Source of the DNA: Pelomonas sp. Root1217
GTDB lineage: Bacteria > Pseudomonadota > Gammaproteobacteria > Burkholderiales > Burkholderiaceae_C
Direction of reading: 5' to 3'
DNA: 64,000 bases
Assembly (NCBI RefSeq): GCF_001425705.1
Contig: NZ_LMDC01000029.1
Coordinates: forward strand, 1 to 64,000
Numbering within the stretch: position 1 is the stretch's first letter; the number at the start of each line of letters is the position of its first letter. Of this stretch, positions 1 through 64,000 are shown in pieces. Below the pieces are notes generated by a model. The model did no database searches. It was not told the origin of the DNA and worked only from the letters and a program-made list of their open reading frames with translations. A program made the translations under genes and the position numbers.

Positions 1-46
1 CCCGCCCTGTCGCTTGCTGCGCGAGTACAGCGACACGGCTGTCTCG

Positions 47-95
47 GCATATTCCTTGACTCGGAATAGTGCCGCCTATGCCGATATCGGCATAG
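47..95. repeat. imperfect stem-loop followed by a 20-bp perfect palindrome
   Basis: Positions 76-95 read CTATGCCGATATCGGCATAG, identical to their reverse complement. Seven-base arms around GATATC have the layout of a tyrosine-recombinase core site. Just before it, 47-75 forms a near-perfect stem (GGCATATTCC against GGAATAGTGCC). The recognisable recombinase reading frame begins directly after the palindrome, so this may be the end of an inserted element or a recombination scar. That interpretation is inference; the symmetry is directly visible. Confidence 0.6.
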
Positions 96-99
96 CCGT

Positions 100-261
100 C
101 ATTGCTTCGCCACCCACCTCCTGCAAGCCGGCAGCGACATCCGCACAGTGCAGGAACTCCTCGGCCACTCAGACGTGGCCACCACGATGATCTACACCCA
201 CGTGCTCAAGCTCGGTGGCGGCGCCGTGCGCTCGCCGCTCGATGCCCTGGCCATGGCTTGA
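100..261 (+). pseudogene. C-terminal remnant of an integron-type tyrosine recombinase
   Basis: About 53 codons encode the C-terminal catalytic part of a phage-integrase/IntI-like recombinase. The remains of the box II arginine-histidine (RH followed by FATHLL), the [16 protein letters not shown] stretch with the second conserved histidine and the nucleophilic tyrosine, and the ending SPLDAL typical of integron integrases are all present. The same frame upstream has a stop at 67-69, no start codon precedes the conserved part, and homology ends abruptly at the palindrome at 76-95. It is therefore a broken gene, not an active recombinase. The remainder may lie outside the window or be deleted. 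Confidence 0.8.
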
Positions 262-272
262 CAGGAGGTTTC

Positions 273-503
273 ATGAACCTGGATACCGAACGAATCGACG
301 ACGCCGTGCTGGCCTTGCTGCTGCTGGGCCTGCACGACGGCCAGCGGGCGTGGAAGTCCTTCGATTGGGATGCGATGGGCCGGCTGCATGAGAAGGGACT
401 GATCAGCGACCCGGTCGGCAAGGCGAAGTCCGTGGCTTTCACCGACGAAGGCCTGCAGAGGGCGGAGGCCCTGCTGCAGTCGCTGTTTGGCAAGGCGGGC
501 TAA
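273..503 (+). CDS. DUF6429 family protein
   Basis: A 76-residue acidic protein starting with MNLDTERIDDAVLALLLLGL and containing the family hallmarks RAWKSFDWDAMGRLHEKGLI and DPVGKAKSV. Its length and motif order fit DUF6429, a small protein family of unknown function. The start is set by AGGAGG at 263-268, an excellent ribosome binding site five bases before the ATG, so this is very likely translated. It lies 11 bases after the stop of the recombinase remnant in the same orientation, so it may have been carried by the same mobile segment. No function is proposed. Confidence 0.8.
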   Translation: MNLDTERIDDAVLALLLLGLHDGQRAWKSFDWDAMGRLHEKGLISDPVGKAKSVAFTDEGLQRAEALLQSLFGKAG

Positions 504-544
504 GAGGCTGAGGCCGCACCGCCGGAGCGGCGCAGGCCGATTCA

Positions 545-1783
545 TCACCCCGCCAGCAACTGCTCCAGCCGCTGCTCCCGCAGCCCGTAAAAGCGCTTGA
601 TCTCGGCAATCTGCGCCAACAGTTCCGGCCGACGCGCGGCCAACGCCTCGGCGGCCAGGCCCTGCGCCTTCACTGCCAGGATCATCTTGTTCTTGCTGGT
701 GTGCTCCAGCGCGATGAACTCGAACACCTGGGTGCGGTAGCCCTGGCTTTCCAGCAGCAGCGCGCGCAGCGAGTCGGTCACCATCTCGGCTTCCTGGCCG
801 AGGTGGATGCCGTGCTGCAGCATGGGCCTCAGCACCGCCGGCATCGTCATCTGCGGACGCAGTTCCTTGTGGCAGCAGGGCGAGCTCATGATGACGCTGG
901 CGCCCGATTGCAGGCCGACGTGCAGGGCGTGGTCGGTGGCGATGTCGCAGGCGTGCAGGGCGATCATCACGTCCAGCGGCTGCACGGCTTGCGTTCTCAC
1001 ATCGCCCTGGTCGAAACGCAGGCCGGCCAGGCCCTCGTTCTGCACGATGCCGTCGCACAGCTTGACCATGTCGTCGCGCAGCTCGATGCCCGTCACGCGC
1101 GGCGCGAGGCCATGGGACTGCAGCCAGTCGTGCACGGCAAAGGTCAGATAGCCCTTGCCCGAGCCGAAGTCGGCCACGCGCACAGGCCCTTGCAAGCCGG
1201 CTTCCTCGACGGCCGAGGACAGGATCTCGACGAAGCGGTTGATCTGCTTCCACTTGCGTGCCATCGCGGGCACCAGCGCCGGCTCGCCCTTGACGAGATG
1301 GGTCAGGCCCAGCGCCGACCACACGGGGTGGGCGATGTCCAGCGGGCGCTGCTTGGCCTTGTCGTGCGCAGCGGGCGCGGTCGCCTCGGCGCCATCGATG
1401 CGCGTCACGCGCAAGGTTTCGCGCCCCTTGCGGCTGACGGCGAACTGCACCTCTTCGGTCGTCGTGTGCAGATGGGCATTGCGAAAGCGCGCACCCAGCA
1501 GGGTGGCGATCTCGGCCAAGCCGGCCGCGGGGGCGTGGTTCTTGGTGACGTCCTTGGTGCGGTGACGCCAGAGGAAGCTCAGCGCCGGCTCGCCGCGCAG
1601 TTCGACCAGGCGCACGGTCAGCCGCTCGACGTCTTCGTCGTCACCGACCGGCCCCGACAGCAGCAGCTTGCCGAACTGTCCACCGGCCAGGGCCAGGCGG
1701 ATGAGGTGCAGGAAGCGCTCGTGGGCCGGCGCAGTGGCGGCGGGTGGCGGGGTGATCAGCGAAGTGAAGAGCGGAGCAGACAT
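545..1783 (-). CDS. class I SAM-dependent methyltransferase (Methyltransf_32-like)
   Basis: A 412-residue cytoplasmic protein. The SAM-binding motif I is DFGSGKGYLTFAV near residue 205, followed by a conserved IALHACDIATDHAL segment and SSPCCHKEL, features of the PF13679 (METTL25/RRNAD1-like) methyltransferase group. The first about 130 residues form a separate domain of unknown role. Substrate is not evident; RNA or protein methylation would fit the family. It stands alone, with its promoter region shared with the end of the downstream-oriented CPBP-fusion gene. The start ATG at 1783 is the only good one near the N-terminus. Confidence 0.75.
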   Translation of the reverse strand: MSAPLFTSLITPPPAATAPAHERFLHLIRLALAGGQFGKLLLSGPVGDDEDVERLTVRLVELRGEPALSFLWRHRTKDVTKNHAPAAGLAEIATLLGARFRNAHLHTTTEEVQFAVSRKGRETLRVTRIDGAEATAPAAHDKAKQRPLDIAHPVWSALGLTHLVKGEPALVPAMARKWKQINRFVEILSSAVEEAGLQGPVRVADFGSGKGYLTFAVHDWLQSHGLAPRVTGIELRDDMVKLCDGIVQNEGLAGLRFDQGDVRTQAVQPLDVMIALHACDIATDHALHVGLQSGASVIMSSPCCHKELRPQMTMPAVLRPMLQHGIHLGQEAEMVTDSLRALLLESQGYRTQVFEFIALEHTSKNKMILAVKAQGLAAEALAARRPELLAQIAEIKRFYGLREQRLEQLLAG

Positions 1784-1817
1784 CAGGCCGGATTGTCCCG
1801 GATCACCTACATGCCCG

Positions 1818-4226
1818 CTATTGAGCCGGCGCCAACCATTGATAGCCGACCACCACGGCGTTGTAGATCGCGTGCGTCAGCATCGGCGCCGCAAGGCTCC
1901 TGCTGCGCTCGTAGGCCATGGCGGCACACAGACCCAGGAAGAACACCGGGATGATGGACGCGGGTGGGTGGACGATGGCGAACACCGCCGCGCTGGCGGC
2001 CGCCGCGGGCAGCAGGCGCATCGAGCGTCGCAGACCGCCGAAGATGAGGCCGCGGAAGATGAACTCCTCGAACACGGGCGCGGCGACGACACACAGTGCC
2101 AGCAGCCACAGGCGCAGCTTGGGGCCGTGCGCGGGCAGCAGGTCCAGATGCTGCAGCATCACCACATAGACCAGCCCCAGGCCCGCCGCGGCAACGCCCA
2201 TGACCGCACCGATGCGCCAGGTTGCCGGTGCACGCGCCTCCGGCCCGAGCACGCGGGGCAACCGCTGCGTGCCGGTACGCCAGTAGACGAGGCGCAGCAG
2301 GCCGTAGGTGATGGCCCCGGATCCGACAAAGGAAGCCAGCAGCGCGGCACCGGTCGCCTTCGGGCCGATGGCCAGCCAGACCGCCGCGATGCCGATCTGG
2401 CCGATCAGGAACACCATGGCCGCAATGAGGCCATCGGCCGCCGAGGCCCGGGCGGGCGGTGCCGCGACGGGATCGAGCAGGAAGGGCAATTGGTCCGACG
2501 CCTTCTGCCACAGCGCCATTGCCAGCAGGGCGGCGAGCAGCGCGATCTCGACGGACTGCCACCACTGCGCCGCCCAGATGCCATAGACGTAGAAGCTGCT
2601 CAGGAGCATGAACAGATAGAGGTATCGCGGGCGCACGCGGGAGCGCTGCTCCTGGGCCAGCGGGTCGCTGGCGAACACCGCCAGCGCCACGGCGATGACG
2701 GCGTAGATGGGCACGCCGGCCAGCGCGAGCAAGGCGTGGCCGAGGAAACGCCACTGCGCTTGTTCCCGCAACACCAGGCCAGGCAGCAGGATCATCAGCG
2801 GATAGATCAGCGCCAGCACGGCCCAGAGCTGCGCCTTTTCCTTGAGCACGCTGGCGATGCTGCGCGGGAAGGAATACAGCAGCCACAAGGCGGCGCCCTC
2901 GGTGTTGAGGGTCTGGAAGGCCGACATCATCAGCATGTAGCTGGCCACGCCGAAGGCCGCCGACGCCACCATGGCCGGAGGGCCGTTCCACATCCCGGCA
3001 AGGGCGGAGAAACCGCTGTTCATGACGAACTGGCCGCCCAGGATGACGACAGGCAGCAGCAGGGTCTGAATGAGGAAGTTGCGGTCACGGGCCAGCAGCA
3101 GCAGCTCGCGCCGGTGCACGGCGGACTTGATCAGCCAAGCCGCACCGGCCGCGCGCACGGGCGGTGCAGCGCCAGCGCGGCCGCCCGTTTCACGTCCGCC
3201 ACCGGCCAGCACGCCGTGGCGCAACTGGTGGCGCATCCAGGCGACGCCAAGAGCCGCCAGCACCAGGATCTGGGCCACTGCGGCCAGCATGAACAGCAGG
3301 CCCTGCCACCCCTCGGCCGCGTTTAGCGCCTGCACCAGCAGGCCCGGCGGCGCCCAGAGCGCCCAGGAGGGCAGCGCAGTGACGACCTGCAGTCCGTACT
3401 GAGCGCTCCCCTGCGACGACAGCGACAGCGCCAGGTACATGCCCGCCACCCCCAGCACCGACATCAGCGCCTGCAGGTTGCGCAGCTTGGATGGCGCCAG
3501 CTTCAGCCGCAGGCCGGTGTCCACCAGCGAACGCCCGAGCGCGGACAGCGCACACAGGGGAATGGTCATGGCCAGGCCCAGCAGCGGCGCCAACCACCAC
3601 CGCGTGCCTGACAGCCACGCCAGCACCGTGCAAAGCGGCAGGAAGGCGATCAGCCCGAAGGCGCTCGTGAAGGTGCGCTCCACCAGCCGGGCCCACAGCA
3701 GCGTCGGCATTGCGATGGGCAGGGTGACCAGCCACTCCATGTCCCACTCGGGCTTGGCCAGCTCCCGTGCGCCGATTTCGTTGAAGATCGTCACCAGCAG
3801 CAACAGCGTCGCCAGGCCCGTGGTGGCCTGCAGCAGCTGTGGGCTGAAAGCCCCTCGCTCCAGGGCCTTCCCGCGGTGCTTCTGGCCGGCCTCGGTCGTT
3901 TCGTCGCCGGCCTCGGCGCGGGGCGCCGAGGCCTCTAGCCGCGGCTGCTCCCCGTCCACCCGGTCATGCAGGTTGACCAGGCTCTGGAAGGCCATGTTGC
4001 CGAAGGTCAGCATCATGAACAGCGCCATCACCAGGCCCAGGATGGGGCCGGTCAATGCCTTCTTGGCCGTCCCGGTGCGGCCCTGCGCGGTTTTCTTGCT
4101 GCGCCCGAAGGACAGCTTCCCCACCACGCCCAGCAGGTTGTAGAGCCGGCGCAGGCGCAGCCGGGTCAGCAGCCAGAACATCTGCAGCGCACCAGGCGCC
4201 GGCCTGGTCGCATTCAGCCCATTCAT
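1818..4226 (-). CDS. ABC-2 type permease fused to a CPBP (Abi/CAAX) intramembrane protease
   Basis: An 802-residue polytopic membrane protein. Residues 1 to about 560 are a multi-helix ABC-2-like exporter permease. The last 200 residues are a CPBP intramembrane metalloprotease with all three motifs visible: EEFIFRG (E720, E721), FAIVH (H753) and HAIYN (H785, N789). The start was placed at ATG 4226 because it overlaps the stop of the upstream ATPase by four bases (ATGA), giving translational coupling. An open frame runs further upstream but only as a shadow of the ATPase gene. NatB-like permease plus CPBP fusions are known, but the exported substrate and the protease target are unknown. Confidence 0.8.
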   Translation of the reverse strand: MNGLNATRPAPGALQMFWLLTRLRLRRLYNLLGVVGKLSFGRSKKTAQGRTGTAKKALTGPILGLVMALFMMLTFGNMAFQSLVNLHDRVDGEQPRLEASAPRAEAGDETTEAGQKHRGKALERGAFSPQLLQATTGLATLLLLVTIFNEIGARELAKPEWDMEWLVTLPIAMPTLLWARLVERTFTSAFGLIAFLPLCTVLAWLSGTRWWLAPLLGLAMTIPLCALSALGRSLVDTGLRLKLAPSKLRNLQALMSVLGVAGMYLALSLSSQGSAQYGLQVVTALPSWALWAPPGLLVQALNAAEGWQGLLFMLAAVAQILVLAALGVAWMRHQLRHGVLAGGGRETGGRAGAAPPVRAAGAAWLIKSAVHRRELLLLARDRNFLIQTLLLPVVILGGQFVMNSGFSALAGMWNGPPAMVASAAFGVASYMLMMSAFQTLNTEGAALWLLYSFPRSIASVLKEKAQLWAVLALIYPLMILLPGLVLREQAQWRFLGHALLALAGVPIYAVIAVALAVFASDPLAQEQRSRVRPRYLYLFMLLSSFYVYGIWAAQWWQSVEIALLAALLAMALWQKASDQLPFLLDPVAAPPARASAADGLIAAMVFLIGQIGIAAVWLAIGPKATGAALLASFVGSGAITYGLLRLVYWRTGTQRLPRVLGPEARAPATWRIGAVMGVAAAGLGLVYVVMLQHLDLLPAHGPKLRLWLLALCVVAAPVFEEFIFRGLIFGGLRRSMRLLPAAAASAAVFAIVHPPASIIPVFFLGLCAAMAYERSRSLAAPMLTHAIYNAVVVGYQWLAPAQ

Positions 4227-4987
4227 GGCCGCGCCCCGGCATCGCCCTGCTCGGCGTCCTGCTGCGACGTGATCTGCAGGAAGGCGTCCTCCAGCGAGGC
4301 GTCCTGGTCGGACGTGACCAGCCGCTGCTTGATCTGGCCTGGCGTGCCGACCGCGGCCAGCCTGCCCTTGTGGATGATGCCGATGCGCGAGCACAGCCTC
4401 TCGGCCATGTCCAGCAGGTGAGTGGACACAAAGATGGTGCAGCCCTTGGCGGCCAGCACCCGCAGCCGCTCCTGCACCTCGCGCGAGGCACGCGGGTCCA
4501 GGCCGTTGATCGGCTCGTCCAGGATCAGCACCTGAGGCTCGTGAATCAGGGCGCAGGCCAGGCCGAGCTTCTTCTTCATGCCCAGCGAGTAGTTCACGGC
4601 GTACTCCTGGGCGTCCTCGCGCAGGCCGAACTCGTCCAGCATCTGCTCGGCGCGGGCCATCGCCTCGCGCCGTGGGAAGCCATGCATCTCCGCCACGAAC
4701 TGCAGGATCTCGCGACCGCGCAGGTAGTCGTAGAAGATCGGCGTGTCGGGCAGATAGCCCACGTGGCGCTGCACCTCGGCGCGCTGCGCATGGCAGTCCA
4801 GCCCCTGGATCAGCGCCTGGCCGCGGCTGGGCACCAGGATGCCCATCAACATGCGGATGGTGGTCGTCTTGCCGGCGCCGTTGGGCCCGAGGCAACCGAA
4901 CAGCTCACCGCGCTCCACGGTCAATGTGAGGTCACGGACGGCGTCGAAGGCGCCATAGCTCTTGCTGAGGTTCTGAAGGTCGATCAA
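4223..4987 (-). CDS. ABC transporter ATP-binding protein
   Basis: A 254-residue ABC ATPase of the ABC-2 exporter class (CcmA/NatA-like). Walker A is GPNGAGKTT near residue 35, the signature is YSLGMKKKLGLA near residue 130, and Walker B VLILDEP is followed by an H-loop STHLLDMAE. It is the first gene of a two-gene operon; its stop overlaps the start of the permease-protease fusion by four bases, so the two proteins almost certainly form one exporter. About 120 bases upstream hold no gene. Confidence 0.9.
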   Translation of the reverse strand: MIDLQNLSKSYGAFDAVRDLTLTVERGELFGCLGPNGAGKTTTIRMLMGILVPSRGQALIQGLDCHAQRAEVQRHVGYLPDTPIFYDYLRGREILQFVAEMHGFPRREAMARAEQMLDEFGLREDAQEYAVNYSLGMKKKLGLACALIHEPQVLILDEPINGLDPRASREVQERLRVLAAKGCTIFVSTHLLDMAERLCSRIGIIHKGRLAAVGTPGQIKQRLVTSDQDASLEDAFLQITSQQDAEQGDAGARP

Positions 4988-5108
4988 ACGCGGGTCTCCC
5001 TGGGCTACCGGCCAGCGAGAAGCTGGTGGTGCGCGCGCCGCGGTTGTTGTTGGAGCAGCGCTGGCGGAGCGCCATTGTCAGCGCTGAGTTCCGCCGGACC
5101 CGGTGAAC

Positions 5109-5780
5109 TCAGGCGTGCGTGATGTGCGCTCGCGTCTCGGCCGTGTCCAGATGCGGCAGCGTATTGAAGGTGACGAGGTGGTGTCGCCTGGGGTTGAAGG
5201 CGAACTCGGTGACGGCCGAGTTGCGGATGCGCAGGTTCAACTCGACAAAGGTCTCGGGCGGCGCGCCCAGCACCTGGTTGACGGCCGTCGCGATGGGCCC
5301 CCCGCTGGAGACGATCAGCACCTGCTTGCCCACGCCCAGCGCCAGCACGCGCGCCAGTGCATCGGCCACGCCGCTGGCGAAATCGGCATGCAGGGGCATG
5401 CCCACCGGTGCCGTCTCACCGCTCATCCAGGCCAGCAGCCCCCGGCGCAGCAGCCGGAAGTGCTGCTTGACGGCCTCGGGGGTTGTCGGGGCGTCGATGG
5501 GGCCGGGGTGAATAGCGCGCACGACGGCCTCGCTGTCGTACTCGTTCAAGCCCGGCAGCTCGATGGCGGGCAGGCCCTCGCCATAGCCCTCGACGATGCC
5601 GGCCAGCGACTGCCGGTGCCGGCGCAGCGTGCCAGTGAAGACGGCATCGAAACGCTGGCCGCGCTCGCGCCAGTAGGCGCCGAGGTGGCGGCATTGCTCA
5701 TGCCCCTTGGCGCTGAGCTGGTCGTAGTCGGCGGCGCCGAAGCTGGCCTGGCCGTGGCGGACGAGGTAGAGGCTTCCCAT
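5109..5780 (-). CDS. histidine phosphatase family protein (phosphoglycerate mutase-like)
   Basis: A 223-residue protein beginning MGSLYLVRHGQASF; R8-H9-G10 is the catalytic RHG motif of the histidine phosphatase superfamily, with a second conserved region ending in LIVSSGGPIATAVNQVL. The start at 5780 was chosen because the RHG motif normally lies within the first 15 residues; ATGs further upstream (5792 and 5864) would add residues not typical of the family. Substrate unknown. It is divergent from the acetyltransferase gene, with about 50 bases between starts. Confidence 0.8.
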   Translation of the reverse strand: MGSLYLVRHGQASFGAADYDQLSAKGHEQCRHLGAYWRERGQRFDAVFTGTLRRHRQSLAGIVEGYGEGLPAIELPGLNEYDSEAVVRAIHPGPIDAPTTPEAVKQHFRLLRRGLLAWMSGETAPVGMPLHADFASGVADALARVLALGVGKQVLIVSSGGPIATAVNQVLGAPPETFVELNLRIRNSAVTEFAFNPRRHHLVTFNTLPHLDTAETRAHITHA

Positions 5781-5832
5781 GGCCGTGATCATGAAGGTCG
5801 GCGGCGCCACCGACTGTCGCGACAATGACGCC

Positions 5833-6279
5833 ATGACACTTCGAATCGCGACTCGCGACGACACCGCCGAGATCTGGCGCGTGCGCTATGCCGTCACCGA
5901 GAACAAGCTGACGCCGGGGCGCATCTCCGACGCCGAGCTGCATGCCTACATCGAGGACCACGGCCGCGGCTGGGTCGTCGAGCTGGCGCCGGGGCGCATT
6001 GCGGGCTTCTCCATCGGCGACGCCCGCGACGGCCACATCTGGGCCATGTTCGTGGACCCGCCCCTGCACGGCCAGGGCCATGGCCGCGCGCTGCACGACG
6101 TGATGGTGAACTGGCTGTTCGCCCAAGGCCACCAGCGCCTGGACCTGGGCACCCAGCCCGACTCGCGCGCCGAGGCCTTCTACCGTCGTGCCGGCTGGGC
6201 GCCGACGGACGAAGGCCTGGACGCCCACGGGGACAAACGTTTTGAACTGCGCATCGAGAACTGGAACTCCCATGCTTGA
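5833..6279 (+). CDS. GNAT family N-acetyltransferase
   Basis: A 148-residue single-domain GNAT protein. The acetyl-CoA loop is GQGHGRALHDVMV, near residue 80, and the C-terminal YRRAGWAP segment is typical of the fold. ATG 5833 matches the usual N-terminus MTLRIATRDD; the open frame continues upstream into the divergent phosphatase. The stop overlaps the next gene by eight bases, so it is probably co-transcribed with the esterase. Acceptor substrate unknown. Confidence 0.8.
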   Translation: MTLRIATRDDTAEIWRVRYAVTENKLTPGRISDAELHAYIEDHGRGWVVELAPGRIAGFSIGDARDGHIWAMFVDPPLHGQGHGRALHDVMVNWLFAQGHQRLDLGTQPDSRAEAFYRRAGWAPTDEGLDAHGDKRFELRIENWNSHA

Positions 6280-6931
6280 AACCCATGTCGTCGAGACCGG
6301 CCCGAATCCGGCCACGACGCTGATCGTGCTGCACGGCCTGGGCGCTGACGGCCACGACTTCGTGCCGATCTGCGGCGAGCTGGATCTGAAAAGCCTGGGC
6401 GCCGTGCGCTTTGTGTTCCCGCATGCACCCGAGCGGCCGGTGACCATCAACGGCGGCTACCGGATGCGGGCCTGGTACGACATCCTGGGCGCCGACCTCG
6501 TCAAGCGCGAGGACGAACCCGGCCTGCGCGAGTCGGTGTGCCAGATCAGCGAGCTGATCGACGGCGAACGCGCGCGCGGCGTGGCGGCCGAGCGCATCGT
6601 GGTGATGGGTTTTTCGCAGGGCTGCGCGATGGCGCTGATGACTGCGCTGCGTTACCCCGAGCGCCTCGGCGGCGCCGTCGGGCTGTCGGGCTATCTGCCA
6701 CTGGCCGCCACGACGGCAGCCGAACGCTCACCTGCCAACGCCGGCCTGCCCATCTTCATGGCCCACGGCACGCAGGATCCCGTCGTGGTGCCGGCCCGCG
6801 GCACCACCAGCCGCGACGCCTTGCGCGCCCTGGGCCATGAAGTCGAATGGCATGAATACCCGATGCCGCACTCGGTCTGCATGGACGAGATCGCGGACCT
6901 GAACGCCTGGCTGCTGAAGCAACTGGGCTGA
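6272..6931 (+). CDS. carboxylesterase / acyl-protein thioesterase family alpha/beta hydrolase
   Basis: A 219-residue hydrolase of the PF02230 family. The oxyanion region is VLHGLGADGHDFVP, the nucleophile elbow is GFSQGCAM with S115, the acid lies in HGTQDPVV and the catalytic histidine in YPMPHSVCMDEI. Length is that of the family. It overlaps the preceding GNAT gene by eight bases. Family members hydrolyse short-chain carboxyl esters or thioesters; the physiological substrate cannot be read from the sequence. Confidence 0.85.
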   Translation: MLETHVVETGPNPATTLIVLHGLGADGHDFVPICGELDLKSLGAVRFVFPHAPERPVTINGGYRMRAWYDILGADLVKREDEPGLRESVCQISELIDGERARGVAAERIVVMGFSQGCAMALMTALRYPERLGGAVGLSGYLPLAATTAAERSPANAGLPIFMAHGTQDPVVVPARGTTSRDALRALGHEVEWHEYPMPHSVCMDEIADLNAWLLKQLG

Positions 6932-6989
6932 ATTCGCGACCTTGTTTCCGCCATTGATGGCCGGTAGCGTCGGGCAAGATCAAGCAGTC

Positions 6990-8207
6990 ATGGAGCGCCT
7001 GGCCGAACAGATCGTTGACTGGCACAACCGCCACCCGCTTGCGCGGCGCATCGCCGTGGGCGATGTGCACACCGTGGGCGTGGTGGCCCTGCCCTTTGTG
7101 CGCGCCTCCGCCGAGGCGGGCGGCCTGGTCGAGCCCGTATTGACCGATGTGGTCAGCGCCTTCGATGCGCTGCACGGCTCACCCCCACTGTCACGTTGGG
7201 CAGCCTGGAAGCAGCGTCTGGCGAATCTGCCGCGCCTGCTCAGCCGACTCCCCCGCACGCAGTGGCGCGCCTTCAGCGAGAAATTCCTGCCCGGCCTGAG
7301 CCCGGCCCAGGTCGAGCGCTTCGCGCTGGCCCATGGCTTTGCCGAGCCGCCAGCCACGCCGGACAGCCGGCCCTGGCGCGTCATCGTCATCGACGAGAAC
7401 CTTGCCAGCGCCCATGGCGGCTGGCCTTTCGAGCTCTATGTGATGACGGCGGGCGTCGATGTGGGCAGCGCTCGCACCCGTGTGCTGGCCGGCCGCGGCA
7501 TCCCGTCGGAAATCATCGGCCGCCGGCTGTGGGACCCGATCCGCCTGGGCATTGTGGCGGCCGTGCTGGCGGTGCTGGTCGCGGCCTGCGCCTGGGTGCT
7601 GTGGCCCCACCGCGCGGCCGAGCCGGTTGCTGCGCCAACAGAGGCGGCATCAGCGCCCGCCGTGGTTGCCGCATCGGCGCCGGCCTCCGCGGCCGAAGCG
7701 GCATCGATGCCGGCATCTGTAGCGTTAACGCCCGAGGCCGCCGCCAGCGAGGCGGCAAGCGAGGCGCCACCACCCGACATCCGCCCCCGCCTCGTGGAGC
7801 GCACCGACGGCATCAAGCGCCCACCGATATTGCGCTCGGAGAAACCGGCCGAAACGCCCGAGGAAAAAGCGGCGGAGAAGCCGGTCGACAAGGCCAGCAC
7901 GCCGGCCGCCAGCAAGCCCGAGCCCGTCGACCCCCGCCTCGCTCGCCTGGCCCAGTCATCGGACAAGATCGTCGTCGCCCTGGTAGGCCCGCCTGGCAGC
8001 AAGGCCGAGGCCGAGGCGCTGCTGGCGAAGATGAAGGCCGGCCTGGTGGGCGTGCACGGCAACCCCGACGCGCTGCAGGCCGATGTCATCCAGACGCCCG
8101 AGGGCTGGCGCGCGACGGTCTGGCCCTTCCCGAGCAGGGAGCAGGCCCAGCTGATCAACGCGACGCTGGTGGCGCGCGGCCTCAAGACCAAGGCCGTGAA
8201 CTTCTAG
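6990..8207 (+). CDS. single-pass membrane protein with a C-terminal SPOR-like domain
   Basis: A 405-residue protein with three parts: an N-terminal cytoplasmic domain of about 170 residues not recognised here (LAEQIVDWHNRHPLA onward), one membrane helix near residue 190-210 (IVAAVLAVLVAACAWVLWP), and a long Ala/Pro/Glu-rich linker leading to a C-terminal segment (KIVVALVGPPGSKAEAEALL to the end) that looks like a SPOR-type peptidoglycan-binding fold. The topology, cytoplasm to periplasm with a wall-binding end, would suit an envelope or division protein, which is inference. ATG 6990 is preferred; a TTG at 6942 would extend it by 16 residues. The stop overlaps the convergent GNAT gene by four bases. 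Confidence 0.65.
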   Translation: MERLAEQIVDWHNRHPLARRIAVGDVHTVGVVALPFVRASAEAGGLVEPVLTDVVSAFDALHGSPPLSRWAAWKQRLANLPRLLSRLPRTQWRAFSEKFLPGLSPAQVERFALAHGFAEPPATPDSRPWRVIVIDENLASAHGGWPFELYVMTAGVDVGSARTRVLAGRGIPSEIIGRRLWDPIRLGIVAAVLAVLVAACAWVLWPHRAAEPVAAPTEAASAPAVVAASAPASAAEAASMPASVALTPEAAASEAASEAPPPDIRPRLVERTDGIKRPPILRSEKPAETPEEKAAEKPVDKASTPAASKPEPVDPRLARLAQSSDKIVVALVGPPGSKAEAEALLAKMKAGLVGVHGNPDALQADVIQTPEGWRATVWPFPSREQAQLINATLVARGLKTKAVNF

Positions 8208-8644
8208 GACCGGCGGATGACGAAAGCGCGCTTGTCGCCGCTGTCAAAGCCACAGCGCTCGTAGAAAGCCCACACGGCGGGGTCTTTGCGACTGGTCGTC
8301 AACACGACCTTGTAGGCACCTGCGGTCCAGGCTTGATCAATCGCATGCTGGACGACGGCCTGGCCATGCCCCTGGCCGCGATGGTCCGCATGGGTGACGA
8401 CGTTCTCGATGACGCCATAGCTGCTGCCGCCACGCGTCAGGTTGGGGATGACGGCGAGGTTGCAGCTGGCGATGAGCGCCTCACCGTCAAAAAGCCCGAA
8501 ATGGCGCAGCCCCGGGTGCGCGAACACGGCGCGTACCGCCTCTTGCGAAGGCGGCGCATCGCCGGCGTTCAGATGCTGATAGAGATCAAGCAGGGCGCCA
8601 ACGTCGCCGACGCACAGGCCACGGATCACCACAGCACTGCTCAT
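8204..8644 (-). CDS. GNAT family N-acetyltransferase
   Basis: A 146-residue acetyltransferase. The V-VTHADHRGQGHGQAVVQ acetyl-CoA binding loop (RGQGHG) and the AFYERCGF motif near the C-terminus identify the GNAT fold. ATG 8644 is chosen since upstream residues would be read from a dispersed intergenic repeat. Convergent four-base overlap with the SPOR-like gene at the CTAG at 8204-8207. Acceptor unknown. Confidence 0.8.
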   Translation of the reverse strand: MSSAVVIRGLCVGDVGALLDLYQHLNAGDAPPSQEAVRAVFAHPGLRHFGLFDGEALIASCNLAVIPNLTRGGSSYGVIENVVTHADHRGQGHGQAVVQHAIDQAWTAGAYKVVLTTSRKDPAVWAFYERCGFDSGDKRAFVIRRS

Positions 8645-8650
8645 CGCCCT

Positions 8651-8787
8651 GCGGGCCGAGCGCTGGGCCGCTCCCGAGCCGGCCCGCGCTGGCGATGTGC
8701 TTGCGGCTCGACGCCGCAAGCATCGCCGTCACCTCGGGGGACCGGCTGGACTCGCCCGCGTTCAGCGGCGCGAGGCCGGACGAGGGG
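8651..8787 (+). repeat. dispersed intergenic repeat, copy A (hairpin-bearing)
   Basis: A 137-bp element whose near-identical counterpart of the same length lies at 59624-59760, with a shortened copy at 34489-34569. Order of blocks: GGGCCGAGCGCTGGGCCGCT, a central hairpin at 8692-8726 (GCGATG-CTTGCGG against CCGCAAGCATCGC with a small bulge), GGGGGACCGGCTGGACTCGC, and a final GACGAGGGG. It fills the space between the GNAT start and the stop of the prolyl oligopeptidase, ending five bases before that stop codon. Function unknown. Confidence 0.8.
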
Positions 8788-8792
8788 TCTCA

Positions 8793-10922
8793 TTATTTGA
8801 CGTCCAACTTCATCGTGTTGGCGATGAAGGCGAGGATGTCGCTGCGCTCCTCGATGATCTTGGAGGTCGGCTTGCCGGCGCCGTGGCCGGCGTTGGTCTC
8901 GATGCGAATCAGCTTGGGCGCCGGGCCGGTGTCTGCGGCCTGCAGCGTGGCGGCGTACTTGAAGCTGTGCGCCGGCACGACACGGTCGTCGTGGTCGCCG
9001 GTCGTGATCAGCACGGCCGGGTACTTGGCGCCGCTCTTGATGGTGTGCACCGGCGAGTAGGCTCGCAGCGCGTTGAACATCTCCGGGCTGTCGGCGCTGG
9101 TGCCGTAGTCGGTGGCCCAGGCCCAGCCGATGGTGAAGTTCTGATAGCGCAGCATGTCCATCACGCCAACCTGCGGCACGGCGACCGCGAACAGATCGGG
9201 GCGCTGGTTGGTGACCGCACCAACGAGCAGGCCGCCGTTGCTGCCGCCGTTGATGGCCAGCGTGGCCGGGCTGGCGACCTTGTTCTTCACAAGCCATTCG
9301 CCGGCGGCGATGAAGTCGTCGAAGACGTTCTGCTTCTTCAGCTTGGTGCCGGCCTCGTGCCAGGCCGAGCCGTACTCGCCGCCGCCGCGGATGGAGGCGA
9401 TGACGTAGACGCCGCCCATCTTCATCCAGGTCGCGGCCGTCACGCCGTAGCCAGGCGTGATGGAGATGTCGAAGCCGCCATAGCCATAGAGCAGGGTCGG
9501 GTTGTTGCCGTCGAACTTCAGGCCTTTCTTCGCTGCGATGAAGATGGGAAAGCGGGTGCCGTCCTTGCTGGTGACGAACTCACGGCGGGTTTCGAACTCG
9601 TCCGGGTTGAAGGCGGTCTTGGGCTTCTTGAACAGGCTGACCTTGCCGGTCTTGACGTCGTAGCGATGGATCTCGGCCGGGGTGGTCAGGCTGGTGTAGC
9701 TGAAGAAGGTTTCCTTGTCGCTCCAGCGGCCGCCGAAGCCGCCGGCAGTGCCGATGCCGGGCAGCTTGACCTCGCTGAGCTGCTTGCCGTCGGCGCCGTG
9801 CACGCGCACCAGCGTGGCGGCGTCATGCAGATAGCTGAGCAGGAAGCGGCCACCGACGGCCGAGGCCGCGGTCATTGCGTCCGGGCCCTCGACCACCAGC
9901 GTCTTCCAATTGGCCTGCGCCGGGTTCTTCAGGTCGATGGCGACCAGCTTGCCGCGCGGTGCGCCCTTGTCGGTCTTGACGATCAGCTTGCCGCCAACGG
10001 CAGCAATGGGGGTGTACTGGGCGTCGAATTCCAGCGTGATCGGCTGGGGCTTGCCGCCGGCAAACGCTCCCTTGGGCAGGGGCAGCACCATCAGGCCGTT
10101 CTTGCTGCCGGCGCTCTTCCAGACGCTGATGAGCAGCAGTTCGCCGTCGTCCGATACCTCGGTGCCAAAGCCCCACTCCTTGTCGTCGCGGTTCTCGGCG
10201 ACGAGCAGGTCCTCGCTCTGGGCGGTGCCGAGGCGGTGGTAATAGAGCTTCTGGAAGTAGTTGGCGCCCTTGAGCTTGTCGCCTTCCTTGGGCGCGTCAT
10301 AGCGGGCGTAGAAGAAGCCCTTGCCGTCGGCCGTCCAGGCGGCACTGCTGAACTTGACCCATTCGATGGTGTCGGCGAGGTCCTGGCCGGTGGCGAGGTC
10401 GCGCACCTTCCAGGTCTGCCAGTCGGAGCCGGCACCGGCGATGCCGTAGGCCAACAGCTTGCCGTCGCGCGAGGGCACGACGCCGCTCAGCGCCACGGTG
10501 CCGTCCTTGGACAGCAGGTTGGGGTCGAGGGCGACCACGGGCGTGTCGGCCAGGGACTTGGCCGTGTAGAGGACGTTCTGCTGCTGCAGGCCGTCGTTGC
10601 GTGTCCAGAAATAGCGGTCGCCTTCGTGGAAGGGGATGCCGAAGCGCTCGAAGTTGTAGAGCTCGGTGTAGATGCGGCGCGCCGGCAGGCGCTGCGGCAT
10701 GGCGGCCAGGAACTTGTCGGTGACCTCGTTCTGGGCGATCACCCAGGCCTTGGTCTCGGCACTGTTGTCGTCTTCCAGCCAGCGGTACGGGTCGGCAACC
10801 GCCGTGTCGTGATAGGCGTCGATCTGGTCGGCCTTGCGGGTGACGGGATAGCTGAGGCCCTGAGCCTGGGCGCTTGTGGCGAGAACGGCTGCGAGGGTGA
10901 GGGCAGACAAGGTGAGCTTCAT
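8793..10922 (-). CDS. prolyl oligopeptidase family serine peptidase (S9A), exported
   Basis: A 709-residue protein with a signal peptide (MKLTLSALTLAAVLATSAQA, cleavage near residue 20), an N-terminal beta-propeller of about residues 90-430 and a C-terminal alpha/beta-hydrolase catalytic domain. The nucleophile S561 lies in NGGSNGGLLVGAV and the catalytic histidine in ETNAGHGAGKP. It probably cleaves peptides at prolyl bonds in the periplasm. Length is normal for the family. Monocistronic in appearance: about 100 gene-free bases separate it from argJ upstream. Confidence 0.9.
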   Translation of the reverse strand: MKLTLSALTLAAVLATSAQAQGLSYPVTRKADQIDAYHDTAVADPYRWLEDDNSAETKAWVIAQNEVTDKFLAAMPQRLPARRIYTELYNFERFGIPFHEGDRYFWTRNDGLQQQNVLYTAKSLADTPVVALDPNLLSKDGTVALSGVVPSRDGKLLAYGIAGAGSDWQTWKVRDLATGQDLADTIEWVKFSSAAWTADGKGFFYARYDAPKEGDKLKGANYFQKLYYHRLGTAQSEDLLVAENRDDKEWGFGTEVSDDGELLLISVWKSAGSKNGLMVLPLPKGAFAGGKPQPITLEFDAQYTPIAAVGGKLIVKTDKGAPRGKLVAIDLKNPAQANWKTLVVEGPDAMTAASAVGGRFLLSYLHDAATLVRVHGADGKQLSEVKLPGIGTAGGFGGRWSDKETFFSYTSLTTPAEIHRYDVKTGKVSLFKKPKTAFNPDEFETRREFVTSKDGTRFPIFIAAKKGLKFDGNNPTLLYGYGGFDISITPGYGVTAATWMKMGGVYVIASIRGGGEYGSAWHEAGTKLKKQNVFDDFIAAGEWLVKNKVASPATLAINGGSNGGLLVGAVTNQRPDLFAVAVPQVGVMDMLRYQNFTIGWAWATDYGTSADSPEMFNALRAYSPVHTIKSGAKYPAVLITTGDHDDRVVPAHSFKYAATLQAADTGPAPKLIRIETNAGHGAGKPTSKIIEERSDILAFIANTMKLDVK

Positions 10923-11026
10923 CGAGCGGTGTCCGGGATGTTCCGTGAAGCCGCGGATTGTCAGCGCCGCCCGCAGGCGGCGCCGATCGTCATGCGATGA
11001 AGCCCTGACAGCGATAACCCGGAGGG

Positions 11027-12256
11027 TCAGCTTCGATAGTCAGCGTTGATCGACACATAGTCGTGGCTGAGATCACAGGTCCAGACCGTGGCGCTGGCCG
11101 AGCCGCGATTCAGGCCGACGCGAATCGTGATCTCGGACTGCTTCATGACGCGCTGGCCGTCTTCCTCGCGATAGGTCATCAGGCGCCCGCCCTGGCGCAC
11201 CACGGCAACCTCATCCAGATCCAGGTCGATCAGGCCCTGGTCGAGGTCGCCGATGCCGGCATAGCCGACGGCGGCCAGGATGCGGCCGAGGTTCGGGTCG
11301 CTGGCAAAAAACGCCGTCTTGACCAGCGGCGAATGAGCGATGGCATAAGCCGCCAGCTTGCACTCGGCCTCGTCGCGGCCGCCCTCGACGGTGATGGCAA
11401 TGAACTTGGTCGCACCCTCGCCGTCGCGCACGATGGCCTGTGCGAGCTCCTGGGCCAGCGCGATCAGCGCCTCGCGCAAGGTCTTGGCCTCGGCGCTGTC
11501 CAGCGACGTGATCTCGGCATGCGCCGCGCGGCGCGAGGCGATCAGCATGAAACAGTCGTTGGTGGACGTGTCGCCGTCGATGGTGATGCGGTTGAAGGAG
11601 GCATCTGCCGCTTCCTTGACCAGCGCCTGCAGCAGGGCCGGCGCGATGTTGGCATCGGTAGCGACGAAGCCCAGCATGGTCGCCATGTTCGGCCGGATCA
11701 TGCCGGCACCTTTGGAGATGCCGGTCAGAGTGACGGGCACGCCGCCGATCTCGATGCGGCGTGAGGCGGCCTTGGGCAGGGTGTCCGTCGTCATGATGCC
11801 GGCGGCGGCCTCAGCCCAGTTGTCGGCCTTCAGCGCGGCCAGGGCGGCAGGCAGGCCGGCCGTGATGCGGTCCACCGGCAGGGTCTCCATGATGACGCCG
11901 GTGGAGAAAGGCAGGATCTGCTCCGGTTGGCAGCCGATCAGGTTGGCCAGGGCTTGGCAGGTCTGGCGCGCGCGGGCCAGGCCATCGGCGCCGGTGCCGG
12001 CGTTAGCATTGCCGGTGTTGATCAGCAGGGCACGGATGGCCGAGCCGCCGGTTAGGTGCTCGCGGCAAAGCTGCACGGGAGCGGCGCAGAAGCGATTGGT
12101 GGTGAAGACACCGGCGACGGCGGCACCCTCCTCCAGCGCGATGACGCTGAGGTCACGCCGGTTGGCCTTGCGAACGCCGGCCATGGTTACGCCGAGGCGC
12201 ACACCCGGCACGGGCAAAAGGGTGGCGGGATCGGGGGCGGAAAGATTGACCGGCAT
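11027..12256 (-). CDS. argJ: bifunctional glutamate N-acetyltransferase / amino-acid acetyltransferase ArgJ
   Basis: A 409-residue ArgJ. It catalyses the cyclic acetyl transfer from N-acetylornithine to glutamate in arginine biosynthesis and may also make N-acetylglutamate from acetyl-CoA. The autoproteolysis site is seen in [13 protein letters not shown], with T193 as the new N-terminal nucleophile of the beta chain; other conserved stretches are TDTLPKAA and [11 protein letters not shown]. Full length. argB is also in this window, 25 kb away, so the arginine genes are scattered as is usual in Burkholderiales. Confidence 0.95.
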
Positions 12257-12310
12257 GGCGCGCTCGCAGGGATTGGGGAAAGCGCGGGGATTCTATGAAG
12301 CAATCCCCAA

Positions 12311-12337
12311 TGCAAAAGGCTCCCGAAGGAGCCTTTG
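12311..12337 (-). terminator. rho-independent terminator of the PEP-CTERM operon
   Basis: On the minus strand, AAAGGCTCC and GGAGCCTTT form a nine-pair stem closed by a TTCG loop of the very stable C(UUCG)G type, followed by TTTT. It lies 18 bases after the stop of the 222-residue PEP-CTERM gene and before the start of argJ, so it separates the two transcription units. Confidence 0.8.
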
Positions 12338-12354
12338 CAAGGAGCGGTGACGGA

Positions 12355-13023
12355 TCAACGCGGCAGGCGGCGGCGGGCCAGCAGGCCGATGACACCGAGG
12401 CCACCCAGGAACAGAGCGTAAGTCTCAGGTTCGGGCACGGCGACGGTCGGCGTGGCGACAACCAGATCCTGATAGGTGGCGTTGGTGAGCTTGGTCAGGC
12501 TGTACAGGGCCACGCCGTTGTAATTCTGGGCGGCGGCCAGGTAGCTGCTGGCGAAGGTTTGCGCGTCGGTGGCGGTGCTCAGCTGCGTGCCTGTCAGGCC
12601 GGCAGTCTTCAGATAGAAGTTACCGTTGTTCTGGGCCAAGCTCAGCGTGCCGCTGTTTTCGCGCACGATCTCCCACACGGCGAGCTGGAAGCCCGCTTGC
12701 TGCACACCGTCGTGCACCGAGCTGAAGCTGCTGGAGTAAAGCGCTTGCAGCATCGAGCCCTGGGCGGCGCTGAAGCTGCCGATCGTGTAGGTCTTGAAAC
12801 CCTTGCTCTTGATGGCGAATGACTGCTCAGGTTCGATGCAGTAGGCCAGGAAGCTGCCGGTAGCCGCGTCCGTGTAGTTCAGCGCGCCGGTGATGTAGCT
12901 GGTCGTCGCCGACGTGCTGAGCGCGGGGTCACCGGCGTCACGACTCTGGAACTGGATGCTCACGTCGGCAAAGGCCGAGGCACTGGACAGCAGGACTGCG
13001 GCAAAGGCGAGAGGTTTGAACAT
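12355..13023 (-). CDS. PEP-CTERM sorting domain-containing protein
   Basis: A 222-residue exported protein: signal peptide MFKPLAFAAVLLSSASAFA, a secreted domain of about 175 residues with a single CIEPEQSF cysteine, and a C-terminal sorting signal made of VPEPETYA, a hydrophobic helix and the ARRRLPR basic tail. PEP-CTERM tails are recognised by exosortase/EpsH-type transpeptidases, usually in exopolysaccharide or biofilm producers. The mature domain is of unknown function. Second gene of a two-gene unit, 32 bases after the other PEP-CTERM gene, and followed by a terminator. Confidence 0.85.
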   Translation of the reverse strand: MFKPLAFAAVLLSSASAFADVSIQFQSRDAGDPALSTSATTSYITGALNYTDAATGSFLAYCIEPEQSFAIKSKGFKTYTIGSFSAAQGSMLQALYSSSFSSVHDGVQQAGFQLAVWEIVRENSGTLSLAQNNGNFYLKTAGLTGTQLSTATDAQTFASSYLAAAQNYNGVALYSLTKLTNATYQDLVVATPTVAVPEPETYALFLGGLGVIGLLARRRLPR

Positions 13024-13055
13024 GTTGGGCTGCTCGTGGAGTTCGTTGGGGCGGC

Positions 13056-13571
13056 TCAGCCGACGCGGCGGCGCGACAGGCTCAGACCGGCCAGGGCGAC
13101 GGCAACGAGGGCCAGCGCGGTGGGTTCGGGCAGCTCGACGCCGCGGCCGCTCACCGTGGCTTCGTAACCTTCGGGCGCCTTGACGCCGTAGCCTTCACCG
13201 ACGACGTGCAATTCCCAGTTGCCGGCCGACAGCCACAGCGGGTTCAGGCCCCAGGTTTCCGTGCCGGTCTCGTCGGCTTCCCAATTCACGGCATGGGTTT
13301 CAGCCAGGGCGAAGGTCGTGCCGCCCTGCTTCAGGAAGGCCGACGTGATGTTCACGCTGGCGCTGAGCTCGGGCGAGAGGGTGCTGATGGAAACCCCCAG
13401 CAAGGTCTGGCCGGCCAGCGTGAAGTTGAAGATGTCGTCGAAAGCAGCGGCGTCCTCGCCGTTGGACATGATGTTGTCATTACCAAAGGTGAACGACACC
13501 GGCGCGGCGGCGGCGGCACCGGCGGCAAAGGCCAAGCTCAGGGCGGCGAGGGCTGTAGACAACGATTTCAT
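13056..13571 (-). CDS. PEP-CTERM sorting domain-containing protein (FxDxF-like)
   Basis: A 171-residue exported protein with signal peptide MKSLSTALAALSLAFAAGAAAA. The mature part has an early FDDIFNFTLAGQ segment like the FxDxF-type PEP-CTERM family, and the C-terminus has LPEPTALALVAVALAGLSLS then RRR. It differs clearly in sequence from the neighbouring PEP-CTERM protein, so the pair is not a recent duplication. First gene of the two-gene unit. No exosortase gene is present in the window, so the processing enzyme must be encoded elsewhere. Confidence 0.85.
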   Translation of the reverse strand: MKSLSTALAALSLAFAAGAAAAAPVSFTFGNDNIMSNGEDAAAFDDIFNFTLAGQTLLGVSISTLSPELSASVNITSAFLKQGGTTFALAETHAVNWEADETGTETWGLNPLWLSAGNWELHVVGEGYGVKAPEGYEATVSGRGVELPEPTALALVAVALAGLSLSRRRVG

Positions 13572-13752
13572 GATGCGCTTTCTGGTTCTCTATTCGGGTC
13601 TACCCGTGGTTTTGCCGGGGCATGGACTGCACTCTAGGGGGGTGAGCGCTGTCCGAGCACCCCTCATGCGCGTGGCGCAGGGGTCTGGTTGTGCTCAAAC
13701 GCACGGTTTTCCCCCCACATGGGTGGGCTGCGCGGGGTCGGCTGCCCAATGC

Positions 13753-13777
13753 AAACGGGCCGGCAGTGCCGGCCCGT
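13753..13777 (-). terminator. rho-independent terminator downstream of secA
   Basis: ACGGGCCGGC and GCCGGCCCGT (13755-13764 and 13768-13777) make a perfect ten-pair stem with an AGT loop. On the minus strand the stem is followed by TTTGCATT. It begins about 22 bases after the secA stop. Confidence 0.75.
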
Positions 13778-13799
13778 GGGGGATTTCAGCCTGGAGAAA

Positions 13800-16544
<2,745 letters not shown>

Positions 16545-16713
16545 GCTGCGAGGAATGAGGAGCTGCGCGGCACCGGCGGGCTGGCCGACCGGTGGGAGGC
16601 GCGAATCTGAGGGCACGGCGAGGCATTGCAAGACGGACTTGCCCGGCCGCGCAAAACGGCGCAGTTTAGCAGTGGGCTTTTGGCCGGGACCGCCGCCTCA
16701 CTACACTGCGGCC

Positions 16714-17052
16714 ATGGCCACCCCGCCCCGCTACCTTGCTCCCAAGAGCGTGCGCGTCAGCGTCCCATCGCCAACCCCGGTGGCCGACGCGCTGCGTGCC
16801 CACGAGGGCCTGAGCCAGCTCAACGCACGCCTGGAGGCATCACGGCGGCGGCTGCGCATCATCGGGCCCGCGTTGCCGGGCAATCTGCTGGCCAGCCTGC
16901 AACCCGGGCCGCTGGACGAAGAAGGCTGGAGCCTGCTGGCCGCGAACGCGGCGGTGGCCGCCAAGCTGCGTCATCTTCTGCCCCGGCTGGAGGCCCTGCT
17001 GGCCCAGGCCGGGCTGCCCGGACATATCCGCGTGAAGCTGATCCAGAAATAG
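16714..17052 (+). CDS. DUF721/DciA-like protein
   Basis: A 112-residue basic protein. The C-terminal part (WSLLAANAAVAAKLRHLLPR, then HIRVKLIQK) resembles the DUF721/DciA domain, whose characterised members help load the replicative helicase DnaB. The N-terminal half contains RLEASRRRLRIIGPALPG. The position divergent from secA is one often seen for such genes in betaproteobacteria. ATG 16714 is the start closest to the conserved part. The group II intron end lies only a few bases after its stop. Assignment is by resemblance, moderately sure. Confidence 0.6.
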   Translation: MATPPRYLAPKSVRVSVPSPTPVADALRAHEGLSQLNARLEASRRRLRIIGPALPGNLLASLQPGPLDEEGWSLLAANAAVAAKLRHLLPRLEALLAQAGLPGHIRVKLIQK

Positions 17053-17057
17053 GCGCA

Positions 17058-17724
17058 ATCGGGATAGGGGTCAGCCATTGTCGGCTGAGCCCCTCCCACA
17101 CCACCCGGCATGCGGGTCCGCACCGGGCGGTTCGGAAGCTTGAGGCGTTAACGCGGTCTGACGCAAGCCACCAGTGCCCACGCTCGACCACACAACCCTG
17201 CACCCTTCTCGCCAAGGGCGGGCCTCAGGCTTCGTCGCTGAATGGATCACATGTGGCTTCACCACATCCGACGCCATCCCGCCCGGGTCACCCCGGCATC
17301 TGACGCATTGCCCTCGACATCCCCTGGTCGTTTGGTGCTCACCCCCGTTCGGTCCTTCGCCTCTCGCTTCGGCCTCTGCGGCCCTGCTACCCGGCTACTA
17401 CGACCTCTGCTGACTTCTCGCTCCGGCAGCGCCGTCGCCCTTTCAGGCGCAAGGCGAGATCTCCCCAGGTAAGAACGCACTCCTTCACTGCACAGCCGCC
17501 GGATTTACACCGCTTCGCCTTGATCACGAGAGCTTCGCGGTTCCATGCCCGCTCGCCCTGCTTGGCAGTGCCTTCTATCCGGTTCTTGTTCATCGGCTCG
17601 CAGCTTCGCTCCACGCTTCCTTCCCACACTCGGTCACCCTCATGCAGTTGCGCTTCACTTCGTTCGTCGCGATCAACTCACGGCGGGACTTGCACCCGCA
17701 AGAGTGCGCCCATGCTGGGCGCAC
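17058..17724 (-). mobile_element. ORF-less group II intron, class C-like
   Basis: Read on the minus strand the segment starts with the group II 5' consensus GTGCGCCCAGCATGGGCGCA and GGGTGCAAGTCCCGCC, and ends with a domain V (CCGAACCGCCCGGTGCGGAC, paired with GCATGCCGGGTGGTGTGG) and a domain VI stem (GGGGCTCAGCC against GGCTGACCCC). Only about 667 bases separate the ends, too short for the reverse transcriptase normally in domain IV, and no RT motif is visible. The 5' end sits directly behind the tRNA-Thr terminator hairpin and its T-run, the insertion preference of bacterial class C introns. The exact 3' end is uncertain by a few bases. Mobility would need a maturase in trans. Confidence 0.8.
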
Positions 17725-17730
17725 AAAGAA

Positions 17731-17762
17731 AAAAACCCACTGTCGCGAGACAGTGGGTTTTT
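17731..17762 (-). terminator. bidirectional-looking terminator behind tRNA-Thr, intron target
   Basis: AAAAACCCACTGTC (17731-17744) and GACAGTGGGTTTTT (17749-17762) are a perfect 14-base inverted repeat around GCGA. On the minus strand it ends in a T-run (TTTTTTTCTTT) four bases downstream of the tRNA 3' end, and the group II intron begins immediately after. Confidence 0.9.
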
Positions 17763-17765
17763 GAT

Positions 17766-17841
17766 TGGTGCCGGCTATCGGATTCGAACTGATGACCTAC
17801 CGCTTACAAGGCGGTTGCTCTACCAACTGAGCTAAGCCGGC
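17766..17841 (-). tRNA. tRNA-Thr (anticodon TGT)
   Basis: A complete 76-base cloverleaf including an encoded CCA. The acceptor stem GCCGGCT/AGCCGGC is perfect, the D arm is GCTC/GAGC, the anticodon stem ACCGC/GCGGT holds the loop CTTGTAA (anticodon TGT, reading ACA), and TTCGAAT is the T loop. One A-C mismatch is seen at the fourth pair of the T stem (ATCAG/CCGAT). It is followed by a strong terminator. Confidence 0.97.
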
Positions 17842-17866
17842 GAATTGAGGATGAGATTCTAGGCGC

Positions 17867-18376
17867 TCATTTCACCCGTTTGAGCGAAGGCCGCGGGCTA
17901 CCGCTGGGCGCGTCGGGCGGCGGTGGCGTGTCATCGCCCTCGTCGTCGCTGGCTTCGCTGGCCAGACGCAGGCCGCTGCGGCGCGGCTCCTGCGGTGCCG
18001 GGCTGGGCAGGGGCGCACCTTCGGCCAGCGCCTCGGGCGCCGGAAAGGCCATGCCCTGGCCGTTCTCGCGGGCGTAGATCGCGACGACATGGTCCACCGG
18101 CACGACGATTTCGCGCGCGACGCCGCCGAAGCGCGCCTTGAACTGGATGAAGTCGTTGCCAAGATCCAGTCCGCTGGTGGCATCGAAACCGATGTTCAGC
18201 ACGATCTCGTTGTTGGACACGTACTCCATCGGCACCTGCACCGAACGATCGACGTGCACCGCGATATAAGGCGTGAAGCCGTTGTCCGTGCACCAGTCAT
18301 GCAGCGCGCGGATCAGGTACGGACGGGTGGACGTGCCATTGCCCGCGCCCCCTTCGATCCCTTGCGTTTTATCCAT
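17867..18376 (-). CDS. sspB: ClpXP protease specificity-enhancing factor SspB
   Basis: A 169-residue SspB. The adaptor binds ssrA-tagged proteins and delivers them to ClpXP. STRPYLIRALHDWCTDNGFT opens the conserved domain, and VPMEYVSNNEIVLNIGFDAT lies in the peptide-binding fold. A long acidic/proline-rich tail ends in PRPSLKRVK, the kind of short C-terminal motif that docks to ClpX. The 18 residues before STRPYL are atypical but ATG 18376 is the only ATG available. It follows sspA, as in other betaproteobacteria and enterobacteria. Confidence 0.9.
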   Translation of the reverse strand: MDKTQGIEGGAGNGTSTRPYLIRALHDWCTDNGFTPYIAVHVDRSVQVPMEYVSNNEIVLNIGFDATSGLDLGNDFIQFKARFGGVAREIVVPVDHVVAIYARENGQGMAFPAPEALAEGAPLPSPAPQEPRRSGLRLASEASDDEGDDTPPPPDAPSGSPRPSLKRVK

Positions 18377-18504
18377 GTACGACAGTCACCCGATCAGGGC
18401 GCAATACGGTCAGTAGACCCAGCGGCCGCCGTGGAACCGGCTTTGCCGGGCCACTGACGGCGCCCCTTTGAGAGGGACGCGTGCAGCGCTTCGAGGGTGG
18501 GCTT
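18377..18504. other. sspA-sspB intergenic spacer with a repeat-like hairpin sequence
   Basis: No gene fits in these 128 bases. The part at about 18420-18482 (AACCGGCTTTGCCGGGCCAC then GGCGCCCCTTTGAGAGGGAC) contains two short hairpins and resembles intergenic repeats common in Burkholderiales genomes. Only one copy occurs in the window, so the assignment rests on general familiarity. Confidence 0.35.
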
Positions 18505-19122
18505 TCAACGACGCATGACCTTTTCAGAGGGCGTCAGCGCCTCGATGTAGGCCGGGCGGCTGAAGATGCGCTCGGCGTACTTCAGCAGCGGCAGCGCGTT
18601 CTTGGACATGTCGATGCCGTAGTAGTCCAGGCGCCACAGCAGCGGCGCGATGGCCACGTCGAGCATCGAGAAGTCGTCGCCCAGCATGTACTTGTTCTTC
18701 AGGAAGATCGGCGCGAGCTGGGTCAGGCGGTCGCGGATCTGCGAGCGGGCCTTCTCGAGCTGCTTGTCGGTCGCCTTGGTCGTCGTGCCGCGGCCTTCGA
18801 GGATGTTCACGTGGGCGAACAGCTCCTTCTCGAAGTTCAGCAGGAACAGGCGCACGCGGGCGCGGGCCACCGGGTCGCCGGGCATCAGTTGCGGGTGCGG
18901 GAAGCGCTCATCGATGTACTCGTTGATGATGTGCGATTCATACAGGATGAGGTCGCGCTCGACGAGGATGGGCACCTCGTTGTACGGGTTCATCAATGCG
19001 ATGTCTTCGGGCTTCGCGAACAGGTCAACGTCACGGATTTCGAAGTCCATGCCTTTCTCGAACAGCACGAAGCGGCAGCGGTGCGAGTAGGGGTCGGTGG
19101 TACCGGAGTAAAGGACCATCAT
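18505..19122 (-). CDS. sspA: stringent starvation protein A (GST-fold)
   Basis: A 205-residue glutathione-S-transferase-like protein. The thioredoxin-like N-terminus MVLYSGTTDPYSHRCRFVLF and the NEVPILVERDLILYESHIIN substrate region are typical of SspA, an RNA-polymerase-associated regulator in stationary phase. The start is at ATG 19122 or 19119; an in-frame ATG at 19149 would add nine residues foreign to the family. It sits between petABC and sspB, a conserved arrangement. Confidence 0.9.
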   Translation of the reverse strand: MMVLYSGTTDPYSHRCRFVLFEKGMDFEIRDVDLFAKPEDIALMNPYNEVPILVERDLILYESHIINEYIDERFPHPQLMPGDPVARARVRLFLLNFEKELFAHVNILEGRGTTTKATDKQLEKARSQIRDRLTQLAPIFLKNKYMLGDDFSMLDVAIAPLLWRLDYYGIDMSKNALPLLKYAERIFSRPAYIEALTPSEKVMRR

Positions 19123-19180
19123 GGCTTGGGCTCCCGAGGGGTCAGTCAATCAAAAACGCGCGACGGCTGGGGCCGCGCTG

Positions 19181-19224
19181 AAAAAGCAAACGCAGTGGGT
19201 GGCTACAAGCGCGCCCCACTGCGT
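19181..19224 (-). terminator. rho-independent terminator of petABC
   Basis: ACGCAGTGGG (19190-19199) and CCCACTGCGT (19215-19224) pair over ten bases; on the minus strand the stem is followed by TTGCTTTTT. It lies about 40 bases behind the cytochrome c1 stop. A second seven-pair hairpin (CGGCACC/GGTGCCG, 19229-19252) stands between it and the stop. It separates petABC from sspA. Confidence 0.75.
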
Positions 19225-19264
19225 GTTTCGGCACCACCCGAGAGCGGTGCCGGGATGGACGGGC

Positions 19265-20035
19265 TTACTTCACGTCCTTCCAGTACGAGGCGTTCAGGCG
19301 CCAGGCAAACACGGTCAGGATGGACAGGAAGATCAGCACGATCACGCCGAGCTGAAAGCGCTGGCCCTGCGCGGGCTCGCCCATCCACTGCAAATAGGCA
19401 ACCAGGTCGGCCACGGCTTCGTCGTACTGGCGTTCGGACAAAGTGCCGGGCGTCAGTTGTTGGTAGCCGGCGAAGACGTGGGTCTTCTTGTCGTGGTCGT
19501 GCGGGTCGGCGACTTCCTCGAACTTCGCGGCGCGCTGGCCCTGCAGTTCCCACAGCACATGCGGCATCGCGACGCTGGGGAAGGCCATGTTGTTCCAACC
19601 GGTCGCCTTGGTGTCGTCGCGGTAGAAGCTCCGCATGTAGGTGTAGAGGTAGTCGGCACCCGAACCCTTGGCGCCGTCGGCGCGCGAGCGGGCGATGACG
19701 CTCAGGTCGGGCGGGTTGGCGCCGAACCAGGCCTTGGCGTCTTTCGGGTCGATGCTGACCTTCATGGTCTCACCGACCTTTTCGGCCGCGAACAGCAGGT
19801 TGTTCTTGATGTCGGCTTCGGACAGGCCGATGTCGCGCATGCGGTTGTAGCGCATGTAGGCGGCCGAATGGCAGTTCAGGCAGTAGTTGACGAACAGCTT
19901 GGCGCCGCTTTGCAGCGCCGCCATGTCCGACATCTTTTCCTTGGGGAACTTGTCCCACTCGATGCCGCCGGTGTTGGCCTGGGCGGCACCCACGAAGCCC
20001 AGGGTGGCCAGCAGGAGAGCGATCAGCTTTTTCAT
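19265..20035 (-). CDS. petC: ubiquinol-cytochrome c reductase, cytochrome c1 subunit
   Basis: A 256-residue membrane-anchored c-type cytochrome. The signal peptide ends near AQA (residue 20), the haem-binding CLNCH is C52-x-x-C55-H56, and the axial methionine lies in the SVAMPHVLWELQG region. One C-terminal helix (GVIVLIFLSILTVFAWRL) anchors it in the inner membrane. It passes electrons from the Rieske protein to soluble cytochrome c in complex III. ATG 20035 gives the proper signal peptide; upstream frame is a shadow of petB. Third gene of petABC, 20 bases behind petB. Confidence 0.95.
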   Translation of the reverse strand: MKKLIALLLATLGFVGAAQANTGGIEWDKFPKEKMSDMAALQSGAKLFVNYCLNCHSAAYMRYNRMRDIGLSEADIKNNLLFAAEKVGETMKVSIDPKDAKAWFGANPPDLSVIARSRADGAKGSGADYLYTYMRSFYRDDTKATGWNNMAFPSVAMPHVLWELQGQRAAKFEEVADPHDHDKKTHVFAGYQQLTPGTLSERQYDEAVADLVAYLQWMGEPAQGQRFQLGVIVLIFLSILTVFAWRLNASYWKDVK

Positions 20036-20055
20036 TGGTGTTGTTGCTCCGCGGC

Positions 20056-21462
20056 TCAGTGGGCGTGGAAGGTCACACGGTCCGGCACAGCCTTGGGCGT
20101 GCCGAGGCGGCTCCACCAGGGCATCAGCAGGAAGAAGCCGAAGTAGAACAAGGTACCCACCTGGGCGACCAGGGTGCCCACGTCGCTCGGCGGCTGGATG
20201 CCGAGGTAGCCCAGCCACAGAAAGAAGACGACGAAGACGGCATAGACGTATTTGTGCCAGTCGGGGCGGTAACGGATCGACTTGACCGGGCTGTGGTCCA
20301 GCCAGGGCAGGAAGAACAGGATGATGACCGCGCCGCCCATGACGACGACGCCCCAGAACTTAGCGTCGAAGACCTTGAGCAGGAAGATCAGCACGGCTGC
20401 AGCCACCAGCAGGGCCACCTTGGCGGCACCGCCGAACTTGCCCTTCAGGAAGCTCACGACGGCCGCGATGCCGACGACGCCGCACAGCACGTTGACCATC
20501 GTGTCGGTCGTGGCGCGCAGCATCGAGTAGAACGGCGTGAAGTACCAAACCGGGGCGATGTGCGCCGGCGTCTTCAGCGGGTCGGCCGGGATGAAGTTGT
20601 TGTACTCGAGGAAGTAGCCGCCGAGTTCCGGTGCGAAGAACAGGATGGACGTGAAGACCATCAGGAAGATGCAGACGCCGTAGATGTCGTGCACCGTGTA
20701 GAACGGGTGGAAGGCGATGCCGTCCAGCGGGATGCCGGTCTTGGGGTCCTTGTGCTTCTTGATCTCGACGCCGTCGGGGTTGTTGGAGCCGACGTCATGC
20801 AGGGCCAGCAGGTGGGCCACCACCAGGCCCAGCAGCACCAGCGGCACGGCGATGACGTGGAAGCTGAAGAAGCGGTTCAGGGTTGCATCGCCAACGACGT
20901 AGTCGCCGCGGATCATCAGCGCCAGGTCCGGGCCGACGAAGGGCACGGCGGCGAACAGGTTCACGATGACCTGGGCGCCCCAGTAGGACATCTGGCCCCA
21001 GGGCAGCAGATAGCCCATGAAGGCTTCGGCCATCAGGCACAGGAAGATCGCGCAGCCGAAGATCCAGACCAGCTCGCGCGGCTTGCGGTAGCTGCCGTAG
21101 ATGAGGCCACGGAACATGTGCAGGTAGACCACGACGAAGAAGGCCGAGGCGCCGGTGCTGTGCATGTAGCGGATCAGCCAGCCCCAGGGCACGTCGCGCA
21201 TGATGTACTCGACAGACGCGAAGGCCAGGCCGGCATCGGGCTTGTAGTGCATCACCAGGAAGATCCCGGTGACGATCTGGATCACCAGCACCAGCAGCGC
21301 CAGCGAGCCGAAGATGTACCACCAGTTGAAGTTCTTCGGCGCGTAGTACTCCGACATGTGGACCTTGTAGGCATCGAACGCGGTTGGGAACCGGTTCTCC
21401 AGCCAGGTCATGGTCTTCACGCCTGCCGAGGCGCCTGCGGGTGCTTCCTTGAATTCAGCCAT
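20056..21462 (-). CDS. petB: cytochrome b subunit of the bc1 complex
   Basis: A 468-residue polytopic membrane protein and the core of complex III. Conserved pieces include GSLALLVLVIQIVTGIFLVM, the haem-ligand helix containing RYMHSTGASAFFVVVYLHMF, LLPWGQMSYWGAQV, and the Qo-site loop PEWYF-equivalent region at APVWYFTPFYSMLRA. Both N-terminal (b6-like) and C-terminal (subunit IV-like) parts are in one chain, as usual in proteobacteria. Middle gene of petABC, nine bases behind petA. Confidence 0.95.
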   Translation of the reverse strand: MAEFKEAPAGASAGVKTMTWLENRFPTAFDAYKVHMSEYYAPKNFNWWYIFGSLALLVLVIQIVTGIFLVMHYKPDAGLAFASVEYIMRDVPWGWLIRYMHSTGASAFFVVVYLHMFRGLIYGSYRKPRELVWIFGCAIFLCLMAEAFMGYLLPWGQMSYWGAQVIVNLFAAVPFVGPDLALMIRGDYVVGDATLNRFFSFHVIAVPLVLLGLVVAHLLALHDVGSNNPDGVEIKKHKDPKTGIPLDGIAFHPFYTVHDIYGVCIFLMVFTSILFFAPELGGYFLEYNNFIPADPLKTPAHIAPVWYFTPFYSMLRATTDTMVNVLCGVVGIAAVVSFLKGKFGGAAKVALLVAAAVLIFLLKVFDAKFWGVVVMGGAVIILFFLPWLDHSPVKSIRYRPDWHKYVYAVFVVFFLWLGYLGIQPPSDVGTLVAQVGTLFYFGFFLLMPWWSRLGTPKAVPDRVTFHAH

Positions 21463-21471
21463 GACTTGTCC

Positions 21472-22068
21472 TTATGCCTTCTTGTCTTCGCCGATCATCA
21501 GACGCGTGTCGGACAGGTACATGTACGGCGGCACCTCGAGGTTGTCGGGCGCGGGCTTGTTCTTGAAGACGCGACCCGCCATGTCGAAGGTGGAGCCGTG
21601 GCAGGGGCAAAGGAAGCCGCCGTTCCAGTCGTCCGGCAGCGACGGTTGCGCGCCCGGCGCGAACTTGTCGCTCGGCGAGCAGCCCAGGTGCGAGCAGATG
21701 CCGACGACGACGAGGTACTCCGGCTTGATCGAGCGGTTCTCGTTCTTGGCGTAGTCGGGGATGGGGAAGGCCTTGCGGTCCGAATTCGGGTCGGCCAGCT
21801 GGCTGTCGTTCTTCTTCAGGGCCTCGATCTGCTCTGGCGTGCGCCGCACGATCCAGACCGGCTTGCCACGCCATTCGACGGTGAGCTTTTCGCCGGGCTT
21901 GATGCCGGAGATGTCGACCTCGACGGGGGCACCGGCGGCCTTGGCGCGCTCGCTCGGCGCAAAAGTGCTGACGAAAGGCACGGCGGTCGCAACGCCACCA
22001 ACGGCGCCGGCACAACCGGTTGCAATCAACCAGGTCCGCTTGCCTTGGTCCACTTGCTGGTCACTCAT
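21472..22068 (-). CDS. petA: ubiquinol-cytochrome c reductase iron-sulfur (Rieske) subunit
   Basis: A 198-residue Rieske protein. The [2Fe-2S] ligands lie in CSHLGCSP and CPCHGSTFD. The N-terminus has a TAT-type anchor (KRTWLIATGCAGAVGGVATA), fitting with export by the Tat system encoded in this window. First gene of petABC; AGAGGA precedes the ATG. Upstream on the minus strand, TAGAAT at 22109-22114 is a possible -10 box about 40 bases from the start, without a clear -35. Confidence 0.95.
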   Translation of the reverse strand: MSDQQVDQGKRTWLIATGCAGAVGGVATAVPFVSTFAPSERAKAAGAPVEVDISGIKPGEKLTVEWRGKPVWIVRRTPEQIEALKKNDSQLADPNSDRKAFPIPDYAKNENRSIKPEYLVVVGICSHLGCSPSDKFAPGAQPSLPDDWNGGFLCPCHGSTFDMAGRVFKNKPAPDNLEVPPYMYLSDTRLMIGEDKKA

Positions 22069-22244
22069 GAGGGTCCTCTAAAGAGACTTCTGATCGGGGC
22101 AGCCAAGGATTCTAGCGGACGCTTGTTGGCACGCCGGGCGAGGCGGCGGCACGCGATTGCAGGTTTCCCCCCTTGCCGCCCCCTAGACTTGCGCCCAACA
22201 TCGCACGCAGCCGTCATTCGAACGGCGCCAACCTGGAGCACCGA

Positions 22245-22667
22245 ATGAGTTTCTTCTCCGAGTTCAAGGAGTTCGCCGTCAAAGGCAATGTCGTCGACCT
22301 GGCGGTCGGCGTGATCATCGGCGGCGCCTTCGGCAAGATCGTCGACTCCCTGGTCGGAGACGTCATCATGCCGGTCGTCAGCAAGATCTTCGGCGGCCTG
22401 GATTTCAGCAATTACTTCATCCCGCTGGCCGGCCAGACGGCCACGACGCTGGCCGAAGCCAAAAAAACCGGCGCCGTGCTGGCCTATGGCAGCTTCCTGA
22501 CCGTTTCGCTGAACTTCATCATCCTGGCCTTCGTCATCTTCCTGATGATTCAGCAGATCAACCGCCTCAAGCGCGAACCCGAAGCCGCGGCCGCGCCGGC
22601 CGAGCCGCCGGCCACGCCGGAAGACATTCAACTGCTGCGGGAGATTCGCGATTCGCTGAAGCGCTAA
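22245..22667 (+). CDS. mscL: large-conductance mechanosensitive channel MscL
   Basis: A 140-residue inner-membrane channel that opens under osmotic downshock. The hallmark N-terminus [20 protein letters not shown] continues into a first helix with [12 protein letters not shown]; a second helix is [20 protein letters not shown], followed by a cytoplasmic tail. ATG 22245 is preceded by GGAG at a good distance. Divergent from petABC and followed by a strong terminator. Confidence 0.95.
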
Positions 22668-22686
22668 GCTCTCGCGCCGCCTCGCC

Positions 22687-22717
22687 GCCCGGTAAGCAAT
22701 GGTTACCGGGCTTTTTT
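22687..22717 (+). terminator. rho-independent terminator of mscL
   Basis: GCCCGGTAA and TTACCGGGC form a nine-pair stem around a seven-base loop and are followed by TTTTTT, starting 19 bases after the mscL stop. Confidence 0.9.
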
Positions 22718-22798
22718 GTGCGAGGAATTTGGCAACTGGTTGAAAACCCGCACCTGTTGCAGGCGCGATACTTTCGACGCAGCTCGTGCCACTAGTTG

Positions 22799-25219
22799 AT
22801 GAACGCGCCAGAGATACGCCTGAACCCGCACCTCGAAGCCTCGCTGACCCGCATCCGTCTGGCGGGTGAGCAGGCGGCCGAGCGCTGCGCGGAAGGTCTC
22901 GGGCTGTCGGCGTTGTCCTCAGGGCAGATCAAGAAGCGCGACATGCTGCTCGCGGCTCAATTCGTGTTCCGCCAGCAACAAGGCGTGTTCTCGCAGCGTT
23001 TTGTGCAGAGTTTGCGCAAACAGGTGTCGGCCGAACAATCCGATACCAAACCGCAAGCGGCGCCCACAGCCAAAAAGGCCTGGGACGAGCTCTCGCTGAT
23101 GGACGACGACCAGGTCAACAACCTGGTGGCCGCAGACCGCATCGGCCTGGCCATTGGCCACCACTGCGAGTGGGAACTGCGCGAGGTGGAATCCTATGTC
23201 GCCGGCATCCAGGTCGGCGAACGCAACCCCTTGCGGCCCGAACTCATCGGCCAGGGCCTGCTTGATGCCATTCAGGCCATCACCGACGACCCCGTCACCC
23301 GCCAGACGCTGACCGACGAATTGACCCGCGCGCTGGCCCAGGAGATGCGCGCCTGCTATGCCGATATCGCCGAGCTGCTGCGCTCGCGCGGGCTGCGACC
23401 CCAGGACTTGCGCGTGCGCGCATCGCCAGATGGCGCCGCCTCGCGTCTCGGCGGCCTTGGCGCAGGCACCCAGCCAGGTGATCTCGATTCGGGCCATGGC
23501 GGCATGTCCACGCGCGGCGGCTACGGTGGCTCGGGGCATGGCGGCCTGAGCGGCCAGGGAGGCCCCGGCGGCGGCCGCAACAGCGGCTTCGGTGGACCCG
23601 GCGGCGGCTTTGGCAGCCGCGGCGGCGGTGGAGGCAGCGGCGGCTTTGGCCGGGTCGACCCCCAGATGATGGACCTGCTGCGCCGCCTGGCGCAGGCCCC
23701 CGGAGCCTATGAGCCGGCCTATGACAGCCACGGCAACTCCGGGCGCATGGGTCTGGACACCCTCAGTGGTGAGCCCAGTGCCTGGGGGCAGATGCCGCTG
23801 CCGCCCAACCTGATCAACCAACATCGCGACGAACTGCGCCAGATGGCCACGGGCCGGCTGGATCACATGGTCATCGACGTCGTCGCCGGCCTGTTCGACC
23901 AGATCCTGTCCGACCCCAAGGTGCCGCCGCAGATGGCGCGCCTGCTGGCCCGCCTGCAACTGCCTGTGCTGCGCGTGGCCTTGGGCGACGAGACCTTCTT
24001 CTCCTCGCGCCGCCATCCGGTGCGGGTGTTCGTCAACCGCATGGCGTCCCTCGCCTGCGCCTTTGACGACTTCAGCGACGACCCCGGGCGCTCCTTCCTG
24101 GCGCATGTGCGCGACCTCGTGCAGGACGTCGCCCAGGGCGACTTCGACCGCATGGACGTCTACACGGCCAAGCTGGACGCACTCGAAACCTTCATCACCG
24201 AGCAGACCCGCAGCACGCTGAAAGCCGCCGGCGACGCCGCTGCCGTCGTCGAGCGCCGCGAAACTGACCTGCGCCTGCAGCAGCGCTACGCCTTGCAACT
24301 GCAGCAGCAACTGGCCAAGGTGCCGATGCAGGACTTCCTGCGCACCTTCCTGGCCCAGGTCTGGTCCCAGGCCATCGTGCTGGCTTCGCGCGAAGGCGCG
24401 CCGGAGCGGGCCCTGCGCCTGCGCACCCTCGGCCGCACCCTCGTCATGAGCGTGCAGCCCAAGGGCGGCACGGCGGCACGCTCCGACTTCCTGCGCGAGC
24501 TGCCCAATCTGATGCGCACCCTCAACGAGGGCATGGATCTGATCCGTTGGCCGGACGGCCCGCGCAAGGACTTCTTCGGCGTGCTGCTGCCGGCCCATGC
24601 CGAGTCGCTGAAGGGTCAGGCGCCCAGCGCCCTGGACACCAACCTGCTGATCAAGCAGCTCGACCAGATCTTCGGCGTCGCGCCGCCGGCCGAGGCCGAT
24701 CTCGCCAAGCCCATGGCCGGCGAGACCGCGCCTGGCGATCTCGACGCCAGCCAGCGCCTGACGCCGGCCGAGGCCAAGAGCCTGGGCCTTGTCGAGGAAG
24801 CCAGCGTTGACTGGAACGGCGAACTGGACCTGGACCTGTCAGGCAACGACGCCGCGGCCGCGGCTGAGCCGCTGCAGGCCGTGGACATTTCCATCGATGG
24901 CCTGCCCGCCGTCGAGAGCGCGCCCGATGCCAGCAGCGGCGCCCTGCTGGTGGACAACATGCAGCTCGGCTTCGCCTATCAGATGCACACCGGCAACGAA
25001 TGGCAGAAGGTGCGCCTGGCCCATGTCAGCGCCGGCCGCAGCTTCTTCATCTTCACGCACGGCAACCGCCACCAGGAGACGGTGACGATGACAGCCCGCA
25101 TGCTGAGAAAGCTCTGCGAGGCCGACCGCATGCGTGCCTATGAACACGGTCAGTTGCTTGAGCGTGCAACGGCTCGTGCGCGGGCGCAACTGGCGGCGCT
25201 TACACCGGCGGCGCGCTGA
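22799..25219 (+). CDS. DUF1631 family protein
   Basis: An 806-residue protein of a family common in beta- and gammaproteobacteria and of unknown function; older databases sometimes call it thymidine phosphorylase without basis. It has an alpha-helical N-terminal domain (residues 1-220), a strikingly Gly-rich linker (about 225-290, rich in GGY, GGF and RGGGGG), a large helical DUF1631 core, and a C-terminal beta-rich domain (about 715-800, QLGFAYQMHTGNEWQKVRL) that could be PilZ-like. ATG 22799 is used; a TTG lies one codon earlier. Its 3' end overlaps the convergent pdxA by 20 bases. Confidence 0.75.
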   Translation: MNAPEIRLNPHLEASLTRIRLAGEQAAERCAEGLGLSALSSGQIKKRDMLLAAQFVFRQQQGVFSQRFVQSLRKQVSAEQSDTKPQAAPTAKKAWDELSLMDDDQVNNLVAADRIGLAIGHHCEWELREVESYVAGIQVGERNPLRPELIGQGLLDAIQAITDDPVTRQTLTDELTRALAQEMRACYADIAELLRSRGLRPQDLRVRASPDGAASRLGGLGAGTQPGDLDSGHGGMSTRGGYGGSGHGGLSGQGGPGGGRNSGFGGPGGGFGSRGGGGGSGGFGRVDPQMMDLLRRLAQAPGAYEPAYDSHGNSGRMGLDTLSGEPSAWGQMPLPPNLINQHRDELRQMATGRLDHMVIDVVAGLFDQILSDPKVPPQMARLLARLQLPVLRVALGDETFFSSRRHPVRVFVNRMASLACAFDDFSDDPGRSFLAHVRDLVQDVAQGDFDRMDVYTAKLDALETFITEQTRSTLKAAGDAAAVVERRETDLRLQQRYALQLQQQLAKVPMQDFLRTFLAQVWSQAIVLASREGAPERALRLRTLGRTLVMSVQPKGGTAARSDFLRELPNLMRTLNEGMDLIRWPDGPRKDFFGVLLPAHAESLKGQAPSALDTNLLIKQLDQIFGVAPPAEADLAKPMAGETAPGDLDASQRLTPAEAKSLGLVEEASVDWNGELDLDLSGNDAAAAAEPLQAVDISIDGLPAVESAPDASSGALLVDNMQLGFAYQMHTGNEWQKVRLAHVSAGRSFFIFTHGNRHQETVTMTARMLRKLCEADRMRAYEHGQLLERATARARAQLAALTPAAR

Positions 25220-26222
25220 GATCCTTCGTCAGCCGGCGGGCCATTGCGAGTGCCGCACTCATGCTGGCCGGATCGGCCAGACCCTTGCCTGCAATGTCGA
25301 AGGCCGTGCCGTGGTCGGGGCTGGTGCGCACAAAGGGCAGGCCCAGCGTCACGTTGACGCCCTGCTCCACGCCCAGGTACTTCACCGGGATCAGGCCATG
25401 GTCATGCACCATGGCGACGACGACGTCGAACTCGCCCCGCCGGGCCCGCATGAAGATGGTGTCGGGCGCATAGGGGCCGCTGGCATCCATGCCGGCCGCA
25501 CGTGCGTCGGCAATGGCGGGCGCGATATGCAGGATCTCTTCATCACCGAACAAGCCGCCTTCGCCGGCATGCGGGTTCAGCCCGGCCACGGCAATGCGCG
25601 GCGCGGCAATCCCCATGCGCTGCAGCGCCGCCTGGGTGATACGCAGCGTCTCCGCCACCGCCTCGCGGGTCACGCGCGCGATCGCCTCACGCAGCGAGCA
25701 GTGGATCGTGACGAGCACCGTGCGCAGCTCCTCGTTGGCCAGCATCATGCGCACCGGCACGCCGCCAGCCAGGGCCTGCAGCATCTCGGTATGGCCCGGA
25801 TAGGGCGAACCGGCCGCATGCAGGGCCTCCTTGTGGATGGGCGCCGTGACGAGGGCGCGCGCGTGGCCCGCCTGGATCAAGCCAACGGCAGCCTCGATGC
25901 ACAGGGCGGCGGCCGCACCGGCACGGGCAGCGACCTGGCCCAAGGGGGCATCGACCAGGCCCGCCGGCAGCCCCACGGGCTGCCAGACCGGCAGGCAGCG
26001 CGGCGGTACGCGGCCTAACTCATCGGCTCCATGCAATTCGGCGACCGCCAGGCCACCGCCGACCGCAGCGACTGCGCGCCTCATGACGGCAACGTCGCCG
26101 ACCACCAGCGCATCCAGTGGCATCTCGTGCCGCCACAACTTCGCGATGATCTCGGGGCCGATGCCACAGGCATCGCCCATGCTGACGACCAGGGGCTGGC
26201 CTAGGGAGTTTTCCGGGGTCAT
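25200..26222 (-). CDS. pdxA: 4-hydroxythreonine-4-phosphate dehydrogenase PdxA
   Basis: A 340-residue enzyme of pyridoxal-5'-phosphate synthesis. It oxidises 4-phosphohydroxy-L-threonine to the aminoketone used by PdxJ. Conserved parts are SMGDACGIGPEII, the TAPIHKEAL substrate segment, YPGHTEMLQ, the metal-site GLNPHAGEGGLFGDEE, and MVHDHGLIPVKY then TSPDHGTAFDIAG. The start at ATG 26222 gives the normal N-terminus; ATG 26237 is five codons upstream. The 20-base tail-to-tail overlap with the DUF1631 gene means the last residues of both proteins are encoded by opposite strands of the same DNA. Confidence 0.93.
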   Translation of the reverse strand: MTPENSLGQPLVVSMGDACGIGPEIIAKLWRHEMPLDALVVGDVAVMRRAVAAVGGGLAVAELHGADELGRVPPRCLPVWQPVGLPAGLVDAPLGQVAARAGAAAALCIEAAVGLIQAGHARALVTAPIHKEALHAAGSPYPGHTEMLQALAGGVPVRMMLANEELRTVLVTIHCSLREAIARVTREAVAETLRITQAALQRMGIAAPRIAVAGLNPHAGEGGLFGDEEILHIAPAIADARAAGMDASGPYAPDTIFMRARRGEFDVVVAMVHDHGLIPVKYLGVEQGVNVTLGLPFVRTSPDHGTAFDIAGKGLADPASMSAALAMARRLTKDLSAPPV

Positions 26223-26282
26223 GCCGCATTCTTTCATCACCCTGGCTGCGCGCTGGCAGACTGCCGGCCGGCTCATCACGCC

Positions 26283-28097
26283 GTGGAGATTTTTTTGCGC
26301 AAGACCCTCGTTGCCGCCTTGATCGCCGGTCTGCACCTGACCGCCCCCGCCGCCACCCAACCGGTGCCCAAACCCGCAGCCACGACGGCTGCCGCCGATG
26401 CCGCCACCAAGGCCCATCTGGCGCTGCAAGCGCTGTTCGACGAAGCGTGGGAGGCCGAGGCCCGCACCGCGCCCGAGTGGGCCACACTGCGCGGTGACCT
26501 GCGCTTCAACGACAAGCTGAGTGACCGCTCCGCGACCGCCCTCGCGGCCCGCGACGCCTTTGCCCGCGACATGCTGGCCCGCGCCCAGGCGGTCGACGTC
26601 GGCCCGCTGAAGGACACCGACCGCGTGTCCCTCGTCCTCTTCATCAACCGCTACCAGCAGGAGGTTGCGATGCAGGGCTTCGCCGGCTATCGCACGCTGA
26701 CGCTGGGCACGCTGTACGGCGCCCAGTCGGCCCTGGCCGGGTTTGCGCGCAATGTGCCGGTCAACAACGAGACCCAGGTCAAGCAGTGGCTGGCGCGCCT
26801 GGCCGCCTATCCGGCGCGGGTCGACCAGGAGATCGCCATCCTGCGCCACGGCCTGGCGCTGGGCTGGGTCACGTCCAAGCCGGTGCTGGCCCGTGCCATC
26901 GCCCAGGTCGAGGGCCAGCTGACCGAGGACGTCACCAAGAGCCCTGCCTACGAGCCCTTCGCTCGCATGACAGTGGACGCCGGCGTCAAGGCCAACTACC
27001 AGACCCAGGGCCAGGCGGCCATGCGCGAGCTCTTCTACCCGGCCCAGCGCAAGCTGCTCGCCGTCATGAAGGACGAGCTCAGCCCCAAGGCGCCCGACAG
27101 CGGCTCGCTGTCGACCTACCCCGGCGGCGACAAGGTCTACGAGGCGCTGATCCTGCGCCATGTGACGCTGCCGCTGGCGGCCGGCGACATCCACACCACC
27201 GGCCTGCGCGAGGCCGCGCGCATCCGTGCCGAGATGGAAAAGGTCAAGGCCGAGGCGGGCTTCGACGGCGACCTCGCCGCCTTCAAGAAATTCCTCTACA
27301 GCGACCCCAAGTTCTTCAACCAGAGCGCCGACGAACTGCTGGACGGCTACCGCGCCATCGCCAAGCGCATCGACCCCGAGCTGCCCAAGCTCTTCACCCA
27401 GTTGCCGCGCTCGCCCTATGGCATCCGCGGCATGCCGCCCTACACCGGCGAAGGCGCGGCCGACAACTACAACGGCCCGTCGCTGGACGGCACGACGCCC
27501 GGCTGGTTCAACGCCAACGCGATCGCCTTCAAGCGCCGGCCCAAGTGGGCGATGGAGACCCTGGTGGCCCACGAGACCGTGCCCGGCCACCACCTGCAGA
27601 TTTCCCGCCAGGTCGAGCTGGGCGAGCTGCCCAACTTCCGCCGCCAATCGCAGTACTCGGTCTTCAGCGAAGGCTGGGCGCTGTATGCCGAGACGCTGGG
27701 GCCGCAGATCGGCCTGTTCCGCGACCCCTACACGCGCTTCGGCCACCTGCAGGCGCAGATGTTCCGCGCCGCCCGCCTGGTCACTGACACCGGCCTGCAC
27801 GCGCTGGGCTGGAACCGCGACAAGGCCATCGCCTACATGATCGAGCAGACCGGCCACGACGCCACCTTCATGACGGCCGAGGTCGACCGCTACCTGTCCC
27901 AGCCCGGCCAGGCGCTGAGCTACATGATGGGCGAACTGAAGATCAAGGAGCTGCGCGCCCGCTCCGAAGCCGCCCTCGGCGCCAGGTTCGACCAGCGCCG
28001 CTTCCACATGGCCGTCATCGACCAGGGGGCCATGCCGCTGCCGCTGCTGGAGCAGCGCATCAATGCGTGGATCTTGAGCGAAAGGGCCAGGCCATGA
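26283..28097 (+). CDS. exported DUF885 family (metallopeptidase-like) protein
   Basis: A 604-residue protein with a signal peptide (KTLVAALIAGLHLTAPAA). The DUF885 zinc-site motif HETVPGHHLQ starts at about H430 and is followed by FSEGWALYAETLG, the signature shared with M32-like carboxypeptidase folds. Probably a periplasmic zinc peptidase, by family. No ATG precedes the signal peptide: GTG 26283 or TTG 26295 must be used, the latter having GTGGAG seven bases upstream as a ribosome binding site. The stop overlaps the next gene by four bases (ATGA), so the two putative peptidases are coupled. Confidence 0.8.
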   Translation: MEIFLRKTLVAALIAGLHLTAPAATQPVPKPAATTAAADAATKAHLALQALFDEAWEAEARTAPEWATLRGDLRFNDKLSDRSATALAARDAFARDMLARAQAVDVGPLKDTDRVSLVLFINRYQQEVAMQGFAGYRTLTLGTLYGAQSALAGFARNVPVNNETQVKQWLARLAAYPARVDQEIAILRHGLALGWVTSKPVLARAIAQVEGQLTEDVTKSPAYEPFARMTVDAGVKANYQTQGQAAMRELFYPAQRKLLAVMKDELSPKAPDSGSLSTYPGGDKVYEALILRHVTLPLAAGDIHTTGLREAARIRAEMEKVKAEAGFDGDLAAFKKFLYSDPKFFNQSADELLDGYRAIAKRIDPELPKLFTQLPRSPYGIRGMPPYTGEGAADNYNGPSLDGTTPGWFNANAIAFKRRPKWAMETLVAHETVPGHHLQISRQVELGELPNFRRQSQYSVFSEGWALYAETLGPQIGLFRDPYTRFGHLQAQMFRAARLVTDTGLHALGWNRDKAIAYMIEQTGHDATFMTAEVDRYLSQPGQALSYMMGELKIKELRARSEAALGARFDQRRFHMAVIDQGAMPLPLLEQRINAWILSERARP

Positions 28098-29002
28098 GCT
28101 ACCCCATTGGCAGCCCCGGCCAGCCCTGGGGCCCGGCCGAGGTCAGCGCCTGGCGCGAGCGCCTCGTCAAGCAGCGCAGCTACGCAGCCGATGTGCTTAC
28201 CGCCATCGAGCCCCTGCGTCGGGACTTCGACGTCAGCGAGTACGGCGCCGTGGTCTCTGGCGGCGAGCTCTTCCCGCTGCTGGCCATCCGCAGCCGCGGC
28301 TGGCGTGACGACCTGCCCGTCCTGGTCGTGACCGGCGGCGTGCATGGCTATGAGACCAGCGGCGTGCACGGCGCGCTGGCCTTCGTTCGGCAACACGGGC
28401 TGGAAATGGCCGGCCGCGCCAACCTGCTGGTGGCACCCTGCGTCAGCCCCTGGGCCTACGAGCGGGTGCAGCGCTGGAACTTCGATGCGCAGGACCCCAA
28501 CCGCAACTTCCGCGACGGCAGCGCGGTGCCGGAGTCGGCGGCACTGGTGGCCCTGCTGGCGCCGCTGCGGGGCCGTGTGCTGATGCACATCGACCTGCAC
28601 GAGACGACCGACACCGACGAGTCCGAATTCCGTCCCGCCCTGGCGGCACGTGATGGTGAGGTGTTCGAGCCGGGCCTGATTCCCGACGGCTTCTATCTCG
28701 TCGATGACGCCGAACAACCCCAGCCCGAGTTCCAGCGCGCAGTCATCGCTGCGGTGGCAGCGGTCACTCACATCGCCGAGCCCGACGCCAACGGCCAGAT
28801 CATCGGCTGCCCGCTGCAGTCGCCCGGCGTCATCAGCTTCGCCGTGCGCAGCCGCGCCCTGTGCGCCGCCATCACCGGGGCCCGCTTCACGACGACGACC
28901 GAGGTCTATCCCGACAGCGCCCGGGCCACGCCTGAGCAGTGCATCGACGCCCAGGTGGCTGCGGTGCGCGCGGCAATCACCTACGCCCTGGCTGCCGCCT
29001 AG
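28094..29002 (+). CDS. M14 family metallocarboxypeptidase / succinylglutamate desuccinylase-like protein
   Basis: A 302-residue cytoplasmic protein. The zinc ligands are visible as GGVHGYET (H84, E87) and HIDLHETTD (H165 or H169), with DPNRNFRDG in between, the pattern of M14 peptidases and aspartoacylases. No signal peptide. It overlaps the DUF885 gene by four bases and its stop overlaps the convergent Nif3-like gene by four. The pair may degrade peptides successively, outside and inside the cell; this is inference from the coupling. Confidence 0.75.
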   Translation: MSYPIGSPGQPWGPAEVSAWRERLVKQRSYAADVLTAIEPLRRDFDVSEYGAVVSGGELFPLLAIRSRGWRDDLPVLVVTGGVHGYETSGVHGALAFVRQHGLEMAGRANLLVAPCVSPWAYERVQRWNFDAQDPNRNFRDGSAVPESAALVALLAPLRGRVLMHIDLHETTDTDESEFRPALAARDGEVFEPGLIPDGFYLVDDAEQPQPEFQRAVIAAVAAVTHIAEPDANGQIIGCPLQSPGVISFAVRSRALCAAITGARFTTTTEVYPDSARATPEQCIDAQVAAVRAAITYALAAA

Positions 29003-29745
29003 GCCGGGTTGTCCACGTCGATGAACTGCCAGGACAGGCCCAGGTCCTGGGCCACCTGGGCGCCGACACCCTGCACACCGTAGCGCTCGGTGGCGTGGTG
29101 GCCGGCCGCGATGAAGGCAACGCCGGTCTCGCGGGCATAGTGGGCCTGCGGCTCGGAGATCTCGCCGGTGATGAAGACGTCGGCGCTCGCCGCGATGGCC
29201 GACTCGAAATAGCCCTGGGCGCCGCCGGTGCACCAGGCGACGCGGCGCAGCGCGCGGCCATCGCCCGGCACGGCGGTCACGTTGCGGCCCAGCGCATCGC
29301 GAAGCTTCGCCGTCAGCGCAGCGAGATCGGTGGGCTCGATGGCCGCGCTGAAACCGAGATCCTGCTCGCCGAAGCGACTGTCCGCAGTCCAGCCGAATTG
29401 CGCGCCGAGCTGCGCGTTGTTGCCCAATGTCGGGTGAGCGTCCAGCGGCAGGTGATAGGCAAAGAGGTTGATGTCATGCTGGATCAACCGCGCCAGGCGC
29501 TGCTTCATCCAGCCCGTCACGCGGCCATCCTGGCCACGCCAGAACAGGCCGTGGTGGACGAGGATGGCATCCGCCCCGGCAGCGACGGCCGCGTCGATCA
29601 GCGCCAGGCTGGCCGTGACGCCGCAAACGAGATGACCCACCTCGGCGCGCCCCTCGACCTGCAGACCGTTCGGCCCATAATCCTTGAAGCGCGCTGGCTC
29701 CAGCAGCTGGTTCAGGCGGAGTTCCAGCGCGGCGCGATCGGTCAT
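28999..29745 (-). CDS. Nif3-like dinuclear metal center hexameric protein
   Basis: A 248-residue DUF34/Nif3 family protein. Metal-binding motifs are ILVHHGLFWRG near residue 62, YHLPLDAHP near residue 96 and the C-terminal AAGHHATERYG. Proteins of this family are often called GTP cyclohydrolase type 2, although the cellular role is still unsettled. The gene stands divergently next to the DegS-like protease, a common arrangement in Burkholderiales. Confidence 0.9.
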   Translation of the reverse strand: MTDRAALELRLNQLLEPARFKDYGPNGLQVEGRAEVGHLVCGVTASLALIDAAVAAGADAILVHHGLFWRGQDGRVTGWMKQRLARLIQHDINLFAYHLPLDAHPTLGNNAQLGAQFGWTADSRFGEQDLGFSAAIEPTDLAALTAKLRDALGRNVTAVPGDGRALRRVAWCTGGAQGYFESAIAASADVFITGEISEPQAHYARETGVAFIAAGHHATERYGVQGVGAQVAQDLGLSWQFIDVDNPA

Positions 29746-29763
29746 GGCTTGATGGGGATGTAG

Positions 29764-30929
<1,166 letters not shown>

Positions 30930-30942
<13 letters not shown>

Positions 30943-31736
30943 TCGGGGGTGGTGGTCTGCTCAGCCTCGTCGGGCGCCTTGGTGTGACGCACGAAGTAGG
31001 TGGACGCAAACAGCCCCACCTCGTAGAGCAGGCACATCGGGATCGCCAGTGCGAGCTGTGAAACGATGTCGGGCGGCGTGATGACGGCCGCAATGATGAA
31101 GGCGACGACGATGAAGTAGCCACGCCATTCGCGCAGCTTCTCCACCGACACGATGCCCATGCGCACCAGCACGACAACGACGATGGGCACCTCGAAGGCC
31201 GCACCGAAGGCGATGAACATGTTCATCACGAAGCCGAGATAGGCCTCGATGTCAGGCGCCGCCGTGATGCTCTTGGGTGCGAAGCTCTGGATGAAGGCGA
31301 AGACCTTCCTGAAGACGAAGAAGTAGCAGAAGGCCACGCCGCCGAAGAACAACAGCGTGCTCGACACCACCAGCGGCATCACCAGGCGCTTCTCGTGCGA
31401 GTACAGGCCCGGGGCGACGAAGGCCCAGGCCTGGTAGAGCACGATGGGCAGGGCCAGCATGAAGCCGGCCAGCATCGTGATCTTGATCGGCACGAAGAAG
31501 GGCGCGATGACGTTGGTCGCGATCATCTTGGTGCCTTCGGGCAGGTTGGCCACCAGCGGCGCGGCCAGCCAGTCGTAGAGCTGGCTCGGGCCGGGGTAGA
31601 GGCACAACACGCCGAAGCAGACGGCGATGGCGATGACGGCGCGCAGCAGCCGGTCGCGCAGCTCCATCAGGTGGGTGACGAAGGGCTGTTCGGTACCGGC
31701 CAGTTCGTCGTGGTCGGGGTTCTGGAAGGAGCTCAT
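30930..31736 (-). CDS. tatC: Sec-independent protein translocase TatC
   Basis: A 268-residue six-helix membrane protein, the core receptor for twin-arginine signal peptides. Conserved parts are HLMELRDRLLRAV at the cytoplasmic N-terminus, PFFVPIKITMLAGFMLALPI, the PGLYSHEKR loop and FVMNMFIAFGAAFEVPIVVV. ATG 31736 overlaps the tatB stop by four bases. The C-terminal tail is Glu/Thr-rich. Last gene of tatABC. Confidence 0.95.
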
Positions 31737-32212
31737 GGCCTGATGCCGGGTGGCCGGAAACGAGCCACGCGGGCGGCGCCGGATTGGGTATGACGCTTCA
31801 CGCCGGCCTTCTGCTTGAACCACATCGGCGTCGACCCGCGCTTGAGGCGCCAGTTCTTTTTAGGGTGGCGGTACTCGGGCGGCGGTTGCGCGATCGTCGT
31901 GCCGGCTTCGTAGGACGAATCGCTGGTCACGTCCTGCCAGGTCTGGTTCATCGCCTGCGTCGCGGTGTCCACCTCCTGGCGCACGCTCTGCTCGACGTCC
32001 TGGACCGCCGTCTGGAACTGGGTCTTCATCTTCTGAAGCTCCTCCAGCTCGATGGAACGGTTGACCTCGGCCTTCACGTCCGCCACATAGCGCTGTGCCT
32101 TGCCCAGCAAGGTGCCCACCGTGCGGGCCACGCGCGGCAGTTTCTCGGGGCCGATGACGATCAGGGCCACCGCGCCGATCAGCGCGATCTTGTCGAAGCC
32201 GAAGTCAAGCAC
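31733..32212 (-). CDS. tatB: Sec-independent protein translocase TatB
   Basis: A 159-residue protein with the TatA/B N-terminus MLDFGFDKIALIGAVALIVI followed by GPEKLPRVARTVG, one membrane helix and an amphipathic helix. The extended, basic C-terminal part (residues 110-159) is typical of TatB in Burkholderiales. It forms the receptor complex with TatC. Four-base overlap with tatC and 15 bases behind tatA. Confidence 0.93.
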   Translation of the reverse strand: MLDFGFDKIALIGAVALIVIGPEKLPRVARTVGTLLGKAQRYVADVKAEVNRSIELEELQKMKTQFQTAVQDVEQSVRQEVDTATQAMNQTWQDVTSDSSYEAGTTIAQPPPEYRHPKKNWRLKRGSTPMWFKQKAGVKRHTQSGAARVARFRPPGIRP

Positions 32213-32227
32213 TCGTCAGGCTCGACA

Positions 32228-32467
32228 TCACGACTTGGTCTTGGCTTCGACGTCAACCGTGTTCGGGTCGTTGACCTTGGTGGCGGTGACTTGCTGGGGC
32301 GGCGTGGTGGGCGTTGTTTCCGACGCGGTGCCTTCCTTGATGCCGTCCTTGAAGCCCTTGACCGCGCCGCCCAGGTCCTTGCCGATGTTGGTGAGCTTCT
32401 TGGTGCCAAAGACGAGCACGAAGATCAGAAGCACGATCAACCAGTGCCAGATGCTGAATGAACCCAT
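32228..32467 (-). CDS. tatA: Sec-independent protein translocase TatA
   Basis: A 79-residue protein: [20 protein letters not shown] forms the membrane helix, [20 protein letters not shown] is the amphipathic helix with the conserved FG hinge, and a short acidic tail follows. TatA oligomers form the passage for folded Tat substrates. CGGAGA lies eight bases before the ATG. First gene of tatABC, separated by 122 bases from the HIT gene. Confidence 0.95.
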
Positions 32468-32589
32468 GATGTTTCTCCGTTGAGGACTGGCTCAAATTCT
32501 AGGTGAGGGATGCCCCTAGGTTCAGGGGTCATTTCGAGACCATGCACCTTCTGGTGCGATCGTGCTCAGCCCTTAGGTTTGGTCACAAC

Positions 32590-32937
32590 TCAGCCTTTCA
32601 ACCACGGCCGAGGTCCGCCCATCACATGCAGATGCAAGTGCAACACCTCCTGACCGCCGTCTGGACCCGTGTTGATGACGTGGCGGAAGCCGTTGGTGAC
32701 ACCGAGTTCCTTCATCAAACGCGGGCCCAGGGCCGTCATCTTGCCTAGCAGCACGGCCTCGGCCTCGGTCACGTCTGACATGGAGGCGATATGGCGCTTG
32801 GGGATGATGAGCACATGGACCGGTGCCCAAGGGTGAATGTCATGGAAGGCGAGGATGTCTTCGTCCTCATAGACCTTCTTGCTCGGAATCTGGCCGGCGA
32901 CGATCTTGCAGAACAGGCAATTGGGGTCGTGAGTCAT
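32590..32937 (-). CDS. HIT family protein (HinT-like purine nucleoside phosphoramidase)
   Basis: A 115-residue histidine-triad protein. The C-terminal HLHLHVMGG is the catalytic triad, CLFCKIVAG the N-terminal zinc-type motif, and HPWAPVHVLIIPKRHI the conserved central strand. It hydrolyses nucleoside phosphoramidates. It sits in the conserved his-DUF4870-HIT-tat gene row. Confidence 0.93.
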   Translation of the reverse strand: MTHDPNCLFCKIVAGQIPSKKVYEDEDILAFHDIHPWAPVHVLIIPKRHIASMSDVTEAEAVLLGKMTALGPRLMKELGVTNGFRHVINTGPDGGQEVLHLHLHVMGGPRPWLKG

Positions 32938-32949
32938 CTTTTGCTCGCT

Positions 32950-33318
32950 TCAGACCGGCATGGGCTTGCCGTCGTTCCAGTTCAAAAAGCCCTTGATGAG
33001 GCGATAGAGGAACCAGATGCCGTCAACGGCGAGGATCACGAAGCCCACGCCCAGCAGCAAGGTGGCAAAGCCCAGGATGCCCCATACCAGGCTCCACCAA
33101 AAGGTACGGATCTGCCAGGTGAAATGGCTGGCGTAAAGGGTGCCCGCGGCGTCCTCGCGCTTGATGTAGTTGATGATGATGGCCACGATGCCGGTGAAGC
33201 CGGTGAAGGCACTCAGCGCATAGAGGACATAGATCACCATCGTCAGCTGCTTGAGGCTGGCCAGCTTCTCGACGGGCGCCGCGACATCCAGCACCACCGG
33301 GCTCGGATCGTTGTTCAT
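32950..33318 (-). CDS. DUF4870 family membrane protein
   Basis: A 122-residue protein with three probable membrane helices ([20 protein letters not shown], a middle [17 protein letters not shown], and [20 protein letters not shown]). DUF4870 proteins are of unknown function. ATG 33318 overlaps the hisE stop by four bases, and the gene recurs next to hisE in betaproteobacteria. Confidence 0.85.
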
Positions 33319-33662
33319 GGAGCTTCCTTCGTCGGCTTGTTGCGGGACGCAAATTCTTCCAGGCCGGACAAGCCCTCGCGACGCGCAAGTTCCCTCAGCA
33401 CATCCTCGGGCTTCAATCCGAAATGAGCCAGCGCGACCATGCTGTGAAACCACAGGTCAGCCACCTCGTAGACCACCTTCTGCGGGTCACCATCCTTGGC
33501 GGCCATGACGGTCTCGGTGGCCTCCTCGCCGACCTTCTTCAAGATGGCGTCCAGCCCCTTGTCGAAGAGCTTGGCGACGTAGCTGGTGCCAGGGTCGGCG
33601 CCATTTCCAGGTTTTCGCGATTCAATGACCGCGCCGACGCGGGAAAGGATGTCGTCACTCAT
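33315..33662 (-). CDS. hisE: phosphoribosyl-ATP diphosphatase HisE
   Basis: A 115-residue all-helical pyrophosphatase for the second step of histidine synthesis (PR-ATP to PR-AMP). [18 protein letters not shown] is the metal-binding EExxE-type motif, followed by [13 protein letters not shown]. Separate from HisI rather than fused, as in other betaproteobacteria. It overlaps hisI by eight bases. Confidence 0.95.
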
Positions 33663-34053
33663 AGATTTTTGCGGGGTCCTTCAGCACCGGCTCCGTGGCG
33701 CTCCAGACACCGTTCTCCAGCTTCTGGAAAAAGCAGCTGTGGCGGCCGGTGTGGCAGGCTATTCCAGGTTCATCGGGCTCATGGCCGAGCTGGGTGATGG
33801 TCAGCAGCACGACGTCGTTGTCGCAATCCATGCGGATGGCGTGCACCTGCTGGAAGTGCCCGCTCTCCTCGCCCTTGTGCCACAGCTTGCTGCGCGAGCG
33901 GCTCCAGTAGACAGCCTGCCCACGCTCGGCGGTCAGCGCCAGCGCCTCGCGGTTCATCCACGCGAACATCAGCACGTCGCCGGTGCCCCGCTCCTGGGCG
34001 ATGACGGGCACCAGGCCCTTGTCGTCCCACTTCACTTCATCCAGCCAGTTCAT
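33655..34053 (-). CDS. hisI: phosphoribosyl-AMP cyclohydrolase HisI
   Basis: A 132-residue zinc enzyme for the third step of histidine synthesis. The motifs are [34 protein letters not shown] and the cysteine pair in [13 protein letters not shown] 34053 is preferred over the GTG one codon earlier. Here the gene follows a NUDIX gene, not hisF, so the his operon is split. Confidence 0.95.
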
Positions 34054-34057
34054 CACT

Positions 34058-34483
34058 TCAGTCTAGGTGAGTCGGGCCGACGTGGTTGCGTTCTGCCGCG
34101 AACCAGTTCAGGACCGGGATGGTGCCGGGCAGCACAGGCTTGACCTGCACCGGCAGGCTCGCCCAGGCCATCTGCTGGTTCTCCAGCATCTGGAACTCGC
34201 CGGTCCACTCAAAGACCTTGCAGAAGTTCAAGCGCACCAGCGCGTGCGGGTAATCGAAGATTTCCGTTTTCCAGGGATGTGCGGCGCCGATTTCGATGCC
34301 GATCTCCTCGCGCAGTTCGCGCGCCAGGGCCTGCTCGATGCTTTCGCCCGGCTCGACCTTGCCGCCCGGGAACTCCCAGTAGCCGGCGTAGACCTTGCCT
34401 TCGGGACGCGACGTCAGCAGGAACTGGCCGTCGGGTGCCACAAGAACGCCGACGGCGACTTCGGTGATTTCGCGTTCGGTCAT
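34058..34483 (-). CDS. NUDIX hydrolase, MutT-like 8-oxo-dGTP diphosphatase
   Basis: A 141-residue protein with a complete NUDIX box, [20 protein letters not shown] followed by EIGI. The WEFPGG lead-in is typical of MutT, which clears oxidised dGTP. Four bases separate its stop from the hisI ATG. A shortened copy of the dispersed repeat ends just before its start. Confidence 0.85.
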
Positions 34484-34488
34484 GTACG

Positions 34489-34569
34489 CCCCTCGTCCGC
34501 CGAGTACGTCGGCCGATCCCCCAAGAGGATGACGGCCGGCTCGGGAGCGGCCCAGCGCTCGGCCGTCAT
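34489..34569 (-). repeat. dispersed intergenic repeat, copy C (shortened)
   Basis: On the minus strand this starts GGCCGAGCGCTGGGCCGCTC and ends GACGAGGGG like copies A and B, but the central hairpin is missing. ATGACGGCCG (34529-34538) and CGGCCGTCAT (34560-34569) form a perfect ten-pair inverted repeat flanking the first block, and the stop codon of the DUF815 gene lies within it. The end is six bases from the NUDIX start. Confidence 0.65.
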
Positions 34570-35432
34570 TCCGCCCGCCCTGCCAGGTCGCGTGCGAACT
34601 GGTAGGCCACGCGGCCCGAGCGGGAACCGCGCTCCAGCGCCCAGATCAGCGCCGGCTGGCGTGCCCCTTCGATGGCGGTGTCATCCAGCCCGAAATGACG
34701 CAGCCACTGCGCCACGATGGCCAGGTATTCGTTCTGGCTGAAGGGATAGAAGCTGATCCACAGGCCGAAGCGCTCCGACAGCGAAATCTTTTCCTCCACG
34801 GCCTCGCCGGGATGGATCTCGCCGTGCTCGCCGTGGGTGCCAGCAAGGTTGTCGACCATCTTCTCGGGCAGCAGGTGGCGGCGGTTGCTGGTGGCGTAGA
34901 TCAGCACGTTGTCGGTGGCGGCGGCGACGGAGCCGTCGAGCACGCTCTTCAGGGCCTTGTAGCTGGCCTCGCCTTCGTCGAAGCTCAAGTCGTCGCAGAA
35001 AACCACGAAGCGCTCCGGTCGGGCCGCGACCTGCTCGACCAGGTCCGGCAGGTCGACGAGGTCGGCCTTGTCGACCTCGATGAGGCGCAGGCCCTGAGCG
35101 GAGAACTCGTTGAGCACGGCCTTGATCAGCGAACTCTTGCCCGTGCCCTTGGCGCCCGTCAGCAACACGTTGTTGGCCGGCTTGCCAGCCACGAACTGGG
35201 CGGTGTTGCGCAGCAGGCGCTCCTTCTGCGGCTCGACTTCCTGCAGGTCTGACAGCCGGATGCGGCTGACGGCACGCACCGGCTCCAGCACCAGGGCGCC
35301 ATGGCGGCGGCGGGCGCGGAAGGCGGTGGAAGCGGCCCAGTCGGGCGGCGTGGCGGCGTGGGGCAGAACGGCTTCGAGCCGGGTCAGCAGGCCCTCGGCG
35401 CGGGTGAGGAAGGAATCCAGAGCGGCAGACAT
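34566..35432 (-). CDS. DUF815 family AAA ATPase
   Basis: A 288-residue ATPase. Walker A is LLTGAKGTGKSSLIKA near residue 95, Walker B is RFVVFCDDLSF, and sensor-like IYATSNRRHLLPEK follows; these and SERFGLWISFYPFSQNEYL define the DUF815 family. The biological role is unknown. The gene stands upstream of the NUDIX-hisIE row and behind slmA. Confidence 0.85.
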   Translation of the reverse strand: MSAALDSFLTRAEGLLTRLEAVLPHAATPPDWAASTAFRARRRHGALVLEPVRAVSRIRLSDLQEVEPQKERLLRNTAQFVAGKPANNVLLTGAKGTGKSSLIKAVLNEFSAQGLRLIEVDKADLVDLPDLVEQVAARPERFVVFCDDLSFDEGEASYKALKSVLDGSVAAATDNVLIYATSNRRHLLPEKMVDNLAGTHGEHGEIHPGEAVEEKISLSERFGLWISFYPFSQNEYLAIVAQWLRHFGLDDTAIEGARQPALIWALERGSRSGRVAYQFARDLAGRAE

Positions 35433-35455
35433 CGCCGCAGTTTAGGCGGGCAGAC

Positions 35456-36094
35456 TCAGGCGATCGCCTTGAGCGAGGCTTCGAGCTGTTCCGTCGGCAG
35501 ACGCTTGAAGCCCGAGCGCGCATAGCGCTGCAGCCGGCCAATGATGAAGCTGACCCAGACCGAGGCCTGGGCATTGGCCTGAACGGTCGGCGTCAGGGAG
35601 CCCTGCGCTTCGGCCGCGGTGCGCAGCACCTGGCGCAGCGAGGATTCGATGCGGTCGAAAAACTGGTTCATGCGGGCCACCAGGCGCTCGTTCTCATAGA
35701 CCAGGGCATCGCCCACCATCACCCGCGCCATGCCGGGGTTCTTTTCGCCGAACTGCAGGATGACGCTGGCGATGCGCGCGGCCTTGCCCGGCGGCGGCAG
35801 GGGATGCGGCGAGTCGGCGATCTGGTTGACCAGGCCGAAGACGCTGCTCTCGATGAATTCGATCAGCGCTTCGAACATCTGCGCCTTGCTGGCGAAGTGG
35901 CGGTACAGGGCCGCCTCGCTGACGTCGAGCTTGGCCGCCAGTGCCGCCGTCGTGATGCGGTCGGCACCCGGCTGCTCCAGCATGCCGGCCAGCACCTGCA
36001 GGATCTGCGTGCGGCGCTCGCCGGGCTTGGGGCGCTTCCTGGGACTCGGGTTGGCGTTGTCGGCGGCAGGCTGGTCAGCGTCCATGCCGGGCAT
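35456..36094 (-). CDS. slmA: nucleoid occlusion factor SlmA (TetR fold)
   Basis: A 212-residue TetR-family protein. The helix-turn-helix is ITTAALAAKLDVSEAALYRH near residues 48-67, and the ligand-domain part FEALIEFIESSVFGLVNQI is typical of SlmA, which keeps FtsZ rings off the nucleoid by binding SlmA sites on DNA. Start at ATG 36094 or, three codons later, 36085. In related genomes it stands beside the pyrimidine nucleotidase and argB; here a response regulator lies between. Confidence 0.85.
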   Translation of the reverse strand: MPGMDADQPAADNANPSPRKRPKPGERRTQILQVLAGMLEQPGADRITTAALAAKLDVSEAALYRHFASKAQMFEALIEFIESSVFGLVNQIADSPHPLPPPGKAARIASVILQFGEKNPGMARVMVGDALVYENERLVARMNQFFDRIESSLRQVLRTAAEAQGSLTPTVQANAQASVWVSFIIGRLQRYARSGFKRLPTEQLEASLKAIA

Positions 36095-36095
36095 G

Positions 36096-36782
36096 CTAAT
36101 CCCGGAGCCAGCCCAGGCGGCGAGCTTCGTAGATCGCTTCGACTTTCGAGCGGACGTGCAGCTTGCGGTAAACCCGCTTCACATAGGTCATGACGGTGTG
36201 CGGCGACACCTGCATGAACTGAGCGATCTCATCAAACGTGAAGCCTTTGGCCGCCAGATGCAGCACGCGCGACTCCTGCTCGGACAGCGCAACCACCTCC
36301 TCGTCGGCCATCGTCGCGGCCATCGCTTCCGGTGAGGGGCCGGAGGAGCTCTGGCTACCGGGAGCCAGGCGTACCAGCAGGCGGCGGGCGATGACCGGGC
36401 TGATCGGGCTGCCTCCGGCACGCAGCGAGCGCAGCTGGCCCGGCAGGTCCAGCGCCAGGCTGTCCTTGAGCAGATAGCCGGTGGCGCCAGCCTCGATGCT
36501 GGCCACCACATGCTGCTCGTCGCCGAAGACGGAGATCACCATGACCTCGCACTGCGGCCGCGTCTGGGCCGCATGGCGGATCAGCTCGATGCCGCTGCCG
36601 CCGGGCAGATCCAGGTCGACGAGCAGGACATCGGGCTGCAACTGGTCGAACATGCGCCGGCCCTGGGGCAGGTCGGGCGCGATGCCCAGCAGCTCGATGT
36701 CGGGCACGCTGCCCAGGGCATGCGTGAAGGCCTCGCGGAAGCGGGCTTGGTCTTCGACGATCAGGACCGAGAACGGGGTCAT
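36096..36782 (-). CDS. LuxR/NarL family response regulator
   Basis: A 228-residue two-domain regulator. The receiver domain has D56 as likely phosphoacceptor (LLVDLDLPGG), with the acidic pair near VEDQ and the conserved lysine in GYLLKDS. The C-terminal LuxR-type helix-turn-helix is LAAKGFTFDEIAQFMQVSPH followed by TVMTYVKRVYRKL. ATG 36782 gives the normal N-terminus MTPFSVLIVEDQ. No histidine kinase is encoded nearby, so the partner is unknown. Its stop is one base from the slmA start. Confidence 0.85.
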   Translation of the reverse strand: MTPFSVLIVEDQARFREAFTHALGSVPDIELLGIAPDLPQGRRMFDQLQPDVLLVDLDLPGGSGIELIRHAAQTRPQCEVMVISVFGDEQHVVASIEAGATGYLLKDSLALDLPGQLRSLRAGGSPISPVIARRLLVRLAPGSQSSSGPSPEAMAATMADEEVVALSEQESRVLHLAAKGFTFDEIAQFMQVSPHTVMTYVKRVYRKLHVRSKVEAIYEARRLGWLRD

Positions 36783-36862
36783 GGACTCTGTGGGACTCTT
36801 CAAAGCGCGGAAGCCGCATTGTCCGACGAAGATTCCCACTCATCCATGCGCGTCTTCCTTCA

Positions 36863-37546
36863 TTACAGGGGGGAACGTAACAGCGCCGCCAGCGAGCGCA
36901 CCCGCCGGTCGACATAGGCCGGGCGGTGCTGCAGGCGACGGCCATCGGCGGCCTTGCGCAGCCAGCGCTGCATCCAGACGGTGCGCAGCCCCAGGCTGCG
37001 CGCCGACTTCTGGTGGATCAGTGTGTCTTCCACGAGGATGCAGCGCTCGGGCTTGAGCTTCAGTCTCGCCAGCACGATGCGGAACATGCGCGTGTCCGGC
37101 TTGGGGCGCGAGTGGCCGAAGATCTGCATGTCCTCGACGCAGATCAGGCGCTCGAAGACGTCGGTCAGGCCGATGGCAGACAGCACGCGCTCGGCGTAGG
37201 CGCGCGGCGCATTGGTCATCAGCAGCTTGCGCCCCGGCAGGCGGCGCAGCGCGGCCAGGTCATGGCCGTGGCCATGCAGATGCGCCTCCAGCCCGGGCAG
37301 GCGATGGGTCTCGCTGAGGAAATGCGCCGGCTTCACGCCGTGGTGGCGCTGCAGCCCCGTCAGCGTTGCGCCATAGCGCTGCCAGTAGCGGTTGCGCAGC
37401 GCGGCGGCCTGCTCTTCCGTCAGGCCAAGATAGGTGACCATATAGGCCGCCATCGACGCATTCAGCTCGCTGAACGCCCGGTGCGAGGCGTTGTGCAGGG
37501 TGTCGTCGAGGTCGAACAGCCAGACTCGGTCGCGAGAATTCGTCAC
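36863..37546 (-). CDS. pyrimidine 5'-nucleotidase, HAD family
   Basis: A 227-residue HAD-superfamily phosphatase. Motif I is WLFDLDDTLHN at the N-terminus, motif II KLLMTNAPR, and motif III/IV KPERCILVEDT. It most resembles the SDT1/YjjG-like pyrimidine 5'-nucleotidases that neighbour slmA and argB in Burkholderiales. The GTG at 37546 is chosen because it puts motif I close to the N-terminus. An ATG at 37606 would start within an inverted repeat that covers the argB stop. Confidence 0.8.
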   Translation of the reverse strand: MTNSRDRVWLFDLDDTLHNASHRAFSELNASMAAYMVTYLGLTEEQAAALRNRYWQRYGATLTGLQRHHGVKPAHFLSETHRLPGLEAHLHGHGHDLAALRRLPGRKLLMTNAPRAYAERVLSAIGLTDVFERLICVEDMQIFGHSRPKPDTRMFRIVLARLKLKPERCILVEDTLIHQKSARSLGLRTVWMQRWLRKAADGRRLQHRPAYVDRRVRSLAALLRSPL

Positions 37547-37585
37547 GCGCCGATCATCGCAAGTCCTCGCCTTCGGCTCAGACGC

Positions 37586-37626
37586 GGCACGAGCATTTCC
37601 TCTCATCGAGAGGAAATCATCGTGCC
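37586..37626. other. 41-base inverted repeat over the argB stop codon
   Basis: GGCACGA, two unpaired bases, ATTTCCTCTC, a three-base loop, then GAGAGGAAAT, two unpaired bases and TCGTGCC: 17 pairs with one internal mismatch. The argB stop codon is at the loop. No T-run follows, so it is not a classical terminator; it could attenuate transcription or stabilise the argB 3' end. Confidence 0.7.
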
Positions 37627-38508
37627 GTAGGCCTGATCGGTCAGGATTTCCAGCAGCATGGCGTGCGGCACCCGGCCGTCGATGATGTGCACGGCGTTGA
37701 CGCCGCTCTTGGCCGCGTCGATGGCGCCGGCGATCTTGGGGATCATGCCGCCGCTGATGGTGCCGTCCTCCACCAGCTCGTCGATTCGGCGCGGCGTCAG
37801 CTCGGTCAGCAGCTCGCCGTTCTTGTCCAGCACGCCGCGGATGTTGGTCAGCATCAGCAGCTTCTCGGCCTGCAGCACCGTGGCCAGCTTGGCCGCGACA
37901 ACGTCGGCATTGATGTTGTAGCTCTCGTTGTGCTCGCCAAAGCCGATCGGGCTGACGACGGGGATGAACTGGTCGTCCTGCAGCGCCTTCACGACGCTGG
38001 GGTCAATGGCGACGATGTCGCCGACCTGGCCGACGTCATGCTCCTTGGCCGGGTCGTCCTTGTCCATCATCTTGAGCTTCTTCGCGCGGATCATGCCGCC
38101 GTCGCGGCCCGTCAGGCCGACGGCCTTGCCGCCGGCGGCATTGATGAGGCCGACGATGTCCTGCTGCACCTGGCCGGCCAGCACCCACTCGACGACTTCC
38201 ATCGTCTCCTCGTCGGTGACGCGCATGCCTTGCACGAACTCGCCCTTCTTGCCCAGGCGCGACAGCGCTCCCTCGATCTGCGGCCCTCCGCCATGCACGA
38301 CGATGGGATTCAGGCCGACGAGCTTGAGCAGCACGACGTCCTCGGCGAAGTCCTGCTGCAAGGCCGGGTCGGTCATCGCATTGCCGCCGTATTTGATGAC
38401 GATGGTCTTGCCATGGAACTTGCGGATGTAAGGCAAGGCCTGGGACAGGATCTCGGCCTTCTCGCGCGGGGCGATGTGGGAGACGTCGGTGGTGTGGGGG
38501 GTGGTCAT
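37603..38508 (-). CDS. argB: acetylglutamate kinase ArgB
   Basis: A 301-residue kinase for the second step of arginine synthesis. [12 protein letters not shown] is the phosphate-binding N-terminus; [13 protein letters not shown] and the C-terminal [20 protein letters not shown] are characteristic. The hexameric, arginine-inhibited type usually has an N-terminal helix as seen here (residues 14-30). Full length. Confidence 0.95.
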
Positions 38509-38602
38509 GCGGCGGACTCCGAAAAGCGTTCGAACGATTCTAGGGAGCGGTTGTGGCGACGGCCGCGGATGGGCTTGACCATGTGTGATGACTACTTCTT
38601 AC

Positions 38603-39367
38603 TCAGCGTGCCACCTTGGCGGCGGGGCCGGCCGCCTTGCTCCAGTCGCGCACGGCCTTTCCGACCTCGTCTCGGATCATCTTTTGTAAGGTCTCGATCT
38701 TGCTCTGCGTCGACAGCGAGGCCCAGACATCGCCACCCGCAAGGTCTGGGTTGGCAAGGGCAACGGCGACGCGCGCCCGGTGTTCGGCCTGCAAGTCCAG
38801 CGTCGCGACCTCGACCAAGTAAATGTCGAAGTAGGCGAAGGGGGCGACGAATCCGGCGGAGTGCCTGTGCGACTCTGTCAGCTCGACGTCTATCGTGGTG
38901 TCGACATAGAAGCCCAGCCCTTCCAGTTGGCCGTTCCCGACCACCGTCCTTTCCATCTGCAGCTTGGCCTCACCGCGTGCAGGCTGGATCAGTACCAGGT
39001 GCGACAGCTTGGCTGCCCTCGCGGCGTCGAGCAGGGGCTGCGTGACCAGCACTGCCTGACCATCGCGCTGCCAGGGCATGCTGCCATTCGCCGGCCGGGC
39101 CAGCACCAAGGTCTCGCCCAAGCCCTCGCGGCGCGCATCGTCCACCGTCATGCGCAGCACGAAGTTCTCGAAGTCGTTGCCGACCTTGAGCGTGTCCTTG
39201 GCATTGCGATCCACACGGGTGCCCGTCGTCGGCGCGTGAATGACGATCTGGACTTCGCGCCCAAGCACGGACATGACGCCCAGCTTGGTGATCTCGGATG
39301 CGCATGCGGCGCCAGCCGACAGGATGAACAGGGCCGCCAGACTGCCAGCTCGCCAGAAAGTTCGCAT
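38603..39367 (-). CDS. exported protein of unknown function
   Basis: A 254-residue protein with a signal peptide (FWRAGSLAALFILSAGAACA, cleavage likely before SEIT). The mature part is mixed alpha/beta with no motif recognised here (TKLGVMSVLGREVQIVIHAP at the start, and IRDEVGKAVRDWSKAAGPAA at the end). A cysteine at the cleavage region does not fit a lipobox. ATG 39367 is favoured because it opens directly into the signal peptide. Divergent from the CDF transporter. Not identified. Confidence 0.6.
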   Translation of the reverse strand: MRTFWRAGSLAALFILSAGAACASEITKLGVMSVLGREVQIVIHAPTTGTRVDRNAKDTLKVGNDFENFVLRMTVDDARREGLGETLVLARPANGSMPWQRDGQAVLVTQPLLDAARAAKLSHLVLIQPARGEAKLQMERTVVGNGQLEGLGFYVDTTIDVELTESHRHSAGFVAPFAYFDIYLVEVATLDLQAEHRARVAVALANPDLAGGDVWASLSTQSKIETLQKMIRDEVGKAVRDWSKAAGPAAKVAR

Positions 39368-39467
39368 GGATTGACTCCGTATTTGGATGGGCGCGAAGGT
39401 TAGCCCAAGGCGCAGACACGGGCCCCGTGAATCCTCACTCGACGTCGGACGGCCACAATGCCCGCCC

Positions 39468-40361
39468 ATGCAAGCCCGCGCCTACCTCCAGCTCTCCGTG
39501 GCGGTCGCCCTCGTGACCATTGCGCTGAAGACGGCGGCCTGGTGGTGGACCGGCTCGGTCAGCCTGGCGGCCGACGCGCTGGAGTCCCTCGTCAACCTGG
39601 CCGGCGCCGTGTTCGCCCTGGCCATGGTGACCCTTGCGGCCCTGCCCCCCGACGAGGGCCACCCCTACGGCCACCACAAGGCCGAATACTTCTCCAGTGG
39701 CTTCGAAGGCATCCTCATCATCGCGGCCGGCCTGGGCATCCTGTGGGGCGCGGCAGACCGCTGGCAACACCCCCAGGCGCTGGACGCCATTGGCATCGGC
39801 GTGGCGCTGGCGGTCGTCAGCTCGGCACTGAACGGCCTCATGGCCTGGGCCATGCTGCGCAAAGCCCGCGAGGTGCGCTCGGTGGCGCTGGAAGGCGACG
39901 CGCGCCACCTGATCACCGATGTCTGGACCTCGGCCGGCGTGGTGGCGGGCCTGCTGGGCGTCATGGCCACCGGCTGGCAATGGCTGGACCCGCTGCTGGC
40001 CATCGTCGTGGCGCTGAACATCCTGCGTGAAGGCGTGCACCTGATGCGCGAATCCACCGGCGGACTGATGGACCAGGCCCTGGACGCCGAATCCATGAAC
40101 CAGGTTCACGCGGTCCTGGAGCGCTTTATCCCTCCGCACGCCATCCGCTTCGACCACATCGCCAGCCGCGTGGCCGGCCGGCGCCGCTTCATCGATTTGC
40201 ATATGCACATGCCAGCCAGCTGGACACTCGGGCGGGCTGCGGCGCTGCGCGGGGACGTGGAGCAAGCGCTGATGAGCGCCGTGCCGGGCCTGCGCTGCAC
40301 CATTCAGCTGCTGCCCATGGACGTCGAAGCGCACACGATGGATGAGGAGGATCTGATTTGA
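39468..40361 (+). CDS. cation diffusion facilitator family transporter
   Basis: A 297-residue CDF metal/proton antiporter of the inner membrane. The substrate-site residues lie in [15 protein letters not shown] (helix 2) and [17 protein letters not shown] (helix 5, H-x3-D), with the linking [13 protein letters not shown] loop. A cytoplasmic ferredoxin-like C-terminal domain ([13 protein letters not shown]) follows. The metal (Zn, Co, Fe or other) is not decided by the sequence. ATG 39468 fits the family; its stop overlaps the TTG start of dtd. Confidence 0.87.
40344..40350 (+). promoter_or_regulatory. strong ribosome binding site for the TTG-started dtd
   Basis: GAGGAGG ends seven bases before the TTG at 40358. 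It lies in the last codons of the CDF transporter gene and decides the dtd start, since no ATG is available near the conserved N-terminus MIAVLQRV. Confidence 0.8.
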
Positions 40362-40798
40362 TCGCGGTATTGCAAAGGGTGCGCGAGGCACGCGTCGAAG
40401 TGGGTGGTGCCGTCGTCGGCCAGATCGGTCACGGTTTTCTGATGCTGGTTTGCGCCGAGCCGACGGACAGCGAGGCGACGGCCGAGAAGCTGATTGCCAA
40501 GGTGCTGAAGCTGCGCGTCTTCAGCGACGACGCCGGCAAGATGAACCGCAGCCTGCAGGACGTGGCGGGCGGCCTGCTCATCGTCAGCCAGTTCACGCTG
40601 GCGGCTGACACGAGCGCCGGCAACCGGCCCAGCTTCACAGGTGCTGCGCCGGCAGAAGCCGGACGGCGGCTTTATGAGCACACGCTGGCATTTGCGCGCC
40701 GCCAGCACCCGGTCGTTGCCAATGGCGAGTTCGGTGCCGATATGCAGGTCCACCTCATCAACGATGGACCCGTCACCATCCCGATACGGATGGTTTAG
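40358..40798 (+). CDS. dtd: D-aminoacyl-tRNA deacylase
   Basis: A 146-residue enzyme that removes D-amino acids (and glycine from tRNA-Ala) from tRNA. The two active-site motifs are seen: SQFTLAADT (residues about 78-86) and NDGPVTIPI near the C-terminus, the latter carrying the cross-subunit Gly-cisPro equivalent. Translation starts at TTG, which overlaps the CDF stop (TTGA), behind an excellent Shine-Dalgarno sequence. The stop overlaps the convergent small membrane gene by four bases. Confidence 0.93.
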
Positions 40799-41016
40799 GG
40801 GCCCTTGAAGACGAGCTTGCACTGGCGCTTGTAGGCCCACCAGGCCGAGACTGTCGCCGTCATCAACGCTGAGAGCGCCGCCCAGGTCAGCACGGACCGA
40901 TACGACGCGCCCTCTCCGCCATGCTGCAGGGCTTCGATTCCGCCCAGCACGACGCATGCCAGCACGAACACCTGCAGGAAGCGCAAGAGCCAGAATTTCG
41001 CGAGGATCTTCGCCAC
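40795..41016 (-). CDS. small two-helix membrane protein of unknown function
   Basis: A 73-residue protein with two membrane helices ([18 protein letters not shown] and [20 protein letters not shown]) and a basic C-terminal end. Not recognised. It starts with GTG at 41016, but AGGAG six bases upstream, embedded in the stop region of the GH94 gene, argues that it is translated and coupled to the glucan operon as its last gene. It overlaps dtd tail to tail. Confidence 0.6.
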
Positions 41017-41022
41017 GAGGGT

Positions 41023-41027
41023 CTCCT
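41023..41027 (-). promoter_or_regulatory. ribosome binding site supporting the GTG start at 41016
   Basis: AGGAG on the minus strand, six bases before GTG 41016 and overlapping the GH94 stop codon TAG (41026-41028). It supports translational coupling of the small membrane protein to the operon. Confidence 0.7.
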
Positions 41028-44000
41028 AGCCAATCTCTATCGTCAGCCGCGACAGGCTGCCCGGCACAGGCCGCGCCAGCGCCAGCGCACCCATGCGGTA
41101 GGCGTGCGCGCGCCGTGTGGCCGGCAGCTCGGCGCCCGCCTCGTCCCGCACCCGCTCCACGCCATGCCCACGCGAGCTGACGCGATAGGTCAGCTCAAAG
41201 CGCAGGTCCGCCAGCGTCAGCTGCACATTGAGCCCATCGAGCACCGCCGGCATGACCGGGTCGATGACCAGAGCGCCCTGCTCCAGCCTCAGCCCGAGCA
41301 GCGAGTTGATGACCAAGCCCAGCGCGATGCCCGGGCCGCTGGAATAGATGCGCCAGCCGCCGTCCAGCGCCACTTCGCCGGCCAGCGCACGGCCGTACTC
41401 GGCCTGGGCAACGTAGCGGTCGGGGAAGGCGGCATCGGAGCTGGAGTAATAGCAATTGGCCTGGCGCCGGCTCGCGCTGGGCACGCGGTCCGTCAGCGCG
41501 ATGGGATGCGCCAGCGTCAGCGCTTCCAGGAAAGCCTCGGCATGACCGAGCTGGGCCAGCATCTGCGCATAGCGCAGATGGGCATGCATGTACATGATGC
41601 CGATCTCGCGGCCGAAGAAGGTGCTGGTCTCGGCGCGCTGGAACAGCTGCGACGGGCCGCCGCGATAGGGCAGCGGCGCGTCGAACAGGCGGGCACCATC
41701 GGGGCCCTTCAGATGCTGCTCGATCAGCGCGGCCTGGATGGCGGCCTGCTCAGGGGTGAAGAGCTCGTCGATGACGGCATGCATCATCGGCAGCAGGCTG
41801 TAGCGCAGGCCGGTGCGGGTGTCGCGCGGGTGGATCCACAGCTCACGCTCGCCCTGCTCGGGAAAGAGGGCGTAGCCGGCGACGACATCGTCCTGCACCA
41901 GCAGGCGCTGGAACTCGGCGCGCACGCCCATGGCCTCGGCGGTCAGCGCAGCGGCGTCATGCGCTCGGCCGATCTGCGTGAAGGCCGTCGCCAGCGTATG
42001 CAGCATCTGGTGGTGCAGCGTGACCGTCCAGGCGCTGCAAAGGCGCTCGCGCAGTGCCGGGTCAGCCGGCTGCAGCGAGTCGTTCCAGTCGCCATGCCAG
42101 TAGGCGGCCAGCCCCGTGCCGGGCACGACGCGCTGGCGGATCAGCGCCAGCGCCTGCTCGACATGCGCCACCAGCGAGGCCGGCTCGCCGCGGTGGAAGG
42201 GCAGCACCTCGTCAAGCAGGCCGGCGTCGCCGCTGGCGATCAGGTATTGCGCCAGGCCCAGCAGCGGCCAGAAGACGATGTCACCATGCGAGTCGCCGGC
42301 ACGGATCTTGGCCTCGCGCTCGAAGAACATGAACCACTGCGGCCAATCGCCATCCGGGTTCTGGTTGCTGAAGACACGCAGCAGCAGATCGCGCACCGGT
42401 GCGGTCTGGCCCAGGGCCAAAAGCATTTCCAGCGGCCCTTGGCAGACGTCGCGCGTGCCCCAGCCACCGCCGGAGTACTGCTCCAGGCCACGCGGCGACA
42501 GGTAGTGCACCAGGGCGTTGTGGACATACCAGGGCAGGATGTCGCTCAGCTGAGCCAGAACCGGGTGCTGCCAATGCGGCAGCGTCAGTGGCTGGACCGG
42601 TGGCGGCGCTGTCGCGATCAATTCGCCGCGCAACGTCAGTGAAAAGGCCTGGGCCGGCGAGAAATCGAGGCAGACCAGTGGCTCGCCGCGGCTGACGCCG
42701 TCATCAAACAGCCGGCCGTCGTCGCCGACTATGGATATGCCCGGTGCTTCGATGACCAGGCCGCCGCCGGGAAAGCGCTCCGCCAGCTCGCTGCTTTCGG
42801 GCGGCGTGATGCGCAGCCGGCTGCCACTGTGCTCCCACACAGGCTTGACGGGCGCGGCACCATCATCACCGCCCACGGCCAGATTGAAGCTGGCGCGCAG
42901 GCGCAACGCGCGGCCCCTGAGCACCCGCACGCTCAGTGCCATCGCATCCGGCGCGGCGCCGGCCGAGGCAACGACCTCGATGACGCCGGCGTCAAAGGCA
43001 TAGAGCCAGCGGCAAAGCTGCGGCTGGATTTCGAAGGCCGACGGCAGGCCGAGCAGCAGCCAGTCGCTCACCTGCGGCTGCACGAACAGCCGCAGGCCGG
43101 CCGTGCAAAACAGGCCGAGCAGGCTGCGCTGCGTGGACAGCAGGCGGTTGATGCTGACGTGGCCCTGGGTCAGCATGGAATGGAAGACACCGCCCATCCA
43201 GCAGGTGGAAGTCAACGCGCCTTCGTCGGGCACGAGATGGTCTCCGCTGCGCAGGATGTGGCCGTGCGGGCGCTGCACCCGCAGTTCCTTGGCGCGCAGC
43301 ACGACGTGGGTGGCCTCGCCGGTGAAGAAACTCAAGCGCTGGCCGCCCTGCCATTCCTCATGGCGGCGCTCGCCGGGGACGTAGGTGGCCAGGTCCTCGT
43401 CGCTGAAGTCTCGGCTGGCCAGCATCGGCGCGCTGGCGAACAGGCTGGTCGCTGGTGCGAGGCCTGGCGCGTCCAGCATGTTGGACGGCTGGGCCTCGGG
43501 CAAGGCCAGCAGCGTGGGCAGGCAGGCCAGATCGGCGTCGCTGCTGGCCTCGGGATGGTGGGCCTGCAACGCCAGGAAAAATCCCGTCGCCGTGCGCTCA
43601 CCGGGCGCGAGCGGCAGGGCCCCGTCCTGCAAGGCGACCATGGCGTGCTCGTGCTGCAGGCGCTGACCCGGCAGCCCGTTCAGCAGGCCGGGGGGCAAAC
43701 CGCCCTCACGCGCGGCGTGGCCCCAGACCTGGCTGGCGTCGGTCGCAAAGCTCTCGGCGCGGCGCAACGAACCGGCCAGCAGCCAGGGGTGCTTGCCAGC
43801 CTGCGCCTGGTTCTGGCGCGCGGCCAGCAGCGCGCCGTGGCCAGGGTGCCGCAGTGGCTGCAGGTCGATGTAGTGGCTGACATAGAACTCGTTGGTGCGC
43901 GCGGCGCCATAGTCGGCCAGGCCGACGTCCTGGACCAGCACGGGCGCGATTTCGCATGGCGTGTCGCGCACGTTGGCGGCTTGCAGATGCCAGAACAGCA

Positions 44001-44307
44001 CGGGTTCGCTGGCGGCCAAACGCAGCTGCAGTCGCAGGGCCAGGCCGTCCCATTCCCCGCGCATCTCGAAGGCGTCTTCGTCGGCGTGAACGCTGAGCGG
44101 CGAGCGCGGGCCGAGCAGCGGCGCGACGCGCCAATCGCCGCCCGCATCGCGCCGGCGCAACCAGATATTGGCCGGCCCGCCTTCCAGCTCGTTGCCGGGG
44201 AAAAGGTTGAGCATCAGCGCCGGCCCGAACATCAGGCGGCGCAGCGCGCCGTGGGACAGCAGCTCGACCTCGAGGCCGGCGGGGTTGCTAACAGAGTGAA
44301 CAGTCAT
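41026..44307 (-). CDS. GH94 family glycoside phosphorylase, 1,2-beta-oligoglucan phosphorylase-like
   Basis: A 1093-residue cytoplasmic enzyme without signal peptide. The GH94 catalytic motif HGDWNDSL carries D740 to D743; D743 corresponds to the general acid of cellobiose phosphorylases. An N-terminal super-sandwich-like half (residues 1-580) precedes an (alpha/alpha)6 barrel (LPWYVHNALVHYLSPRGLEQ, then GGGWGTRDVCQGPLEMLLAL). Cellobiose phosphorylases are about 810 residues; the length here matches 1,2-beta-oligoglucan phosphorylases of about 1110. The enzyme would split sophoro-oligosaccharides with phosphate to glucose-1-phosphate. Four-base overlap with the esterase gene. The family is sure, the specificity inferred. 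Confidence 0.8.
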   Translation of the reverse strand: MTVHSVSNPAGLEVELLSHGALRRLMFGPALMLNLFPGNELEGGPANIWLRRRDAGGDWRVAPLLGPRSPLSVHADEDAFEMRGEWDGLALRLQLRLAASEPVLFWHLQAANVRDTPCEIAPVLVQDVGLADYGAARTNEFYVSHYIDLQPLRHPGHGALLAARQNQAQAGKHPWLLAGSLRRAESFATDASQVWGHAAREGGLPPGLLNGLPGQRLQHEHAMVALQDGALPLAPGERTATGFFLALQAHHPEASSDADLACLPTLLALPEAQPSNMLDAPGLAPATSLFASAPMLASRDFSDEDLATYVPGERRHEEWQGGQRLSFFTGEATHVVLRAKELRVQRPHGHILRSGDHLVPDEGALTSTCWMGGVFHSMLTQGHVSINRLLSTQRSLLGLFCTAGLRLFVQPQVSDWLLLGLPSAFEIQPQLCRWLYAFDAGVIEVVASAGAAPDAMALSVRVLRGRALRLRASFNLAVGGDDGAAPVKPVWEHSGSRLRITPPESSELAERFPGGGLVIEAPGISIVGDDGRLFDDGVSRGEPLVCLDFSPAQAFSLTLRGELIATAPPPVQPLTLPHWQHPVLAQLSDILPWYVHNALVHYLSPRGLEQYSGGGWGTRDVCQGPLEMLLALGQTAPVRDLLLRVFSNQNPDGDWPQWFMFFEREAKIRAGDSHGDIVFWPLLGLAQYLIASGDAGLLDEVLPFHRGEPASLVAHVEQALALIRQRVVPGTGLAAYWHGDWNDSLQPADPALRERLCSAWTVTLHHQMLHTLATAFTQIGRAHDAAALTAEAMGVRAEFQRLLVQDDVVAGYALFPEQGERELWIHPRDTRTGLRYSLLPMMHAVIDELFTPEQAAIQAALIEQHLKGPDGARLFDAPLPYRGGPSQLFQRAETSTFFGREIGIMYMHAHLRYAQMLAQLGHAEAFLEALTLAHPIALTDRVPSASRRQANCYYSSSDAAFPDRYVAQAEYGRALAGEVALDGGWRIYSSGPGIALGLVINSLLGLRLEQGALVIDPVMPAVLDGLNVQLTLADLRFELTYRVSSRGHGVERVRDEAGAELPATRRAHAYRMGALALARPVPGSLSRLTIEIG

Positions 44308-45026
44308 GTTTGCTTCTGCGCCAACAGCCAGGGCAGCAGATCGGGGTCTCGATAGGCGGGCGTCCAGGAGTCGTGGCCGACACCCGGGTAGATGGTCAGC
44401 GACGCCGTGCCGCCCGCCGCGCGCAGCGCTTCGACGCAGGCGATGTGCGGCGCCAGCGGCACGGCCTGGTCCTTGTCGCCGTGATAGGCGCGCACCGGCA
44501 CGTTGCGCATGGCGGCCACCTTGGTCGGGTCACCGAAGCCGCACACCGGCGCGATGGCGGCGAGGTCGCGCGGATGGGCCGTGGCCCAATGCCACACGCC
44601 GTAGCCACCGAGGCTCAAGCCCGTACCGAGGCAGCGTTGCGGGTCGACATTCAGGCGTGCCTTCAGTCCCACCAGCAGCTTGTGTAGTCGCTCGGGGTCC
44701 CAGCGCGCACCATCTTCGAGCTGCGGGCTGACGATGATGAGCTGCTGGTTGACACCGCGCGCAGCCCACGACGGCGGGCCGTGGATCTTGACCTTCTCCA
44801 GGTCGGTGCCGCGCTCGCCGGAGCCGTGCAGGAAGATCAGCAGCGGCCAGCGCTCGCTGCGCTGTGTGTACTCGCGAGGCAGCGATACCCACATGCGCTC
44901 GCCTTCAAGCTCCCAGGCGCGCTGCTCGCCGGCCGCAAGTCCTGGCGGCGGTGGGGGCGGCAGGGCCGCGCAGGCACTGAGCAGCGCAGGCGCCGTCAGC
45001 AGAAGTTGGCGGCGGGAAATCGTCAT
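44304..45026 (-). CDS. lipoprotein alpha/beta-hydrolase (esterase)
   Basis: A 240-residue hydrolase with a twin-arginine-like start (MTISRRQLLLTAPALLSACA) and a lipobox LSAC, so a periplasm-facing lipoprotein is likely. The oxyanion segment is LLIFLHGSGERG, the nucleophile elbow GTGLSLGGYGVW, the acid HGDKDQAVP and the histidine GVGHDSW; the fold resembles feruloyl-esterase/PHB depolymerase-like proteins. Overlaps its neighbours by four bases on both sides. Within the glucan operon it could remove ester substituents (succinyl, acetyl) from the imported polymer, which is inference. Confidence 0.75.
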   Translation of the reverse strand: MTISRRQLLLTAPALLSACAALPPPPPPGLAAGEQRAWELEGERMWVSLPREYTQRSERWPLLIFLHGSGERGTDLEKVKIHGPPSWAARGVNQQLIIVSPQLEDGARWDPERLHKLLVGLKARLNVDPQRCLGTGLSLGGYGVWHWATAHPRDLAAIAPVCGFGDPTKVAAMRNVPVRAYHGDKDQAVPLAPHIACVEALRAAGGTASLTIYPGVGHDSWTPAYRDPDLLPWLLAQKQT

Positions 45027-47977
45027 GGCGTGGGCTCCAGCTGGATGGTCACGGCGTTGGCAGGCAGGGGCAGCTCGCGGCCCTGCCAGCTCAGCCCCTG
45101 GGACTCGACGTTAGCGCGCGGCAGCGGTGCGTCGCCAGCCCAGGCCAGGCGCAGCTCGCCGGGCAGGCGTTCGGGGCGGCGGTCGATGTGCAGTGTCCAG
45201 CCGCCATCGGCGCGCCTGAGCAGGCGGTAGTCGAGGCGGCCCCAGGCGGTGGACAGGCCGGCCACGCCGATATCGCCGGCCTGGCGCCAGGCCGGCGACA
45301 AACCCGCGCCGAGCACGAGGCTGCCGGTGGATTCACGCTCAAAGGCCAGCAGGTCCAGCGCGGCGCGTAGATAGTCAGACGAGATCCAGGCATGCGGCAT
45401 ATCACCGAGGAAACGGGCCTCGCGCGCATCGGGCCGCACCACCTCGGCCCACTGGTTCCATCCCATCGGGCGCTGGTACGTGAAGAACCAGGCCAGCAGC
45501 CGGTGCGCTTCATCCACCCAACCCAGGCGCACCAGGGCACTGACATTGCGCAGCTCGTAAGGCGTGTAGTCCGCCCATGGTTTGCGGCCGCTGATGCGGG
45601 CTTCGGCCTCGGCAACGTAGCGGTCAAACGTGCCGCGCAGCAACTCGGGTGGCAGCTTGTCAGCCTGGGCCGGGTTGAGGGCCATGGTCGTCGACGTCGC
45701 GTCGAAGTCGCCCCGATCGGCGGCACCGGCGATATGGTCCAGTTTGTAGTGCTTGGCCGTCGCGGCGATGGATGCATTCAGGTCGGCTTCGAACTCATCA
45801 CGCGACACCGCCCAGCGCACGGCCTGTGCGGTGTCGCCGAGAGCCTGGGCGATCTGCACCGCGTCCTTGTAGCCGCGCAGGGCCCAGAAGTCGTCCCAAT
45901 AGGAATAGGCCGGCTTGTCGGCATAGCCCTCGTGGCTGATGGACGGCGGCATCAGCCCTTTGAAGCGCGCGTCTGCACCGGGTTTGCGCTCACTCTGGCG
46001 CCGCGCCTCCATCCACGCGACGACGCGCTGTACCTTGGGCCGGTGGCGCTCCAGCAGCGCGCGGTCCTGGGTGTGACGCCACAGCTCGGCCACGGCGAAC
46101 AGGTACTGGCCGTGGCTGTCGTTCTCGACGACGGGGTCGGCGCCGCGCCGGTCAACGCAACAAGGCACCTTGCCGGATTCGAAGATGTAGCCGCCGTACC
46201 AGTCGACAAACTCGCGCGCGGCCTGGGCTTCGCCCATGCGCACCAGGCCGGCCACCATCATGGCGCCGTCGCGCACCCAGGAGCGCGCATAGGAGCGCGT
46301 TCCCGGCCGCAGCGCCGGGCCGTCGCGAGACACCAGGATTTGCGCCAACGCGCTGCGCATGGTGTCGGCAACAGGCTGGGCCTGGGGCGGCAACACGAGC
46401 TCCAGAGCACCCAGGCGGTCGCGCCAGTGGGCGGCGGCCACGGCGAGGCGCGTGTCGAGGGCGCCGGCATCGCCGCCCGTCACCCAACCAAGGCTGCGCG
46501 CCTCGCCGGGTGCGAGTTCGATGTCAAAGCGCATCAGCGCCGAGGGCAGTTGTTCGGCATCTGCCAATTGCGTGAGCGGCGGCGCCTGCAGCAGCGTGGC
46601 GAGGCCGGGGCCGGCACTCCATGATGCGGCACGCACTTCGGCAGGCGCCTCGCGCGGCTGGATGGTCAGCCCGGCCGCGGTGAGCTTGCCATCAGCCCAA
46701 GCCAGCGTGGGCAGCGGACTGATGCCGCCCTGGGTCGACAGGAACTGCTGCGGCGGGTTGACCTGCCAGGGGCGCAATGCCAGCAGCAGCGAGTAGCGCT
46801 GTGGCTTGCTGGTCGGGTTGCGCAGCGTGTAGCGGGCCAGCAGCTGCGGCGCCTTGGGCGGCCCGTCGGCGCCGGCTTCAACGCGCAGCTCGACGTCTGC
46901 ATGCCGCCATTGCACGACCGGCAAGGCGTGTTCGATGAGGCTGTGCTCGGTGCGCACCTGGGCCCAGGTGACGAGACGGCCGTCCGCGAGCCTGATGACG
47001 GGCTCGATGCTCGGGCCACCGCGGGTCAGCTCGATGGCACCGTCTTCGCTGACCAGGCCCGAACGCTGAGCGCCGCCATCCACGCCGGCGACGGTCCAGT
47101 AGTTCTGTTCGCCGAGGAAGGCGCGGGGCAGGTCGCCACGCGGCAGCGATCTGGCTATTTCGGCGACGGCGGCATTGCGGTCGGGCCAGCGGGCTGCATC
47201 CCGCAACTCCATCTCGGGCGGCTTCTTGCCCTCGTAGCGCAGCCGGATCCAGCGCCATTCCTGCTCGCCGAGAAACAGCGCGCGGCCGGGTTGGGTGGAC
47301 AGCGTCTTCCAGCGCCGGTTGTCGTCGGAGACTTCGACGCGCGTGGCCGTGCCGCTGGCAAACCACAGGCCGTTGAACTCGCGCAAGGTCTGGAAGTCCA
47401 GCGTCATCTCACTGGCACCCAGCCTGCGGCGCGGCTCCGGCCAGGCTTTGGGCGCGGGCTCGCGCGGCTCCATGCCAACTGCACCGACGCACAAGGCCCC
47501 TGCCCCGCCGCCCTGCTGGCCGGCGACGACGACGAACTCGATGAACTGGCTTCGCCTGAGCACCCGGTCTTCGGCGGGCCCCCAAGCGAAGGCGACATGG
47601 CGGCGCTTGAAGCGCATCTCGGTCAGCGTGTCGGGCAGGGCCAGCGCGGGGCGATTGATCCACCAGACGTTGTCGCCGCTGGCGTTGACGAACTTGATCT
47701 GCACGTCATTGCCGGCGCCCTTGCCCTTGAGCTGGGTGGTCAGCGCAAAGTCGGCCGGCCAGTCGAGCGGCAGCTCGCGACGCAGTACGGCATAGCCCGA
47801 CACGCCGGCAAAGTCGTAGTCGAGGCAGAGGCTGTCGTCACGGGCGTCCCGGCGCAAGCTTGCTTTGACCTGGTCCGAGGCGGTGACCTTCCACGGTGCG
47901 GCGTTCTTCATGTCGTCGAGGACGGCGGCAGCGGTCAGCTGTGCCGACAGCATCAGTGCGAGGACAAGCGCCTTCAT
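45023..47977 (-). CDS. exported multidomain protein with an (alpha/alpha)6-like putative glycosidase domain
   Basis: A 984-residue protein with a signal peptide (MKALVLALMLSAQLTAAAV). Residues about 20-175 look like a CBM11/jelly-roll carbohydrate-binding domain (DFALTTQLKGKGAGNDVQIK); 180-270 like a discoidin/F5-8C module (TRVEVSDDNRRWKTLSTQPG); the rest includes a beta-sandwich and a six-hairpin region with RSWVRDGAMM (D570), YSYWDDFWALRGYKDA near 690 and DFDATSTTMALNP near 755. The acidic residues in these segments could be catalytic. No known family can be named from sequence alone. It shares one base with the upstream permease stop and overlaps the esterase by four. Confidence 0.7.
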   Translation of the reverse strand: MKALVLALMLSAQLTAAAVLDDMKNAAPWKVTASDQVKASLRRDARDDSLCLDYDFAGVSGYAVLRRELPLDWPADFALTTQLKGKGAGNDVQIKFVNASGDNVWWINRPALALPDTLTEMRFKRRHVAFAWGPAEDRVLRRSQFIEFVVVAGQQGGGAGALCVGAVGMEPREPAPKAWPEPRRRLGASEMTLDFQTLREFNGLWFASGTATRVEVSDDNRRWKTLSTQPGRALFLGEQEWRWIRLRYEGKKPPEMELRDAARWPDRNAAVAEIARSLPRGDLPRAFLGEQNYWTVAGVDGGAQRSGLVSEDGAIELTRGGPSIEPVIRLADGRLVTWAQVRTEHSLIEHALPVVQWRHADVELRVEAGADGPPKAPQLLARYTLRNPTSKPQRYSLLLALRPWQVNPPQQFLSTQGGISPLPTLAWADGKLTAAGLTIQPREAPAEVRAASWSAGPGLATLLQAPPLTQLADAEQLPSALMRFDIELAPGEARSLGWVTGGDAGALDTRLAVAAAHWRDRLGALELVLPPQAQPVADTMRSALAQILVSRDGPALRPGTRSYARSWVRDGAMMVAGLVRMGEAQAAREFVDWYGGYIFESGKVPCCVDRRGADPVVENDSHGQYLFAVAELWRHTQDRALLERHRPKVQRVVAWMEARRQSERKPGADARFKGLMPPSISHEGYADKPAYSYWDDFWALRGYKDAVQIAQALGDTAQAVRWAVSRDEFEADLNASIAATAKHYKLDHIAGAADRGDFDATSTTMALNPAQADKLPPELLRGTFDRYVAEAEARISGRKPWADYTPYELRNVSALVRLGWVDEAHRLLAWFFTYQRPMGWNQWAEVVRPDAREARFLGDMPHAWISSDYLRAALDLLAFERESTGSLVLGAGLSPAWRQAGDIGVAGLSTAWGRLDYRLLRRADGGWTLHIDRRPERLPGELRLAWAGDAPLPRANVESQGLSWQGRELPLPANAVTIQLEPTP

Positions 47978-48789
47978 CACTTCACGCTTCCCATCAACAA
48001 CCCCTGCATGTAGTACCTCTGCAGCGCCACAAACAGCGCCAGCACCGGCAGCACCGTGATGACCGCCCCGGCCATCATCAGCTCGCTGTCGTTCACATGC
48101 TCCCGCGACAACGCAGCCAATGCGACTGGCAGCGTGTGCATCTCGCCGTCGGTCAACACGATCAACGGCCACATGAAGTCGTTCCAACTTCCTAAAAAGG
48201 CAAACACCGCCAGCGTCACCAACACCGGCTTCAACGTCGGCAGCACGATGTTCCAGAAGATGCGCCACTCCCCTGCCCCATCCAACCGAGCCGCCTCCAG
48301 CAATTCATCCGGCACCCCTCGCGCGTACTGCCGCACAAGGAAGATGCCAAAGATCCCCGCCATGCTCGGAATCAACACGCCGATCCATGTGTTCACCAGG
48401 CCCATGCCCTTGAGCATCAGGAACAGCGGCAGCATCGCCACCTGCCCCGGGATGACAAGCGCCGCGATCAGCAGCCCGAACACCCGATCGCGATGGCGAA
48501 AGCGCAGCTTGGCAAACGAGTAGCCGGCCAGCGTGTTGAAGCTCACCGACATCAACGTGCTCACCACGGCCAGCCCCAGGCTGTTGACGAAGGCTCGCTT
48601 CAAGCCACCGTCGCCGAGCAACTGGCGGTAGTGCACCAGCGTCGGGTCGTGCGGGACCAGCGGCGGCGGCAGGCTGGAGGCGCTGCCGGCCGGCATCAGC
48701 GACACGCAGACCATCCACACCAGCGGGAAGGCCGCCAGTGCAGCAAAGGCCCACAGCAAGCCATTGATGAGCAGGGCCTGGGGCTTCAT
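47977..48789 (-). CDS. sugar ABC transporter permease, MalG-like
   Basis: A 270-residue inner-membrane permease with six helices. The cytoplasmic EAA loop EAARLDGAGEWRIFWNIVLP contacts the ATPase, and the C-terminus YYMQGLLMGSVK is typical of MalG/LacG proteins. It overlaps the MalF-like gene by four bases. It forms the membrane channel with that protein for oligosaccharide import in the glucan operon. Confidence 0.9.
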   Translation of the reverse strand: MKPQALLINGLLWAFAALAAFPLVWMVCVSLMPAGSASSLPPPLVPHDPTLVHYRQLLGDGGLKRAFVNSLGLAVVSTLMSVSFNTLAGYSFAKLRFRHRDRVFGLLIAALVIPGQVAMLPLFLMLKGMGLVNTWIGVLIPSMAGIFGIFLVRQYARGVPDELLEAARLDGAGEWRIFWNIVLPTLKPVLVTLAVFAFLGSWNDFMWPLIVLTDGEMHTLPVALAALSREHVNDSELMMAGAVITVLPVLALFVALQRYYMQGLLMGSVK

Positions 48790-49682
48790 GCGCCCTCCCC
48801 CGTCAGCCGCCGCTGCAAGGCAATCAGGCCCTTGCTAACCACCACGATGATGACGAAGAGCACGAAGGCCACCGCCGAGGCCAGGCCCAGGTTCCACCAC
48901 TTGAAGCCTTCCTCGTACATCAGGTAGAGCACGCTGACGGTGCTTTGCAGCGGCCCGCCCTGGGTCATCACATAGGGCTCGGCAAACAGCTGGAAATAGC
49001 CGGCCGTCGTCAGGATGGTGACCATCAGCAGCGTCGGCGCAATGCTGGCCAGCGTGATGTGGCGGAACTGCGCCCAGCTACGCGCGCCGTCCAGCCGCGC
49101 GGCTTCGTACAAGTCATGCGGCACGGCCTGCAGGGCAGCGATGAAGATGATCATGTTGCCGCCGAAGTTCTTCCAGGCGGCGAACAGGATGATGGTGGGC
49201 ATGGACCAGTGCGGGTCGCCCAGCCAGTCCACCGGGTCCAGGCCCAGCGACTGCAGCGTGTAATTCACCAGGCCGTACTTGACGTGAAAAAGATAGCGCC
49301 AGATGACGGCGACGGCGACCAGCGTGGTCACCACGGGGGCGAACAGTGCGGTGCGCAGCAGCGGCTTGAAGCGCACCAGCTTGCTCTGCAGCAGCACGGC
49401 CGCGGCCAGCGACACGCCGATGGACAGCGGCACGCCAAGCACGACGAAGTAGAGCGTGTTGCCCAGCGCCTTCCAGAACAGCGGCAGGCTCAGCACGTGG
49501 ACATAGTTGTCCCAACCCTGCCAGCGCAGGTTGCGCAGGTCGGCCAGGGCATAGATGTCGAAGTCGGTCAGGCTCAGGGCCAGGCCGGCGAAGACGGGCA
49601 CGCCGAAGAACAGCGCGATGACGATCAGCGCCGGGGCAGCGAAGGCCCAGGCGGCGAGGGACTCGCGACCACTGTGCTTCAT
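48786..49682 (-). CDS. sugar ABC transporter permease, MalF-like
   Basis: A 298-residue permease with six helices, the EAA loop EAARLDGARSWAQFRHITLA, and the AEPYVMTQGGPLQSTVSVLY segment seen in MalF/UgpA-like proteins. ATG 49682 overlaps the binding-protein stop by four bases. The open frame upstream is a shadow. Same operon as the binding protein and the second permease; no ATPase gene is adjacent. Confidence 0.9.
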   Translation of the reverse strand: MKHSGRESLAAWAFAAPALIVIALFFGVPVFAGLALSLTDFDIYALADLRNLRWQGWDNYVHVLSLPLFWKALGNTLYFVVLGVPLSIGVSLAAAVLLQSKLVRFKPLLRTALFAPVVTTLVAVAVIWRYLFHVKYGLVNYTLQSLGLDPVDWLGDPHWSMPTIILFAAWKNFGGNMIIFIAALQAVPHDLYEAARLDGARSWAQFRHITLASIAPTLLMVTILTTAGYFQLFAEPYVMTQGGPLQSTVSVLYLMYEEGFKWWNLGLASAVAFVLFVIIVVVSKGLIALQRRLTGEGA

Positions 49683-50950
49683 GCGGCGGTCTTTCGGTCC
49701 AGCATCCAGCGACGCTTCTCGAGGATACCGTCGACGAGCGCGTCCAACGCACGCACGGTGGTGTCGAGGTCGGTCACGCCGTGCACGGCGCGCGTGGCCG
49801 CGAGCTGCATCTCCTTCTCGATGCGCTCCCATTCCGGCACGGCCGGCGCCGCGCGCACACGCTCAAGCTGGCGGCGGAAGGCGGCAGCGTGGCGATCCTC
49901 GGCCAGCGTGGCGCCATTCAAAGGCAGCGCCCACGCGCTGCGCCGGGCCGGCAGGTCGCCCGTCAGGCGGTAGAACTCGAGCTGCACGTCGGGCCGGCTC
50001 AGGTAGCTGATCAGCGCCCAGACTTCGGGTTTGTGGCGCGAGCGCTTGAACATGGCGAGGCTGGCACCACCGGCGATGGAAACGCCGGGGCCGTCCGGGC
50101 CAGGCAGCTCGGCGGTGATCCAGGCATTGGCCAGTTCGGCCGGCAGGCGGCGCTTGAACTCGCCGATGTCCCAGGGCCCCGACATGTAGAAGGCGAAGTT
50201 GCCGCGGCCGAATTCCTGCCAGAGGTTGCCGATCTGCACCTCGCTGACACCCGGCGCCTCGCCACGCTGGAAGCGCTCCAGGTAGAAGCCCAGGGCGGTG
50301 CGAAAGCCCGGCGACGAAAAGTTGCCGTAGCGGCCGCCGTCGCGCAGCACCTCGCCCGGCTGCTGCAGGGCCAGGGCCAGCAGCGGCGCGGATTCGTTGG
50401 TGGGCAGCAGGATGGGCTTGTCCATGCCGTGCTGGCGCAGCTGAGCCAGTGCCGCGCGCCAGTCGTCCCAGCTGACGGGCATGGACGGGATGCCGGCCTT
50501 GGCCAGCAGATCCTGGCGCACGAACAACAGCCGTGTGTCGACATACCAGGGCAGGCCCACGCGCTGGCCGGCGGGCGCGTTGGTGGCCCAGATGCCGTCG
50601 AAATAGTCGCCTGCGGCCAGCGTCGGCGTGCGCGCCAGCCACGGCTCCAGCGGCGCCAGCGCGCCCAAGGCCTGCATCTCGGGTAGCCATGTGTTGCCGA
50701 CCTGGGCGAGGTCGGGCGTGGCGTCGCCTGCGAAGGCGGTCAGCAGCTTCTCGTGCGCAGCCGTCCACGGCAACTGCTCGACCTTGACGCGCACGCCGGG
50801 GTGCTCGCGCTCGAAGCGGGGCATCAGCTCGGCCACGACCTCGCTCTCGCGGCCCATGGCCCAGAAGCGCAGCGTGGTCATGCCGCTGTCGCGTGCGCAG
50901 CCGGTCAGGGCGGCGGCGGCCGTAGCGGTGAGCAGGTCGCGGCGGCGCAT
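49679..50950 (-). CDS. extracellular sugar-binding lipoprotein of an ABC transporter
   Basis: A 423-residue family 1 solute-binding protein. The lipobox is LTGC (C18), after a short RRR-containing signal. Conserved features are FEREHPGVRVKVEQLPW near residue 50, GDATPDLAQVGNTWLPEM, and FYMSGPWDIGEF in the ligand cleft. It would deliver oligosaccharides to the MalFG-like permeases. Its start is one base from the stop of the GH144-like gene, with which it is translationally coupled. Confidence 0.9.
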   Translation of the reverse strand: MRRRDLLTATAAAALTGCARDSGMTTLRFWAMGRESEVVAELMPRFEREHPGVRVKVEQLPWTAAHEKLLTAFAGDATPDLAQVGNTWLPEMQALGALAPLEPWLARTPTLAAGDYFDGIWATNAPAGQRVGLPWYVDTRLLFVRQDLLAKAGIPSMPVSWDDWRAALAQLRQHGMDKPILLPTNESAPLLALALQQPGEVLRDGGRYGNFSSPGFRTALGFYLERFQRGEAPGVSEVQIGNLWQEFGRGNFAFYMSGPWDIGEFKRRLPAELANAWITAELPGPDGPGVSIAGGASLAMFKRSRHKPEVWALISYLSRPDVQLEFYRLTGDLPARRSAWALPLNGATLAEDRHAAAFRRQLERVRAAPAVPEWERIEKEMQLAATRAVHGVTDLDTTVRALDALVDGILEKRRWMLDRKTAA

Positions 50951-50951
50951 G

Positions 50952-52373
50952 TCAGCCGAGCCAACCCCCGGTGAAGCCCGCGCGCTTCAGGCCCCGGACC
51001 AGATGCGCGTTCTTGCGCATCGCCTGCCACACCAGCTCGCCTCGATGGTTGCCCATCATCGCCAGCAGCGGGCCCTGGTCGATGCCGAGCATGTCGGTGT
51101 CCACCCAGCCCTTGCCCGGCTCGATGCGGCCATGCGTGAGGCGCACGTCGGGGAAGTTGAAGCTGGGGTTGAAGGCATCCCAGAAGCCGTAGCGGCCGAA
51201 GGTGTGGGGATGGCGCGCCTTGATGGCCATCAGCGCCGGGATGACGATCTCGGGCGCGAAGGCGATGGAGCTGCCGGCCGCGTAAGGCGCCAGCGTGCCG
51301 TCGTCATGCAGGCCCATGCCGCGGCCGGCATAGCTGATGAAGCGGCGCTTCACGGTCTTGCCAACGGTGGTGGTGTATTGAAGCGAGATGTCGGCCGGGC
51401 CGTCGCTGGCGCTGACGCCCCAGACCTCGGTGCTGTAGCCCTGCCAGCCCAACGGGTTGGCCTGGGCATAGGCCTGTTGCACATAGGTCGCGCGGCGCGA
51501 GTTCTCGAAATAGTCCAGGCCCTTGTCACGCATGTAGGCGTCACGGATGCCGCGGAAGTCCACCCAGCAGTGGGTGAACTGGTGGCCGAACAGTGGCGGG
51601 AAGCGCAACAAGGTCTGACCATAGCTCTCGCCCCAACTCTGCTGGTCGTAGGTGCTGGTCCAGGCGTCCCAAGCCTCGGGCTTGACCGGATGGGTCGGCG
51701 AACCGAGTGCCAGCAGATAGACCAGCATCGCCTCGTTGTAGCCCTTCCAGTCGCTGCGGATGAAGCCCTTCTCCGGCGACCAGCCGTGGCTGATGGACGG
51801 CGGGCGCACCTGGGCCCAGGTCCAGTCGACGCGGCCATAGAGCTCGTCCGCCAGTTTGCGGATGGCGGCCTCGTCGGCATGTTCGCCGTCAAAGAAGCTC
51901 TGGGCATGCAGGGCGCCCATCAGCAGCAGAGCCGTGTCGACGGTGGAGAGCTCGCAGCGGTCGAAGCGCAGGCCCTCCTTCATGTCGAGGAAGTGATAGA
52001 AAAAGCCCTTGTGGCCCGCCACGCCGGTCTTGCCCGGGCCTTGGGGCAGGCCGGCGAAGAAGCGCAGCGTCGTCAACGTACGCTGGGCGGCCTGCGCTCG
52101 CGTGATGTAGCCGCGCGCCACGCCGACGGGATAGGCGCTCAGCGCGAAGCCGACGGCGGCGATGCTGGCGAATGAAGGGGTGGGCCAGCGGTCGGGCGCC
52201 AGGCCCGTTTTCTCGTCTGTCGTCTCCCAGAAGAAGTCGAAGGTGCGGCGCTCAAGGTCCGCGAGGAAGGCGTCGGCGGCTGGCGCGGGCGCCTCTGCCC
52301 AGCTGGGCAGGTTGGCGGCCAGGGCAAGGCCGGCGCCGTGGGCCAGGACGGCGCGTCGGGTCAGCAAACTCAT
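50952..52373 (-). CDS. exported glycoamylase-domain protein, GH144-like endo-beta-1,2-glucanase
   Basis: A 473-residue protein with a signal peptide (TRRAVLAHGAGLALAANLPS, possibly Tat type). From residue 30 it has the PF10091 glycoamylase domain: ERRTFDFFWETTDEKTGLAP, then YHFLDMKEGLRFDRCELSTV, WSPEKGFIRSDWKGYNEAML, and FGHQFTHCWVDFRGIRDAYM. The carbohydrate-active family with this domain is GH144, whose characterised members are endo-beta-1,2-glucanases; the domain name is historical. It would cut glucan in the periplasm. 51 bases behind the TonB receptor gene. Confidence 0.82.
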   Translation of the reverse strand: MSLLTRRAVLAHGAGLALAANLPSWAEAPAPAADAFLADLERRTFDFFWETTDEKTGLAPDRWPTPSFASIAAVGFALSAYPVGVARGYITRAQAAQRTLTTLRFFAGLPQGPGKTGVAGHKGFFYHFLDMKEGLRFDRCELSTVDTALLLMGALHAQSFFDGEHADEAAIRKLADELYGRVDWTWAQVRPPSISHGWSPEKGFIRSDWKGYNEAMLVYLLALGSPTHPVKPEAWDAWTSTYDQQSWGESYGQTLLRFPPLFGHQFTHCWVDFRGIRDAYMRDKGLDYFENSRRATYVQQAYAQANPLGWQGYSTEVWGVSASDGPADISLQYTTTVGKTVKRRFISYAGRGMGLHDDGTLAPYAAGSSIAFAPEIVIPALMAIKARHPHTFGRYGFWDAFNPSFNFPDVRLTHGRIEPGKGWVDTDMLGIDQGPLLAMMGNHRGELVWQAMRKNAHLVRGLKRAGFTGGWLG

Positions 52374-52424
52374 GGTGGGGGTGATTGTGGGAGCCGGCCG
52401 GGCAGCCGACTCCCGAACTTCTGA

Positions 52425-55358
52425 TCAGAACGTGTAGTTCACGCCCAGCTTGAACTGCCGCATCGAGCCGCGCACGCCAGTCTTGGTGTCGAAGTGGCCG
52501 TTGTCGCCGCCGAGTGCGTTCTGCGGGGGCGTGCTGGGGCCGCCGACCCAGTCGTCGTAATAGCCCCAATTGGCGGTGTTGAACAGGTTCAGCACGTCGG
52601 CACGGACCTGCAATTCACCGCCGTACACCTTGAAGTTCTTCGACAGGGCCATGTCGAGCTGCTTGAAGGTGTCGGAGCCGCGCGCGACGGCCCTGCAGCC
52701 GGTGGGACCGTCAAAGCCGGTGTGGCAGTCCACCACGCGTCGCGGCTGGCCATCGCCGACGGTCAGCTTGCCGGACAGCTGCATGCCCCAGGGCAGGCGG
52801 TCCATCAGCCCGCCGACGACGAGGCGGTTCTTCTCCGCATCCTTGGCCGGGTGGAAGCCGTGCACGGCCTTGCCATAGGTCCAGTCGAAGATTTCATCCG
52901 ACCATTCGTTGTTGGTGGTCTGCGCGTTGGTGTGCGTGTAGGCCACGGTCATGCTCCAGCCGCTGGCCGGCGTGTAGGGCTTTTCCAACGAAAGGAAGAT
53001 GCTGGTGGCCTTGTTCTCGCCGACGAAGTCGCCCAGCACGATGGTGCCGGAGTTGCGCGGCGCGCCACCCCAGAACGGGTCGACGTTGTTGGCGTTGCCG
53101 AAGCCGCCGTTGGGGTCGCGGTTGCCGTTGAACCAGAAGAACTGGTTCTTGGCGTGGATGTTCGACACCGCAACGTCCATGTTCCAGGTGCCCAGCGCCT
53201 GGCGCACACCCAGGCTCATCTGGTCGGCAAACGGCATCTTGAAGTTGTTCTTAATCATCCAGATCTCGCCGTTGGGCGCGGCGTTCTTCTGCAGTTCGTC
53301 CAGCGCGTTGTTGGCCATGCGGCGGTCGTAGCTGCGGCCCCAGCCGCCGTAGACCACGGTGGCCTTGTCGCCAAGCACGTCAAACGACGCACCGACGCGC
53401 GGCGCCAGCGCGCTCTTGTAGGGCTTGCGCGAGCTGCCGGTGGAGATGTAGTCGGCGATGTTGATGCCGCCCTTGGCCAGCGTCTGCACATAGGTCTGGC
53501 CGGCCGGCGCGGTGATGCCGGCGACGGTGCGTCCGTCCAGCGCGTTCAGCGTGGCGATGCGGTCGGCCGGCGTCACGTAGCTGTTGTTCAGCATGTTGTC
53601 TTCGTAGTCCCAGCGCGCACCAATGTTCAGTTCGAGCTGCTTGCTGAGCTTCCAGTCGTCCTGCAGGTAGATGCCGTACTGGTTGTTCTTGAAGCTCGCC
53701 GAGGCGGTCGGGATGGGCAGGCGGATGTTGCACTGGTCGCTGGACAGGCCGCTGCTACTGACGTTGGTGCCCGTGCAGGCGAGGCCGTTGAAGTAGGGCT
53801 GGCCGGTCGTCGTGTTCAGCACGGTGTCGATGGCCGCCACGCGGAAGGCGGTGCCGCTGAGGTCGTACTTCATTGCCTTGAACTGGACGCCGCCCTTGAT
53901 GACGTGGCCCGTGAGGCCCGTGTAGCTGAGGTCATCCTTCAGGTAGACACCACTCTGGCGCCGGTCCTGCGCGTTGGGCGAGCCGCCGGTGAAGAAGACG
54001 TCCTGGACGTTCTTGATCTCGTTGGTGGGCGAGTACTTGTAGCGTACCAGCGGGTCGGTGGAGTCCGACTGCGGGTTCCATTTCGAGCTTTCCCAGCCCA
54101 CGCGCGCCTCGTTGAGCCAGCTATCGCCGGAGTACTCGTGGGCGAGGTCGACGCGGTACTCGTTGTTGTTGTTGTTGATGGCCGTGCTGGGTGCGAAGCG
54201 GTCACCGTCGACCGAGTAGCTGGTCTCCTTGCGCAGCGTCATCGACAGGTCAAGGCGCTGGCGGTCGTCGATCTCGGCCGAGAGCTTGCTGAACAGCAGA
54301 TGCTCCTTGAACTGGCCCTTGAACGAGCCCTGCTGCGCGGCGATGGACGGCACGATGCCGGGATTGGTCGGGTACTTGTCCAGGTTGGACGCGGTCAGCT
54401 GGCGCGGCTTGTCGATGGACTTGCCGTCGTAGGCGACGAAGTAGTGCAGTGCGTCGGGCTTGATCGCACCGCCGATGCTGAAGCCGCCTTCGATCTGCTT
54501 GTACGAGGGGGGATCGATGTGATTGGCCTTGTCCTGCTCCTGGATCGGGCTCAAGGCCGTCCAGTTGCTACCGGTACGGTTGAAGTAGACGCTGCCATGG
54601 GTCTCGTTGCCGCCGGACTTGGTGACGGCGGCGATGGCGACGCTGGAGACCTGGTCGAACTCGGCCTTGTAGTTCTGCGTCAGCACGCGGTACTCGGCGA
54701 TGGCCGTCTGCGGGAAGGGGTTGCCCTGGCTGGTGTCCTGGCCGGTCAGGCCGCCGCGCAGGATGTTGTTCTTGTGGCCGACGCCGTCGATGAAAACGTT
54801 TACAGCGTCAATGTTTTGGGAACCCCCGCGCAGCCGCGTGTTGCCGCTGGCATCGGTGTCGAAGCGCACACCGGGCGCGAAGTCGGCGGCGGACAGGAAG
54901 TTGCGGGTGGCCTGCGGGATGGCCTCGATCATCCGGTTGGATACCGTGGTGCCAACCTGCGAGTCGATGACGCCCTGGCGCTGCGCGCTGCCCTGGATGA
55001 CGACGGTGCCGAGCTTGGCGTCGGTGCTGCCGAGGTCCAGCGTCGCGTTCTGGCCGACCGACAGCGTCACCTCGCTGCCGCTGCTGGCACCGCCGACGCG
55101 GATCTCGTAGGTGCCCGGGTTCAGGCCCAGCAGCACGTAGCTGCCATCCGGCAGGGTCTTGGCGCGATAAATGCCGCCGGTGCTCTTGTTGACGGCGATG
55201 ACATCGGTGCCGGCGGGCGCGGTGGTGCCCGCAGCGCTGATGGTGCCGCGTACGGTGGCATTGGACGACTGTGCCGAGGCCGCGCCGGCCAGCGCGAAAC
55301 AGACGGCCGTGGCCAGCGCCTGGCGGCGCCAGGGCGTGCGTGTGGATGGCTTGCTCAT
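52425..55358 (-). CDS. TonB-dependent receptor with carboxypeptidase-regulatory-like domain
   Basis: A 977-residue outer-membrane receptor: signal peptide ending in GAASAQ, a carboxypeptidase-regulatory-like domain at about 30-110 (LPDGSYVLLGLNPGTYEIRV), a TonB-box-like GTVVIQGSA, the plug (residues about 120-270, with NVFIDGVGHKN), and a 22-strand barrel ending in aromatic KLGVNYTF. Such Oar-like receptors import large carbohydrates in proteobacteria, where no SusD partner is needed. ATG 55358 has AGGAGA upstream. 41 bases behind lacI and in the same operon. Confidence 0.88.
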   Translation of the reverse strand: MSKPSTRTPWRRQALATAVCFALAGAASAQSSNATVRGTISAAGTTAPAGTDVIAVNKSTGGIYRAKTLPDGSYVLLGLNPGTYEIRVGGASSGSEVTLSVGQNATLDLGSTDAKLGTVVIQGSAQRQGVIDSQVGTTVSNRMIEAIPQATRNFLSAADFAPGVRFDTDASGNTRLRGGSQNIDAVNVFIDGVGHKNNILRGGLTGQDTSQGNPFPQTAIAEYRVLTQNYKAEFDQVSSVAIAAVTKSGGNETHGSVYFNRTGSNWTALSPIQEQDKANHIDPPSYKQIEGGFSIGGAIKPDALHYFVAYDGKSIDKPRQLTASNLDKYPTNPGIVPSIAAQQGSFKGQFKEHLLFSKLSAEIDDRQRLDLSMTLRKETSYSVDGDRFAPSTAINNNNNEYRVDLAHEYSGDSWLNEARVGWESSKWNPQSDSTDPLVRYKYSPTNEIKNVQDVFFTGGSPNAQDRRQSGVYLKDDLSYTGLTGHVIKGGVQFKAMKYDLSGTAFRVAAIDTVLNTTTGQPYFNGLACTGTNVSSSGLSSDQCNIRLPIPTASASFKNNQYGIYLQDDWKLSKQLELNIGARWDYEDNMLNNSYVTPADRIATLNALDGRTVAGITAPAGQTYVQTLAKGGINIADYISTGSSRKPYKSALAPRVGASFDVLGDKATVVYGGWGRSYDRRMANNALDELQKNAAPNGEIWMIKNNFKMPFADQMSLGVRQALGTWNMDVAVSNIHAKNQFFWFNGNRDPNGGFGNANNVDPFWGGAPRNSGTIVLGDFVGENKATSIFLSLEKPYTPASGWSMTVAYTHTNAQTTNNEWSDEIFDWTYGKAVHGFHPAKDAEKNRLVVGGLMDRLPWGMQLSGKLTVGDGQPRRVVDCHTGFDGPTGCRAVARGSDTFKQLDMALSKNFKVYGGELQVRADVLNLFNTANWGYYDDWVGGPSTPPQNALGGDNGHFDTKTGVRGSMRQFKLGVNYTF
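54791..54804. promoter_or_regulatory. possible internal LacI-type operator in the TonB-receptor gene
   Basis: TGAAAACGTTTACA differs by one base from the 14-base core TGTAAACGTTTACA of the operator before the GH1 gene. It lies inside the receptor coding sequence and encodes the AVNVF part of the plug, so it could be an auxiliary operator or coincidence. About 3.0 kb from the main operator. Confidence 0.35.
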
Positions 55359-55399
55359 AGGTCCTTGTCTCCTGGTTGTGTACTGTGGTCTGGACGGGA

Positions 55400-56404
55400 T
55401 CAGGTCTGGGCGCTGCCGCACGACTGCCGCACGACGAGCTGCACCGGCATCACGGTGGCGCCGGCGTCAGTGGCGTTGCGCTCGAGGGTGTCGGCCAGCG
55501 CGTCGAGCGCCTGGCCGCCCAGCGCGGCAATGGGCACGTGCATGGTCGTCAGCGCCGGGCTGACGTAGCGGGCGATGGGGATGTCGTCGAAGCCGGCAAG
55601 CGCGATGTCTTCGGGCAGGCGCACACCGCCGGCCTGCAGCGCACCCAGTAGGCCGATGGCCATGATGTCGTTGGCGGCGAAGACGGCATCGGGCCGCTGG
55701 CCCGCAGGCAGGGCCAGCAACGCGGCCGCGGCGCGCTGGCCGCCCGCTTCGGAGAAGTCGCCCTCCAGCAGCCATGCCTCGGCACCCGTGGCCAAGCCGG
55801 CGCGGTAGCCGCGCTCGCGCTCGCGCGCCTCGAAGTTGGCCTGTGGGCCACCGAGAAAGGCGATGCGTCGCCGGCCGCTGCGCACCAGGTGCTCGGTCAT
55901 CGCGCGCGCACCACCGAAGTTGTCGACAGCGAAGACCCGCTGGCGCGCGCCGCGCACGCCGGAGTTCAGCAGCACGGCCGGCAGGGCCGGTGGCAGGTTC
56001 TGCGACAGGAAATCGTCGTCGGCGTGCGGCGACATGACGATGAGGCCGTCGACGCGGCCGTTCATCGCGCGCAGCGCGGCCGCGGCCTCGTTGGCATCGT
56101 CGTGGGAGCTCGACAGCAGCAGGTGCAGGCCGCGTGCCCGGGCGGCCTGGTCGATGCCGCGGATCAGCTCGGAGAAGAACTCGCCGTGCAGGTCGGGCAG
56201 CAGGGCGCCGATGGTGTCGGTGCGTCGCGTGATGAGGCTGCGTGCAGCGCCCGACGGCGAATAGCGCAGTTCGCGGGCGACCTCGACGATGCGCTGGCGC
56301 GTGTGCGGCAACACGTTCTCGGCGCCGTTGAGCGCGCGCGAGACAGTGGCGACCGACACGCCGGCGACACGGGCGACATCCTTGATCGTGGCGGGGGTGA
56401 CCAT
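55400..56404 (-). CDS. LacI family transcriptional regulator
   Basis: A 334-residue repressor. The N-terminal helix-turn-helix is TIKDVARVAGVSVATVSRAL (residues 5-24), followed by the hinge helix and a periplasmic-binding-protein-like effector domain (IGALLPDLHGEFFSELIRGI, VDGLIVMSPHADD, and ALAGFDDIPIARYVSPALT). Start at ATG 56404, with the HTH directly behind it as in the family. Second gene of the operon, seven bases behind the GH1 gene, thus probably autoregulated. The likely site is the palindrome at 57798-57815. Confidence 0.9.
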   Translation of the reverse strand: MVTPATIKDVARVAGVSVATVSRALNGAENVLPHTRQRIVEVARELRYSPSGAARSLITRRTDTIGALLPDLHGEFFSELIRGIDQAARARGLHLLLSSSHDDANEAAAALRAMNGRVDGLIVMSPHADDDFLSQNLPPALPAVLLNSGVRGARQRVFAVDNFGGARAMTEHLVRSGRRRIAFLGGPQANFEARERERGYRAGLATGAEAWLLEGDFSEAGGQRAAAALLALPAGQRPDAVFAANDIMAIGLLGALQAGGVRLPEDIALAGFDDIPIARYVSPALTTMHVPIAALGGQALDALADTLERNATDAGATVMPVQLVVRQSCGSAQT

Positions 56405-56411
56405 CTTGTTG

Positions 56412-57755
56412 TCAGAGGTTGGCGCCATGCGCGGCGATGACCTCAGCATAGAAGCGTGCGCTGGCCTTGGGGGTGCGCCGCTGTGTCTGAAAGTCCACAT
56501 GCACAAGACCGAAGCGCTTGGCAAAGCCGAGCGCCCATTCGAGGTTGTCGAACAGCGACCAAGCGCAGTAGCCGCGCACGTCGGCTCCCCTTTGAATAGC
56601 GTCCTGCACGGCGGCGATATGGGTGCGCAGATAGTGCACGCGCAGCGGATCGTCGACACGCCCATTGATGGCCGTTGGCGGGTCGTAAAACGCGGCGCCG
56701 TTCTCGGTCACGTACAGCGGCAGGCCGCCGTAGCGCTCGTGCATCCACACCAGGGTGTCGGCCAGGCTTTGTGGGTGCAGCTCCCAGCCGGTCTCGGTGT
56801 AGATGCCCCCGGGCTGGCGCTGCGGCACAGCGGGCACCGGCCAGGCCTTGGGATCAAAGCGCACGACGGCGCGGGTGTAGTAGTTCAGGCCGAGGAAGTC
56901 GACGGGGACTTTGAGCGCCTCGACCTCGGCGGCCGGCCAGTCGGGCCAGGCTTCACCAAAGACCTCGCGCAACTCGTGCGGGTAGCGGCCGAGCAGGGCC
57001 GGGTCGAGGTACTGCCGGTTCATGTAGGCGTCGGCCAGCCCCGCCGCGTGGCGGTCGTATTCGCTGGCGTCGGCCGGCAGATGCTTGGGCTCGATGTTGA
57101 CGACCAGGCCGATCCTGTTCTTTCCGATCGCACGATAGGCCTGCACACCCTTGGCATGCGCCTGCATCAACCGGTGCGCCACGATGGCCGCCTCGAAGGC
57201 GCTCTTGTGGCCGGGCGCCAGCGCACCATGCATGAAGCCGCCGTCGGCGACGACCCAGGGTTCGTTCAGCGTGACCCACATCGGCACGCGGTCGTCCAGC
57301 GCCTTGAAGCACACTTGCGCGTAGTCGGCGAACCAGTCGGGCATGTCGGGGTTGAGCCAGCCGCCACGGTCGTCCAGCGCCGAGGGCAGGTCCCAGTGGT
57401 GCAGCGTCACCATCGGCTGGATGCCAGCGGCCAGCAGTTCGTCGACAAGGCGCTCGTAGAAGCCCAGGCCGGCCGCATTCACCGCACCACGGCCCGACGG
57501 CAGCACACGGTTCCAGGCGATGCTGAAGCGATAGGTGGCAAGGCCGAGCTCGCGCATCAGCGCGACGTCGTCCTTCATGCGGCGGTAGTGGTCGCAGGCG
57601 ATGTCGCCGGTATCGCCGCCGAGCACGCGGCCCGGCGTGCGCACGAAGCGATGCCAGTTGCTGACGCCGGCGCCATCGGCCAGCGGCGAGCCTTCGATCT
57701 GATAGGCGGAAGTCGCGCAGCCCCAAAGGAAGCCGGGCGGGAACGGTTGTCTCAT
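56412..57755 (-). CDS. GH1 family beta-glucosidase
   Basis: A 447-residue cytoplasmic beta-glucosidase with a retaining mechanism. The acid/base is E165 in VTLNEPWVV, the nucleophile E351 in YVTENGAAF, and the N-terminus FPPGFLWGCATSAYQIEGSP is typical of the family. It would hydrolyse short beta-glucosides to glucose. ATG 57755 is chosen: an in-frame ATG at 57800 would lie within the operator. First gene of the glucan operon. Confidence 0.93.
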   Translation of the reverse strand: MRQPFPPGFLWGCATSAYQIEGSPLADGAGVSNWHRFVRTPGRVLGGDTGDIACDHYRRMKDDVALMRELGLATYRFSIAWNRVLPSGRGAVNAAGLGFYERLVDELLAAGIQPMVTLHHWDLPSALDDRGGWLNPDMPDWFADYAQVCFKALDDRVPMWVTLNEPWVVADGGFMHGALAPGHKSAFEAAIVAHRLMQAHAKGVQAYRAIGKNRIGLVVNIEPKHLPADASEYDRHAAGLADAYMNRQYLDPALLGRYPHELREVFGEAWPDWPAAEVEALKVPVDFLGLNYYTRAVVRFDPKAWPVPAVPQRQPGGIYTETGWELHPQSLADTLVWMHERYGGLPLYVTENGAAFYDPPTAINGRVDDPLRVHYLRTHIAAVQDAIQRGADVRGYCAWSLFDNLEWALGFAKRFGLVHVDFQTQRRTPKASARFYAEVIAAHGANL

Positions 57756-57797
57756 CCGTATGCCAACTCCGCTTGCGCGGGCCGGTCGTTGTGTCGT

Positions 57798-57815
57798 CAT
57801 GTAAACGTTTACATG
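57798..57815. promoter_or_regulatory. perfect 18-bp LacI-family operator
   Basis: CATGTAAACGTTTACATG is identical to its reverse complement and has the central CG of LacI/PurR-type operators. It lies 43 bases upstream of the GH1 start and directly behind the -10 box of the predicted promoter, where bound repressor would block transcription initiation. The AT-rich core stands out in this high-GC region. Confidence 0.85.
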
Positions 57816-57816
57816 C

Positions 57817-57845
57817 ATTCTTTCCGTGATTACTTGACGAGTCAA
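57817..57845 (-). promoter_or_regulatory. predicted sigma70 promoter of the glucan operon
   Basis: On the minus strand: -35 TTGACT (57840-57845), a 17-base spacer, and -10 AAGAAT (57817-57822). Transcription would begin at about 57810, inside the operator at 57798-57815. The spacing is optimal, the -35 matches at five of six positions. Confidence 0.65.
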
Positions 57846-57923
57846 CAGCGTGTTTACCCCGGCGCGTCGCGCCCGCACCTCAGACTCCGCCGCTTCGCCC
57901 GCCACCAGAAGCAGAGGCAAGGG

Positions 57924-59546
57924 ATGGAACAAGCACAGATCGACGCCACGCTGGCCGAAGCCAGGGCCCATGCCGATGCCGGCAACGCCGAGGCCGCGCT
58001 GAAAGCCGCGGGCCGCGCCCACCACGCCGCGCTTGAACGGGGTAGCGTGGCCGCCCAAGCCGAAGCCAGGCACTGCATTGCCAGCATCGAGTTGCGCCTG
58101 CTGGGCAATTTCGCTGCAGCGCTGGAGTCGGCGCGGCAGGCGGCATTCCAGTTCCAGCAGGCCGAGATGCCCGAGGGCGAGTGCCGCGCGCTCGCCACCC
58201 AGGCCATGGCTGCTGCACGCCTGGGCTACTACGAAACCTCGGTCGACTGCGCCCTGCTGGCGGTCAAGCTGTGTGCCGGCACGTCGAGCGACGGAGCCAG
58301 CGTCGAGCAGGTCGTGGCCCACCACGCGCTGGGTGTCGCCATGTTCATCGGCCGCTCCTACGCCGAGGCCAGCGAGGCTTCACAGCGCGCCATCGAGCTG
58401 GCCTACCAGTGCGATCCCCCGGTGGACACCTATGTGCTGCATGCCGACCTGGGGTCCACCGAGGTCATGCGCACGCTCAGCGCGCGCAGCGCCATCACCG
58501 CGGGCACGACCAGCCTGGAACTGCTGCGCGAACACCTGCGCCGTTGCGACGAACTGCTGCGCGATGCAGCCCCGCTGGCCAGTATCGGCATCGGCAGCCG
58601 CAGCAGCAGCGCCCTCACCCACGCCTTCAACAAGGCCATGCTGTTGATCTGGCAGGCTGACCTTGCGGGTGCCGCGGCGCAGGTGTGCCGGCTGCGCGAG
58701 GCGGTGGAATCTTCCCGCCGGCCATGGCTGCAAGCCCTCGTGCTGTGGGCCGGGTCGGAGCTGGCCCTGGCCGAAGGCGACCTGCCGTTGGCCCGCAATC
58801 ACGCCAAGGAGATGATTCGCATCGCCCTGGCGCAGAACCATGAAGGGCTGGTCAGCATTGGCCTGGGCCAGCTGGCTTATCTGGCGTCCACCGCGGGCGA
58901 CCACGCCGCGGCCGCGCAGGCCCTGCGCGAGCTGGCCGAGCGCGAGCAGTTGGCCCGGTCTGCCAGCCTGCGCGGCCGCGTCGCCGACGTGGAGCGGCAA
59001 CTGGAACTGCGCAGCCGGACCCGGCAATTGCACGCCTCCGAGGCCGGGCGCGCGCACTTCCAGCAACTGGCGCTCGAGGATGGCCTGACCGGCCTGCCGA
59101 ACCGGCGCCATTTCGAACTTCAGCTCCAAGGCCTGCTGGAAGAGGTGCGCACCCAGGGCAGCACGGCCTGCCTCGTCATGATCGATGTCGACAAGTTCAA
59201 GCAGATCAACGACGGCCATTCGCACAACGCGGGCGACGCGGTGCTGCAGGCCATCGCGGCGCAGATCCGAAGATGCGTGCGCGACAAGGACTTTCCCGCG
59301 CGGCTGGCCGGCGACGAGTTCGTCATCATCCTGCGCGATACCGGCGCGCAGGCAGCCCAAGCGTTGACCGAGCGGATCGCCGACGCGGTGTCCCGCCATG
59401 CCTGGAGCGGCATCGCTGCCGGCCTGTCGGTTTCAGTGAGCCTGGGGCTCGCCGAAGTCCTGCCGACCGACACCTTGCGTACCGTGCTCAGCCGCAGCGA
59501 TCAAGGCATGTACGCGAACAAGCGCGACAAGGCCCGCGCCGGCTAG
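57924..59546 (+). CDS. TPR-repeat diguanylate cyclase (GGDEF domain)
   Basis: A 540-residue protein without membrane helices. Residues 1 to about 360 are helical repeats of TPR type (AEARAHADAGNAEAALKAAG and similar). The GGDEF domain follows a coiled-coil (VERQLELRSRTRQLHASEAG): DGLTGLPNRRHFEL, then MIDVDKFKQINDGHSHNAGD, and an AGDEF active site at residues 462-466. The inhibitory I-site RDKD (453-456) is at the correct distance. It would make cyclic di-GMP in response to a protein-borne signal. It is divergent from the glucan operon, 168 bases away; the open frame upstream of ATG 57924 is antisense to GH1. Confidence 0.88.
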   Translation: MEQAQIDATLAEARAHADAGNAEAALKAAGRAHHAALERGSVAAQAEARHCIASIELRLLGNFAAALESARQAAFQFQQAEMPEGECRALATQAMAAARLGYYETSVDCALLAVKLCAGTSSDGASVEQVVAHHALGVAMFIGRSYAEASEASQRAIELAYQCDPPVDTYVLHADLGSTEVMRTLSARSAITAGTTSLELLREHLRRCDELLRDAAPLASIGIGSRSSSALTHAFNKAMLLIWQADLAGAAAQVCRLREAVESSRRPWLQALVLWAGSELALAEGDLPLARNHAKEMIRIALAQNHEGLVSIGLGQLAYLASTAGDHAAAAQALRELAEREQLARSASLRGRVADVERQLELRSRTRQLHASEAGRAHFQQLALEDGLTGLPNRRHFELQLQGLLEEVRTQGSTACLVMIDVDKFKQINDGHSHNAGDAVLQAIAAQIRRCVRDKDFPARLAGDEFVIILRDTGAQAAQALTERIADAVSRHAWSGIAAGLSVSVSLGLAEVLPTDTLRTVLSRSDQGMYANKRDKARAG

Positions 59547-59623
59547 CGGCCAAGCGTGCACGCCCGCGCACAAGGCTGAGCGCGGCCCGGCCGGCGTTCG
59601 AAACAACACCTGCTTGCGGGCTT

Positions 59624-59760
59624 GCGGGCCGAGCGCCGGGCCGCTCCCAAGCAGGCCCGCCTTTGGCGATGTGCTTGCCGGTCAATCCGCCAAGCATCGC
59701 CGCCCCCCAGGGGGACCGGCTGGACTCGCCTGCGTCAGCATGGCGAGACCAGACGAGGGG
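59624..59760 (+). repeat. dispersed intergenic repeat, copy B (hairpin-bearing)
   Basis: 137 bases, the same length as copy A at 8651-8787 and similar throughout: GCGGGCCGAGCGCCGGGCCG, a central hairpin (GCGATGTGCTTG against CAAGCATCGC, with changes in the inner stem), GGGGGACCGGCTGGACTCGC and GACGAGGGG. It lies between two convergent genes and ends seven bases before the stop of the binding-protein gene. Confidence 0.8.
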
Positions 59761-59767
59761 CTCCATT

Positions 59768-60736
59768 TCAGTCGGCGTAGATCCCTGCCGCCTTGATGAC
59801 TGGGGTGAGCTTGTTGATCTCGGCCTCGACGAACTTCTTGTGCTCTGCCGGCGCTAGGCGCGCGTCGCTGATGATGACCGCACCCAGCGCCTCCTGGCGC
59901 TTGTGGAAGTCGGCGTCCTTCAGGGCTGCGCGCAGCGCCGTGTTGACCTTGTCGATGACGGCCTTGGGCGTGCCCTTGGGTGCATACATGCCGTGCCAGA
60001 CGGCCAGGTTGAAGCCCTTCAGCCCTGACTCATCGGCCGTCGGCAGCTTGGCCAGCGGGCCGCTGGGCAGGCGCTTGGACGACATCACGGCATAAGCCTT
60101 GACCTTGCCGGCCTCGATCTGGCCGGTGGTGTTGGTGGTCTGGTCGCACATGATGTCGACCTGGCCGCCGAGCAGGTCGTTCATGGCCGGCGCGGTGCCC
60201 TTGTAGGGCACGGTCGTCATGTCGATCTTGATGGCCGACTGATACAGCAGGCCGCACAGATGCGAGGCCGAGCCGACACCGGCATGGGCGAGGTTGATGT
60301 TGCCCTTGTTGGACTCCAGCCACTTGGCCAGTTCGGCATAGTTCGAAGCTGGCAGGCTGGGGCGGCCGATGAGCGTCATCGGCACCTCGTTGACCAGGCC
60401 CAGGTATTCGAAGTCTTCCAGCGTCTTGTAGGGCAGCGTGCGGTACAGGGCCGTCGCGCTGGCGATGCCGATGTGGTGCAGCAGCAGCGTGTAGCCGTCC
60501 GGCGCGGCCTTGGCGACCTTGTTGGCGCCCAGCGTGCCGCCGACGCCGCCGACGTTTTCGACAATGACGGTGGCCCCCAGGGGCTTGCGCAGCGCCTCGG
60601 CCAGGTCGCGGGCGACCTTGTCGGTCGGGCCGCCGGCCGCGAACGGCACTATCAAGGTGACGGGCTTGTCGGGGTAATCGGCAGCGGCGGTGCCGGCGGC
60701 CAGCAAGGCTGCCAGTGCAATCAGGGTCAAGCGCAT
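59768..60736 (-). CDS. Bug/TctC family tripartite-tricarboxylate-type substrate-binding protein
   Basis: A 322-residue periplasmic binding protein: signal peptide MRLTLIALAALLAAGTAAA, then YPDKPVTLIVPFAAGGPTDK, the diagnostic Bug start, and VENVGGVGGTLGANKVAKA for binding of a carboxylate ligand. The family is massively expanded in Burkholderiales. No TctA/TctB membrane partner is present here, as usual for orphan Bug proteins. Ligand unknown. Confidence 0.92.
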   Translation of the reverse strand: MRLTLIALAALLAAGTAAADYPDKPVTLIVPFAAGGPTDKVARDLAEALRKPLGATVIVENVGGVGGTLGANKVAKAAPDGYTLLLHHIGIASATALYRTLPYKTLEDFEYLGLVNEVPMTLIGRPSLPASNYAELAKWLESNKGNINLAHAGVGSASHLCGLLYQSAIKIDMTTVPYKGTAPAMNDLLGGQVDIMCDQTTNTTGQIEAGKVKAYAVMSSKRLPSGPLAKLPTADESGLKGFNLAVWHGMYAPKGTPKAVIDKVNTALRAALKDADFHKRQEALGAVIISDARLAPAEHKKFVEAEINKLTPVIKAAGIYAD

Positions 60737-60817
60737 GGACTGTCTCCGTGGAGTTGTGCAGCCATCTTAGGGACAGCGCCACGCTGGGGCATAGCGGGCA
60801 GCCCCTAACTCACCGCG

Positions 60818-63223
60818 TCAGGGAAAACTCAGTGTCAGCGTGTAGCCCTGGGTGCTGCTGCTGCCTGAGTAAGCCCCCACGCGGATGTAGACCGCCAGCG
60901 CCGAGCTGCTGGTGTTCTTGTAGCTCAGGGACTCGGTGCAGGTGGCGCTCTCCGACGAGGTCAGCGTCGTGCCGCTGACGTTGTGCAGATAGAGGTCGTA
61001 GTCATAGGCCGCCGGGCAGCTCATGTCGACACGCAGCGTCTTGCCGGCCGCCAACGTGACCTTGAAGTAGTCCTTGTCGCTCGTGGTGGCCATGGTGCCG
61101 CTGATCGTCGTCTGGTTGGCGACGACGTTGGCCGTGGCGATGGTGCCGTTGGACTCGGTCTCGTTCAGAGTCGCGCTGGCATTGCTGATGCTGAAGGCGA
61201 CAGCCGTCGAGGCACCCGAATTGCCGGCCGCGTCGTAGGCGCGCGCGACCAGGCTGTGGCTGCCGTTGGCAAGCAGCGTCGAGTCCAGCGTCATCGAATA
61301 GGGCGAGCTGGTGTCGCTGCCCTTGACGACGCCGTCGACAACGAAGTCCACGCGCGCCACGCCGACGTTGTCGCTCGCCGTGGCAGACAGCGTGATGGTG
61401 CCGGCCGTGCCGCTCTCGCTGGCCGTCCCGGTCGGCGGCGTCGTGTCCACCGGCCCGTTGGACTGCGTGACCCAGACGGGCGCTGTCCACAGCATCTTGC
61501 CGTCGTTCTGCGTGATCTTGGCGTAGTAGAAGTGCTCGCCGACGGCCGGTGTCGTGCTGGCCGTGGCGCTGCTGGCCAGCAGCGTGACGGTGCCATTGCG
61601 CTTGGGCACGCCCTCGTAGATCTGCACGCTGGCGGCCGTCTTGCCGCTGTTGCTGGCATAACCGACGCTCAAGGAGAGCGTGCCGCTGTTGGTGAAGCGC
61701 TCACCCATGACGTGGCCGTTGGCGGTCAGCACGATCTGCGCCGTCTTGTCCATCGTCGCGAAGACGCGGCGGGCCTTGATGGCGTCGATGAAGCTGGTCT
61801 TGCCCAGCGCCGTGCCATTCGGGATCAGCACGCCGGTGCGGTTGGTGTACGACTTGCCCCAGTTGGCGCAGTGGTTGTCCTGGTTGCTGGCGGGCGCCAC
61901 GTGAAAGCCCCGTTCCAGCATCTTGTTGAAGGCGTCTTCAAAGTTGCTGAGGCCGGTCTCGGTCTCGGTCGTGTTGGACGAGAACGCCGAGCTGTTCAGG
62001 ATCTCGGTCAGCACCATGACCTCGTCGCCATCGGCGCTGTAGCCCAGGGCCGTGCCACCGACGAGGAACTGGCCGGCCGTGTCAGGGTGGTTGAACTGGC
62101 CGACGAGGCCAAGCTGGCGCATGGTGGCGTAGAGCGCCGCGTAGTCGCTCTTGGCCGTGAAGCGGTCGCCGAACAGCTGGTTGCTGCTGTTGTATTCCCA
62201 GGCGAACAGCTCGGTGCTGTTGAAGATGTTCATGTGGCCGCCATTGCTGATGACGCCCCATTCCATGCCGTAGATCGCGAGGTAGTTGGCCGTCGTCGCG
62301 GCGGTGGCGGCTGACAGGCCGGCCTGGTAGCGGCTCTTGGCCGTGGCGGCGCTGCCGCTGGCGTTGGTGCTGGAGGAGCCGTCGAAGTAATGGTTGTGCT
62401 CGGAGGACATCAGGATGTCCAGGCCCGCCGTCTTGCCATAGGCGAAGGCGTCGGCGGGGCCATAGGCGCCCGTCTGCGCGGGCTGCGACGACGAGCAGTT
62501 GCTCAATGCGCCGCCGCCGTCGGAGTCGTTGGTCTGGCTGTGCAGATTGGCGTAGTAGACCGTGTAGGGCAGGCTGTTGATGGCCGGTGCCGATTGCGCC
62601 TTGACGAGGCCGCGGCCGGCGGCCGTGGGCATGGCCGCATAGGGCGGCAGGTCGACGTTGGCCGGCTGGCCGAGGGCCACCGGCCATTGCTGCTCGGCAT
62701 GGTCCAGCGGCGCAGCAGCGGCCAGCAGGCGCTCGGCGCGGCCGGTGGTCGCGCCCTGGCTCAGCGCGGTGGCGGCGTCTAGGCTCGCGGCTTCGAGCTT
62801 GAGTTGATAGAGACCATCGACCAACGCTGCGCCGCCAGTGCCGCGGCCGGTCCAGCGCACATTGGCCGTGACCGGCGCGCCGGCATAGCGGGACTCGCCG
62901 CTCCAGCGCTGACGCACGCGGCCCTGCTCGTCGATGAGGCTGAGGGCCCAGGCGAAGGCCTGGCCGTCGGCGATGCCGGGGTGGTCCATCTGCACAATGA
63001 AGACGCGCTCGCCGCTGGCGGCCGTGACGGCGAAGGGCGCGGACAGCGTGGCCGAGAACTCGTGGTGGTCGGGGTCCTTGGCGCGCGGGCGCACGGCGGC
63101 GGCTTTGTTCAGGTCGCTTTCGGCCTGGCTGGCCTGGACGGCCTGGGGGTCGCTGCTGCCACCACCGCAGGCCGCGAGCAGCAGCAAGAGCAGGGTGGGC
63201 GGAAGATGGCGGGCAAGGGTCAT
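60818..63223 (-). CDS. PHP-like metallohydrolase lipoprotein with Ig-like and PPC domains
   Basis: An 801-residue secreted lipoprotein (LLLAACGGG, lipobox LAAC). Residues about 230-560 hold a CehA/PHP-type metal site pattern: YYANLHSQTNDSDGGG, MSSEHNHYF, FNHPDTAGQ and SNQDNHCANWG. A bacterial Ig-like domain (about 610-700, ASDNVGVARVDFVVDGVV) and a prepeptidase C-terminal domain (DKDYFKVTLAAGKTLRVDMS) follow. PHP enzymes hydrolyse phosphoesters; CehA-type members are found on the cell surface. Substrate unknown. ATG 63223 is chosen because it leads directly into the lipoprotein signal. Confidence 0.75.
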   Translation of the reverse strand: MTLARHLPPTLLLLLLAACGGGSSDPQAVQASQAESDLNKAAAVRPRAKDPDHHEFSATLSAPFAVTAASGERVFIVQMDHPGIADGQAFAWALSLIDEQGRVRQRWSGESRYAGAPVTANVRWTGRGTGGAALVDGLYQLKLEAASLDAATALSQGATTGRAERLLAAAAPLDHAEQQWPVALGQPANVDLPPYAAMPTAAGRGLVKAQSAPAINSLPYTVYYANLHSQTNDSDGGGALSNCSSSQPAQTGAYGPADAFAYGKTAGLDILMSSEHNHYFDGSSSTNASGSAATAKSRYQAGLSAATAATTANYLAIYGMEWGVISNGGHMNIFNSTELFAWEYNSSNQLFGDRFTAKSDYAALYATMRQLGLVGQFNHPDTAGQFLVGGTALGYSADGDEVMVLTEILNSSAFSSNTTETETGLSNFEDAFNKMLERGFHVAPASNQDNHCANWGKSYTNRTGVLIPNGTALGKTSFIDAIKARRVFATMDKTAQIVLTANGHVMGERFTNSGTLSLSVGYASNSGKTAASVQIYEGVPKRNGTVTLLASSATASTTPAVGEHFYYAKITQNDGKMLWTAPVWVTQSNGPVDTTPPTGTASESGTAGTITLSATASDNVGVARVDFVVDGVVKGSDTSSPYSMTLDSTLLANGSHSLVARAYDAAGNSGASTAVAFSISNASATLNETESNGTIATANVVANQTTISGTMATTSDKDYFKVTLAAGKTLRVDMSCPAAYDYDLYLHNVSGTTLTSSESATCTESLSYKNTSSSALAVYIRVGAYSGSSSTQGYTLTLSFP

Positions 63224-63354
63224 GTCGCGTCCTCGGCGGTGCCAGCGGTGGCCAGCAAAGCGGCGGACTGTGGTGGCCGCGCCGGATCGAGTCCATGCGG
63301 GCCTTCCTGTCACCAATTCAGGCTAAGGCCGGGCCCGAGTCCTTCAAACGCGTG

Positions 63355-64000
63355 TCACACCGCGCGGAGATCCTCGATGACCAGTCCGTCGTTGGACAGG
63401 CTGCCTGGTGGGACGAGCTCAACCTCGCCGCGCAGCTTGGTGATGTCGCGCAGCGCCGTCTGCAACTGCTCGACGAGGCCCTCGGCAGGCGCCGCCTCGA
63501 GCTGCAGGCGCATGCGGTCATTGGCCAGTTCACCCTCGACGACGAGACGCGCCCGGCCGCGCTGGCCGCAGCGCGCCAGCACCTCGGCCACCTGGCCGGC
63601 ATGCACGAACATGCCGCGCACCTTGGCGGATTGGTCGGCCCGGCCCAGCCAGCCGCGCAGTCGCTGGTTGGTGCGGCCGCAAGGACTCGCGCCCGGCATG
63701 ACGGCGGACAGGTCGCCCGTGGCAAAGCGGATCAGCGGGTAGCCGGCGCTGAGCGTCGTCACGATGACCTCGCCCACCTCGCCGTCGGGCACGGGGTCGC
63801 CCGAACCGGGGCGCACGATCTCGACGATGACGCCCTCGTCCACGATCAGGCCTTCACGCGCCGCGGTCTGGTAGGCGATGAGGCCGAGGTCGGCCGTCGC
63901 ATAGCACTGGTAGGCATCGACGCCGTGTGCGGCAAACCATGCACCGAGCGCCGGCGGGCAAGCCTCACCGCTGACCAGGGCACGCTGCAGATAGGGCAGC
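63355..64000 (-). CDS. PaaK-like phenylacetate-CoA ligase family protein (5' end outside window)
   Basis: The C-terminal 215 codons of an AMP-binding acyl-CoA ligase. The frame is open to the window edge. Visible features are AYQCYATADLGLIAYQ, which corresponds to the adenylate-binding region of PaaK-type ligases, VGEVIVTTLSAGYPLIRFAT and GDLSAVMPG with the aspartate that binds ribose, then GRADQSAKVRGMFVHAGQV leading into the small C-terminal domain. It activates a carboxylic acid, probably aromatic, as a CoA thioester. Which acid cannot be said from the visible part. Confidence 0.85.
   Translation of the reverse strand, partial: LPYLQRALVSGEACPPALGAWFAAHGVDAYQCYATADLGLIAYQTAAREGLIVDEGVIVEIVRPGSGDPVPDGEVGEVIVTTLSAGYPLIRFATGDLSAVMPGASPCGRTNQRLRGWLGRADQSAKVRGMFVHAGQVAEVLARCGQRGRARLVVEGELANDRMRLQLEAAPAEGLVEQLQTALRDITKLRGEVELVPPGSLSNDGLVIEDLRAV

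Follow-up and report, generated by a model that had tools for sequence, protein, structure and literature searches.

What does a 984-residue protein, encoded in the middle of a beta-1,2-glucan operon of Pelomonas sp. Root1217, contribute to the use of that glucan? We addressed this question in a window of 64,000 nucleotides, the whole stretch of DNA that was analysed. An earlier note had proposed that the protein is a new glycoside hydrolase, for example an exo-acting sophorose-releasing or a debranching enzyme. The gene, its operon, the domain layout, the predicted fold and the conservation of residues make up the established part of the analysis, and the function proposed on top of them is graded below.

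The gene and its operon

The open reading frame was confirmed at 45023-47977 on the minus strand, with an N-terminus beginning MKALVL; translation of the plus strand of the same interval in frame 1 gave stop codons. The gene is present as a single copy in its own genome. Twelve of the 20 genomes compared from the genus, the gene's own genome among them, contain a match, and relatives are encoded on at least 571 genomic stretches, a distribution that ruled out a chance reading frame. The frame, its relatives and the structure model together led us to annotate the CDS as a putatively exported GH15-like (alpha/alpha)6 protein.

All genes of the operon lie on the minus strand, in the order GH1 beta-glucosidase (56412-57755, start picked by eye), LacI-type regulator (55400-56404, start likewise picked by eye), TonB-dependent receptor (52425-55421, PF25183/PF00593 with CarboxypepD_reg, start approximate), GH144 (50952-52373, PF10091), solute-binding protein (SBP; 49679-50950, PF01547), ABC permease 2 (48786-49682, PF00528), ABC permease 1 (47977-48789, PF00528), the target, an alpha/beta-hydrolase esterase-like protein (44304-45026, Pfam-level annotation) and a GH94 phosphorylase of the 1,2-beta-oligoglucan type (SOGP; 41026-44307, PF21958 and PF21250). 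The target start shares one base with the stop of permease 1, its overlapping upstream neighbour (TGATG), and the target stop shares four bases with the esterase start (ATGA). The best PDB match of the GH144 protein is 8xul, the XCC2207 beta-1,2-glucanase, and the GH144 from the operon of a relative (locus L079) matches XCC2207 (XcSGL) across 461 residues. The GH144 type in the operon is thus that of a proven beta-1,2-glucanase, and the operon content points solely to beta-1,2-glucan, in whose uptake and breakdown the neighbouring genes presumably take part.

The glucan-operon setting proposed in the earlier note was borne out by synteny. Eighty loci were fetched and the 70 with at least 5.5 kb of upstream DNA were scored; 69 of these 70 had GH144, the SBP and both permeases upstream of the target and in the same orientation. 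GH1 was present in 26 of the 80 fetched loci. Among 399 genomes of the taxonomic family, a strong GH144 match (E below 1e-60, a cut of our own) occurred in 20 of 25 target-bearing genomes versus 19 of 374 target-free ones (Fisher p 1e-18). As a displacement test, we also searched 20 target-free GH144 stretches from 18 genomes, namely 17 of the 19 in which a strong GH144 occurs but the target is absent (all except G531 and G640) plus G427, in which the target lies elsewhere. No called gene of at least 150 aa on these stretches, several of which end at contig edges, matched the operon SBP, permeases or TonB receptor (blastp, E 1e-8), and these loci therefore look like other systems. On one of them (L251) no GH144 was present among the called genes.

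Domain layout, fold and family

The AlphaFold model of the target had a mean pLDDT of 89.3 and a pTM of 0.88. Residues 1-18 (47924-47977) form a leader that, read by eye, resembles a signal peptide, and the conserved family alignment starts after it at about residue 19; export, as the earlier note had it, and a periplasmic location are thus probable. The leader is followed by a CBM11-like jelly roll (about residues 19-178, 47444-47923; 6r3m, Z 16.4, 154 residues aligned, rmsd 3.7) and then, at about residues 183-262 (47192-47431), by a putative CBM32-like module of the discoidin or F5/8 type C kind. The latter was recognised through the family: PF00754 is found in 21 of the 28 members, at E-values down to 1.4e-13, and in a PDB profile search CBM32 chains aligned to profile positions 187-261 with E-values down to 2.3e-5. 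The target's own sequence gave no PF00754 match in the Pfam scan, and its model shows beta-strands in this region. A super-beta-sandwich domain (about residues 284-500, 46478-47128), an (alpha/alpha)6 barrel supported by model and structural comparison (residues 531-877, 45347-46387) and, in the model, a C-terminal beta domain (residues 886-984, 45026-45322) complete the protein. The jelly roll, the discoidin-like module and the (alpha/alpha)6 region had all been anticipated, as had three motifs, RSWVRDG (565-571), YWDDFWALRG (693-702) and DFDATSTTM (757-765), which are present and mostly kept across the 28 aligned family members, the target among them.

No Pfam or NCBIfam model reached its cut-off for the target. 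PF00723 (GH15) gave no match at E 1, PF10091 (GH144) gave none, PF17389 (GH78) scored 11.6 bits against a gathering cut-off of 24.5, and for GH65, GH116, GH125, GH100 and GH63 there was no Pfam match. Against NCBIfam TIGR01577 and NF041084 (oligosaccharide amylase and TreH1), which we take to be of GH15 type, the target scored 11.8 and 16.5 bits, with model cut-offs of about 820. The family as a whole was more informative: at E up to 0.1 the oligosaccharide amylase model matched 22 of the 28 members (best 6.7e-8) and TreH1 matched 17 (best 4.3e-5), making GH15-type models the most frequent NCBIfam matches. PF00723 itself matched six members (best E 0.028), and Bac_rhamnosid6H (PF17389) matched 19 at a threshold of E 1 (best 6.7e-5). 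The statement that the protein matches no named GH family therefore holds in that nothing passes a cut-off, and was too strong in view of the GH15-type matches among its relatives. That it is a new glycoside hydrolase is plausible.

A PDB search with the target sequence alone gave a single match at E 0.95. Searched with the model, Foldseek placed dextran dextrinase at ranks 1-3 (E 4e-19 to 1e-18) and mostly GH94 at ranks 4-19. In the VIA comparison dextran dextrinase 9ju0 was again best (Z 28.0, 539 residues aligned, spanning target residues 293-883), followed by a 5z3a-type isomaltose glucohydrolase (Z 26, about 313 residues); 1ug9 reached Z 25.0 over 533 residues. GH15 glucoamylase and glucodextranase, at 25.0, were level with other (alpha/alpha)6 families, which lay 2-4 Z units under the best match (GH65 26.2, rhamnosidases up to 26.0, GH116 25.7, GH125 up to 24.6, GH94 24.1).

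Profile comparison by hhalign covered GH15, GH78, GH37, GH133, GH94, GH144 and one GH100/GDE_C pair. The E-values are for single pairs, and the profiles held 30 sequences for GH15 (32 minus the fragments L125 and L132), three for GH78, one for GH133 and two for the GH100/GDE_C pair. The target family matched GH15 at E 1.8e-6 over 347 columns; GH78 (E 1.2e-6, 211 columns) and the two GH100/GDE_C-type proteins (E 1.3e-6, 99 columns) were as good. The operon GH144 showed no useful similarity (E 0.015 over 9 columns) and the GH94 SOGP was weakly similar (E 0.0026). Of three weak matches in the genome search (L039-L041, E about 1e-5), L039 and L040 proved to be of GH100/GDE_C type and to align just with residues about 560-658. 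A GH15-type enzyme is the top structural match, with other (alpha/alpha)6 families close behind, and the class assignment as GH15-like is fairly well supported.

Candidate active-site residues and proposed function

hhalign paired W315-x-R317-D318 of GH15 with W567, R569 and D570 of the target, and the GH15 base E608 (sequence L124) with E845 (45443-45445). W567-V-R569-D570 (46268-46279) hence corresponds to the GH15 motif that binds glucose in subsite -1. In the family alignment, whose 106 rows represent 96 distinct barrels, W567 and R569 are found in all 96 and D570 in 94; the base position E608 is kept in 29 of the 30 GH15 sequences. E683 (45929-45931) and E845 are each invariant in 96/96 distinct barrels, and D695 is invariant as well. 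E683 was not paired with the GH15 acid by hhalign; it was placed as the candidate general acid by loop and conservation. Its segment, SISHEGY, has H-E where GH15 has a W-E acid motif, and the next aligned Trp lies 15 positions from the acid in the target, against 16 in 22 of 29 GH15 sequences. In the AlphaFold model, with our own helix numbering, E683 lies in the alpha5-alpha6 loop and E845 in the alpha11-alpha12 loop, the loops that hold acid and base in GH15 (PMC12446779).

Judged from these alignments, D570 is not a catalyst: its GH15 counterpart is an aspartate that holds the glucose in subsite -1. The likely catalytic pair is E683 and E845; D695 may act as the acid in place of E683. The earlier choice of D570 with acidic residues near 690 and 755 missed this pair, although D695, which lies near 690, could still take part.

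Our preferred reading, to which we assign a probability of about 0.45, is that the target is a distant GH15-like, inverting alpha-glucosidase acting on the alpha-1,6 bond of alpha-1,6-cyclised beta-1,2-glucans or their fragments. Its two parts differ in strength: that the bond cut is an alpha-linkage is probable, and that it is the alpha-1,6 bond of a cyclised beta-1,2-glucan falls somewhat short of even odds. The TonB receptor would import beta-1,2-glucan into the periplasm and GH144 would cleave its beta-1,2 bonds. The target would be a periplasmic GH15-type hydrolase (clan GH-L-like), too remote to be filed in GH15, with two carbohydrate-binding modules that may grip the glucan. W567, R569 and D570 would bind glucose in subsite -1, E683 would protonate the glycosidic oxygen and E845 would activate water, giving inversion at the alpha-glucosidic bond. 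It would thereby remove the single alpha-1,6-glucosidic bond that GH144, GH1 and SOGP presumably cannot cut, and the beta-1,2-oligosaccharides so formed would be taken up by the ABC importer and handed on to GH1 or to the GH94 phosphorylase. For natural beta-1,2-glucans, the available part of a review gives the alpha-1,6 closure as the alpha-bond (PMC11842490). GH15 enzymes act on terminal glucose (PMC12446779), so the intact ring is an unlikely substrate unless the pocket is open, and the substrate would most likely be the alpha-1,6-containing fragments left by GH144. Of the two roles raised earlier, debranching is the favoured one.

Where the ring would come from bears on this reading. The MdoG (OpgG/OpgD) family was found in just 12 of 39 target-bearing genomes and was missing in 27 of 39, a set that holds at least three probable doubles with identical barrels (L044/L004, L045/L006 and L046/L005), and it was found in none of six genomes of the genus of the window, its own genome included. 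Most hosts would therefore have to obtain alpha-1,6-cyclised glucan from others. The same 27 genomes lend weight to a GH15-like alpha-glucosidase for another alpha-linkage (terminal alpha-glucosyl caps, alpha-1,2, alpha-1,4 or trehalose-like), which we regard as the main competitor, at appreciably lower odds. GH15 spans alpha-1,4, alpha-1,6 and alpha,alpha-1,1 bonds (PMC12446779), the TreH1 trehalase model is second in number of family matches, and the GH65 structural match is an alpha-1,2-glucosidase. The operon, however, points to beta-1,2-glucan only, and the two top structural neighbours cut alpha-1,6 bonds: isomaltose glucohydrolase, a GH15 member, and dextran dextrinase, a GH15 homologue that also acts on alpha-1,4 bonds (PMC12446779). 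Dextran dextrinase is a retaining transglucosylase that makes dextran, and the GH15 mechanism cannot be read from sequence alone (PMC12446779). Both points favour a GH15-fold retaining transglucosylase that moves alpha-glucosyl units without hydrolysis. We consider it improbable, as the importer, the glucanase and the phosphorylase of the operon seem to call for hydrolysis and no donor for synthesis is evident.

An exo-acting beta-1,2-glucanase freeing sophorose or glucose from GH144 products would suit the operon position, and the beta-glucoside enzymes GH94 and GH116 share a similar fold. We consider it unlikely: the profiles favour GH15 over GH144 and SOGP, the GH15 subsite -1 motif and base are aligned and kept, and beta-1,2-oligosaccharides should already be handled by GH1 and SOGP. 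The sophorose-releasing role put forward in the earlier note is disfavoured on these grounds. The GH78 profile match, the Bac_rhamnosid6H matches and the Z-scores of rhamnosidases could indicate a GH78- or GH125-like enzyme that removes rhamnose, mannose or some other decoration that is not glucose. The GH78 alignment, however, spans residues 595-828 only, without the W-x-R-D motif and E845. The GH78 acid, which we take to be the last residue of an R-D-E motif, would fall on G571, and the remaining operon parts are glucan-specific, leaving this reading with a slim chance. Slimmer still is that of a non-catalytic glucan-binding protein that passes substrate to the SBP. Two carbohydrate-binding modules would fit such a role, as would the loss of D570 in two copies from genomes without strong GH144 (L053, E; L056, G); the invariance of E683 and E845 speaks against it.

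Significance and relation to known systems

We tentatively suggest, at odds clearly below even, that the target founds a new GH family within the GH15 superfamily, one whose dedicated task is to cut the alpha-1,6 linkage in cyclised beta-1,2-glucans. No enzyme degrading this bond was found in the available parts of the open-access literature, a scope in which a family known to CAZy alone could be missed. The alpha-1,6-cyclised ring has a key role in virulence of X. campestris (PMC11842490). If the proposal is correct, bacteria of several proteobacterial lineages feed on or recycle the ring-shaped glucans known from Xanthomonas, Ralstonia and Cereibacter, the substrate is a glycan used by a plant pathogen to evade plant immunity, and the protein would be a tool enzyme for the analysis of alpha-1,6-cyclised beta-1,2-glucans. 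With a widespread, strongly conserved gene beside a proven beta-1,2-glucanase type, a single protein and a single substrate are enough to test the missing catabolic step.

Among known systems, GH186 OpgD of Xanthomonas synthesises alpha-1,6-cyclised beta-1,2-glucan (PMC11228985). It concerns the bond proposed as the target's substrate but is biosynthetic, and its MdoG family is missing from most target-bearing genomes. GH144 XcSGL, GH94 SOGP and GH1 are operon neighbours in the beta-1,2-glucan pathway and not relatives. GH78, GH65, GH100/GDE_C, GH94 and other (alpha/alpha)6 families share the fold; GH78 and the GH100/GDE_C pair also reach hhalign E-values of about 1e-6, but their alignments span part of the barrel, with E845 outside. 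Dextran dextrinase is the top match in both structural comparisons, with just 15 % identity over the alignment. Members of GH15 (glucoamylase, glucodextranase AgGD, isomaltose glucohydrolase KfIG and TreH1 trehalase) share with the target the super-beta-sandwich and (alpha/alpha)6 barrel, a layout common to other families, together with W-x-R-D, a Glu in the alpha11-alpha12 loop and, with E683 as the candidate acid, a Glu in the alpha5-alpha6 loop. The target differs from them in lying below the PF00723 cut-off, in its acid segment, SISHEGY against W-E of the GH15 set, and in the CBM11-like and discoidin modules that it carries in front.

An exported GH15-like protein

The 984-residue open reading frame at 45023-47977 (minus strand) is real. 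An earlier note had proposed that its exported product may be a new glycoside hydrolase, and the motifs it cited (RSWVRDG, YWDDFWALRG and DFDATSTTM) were confirmed in the sequence. Pfam and NCBIfam gave no above-cut-off match for this protein itself, and open-access literature searches, made without any name for the family, found no paper describing it. Among the 28 aligned family members, the NCBIfam oligosaccharide amylase model matched 22 (best 6.7e-8) and TreH1 matched 17; we take both models to be GH15-type.

The AlphaFold model (28-sequence input, mean pLDDT 89.3, pTM 0.88) places a super-β-sandwich at residues 284-500, an (α/α)6 barrel at 531-877 and a C-terminal β-domain at 886-984. 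Residues 19-276, modelled separately (pLDDT 94.2), gave a CBM11-like first module (Z 16.4 over 154 residues, rmsd 3.7, to 6r3m, an entry containing a mixed-linkage β-glucan tetrasaccharide). The second module is discoidin-like, as judged from family members. A barrel loop of this exported protein carries vicinal cysteines (P-C-C, residues 605-607, window 46157-46165), invariant in 105/105 alignment rows.

In Foldseek, the best match to the model was dextran dextrinase (E 4e-19), and most of the hits ranked below it were GH94 enzymes. Dextran dextrinase was also the top VIA match (Z 28.0, 539 residues, rmsd 3.6), with chains 5z3a-e and 7c24-25 next (Z about 26, about 313 residues); 5Z3A is the Kribbella isomaltose glucohydrolase (PMC12446779). 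GH65, GH116, rhamnosidases, GH125, invertases, GH63 and GH94 lay at Z 24-26. GH15 glucoamylase and glucodextranase (Z 25.0) were tied with these other (α/α)6 families, and therefore the fold alone cannot pick the family.

Profile comparison used hhalign with the 106-row family alignment as query, the better of two query cuts being reported. Values were 1.8e-6 for GH15 (347 columns), 1.2e-6 for GH78 (211 columns) and 1.3e-6 for two GH100/GDE_C-type proteins (99 columns), then 0.002 for GH133, 0.003 for SOGP, 0.015 for GH144 and 0.045 for GH37, with unrelated controls (SBP, TonB and GH1 alignments) at 0.11-0.5. The GH78 alignment covers neither the W-x-R-D motif nor E845, and among the hhalign alignments viewed only that with GH15 reached E845 through the barrel. 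Our verdict is that the family sits at the edge of GH15; a GH15-like enzyme class is fairly well supported.

Candidate catalytic residues

W567-x-R569-D570 and E845 paired in hhalign with W315-x-R317-D318 and the base E608 of GH15 (numbering of L124, a GH15-set sequence), where W, R, D and E are conserved in 29, 30, 29 and 29 of 30. As described in PMC12446779, the motif Asp of GH15 bonds O4 and O6 of a glucose unit, the acid lies in the α5-α6 loop and the base in the α11-α12 loop. E683 and E845 fall in loops 663-688 and 833-862 of the AlphaFold model, which by our own helix numbering would be the acid and base loops. W567, R569, E683 and E845 are invariant in all 96 distinct barrels and D570 is kept in 94, both exceptions (E in locus L053, G in L056) being from genomes of one genus, g148, without strong GH144. 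E683 was left unpaired with the GH15 acid by hhalign, and D695, likewise invariant in the family, is a possible acid instead. The acid motif itself is H-E here, in contrast to W-E in GH15.

Distribution and operon

The family is real and widespread: in a scan of one-genome-per-species contigs, at least 571 stretches encode a relative. The best 80, retained as loci for operon comparison, come from Roseateles/Pelomonas, Ideonella, Duganella, Luteimonas, Lysobacter, Stenotrophomonas, Pseudoxanthomonas, Brevundimonas and others. The gene is single-copy in its own genome, is present in 12 of 20 genomes of the genus, and has matches in 28 of 399 genomes of the taxonomic family (E 0.001; 25 close relatives at E < 1e-100, three weak) and in 2 of 300 of the order sample, its own genome being one.

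Every gene from GH1 (56412-57755) through SOGP (41026-44307) runs in the same direction. The start of the GH15-like gene shares one base with the upstream permease stop and its stop shares four with the esterase start; ATGA overlaps also occur at the SBP/permease, permease/permease and esterase/SOGP junctions. The esterase, a small alpha/beta-hydrolase with a leader-like N-terminus (44304-45026) coupled to both neighbours, has counterparts in some Roseateles and Ideonella operons and might strip glucans of succinyl or acetyl substituents. The sole tRNA found within the window is a tRNA-Thr (tgt; 17766-17841, minus strand).

Seventy of the best 80 loci had at least 5.5 kb of upstream sequence; GH144, SBP and both permeases lie upstream on the same strand in 69, L056 being the sole exception, and a TonB receptor match was present in 67. 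SOGP lies downstream in at least 17 of the 80 and GH1 nearby in at least 26, both lower bounds because flanks stop at 8 kb or contig edges. A representative downstream gene in Duganella encodes a GH94 protein; in the Xanthomonas-related group, representative genes close to the operon encode glucokinase, 6-phosphogluconate dehydratase, KDPG aldolase, G6PDH and a 6-phosphogluconolactonase-type protein. Strong GH144 (E < 1e-60) was found in 20 of 25 target-bearing genomes versus 19 of 374 others in the taxonomic-family sample; four of the five without it belong to g148 and the fifth, G697, is in 670 contigs. The family is thus closely tied to an operon for β-1,2-glucan import.

Several variants were also seen. 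At L113 (11899-16203) and in Duganella relatives, a protein of 1261-1434 aa that contains GH94 domains stands downstream at the place of SOGP in Roseateles. The target copies at the Roseateles loci L051, L053 and L056, which are the very genes also listed as L021, L023 and L024, come from genomes without strong GH144 and share a different downstream gene set; the operon is absent from the 8 kb upstream of L056, and contig ends cut the upstream side of L051 and L053. Besides the operon GH144, a second match to PF10091 (GH144-type) occurs in the window's own genome; in many relatives of the taxonomic-family sample such a match falls within a frame of about 2900 aa, which is as long as a cyclic glucan synthase.

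Possible substrate

GH15 enzymes hydrolyse terminal α-glucosides (PMC12446779). The α-bond that PMC11842490 describes in natural β-1,2-glucans is the single α-1,6 bond closing the rings (13, 16 or 18 glucoses) that Ralstonia, Xanthomonas and Cereibacter produce, and the OpgD product resists β-glucosidase alone (PMC11228985). GH144, GH1 and SOGP in one bacterium would leave an α-1,6-linked remnant uncut, a gap that the GH15-like protein fits. Both of its nearest structural neighbours, dextran dextrinase and isomaltose glucohydrolase, act on α-1,6 bonds, and we infer that the substrate may be the α-1,6 bond of cyclised β-1,2-glucan or its remnant. Two points count against the α-1,6 ring. The enzyme would be exo-acting, and therefore an intact ring should stay unopened. 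The MdoG family was found in 12 of 39 target-bearing genomes, all 12 Lysobacteraceae (33 of the best 80 loci plus six genus genomes, at least three pairs probably being one species twice), and was absent from the six genomes of the window's genus tested; most hosts would therefore eat glucan made by others. An α-linkage other than α-1,6 may be the one that is cut.

The β-1,2-glucan setting itself can be compared with Xanthomonas. The window GH144 matched 8xul (XCC2207) at E 1e-168, and for the GH144 of the operon at locus L079 the match spans 461 residues (E 1e-301). XCC2207, also called XcSGL, has been characterised as a β-1,2-glucanase (PMC12102758), and its numerical neighbour XCC2208, described as a TonB-dependent receptor that lacks a canonical plug (PMC1790865), is consistent with the same gene order as in the operon.
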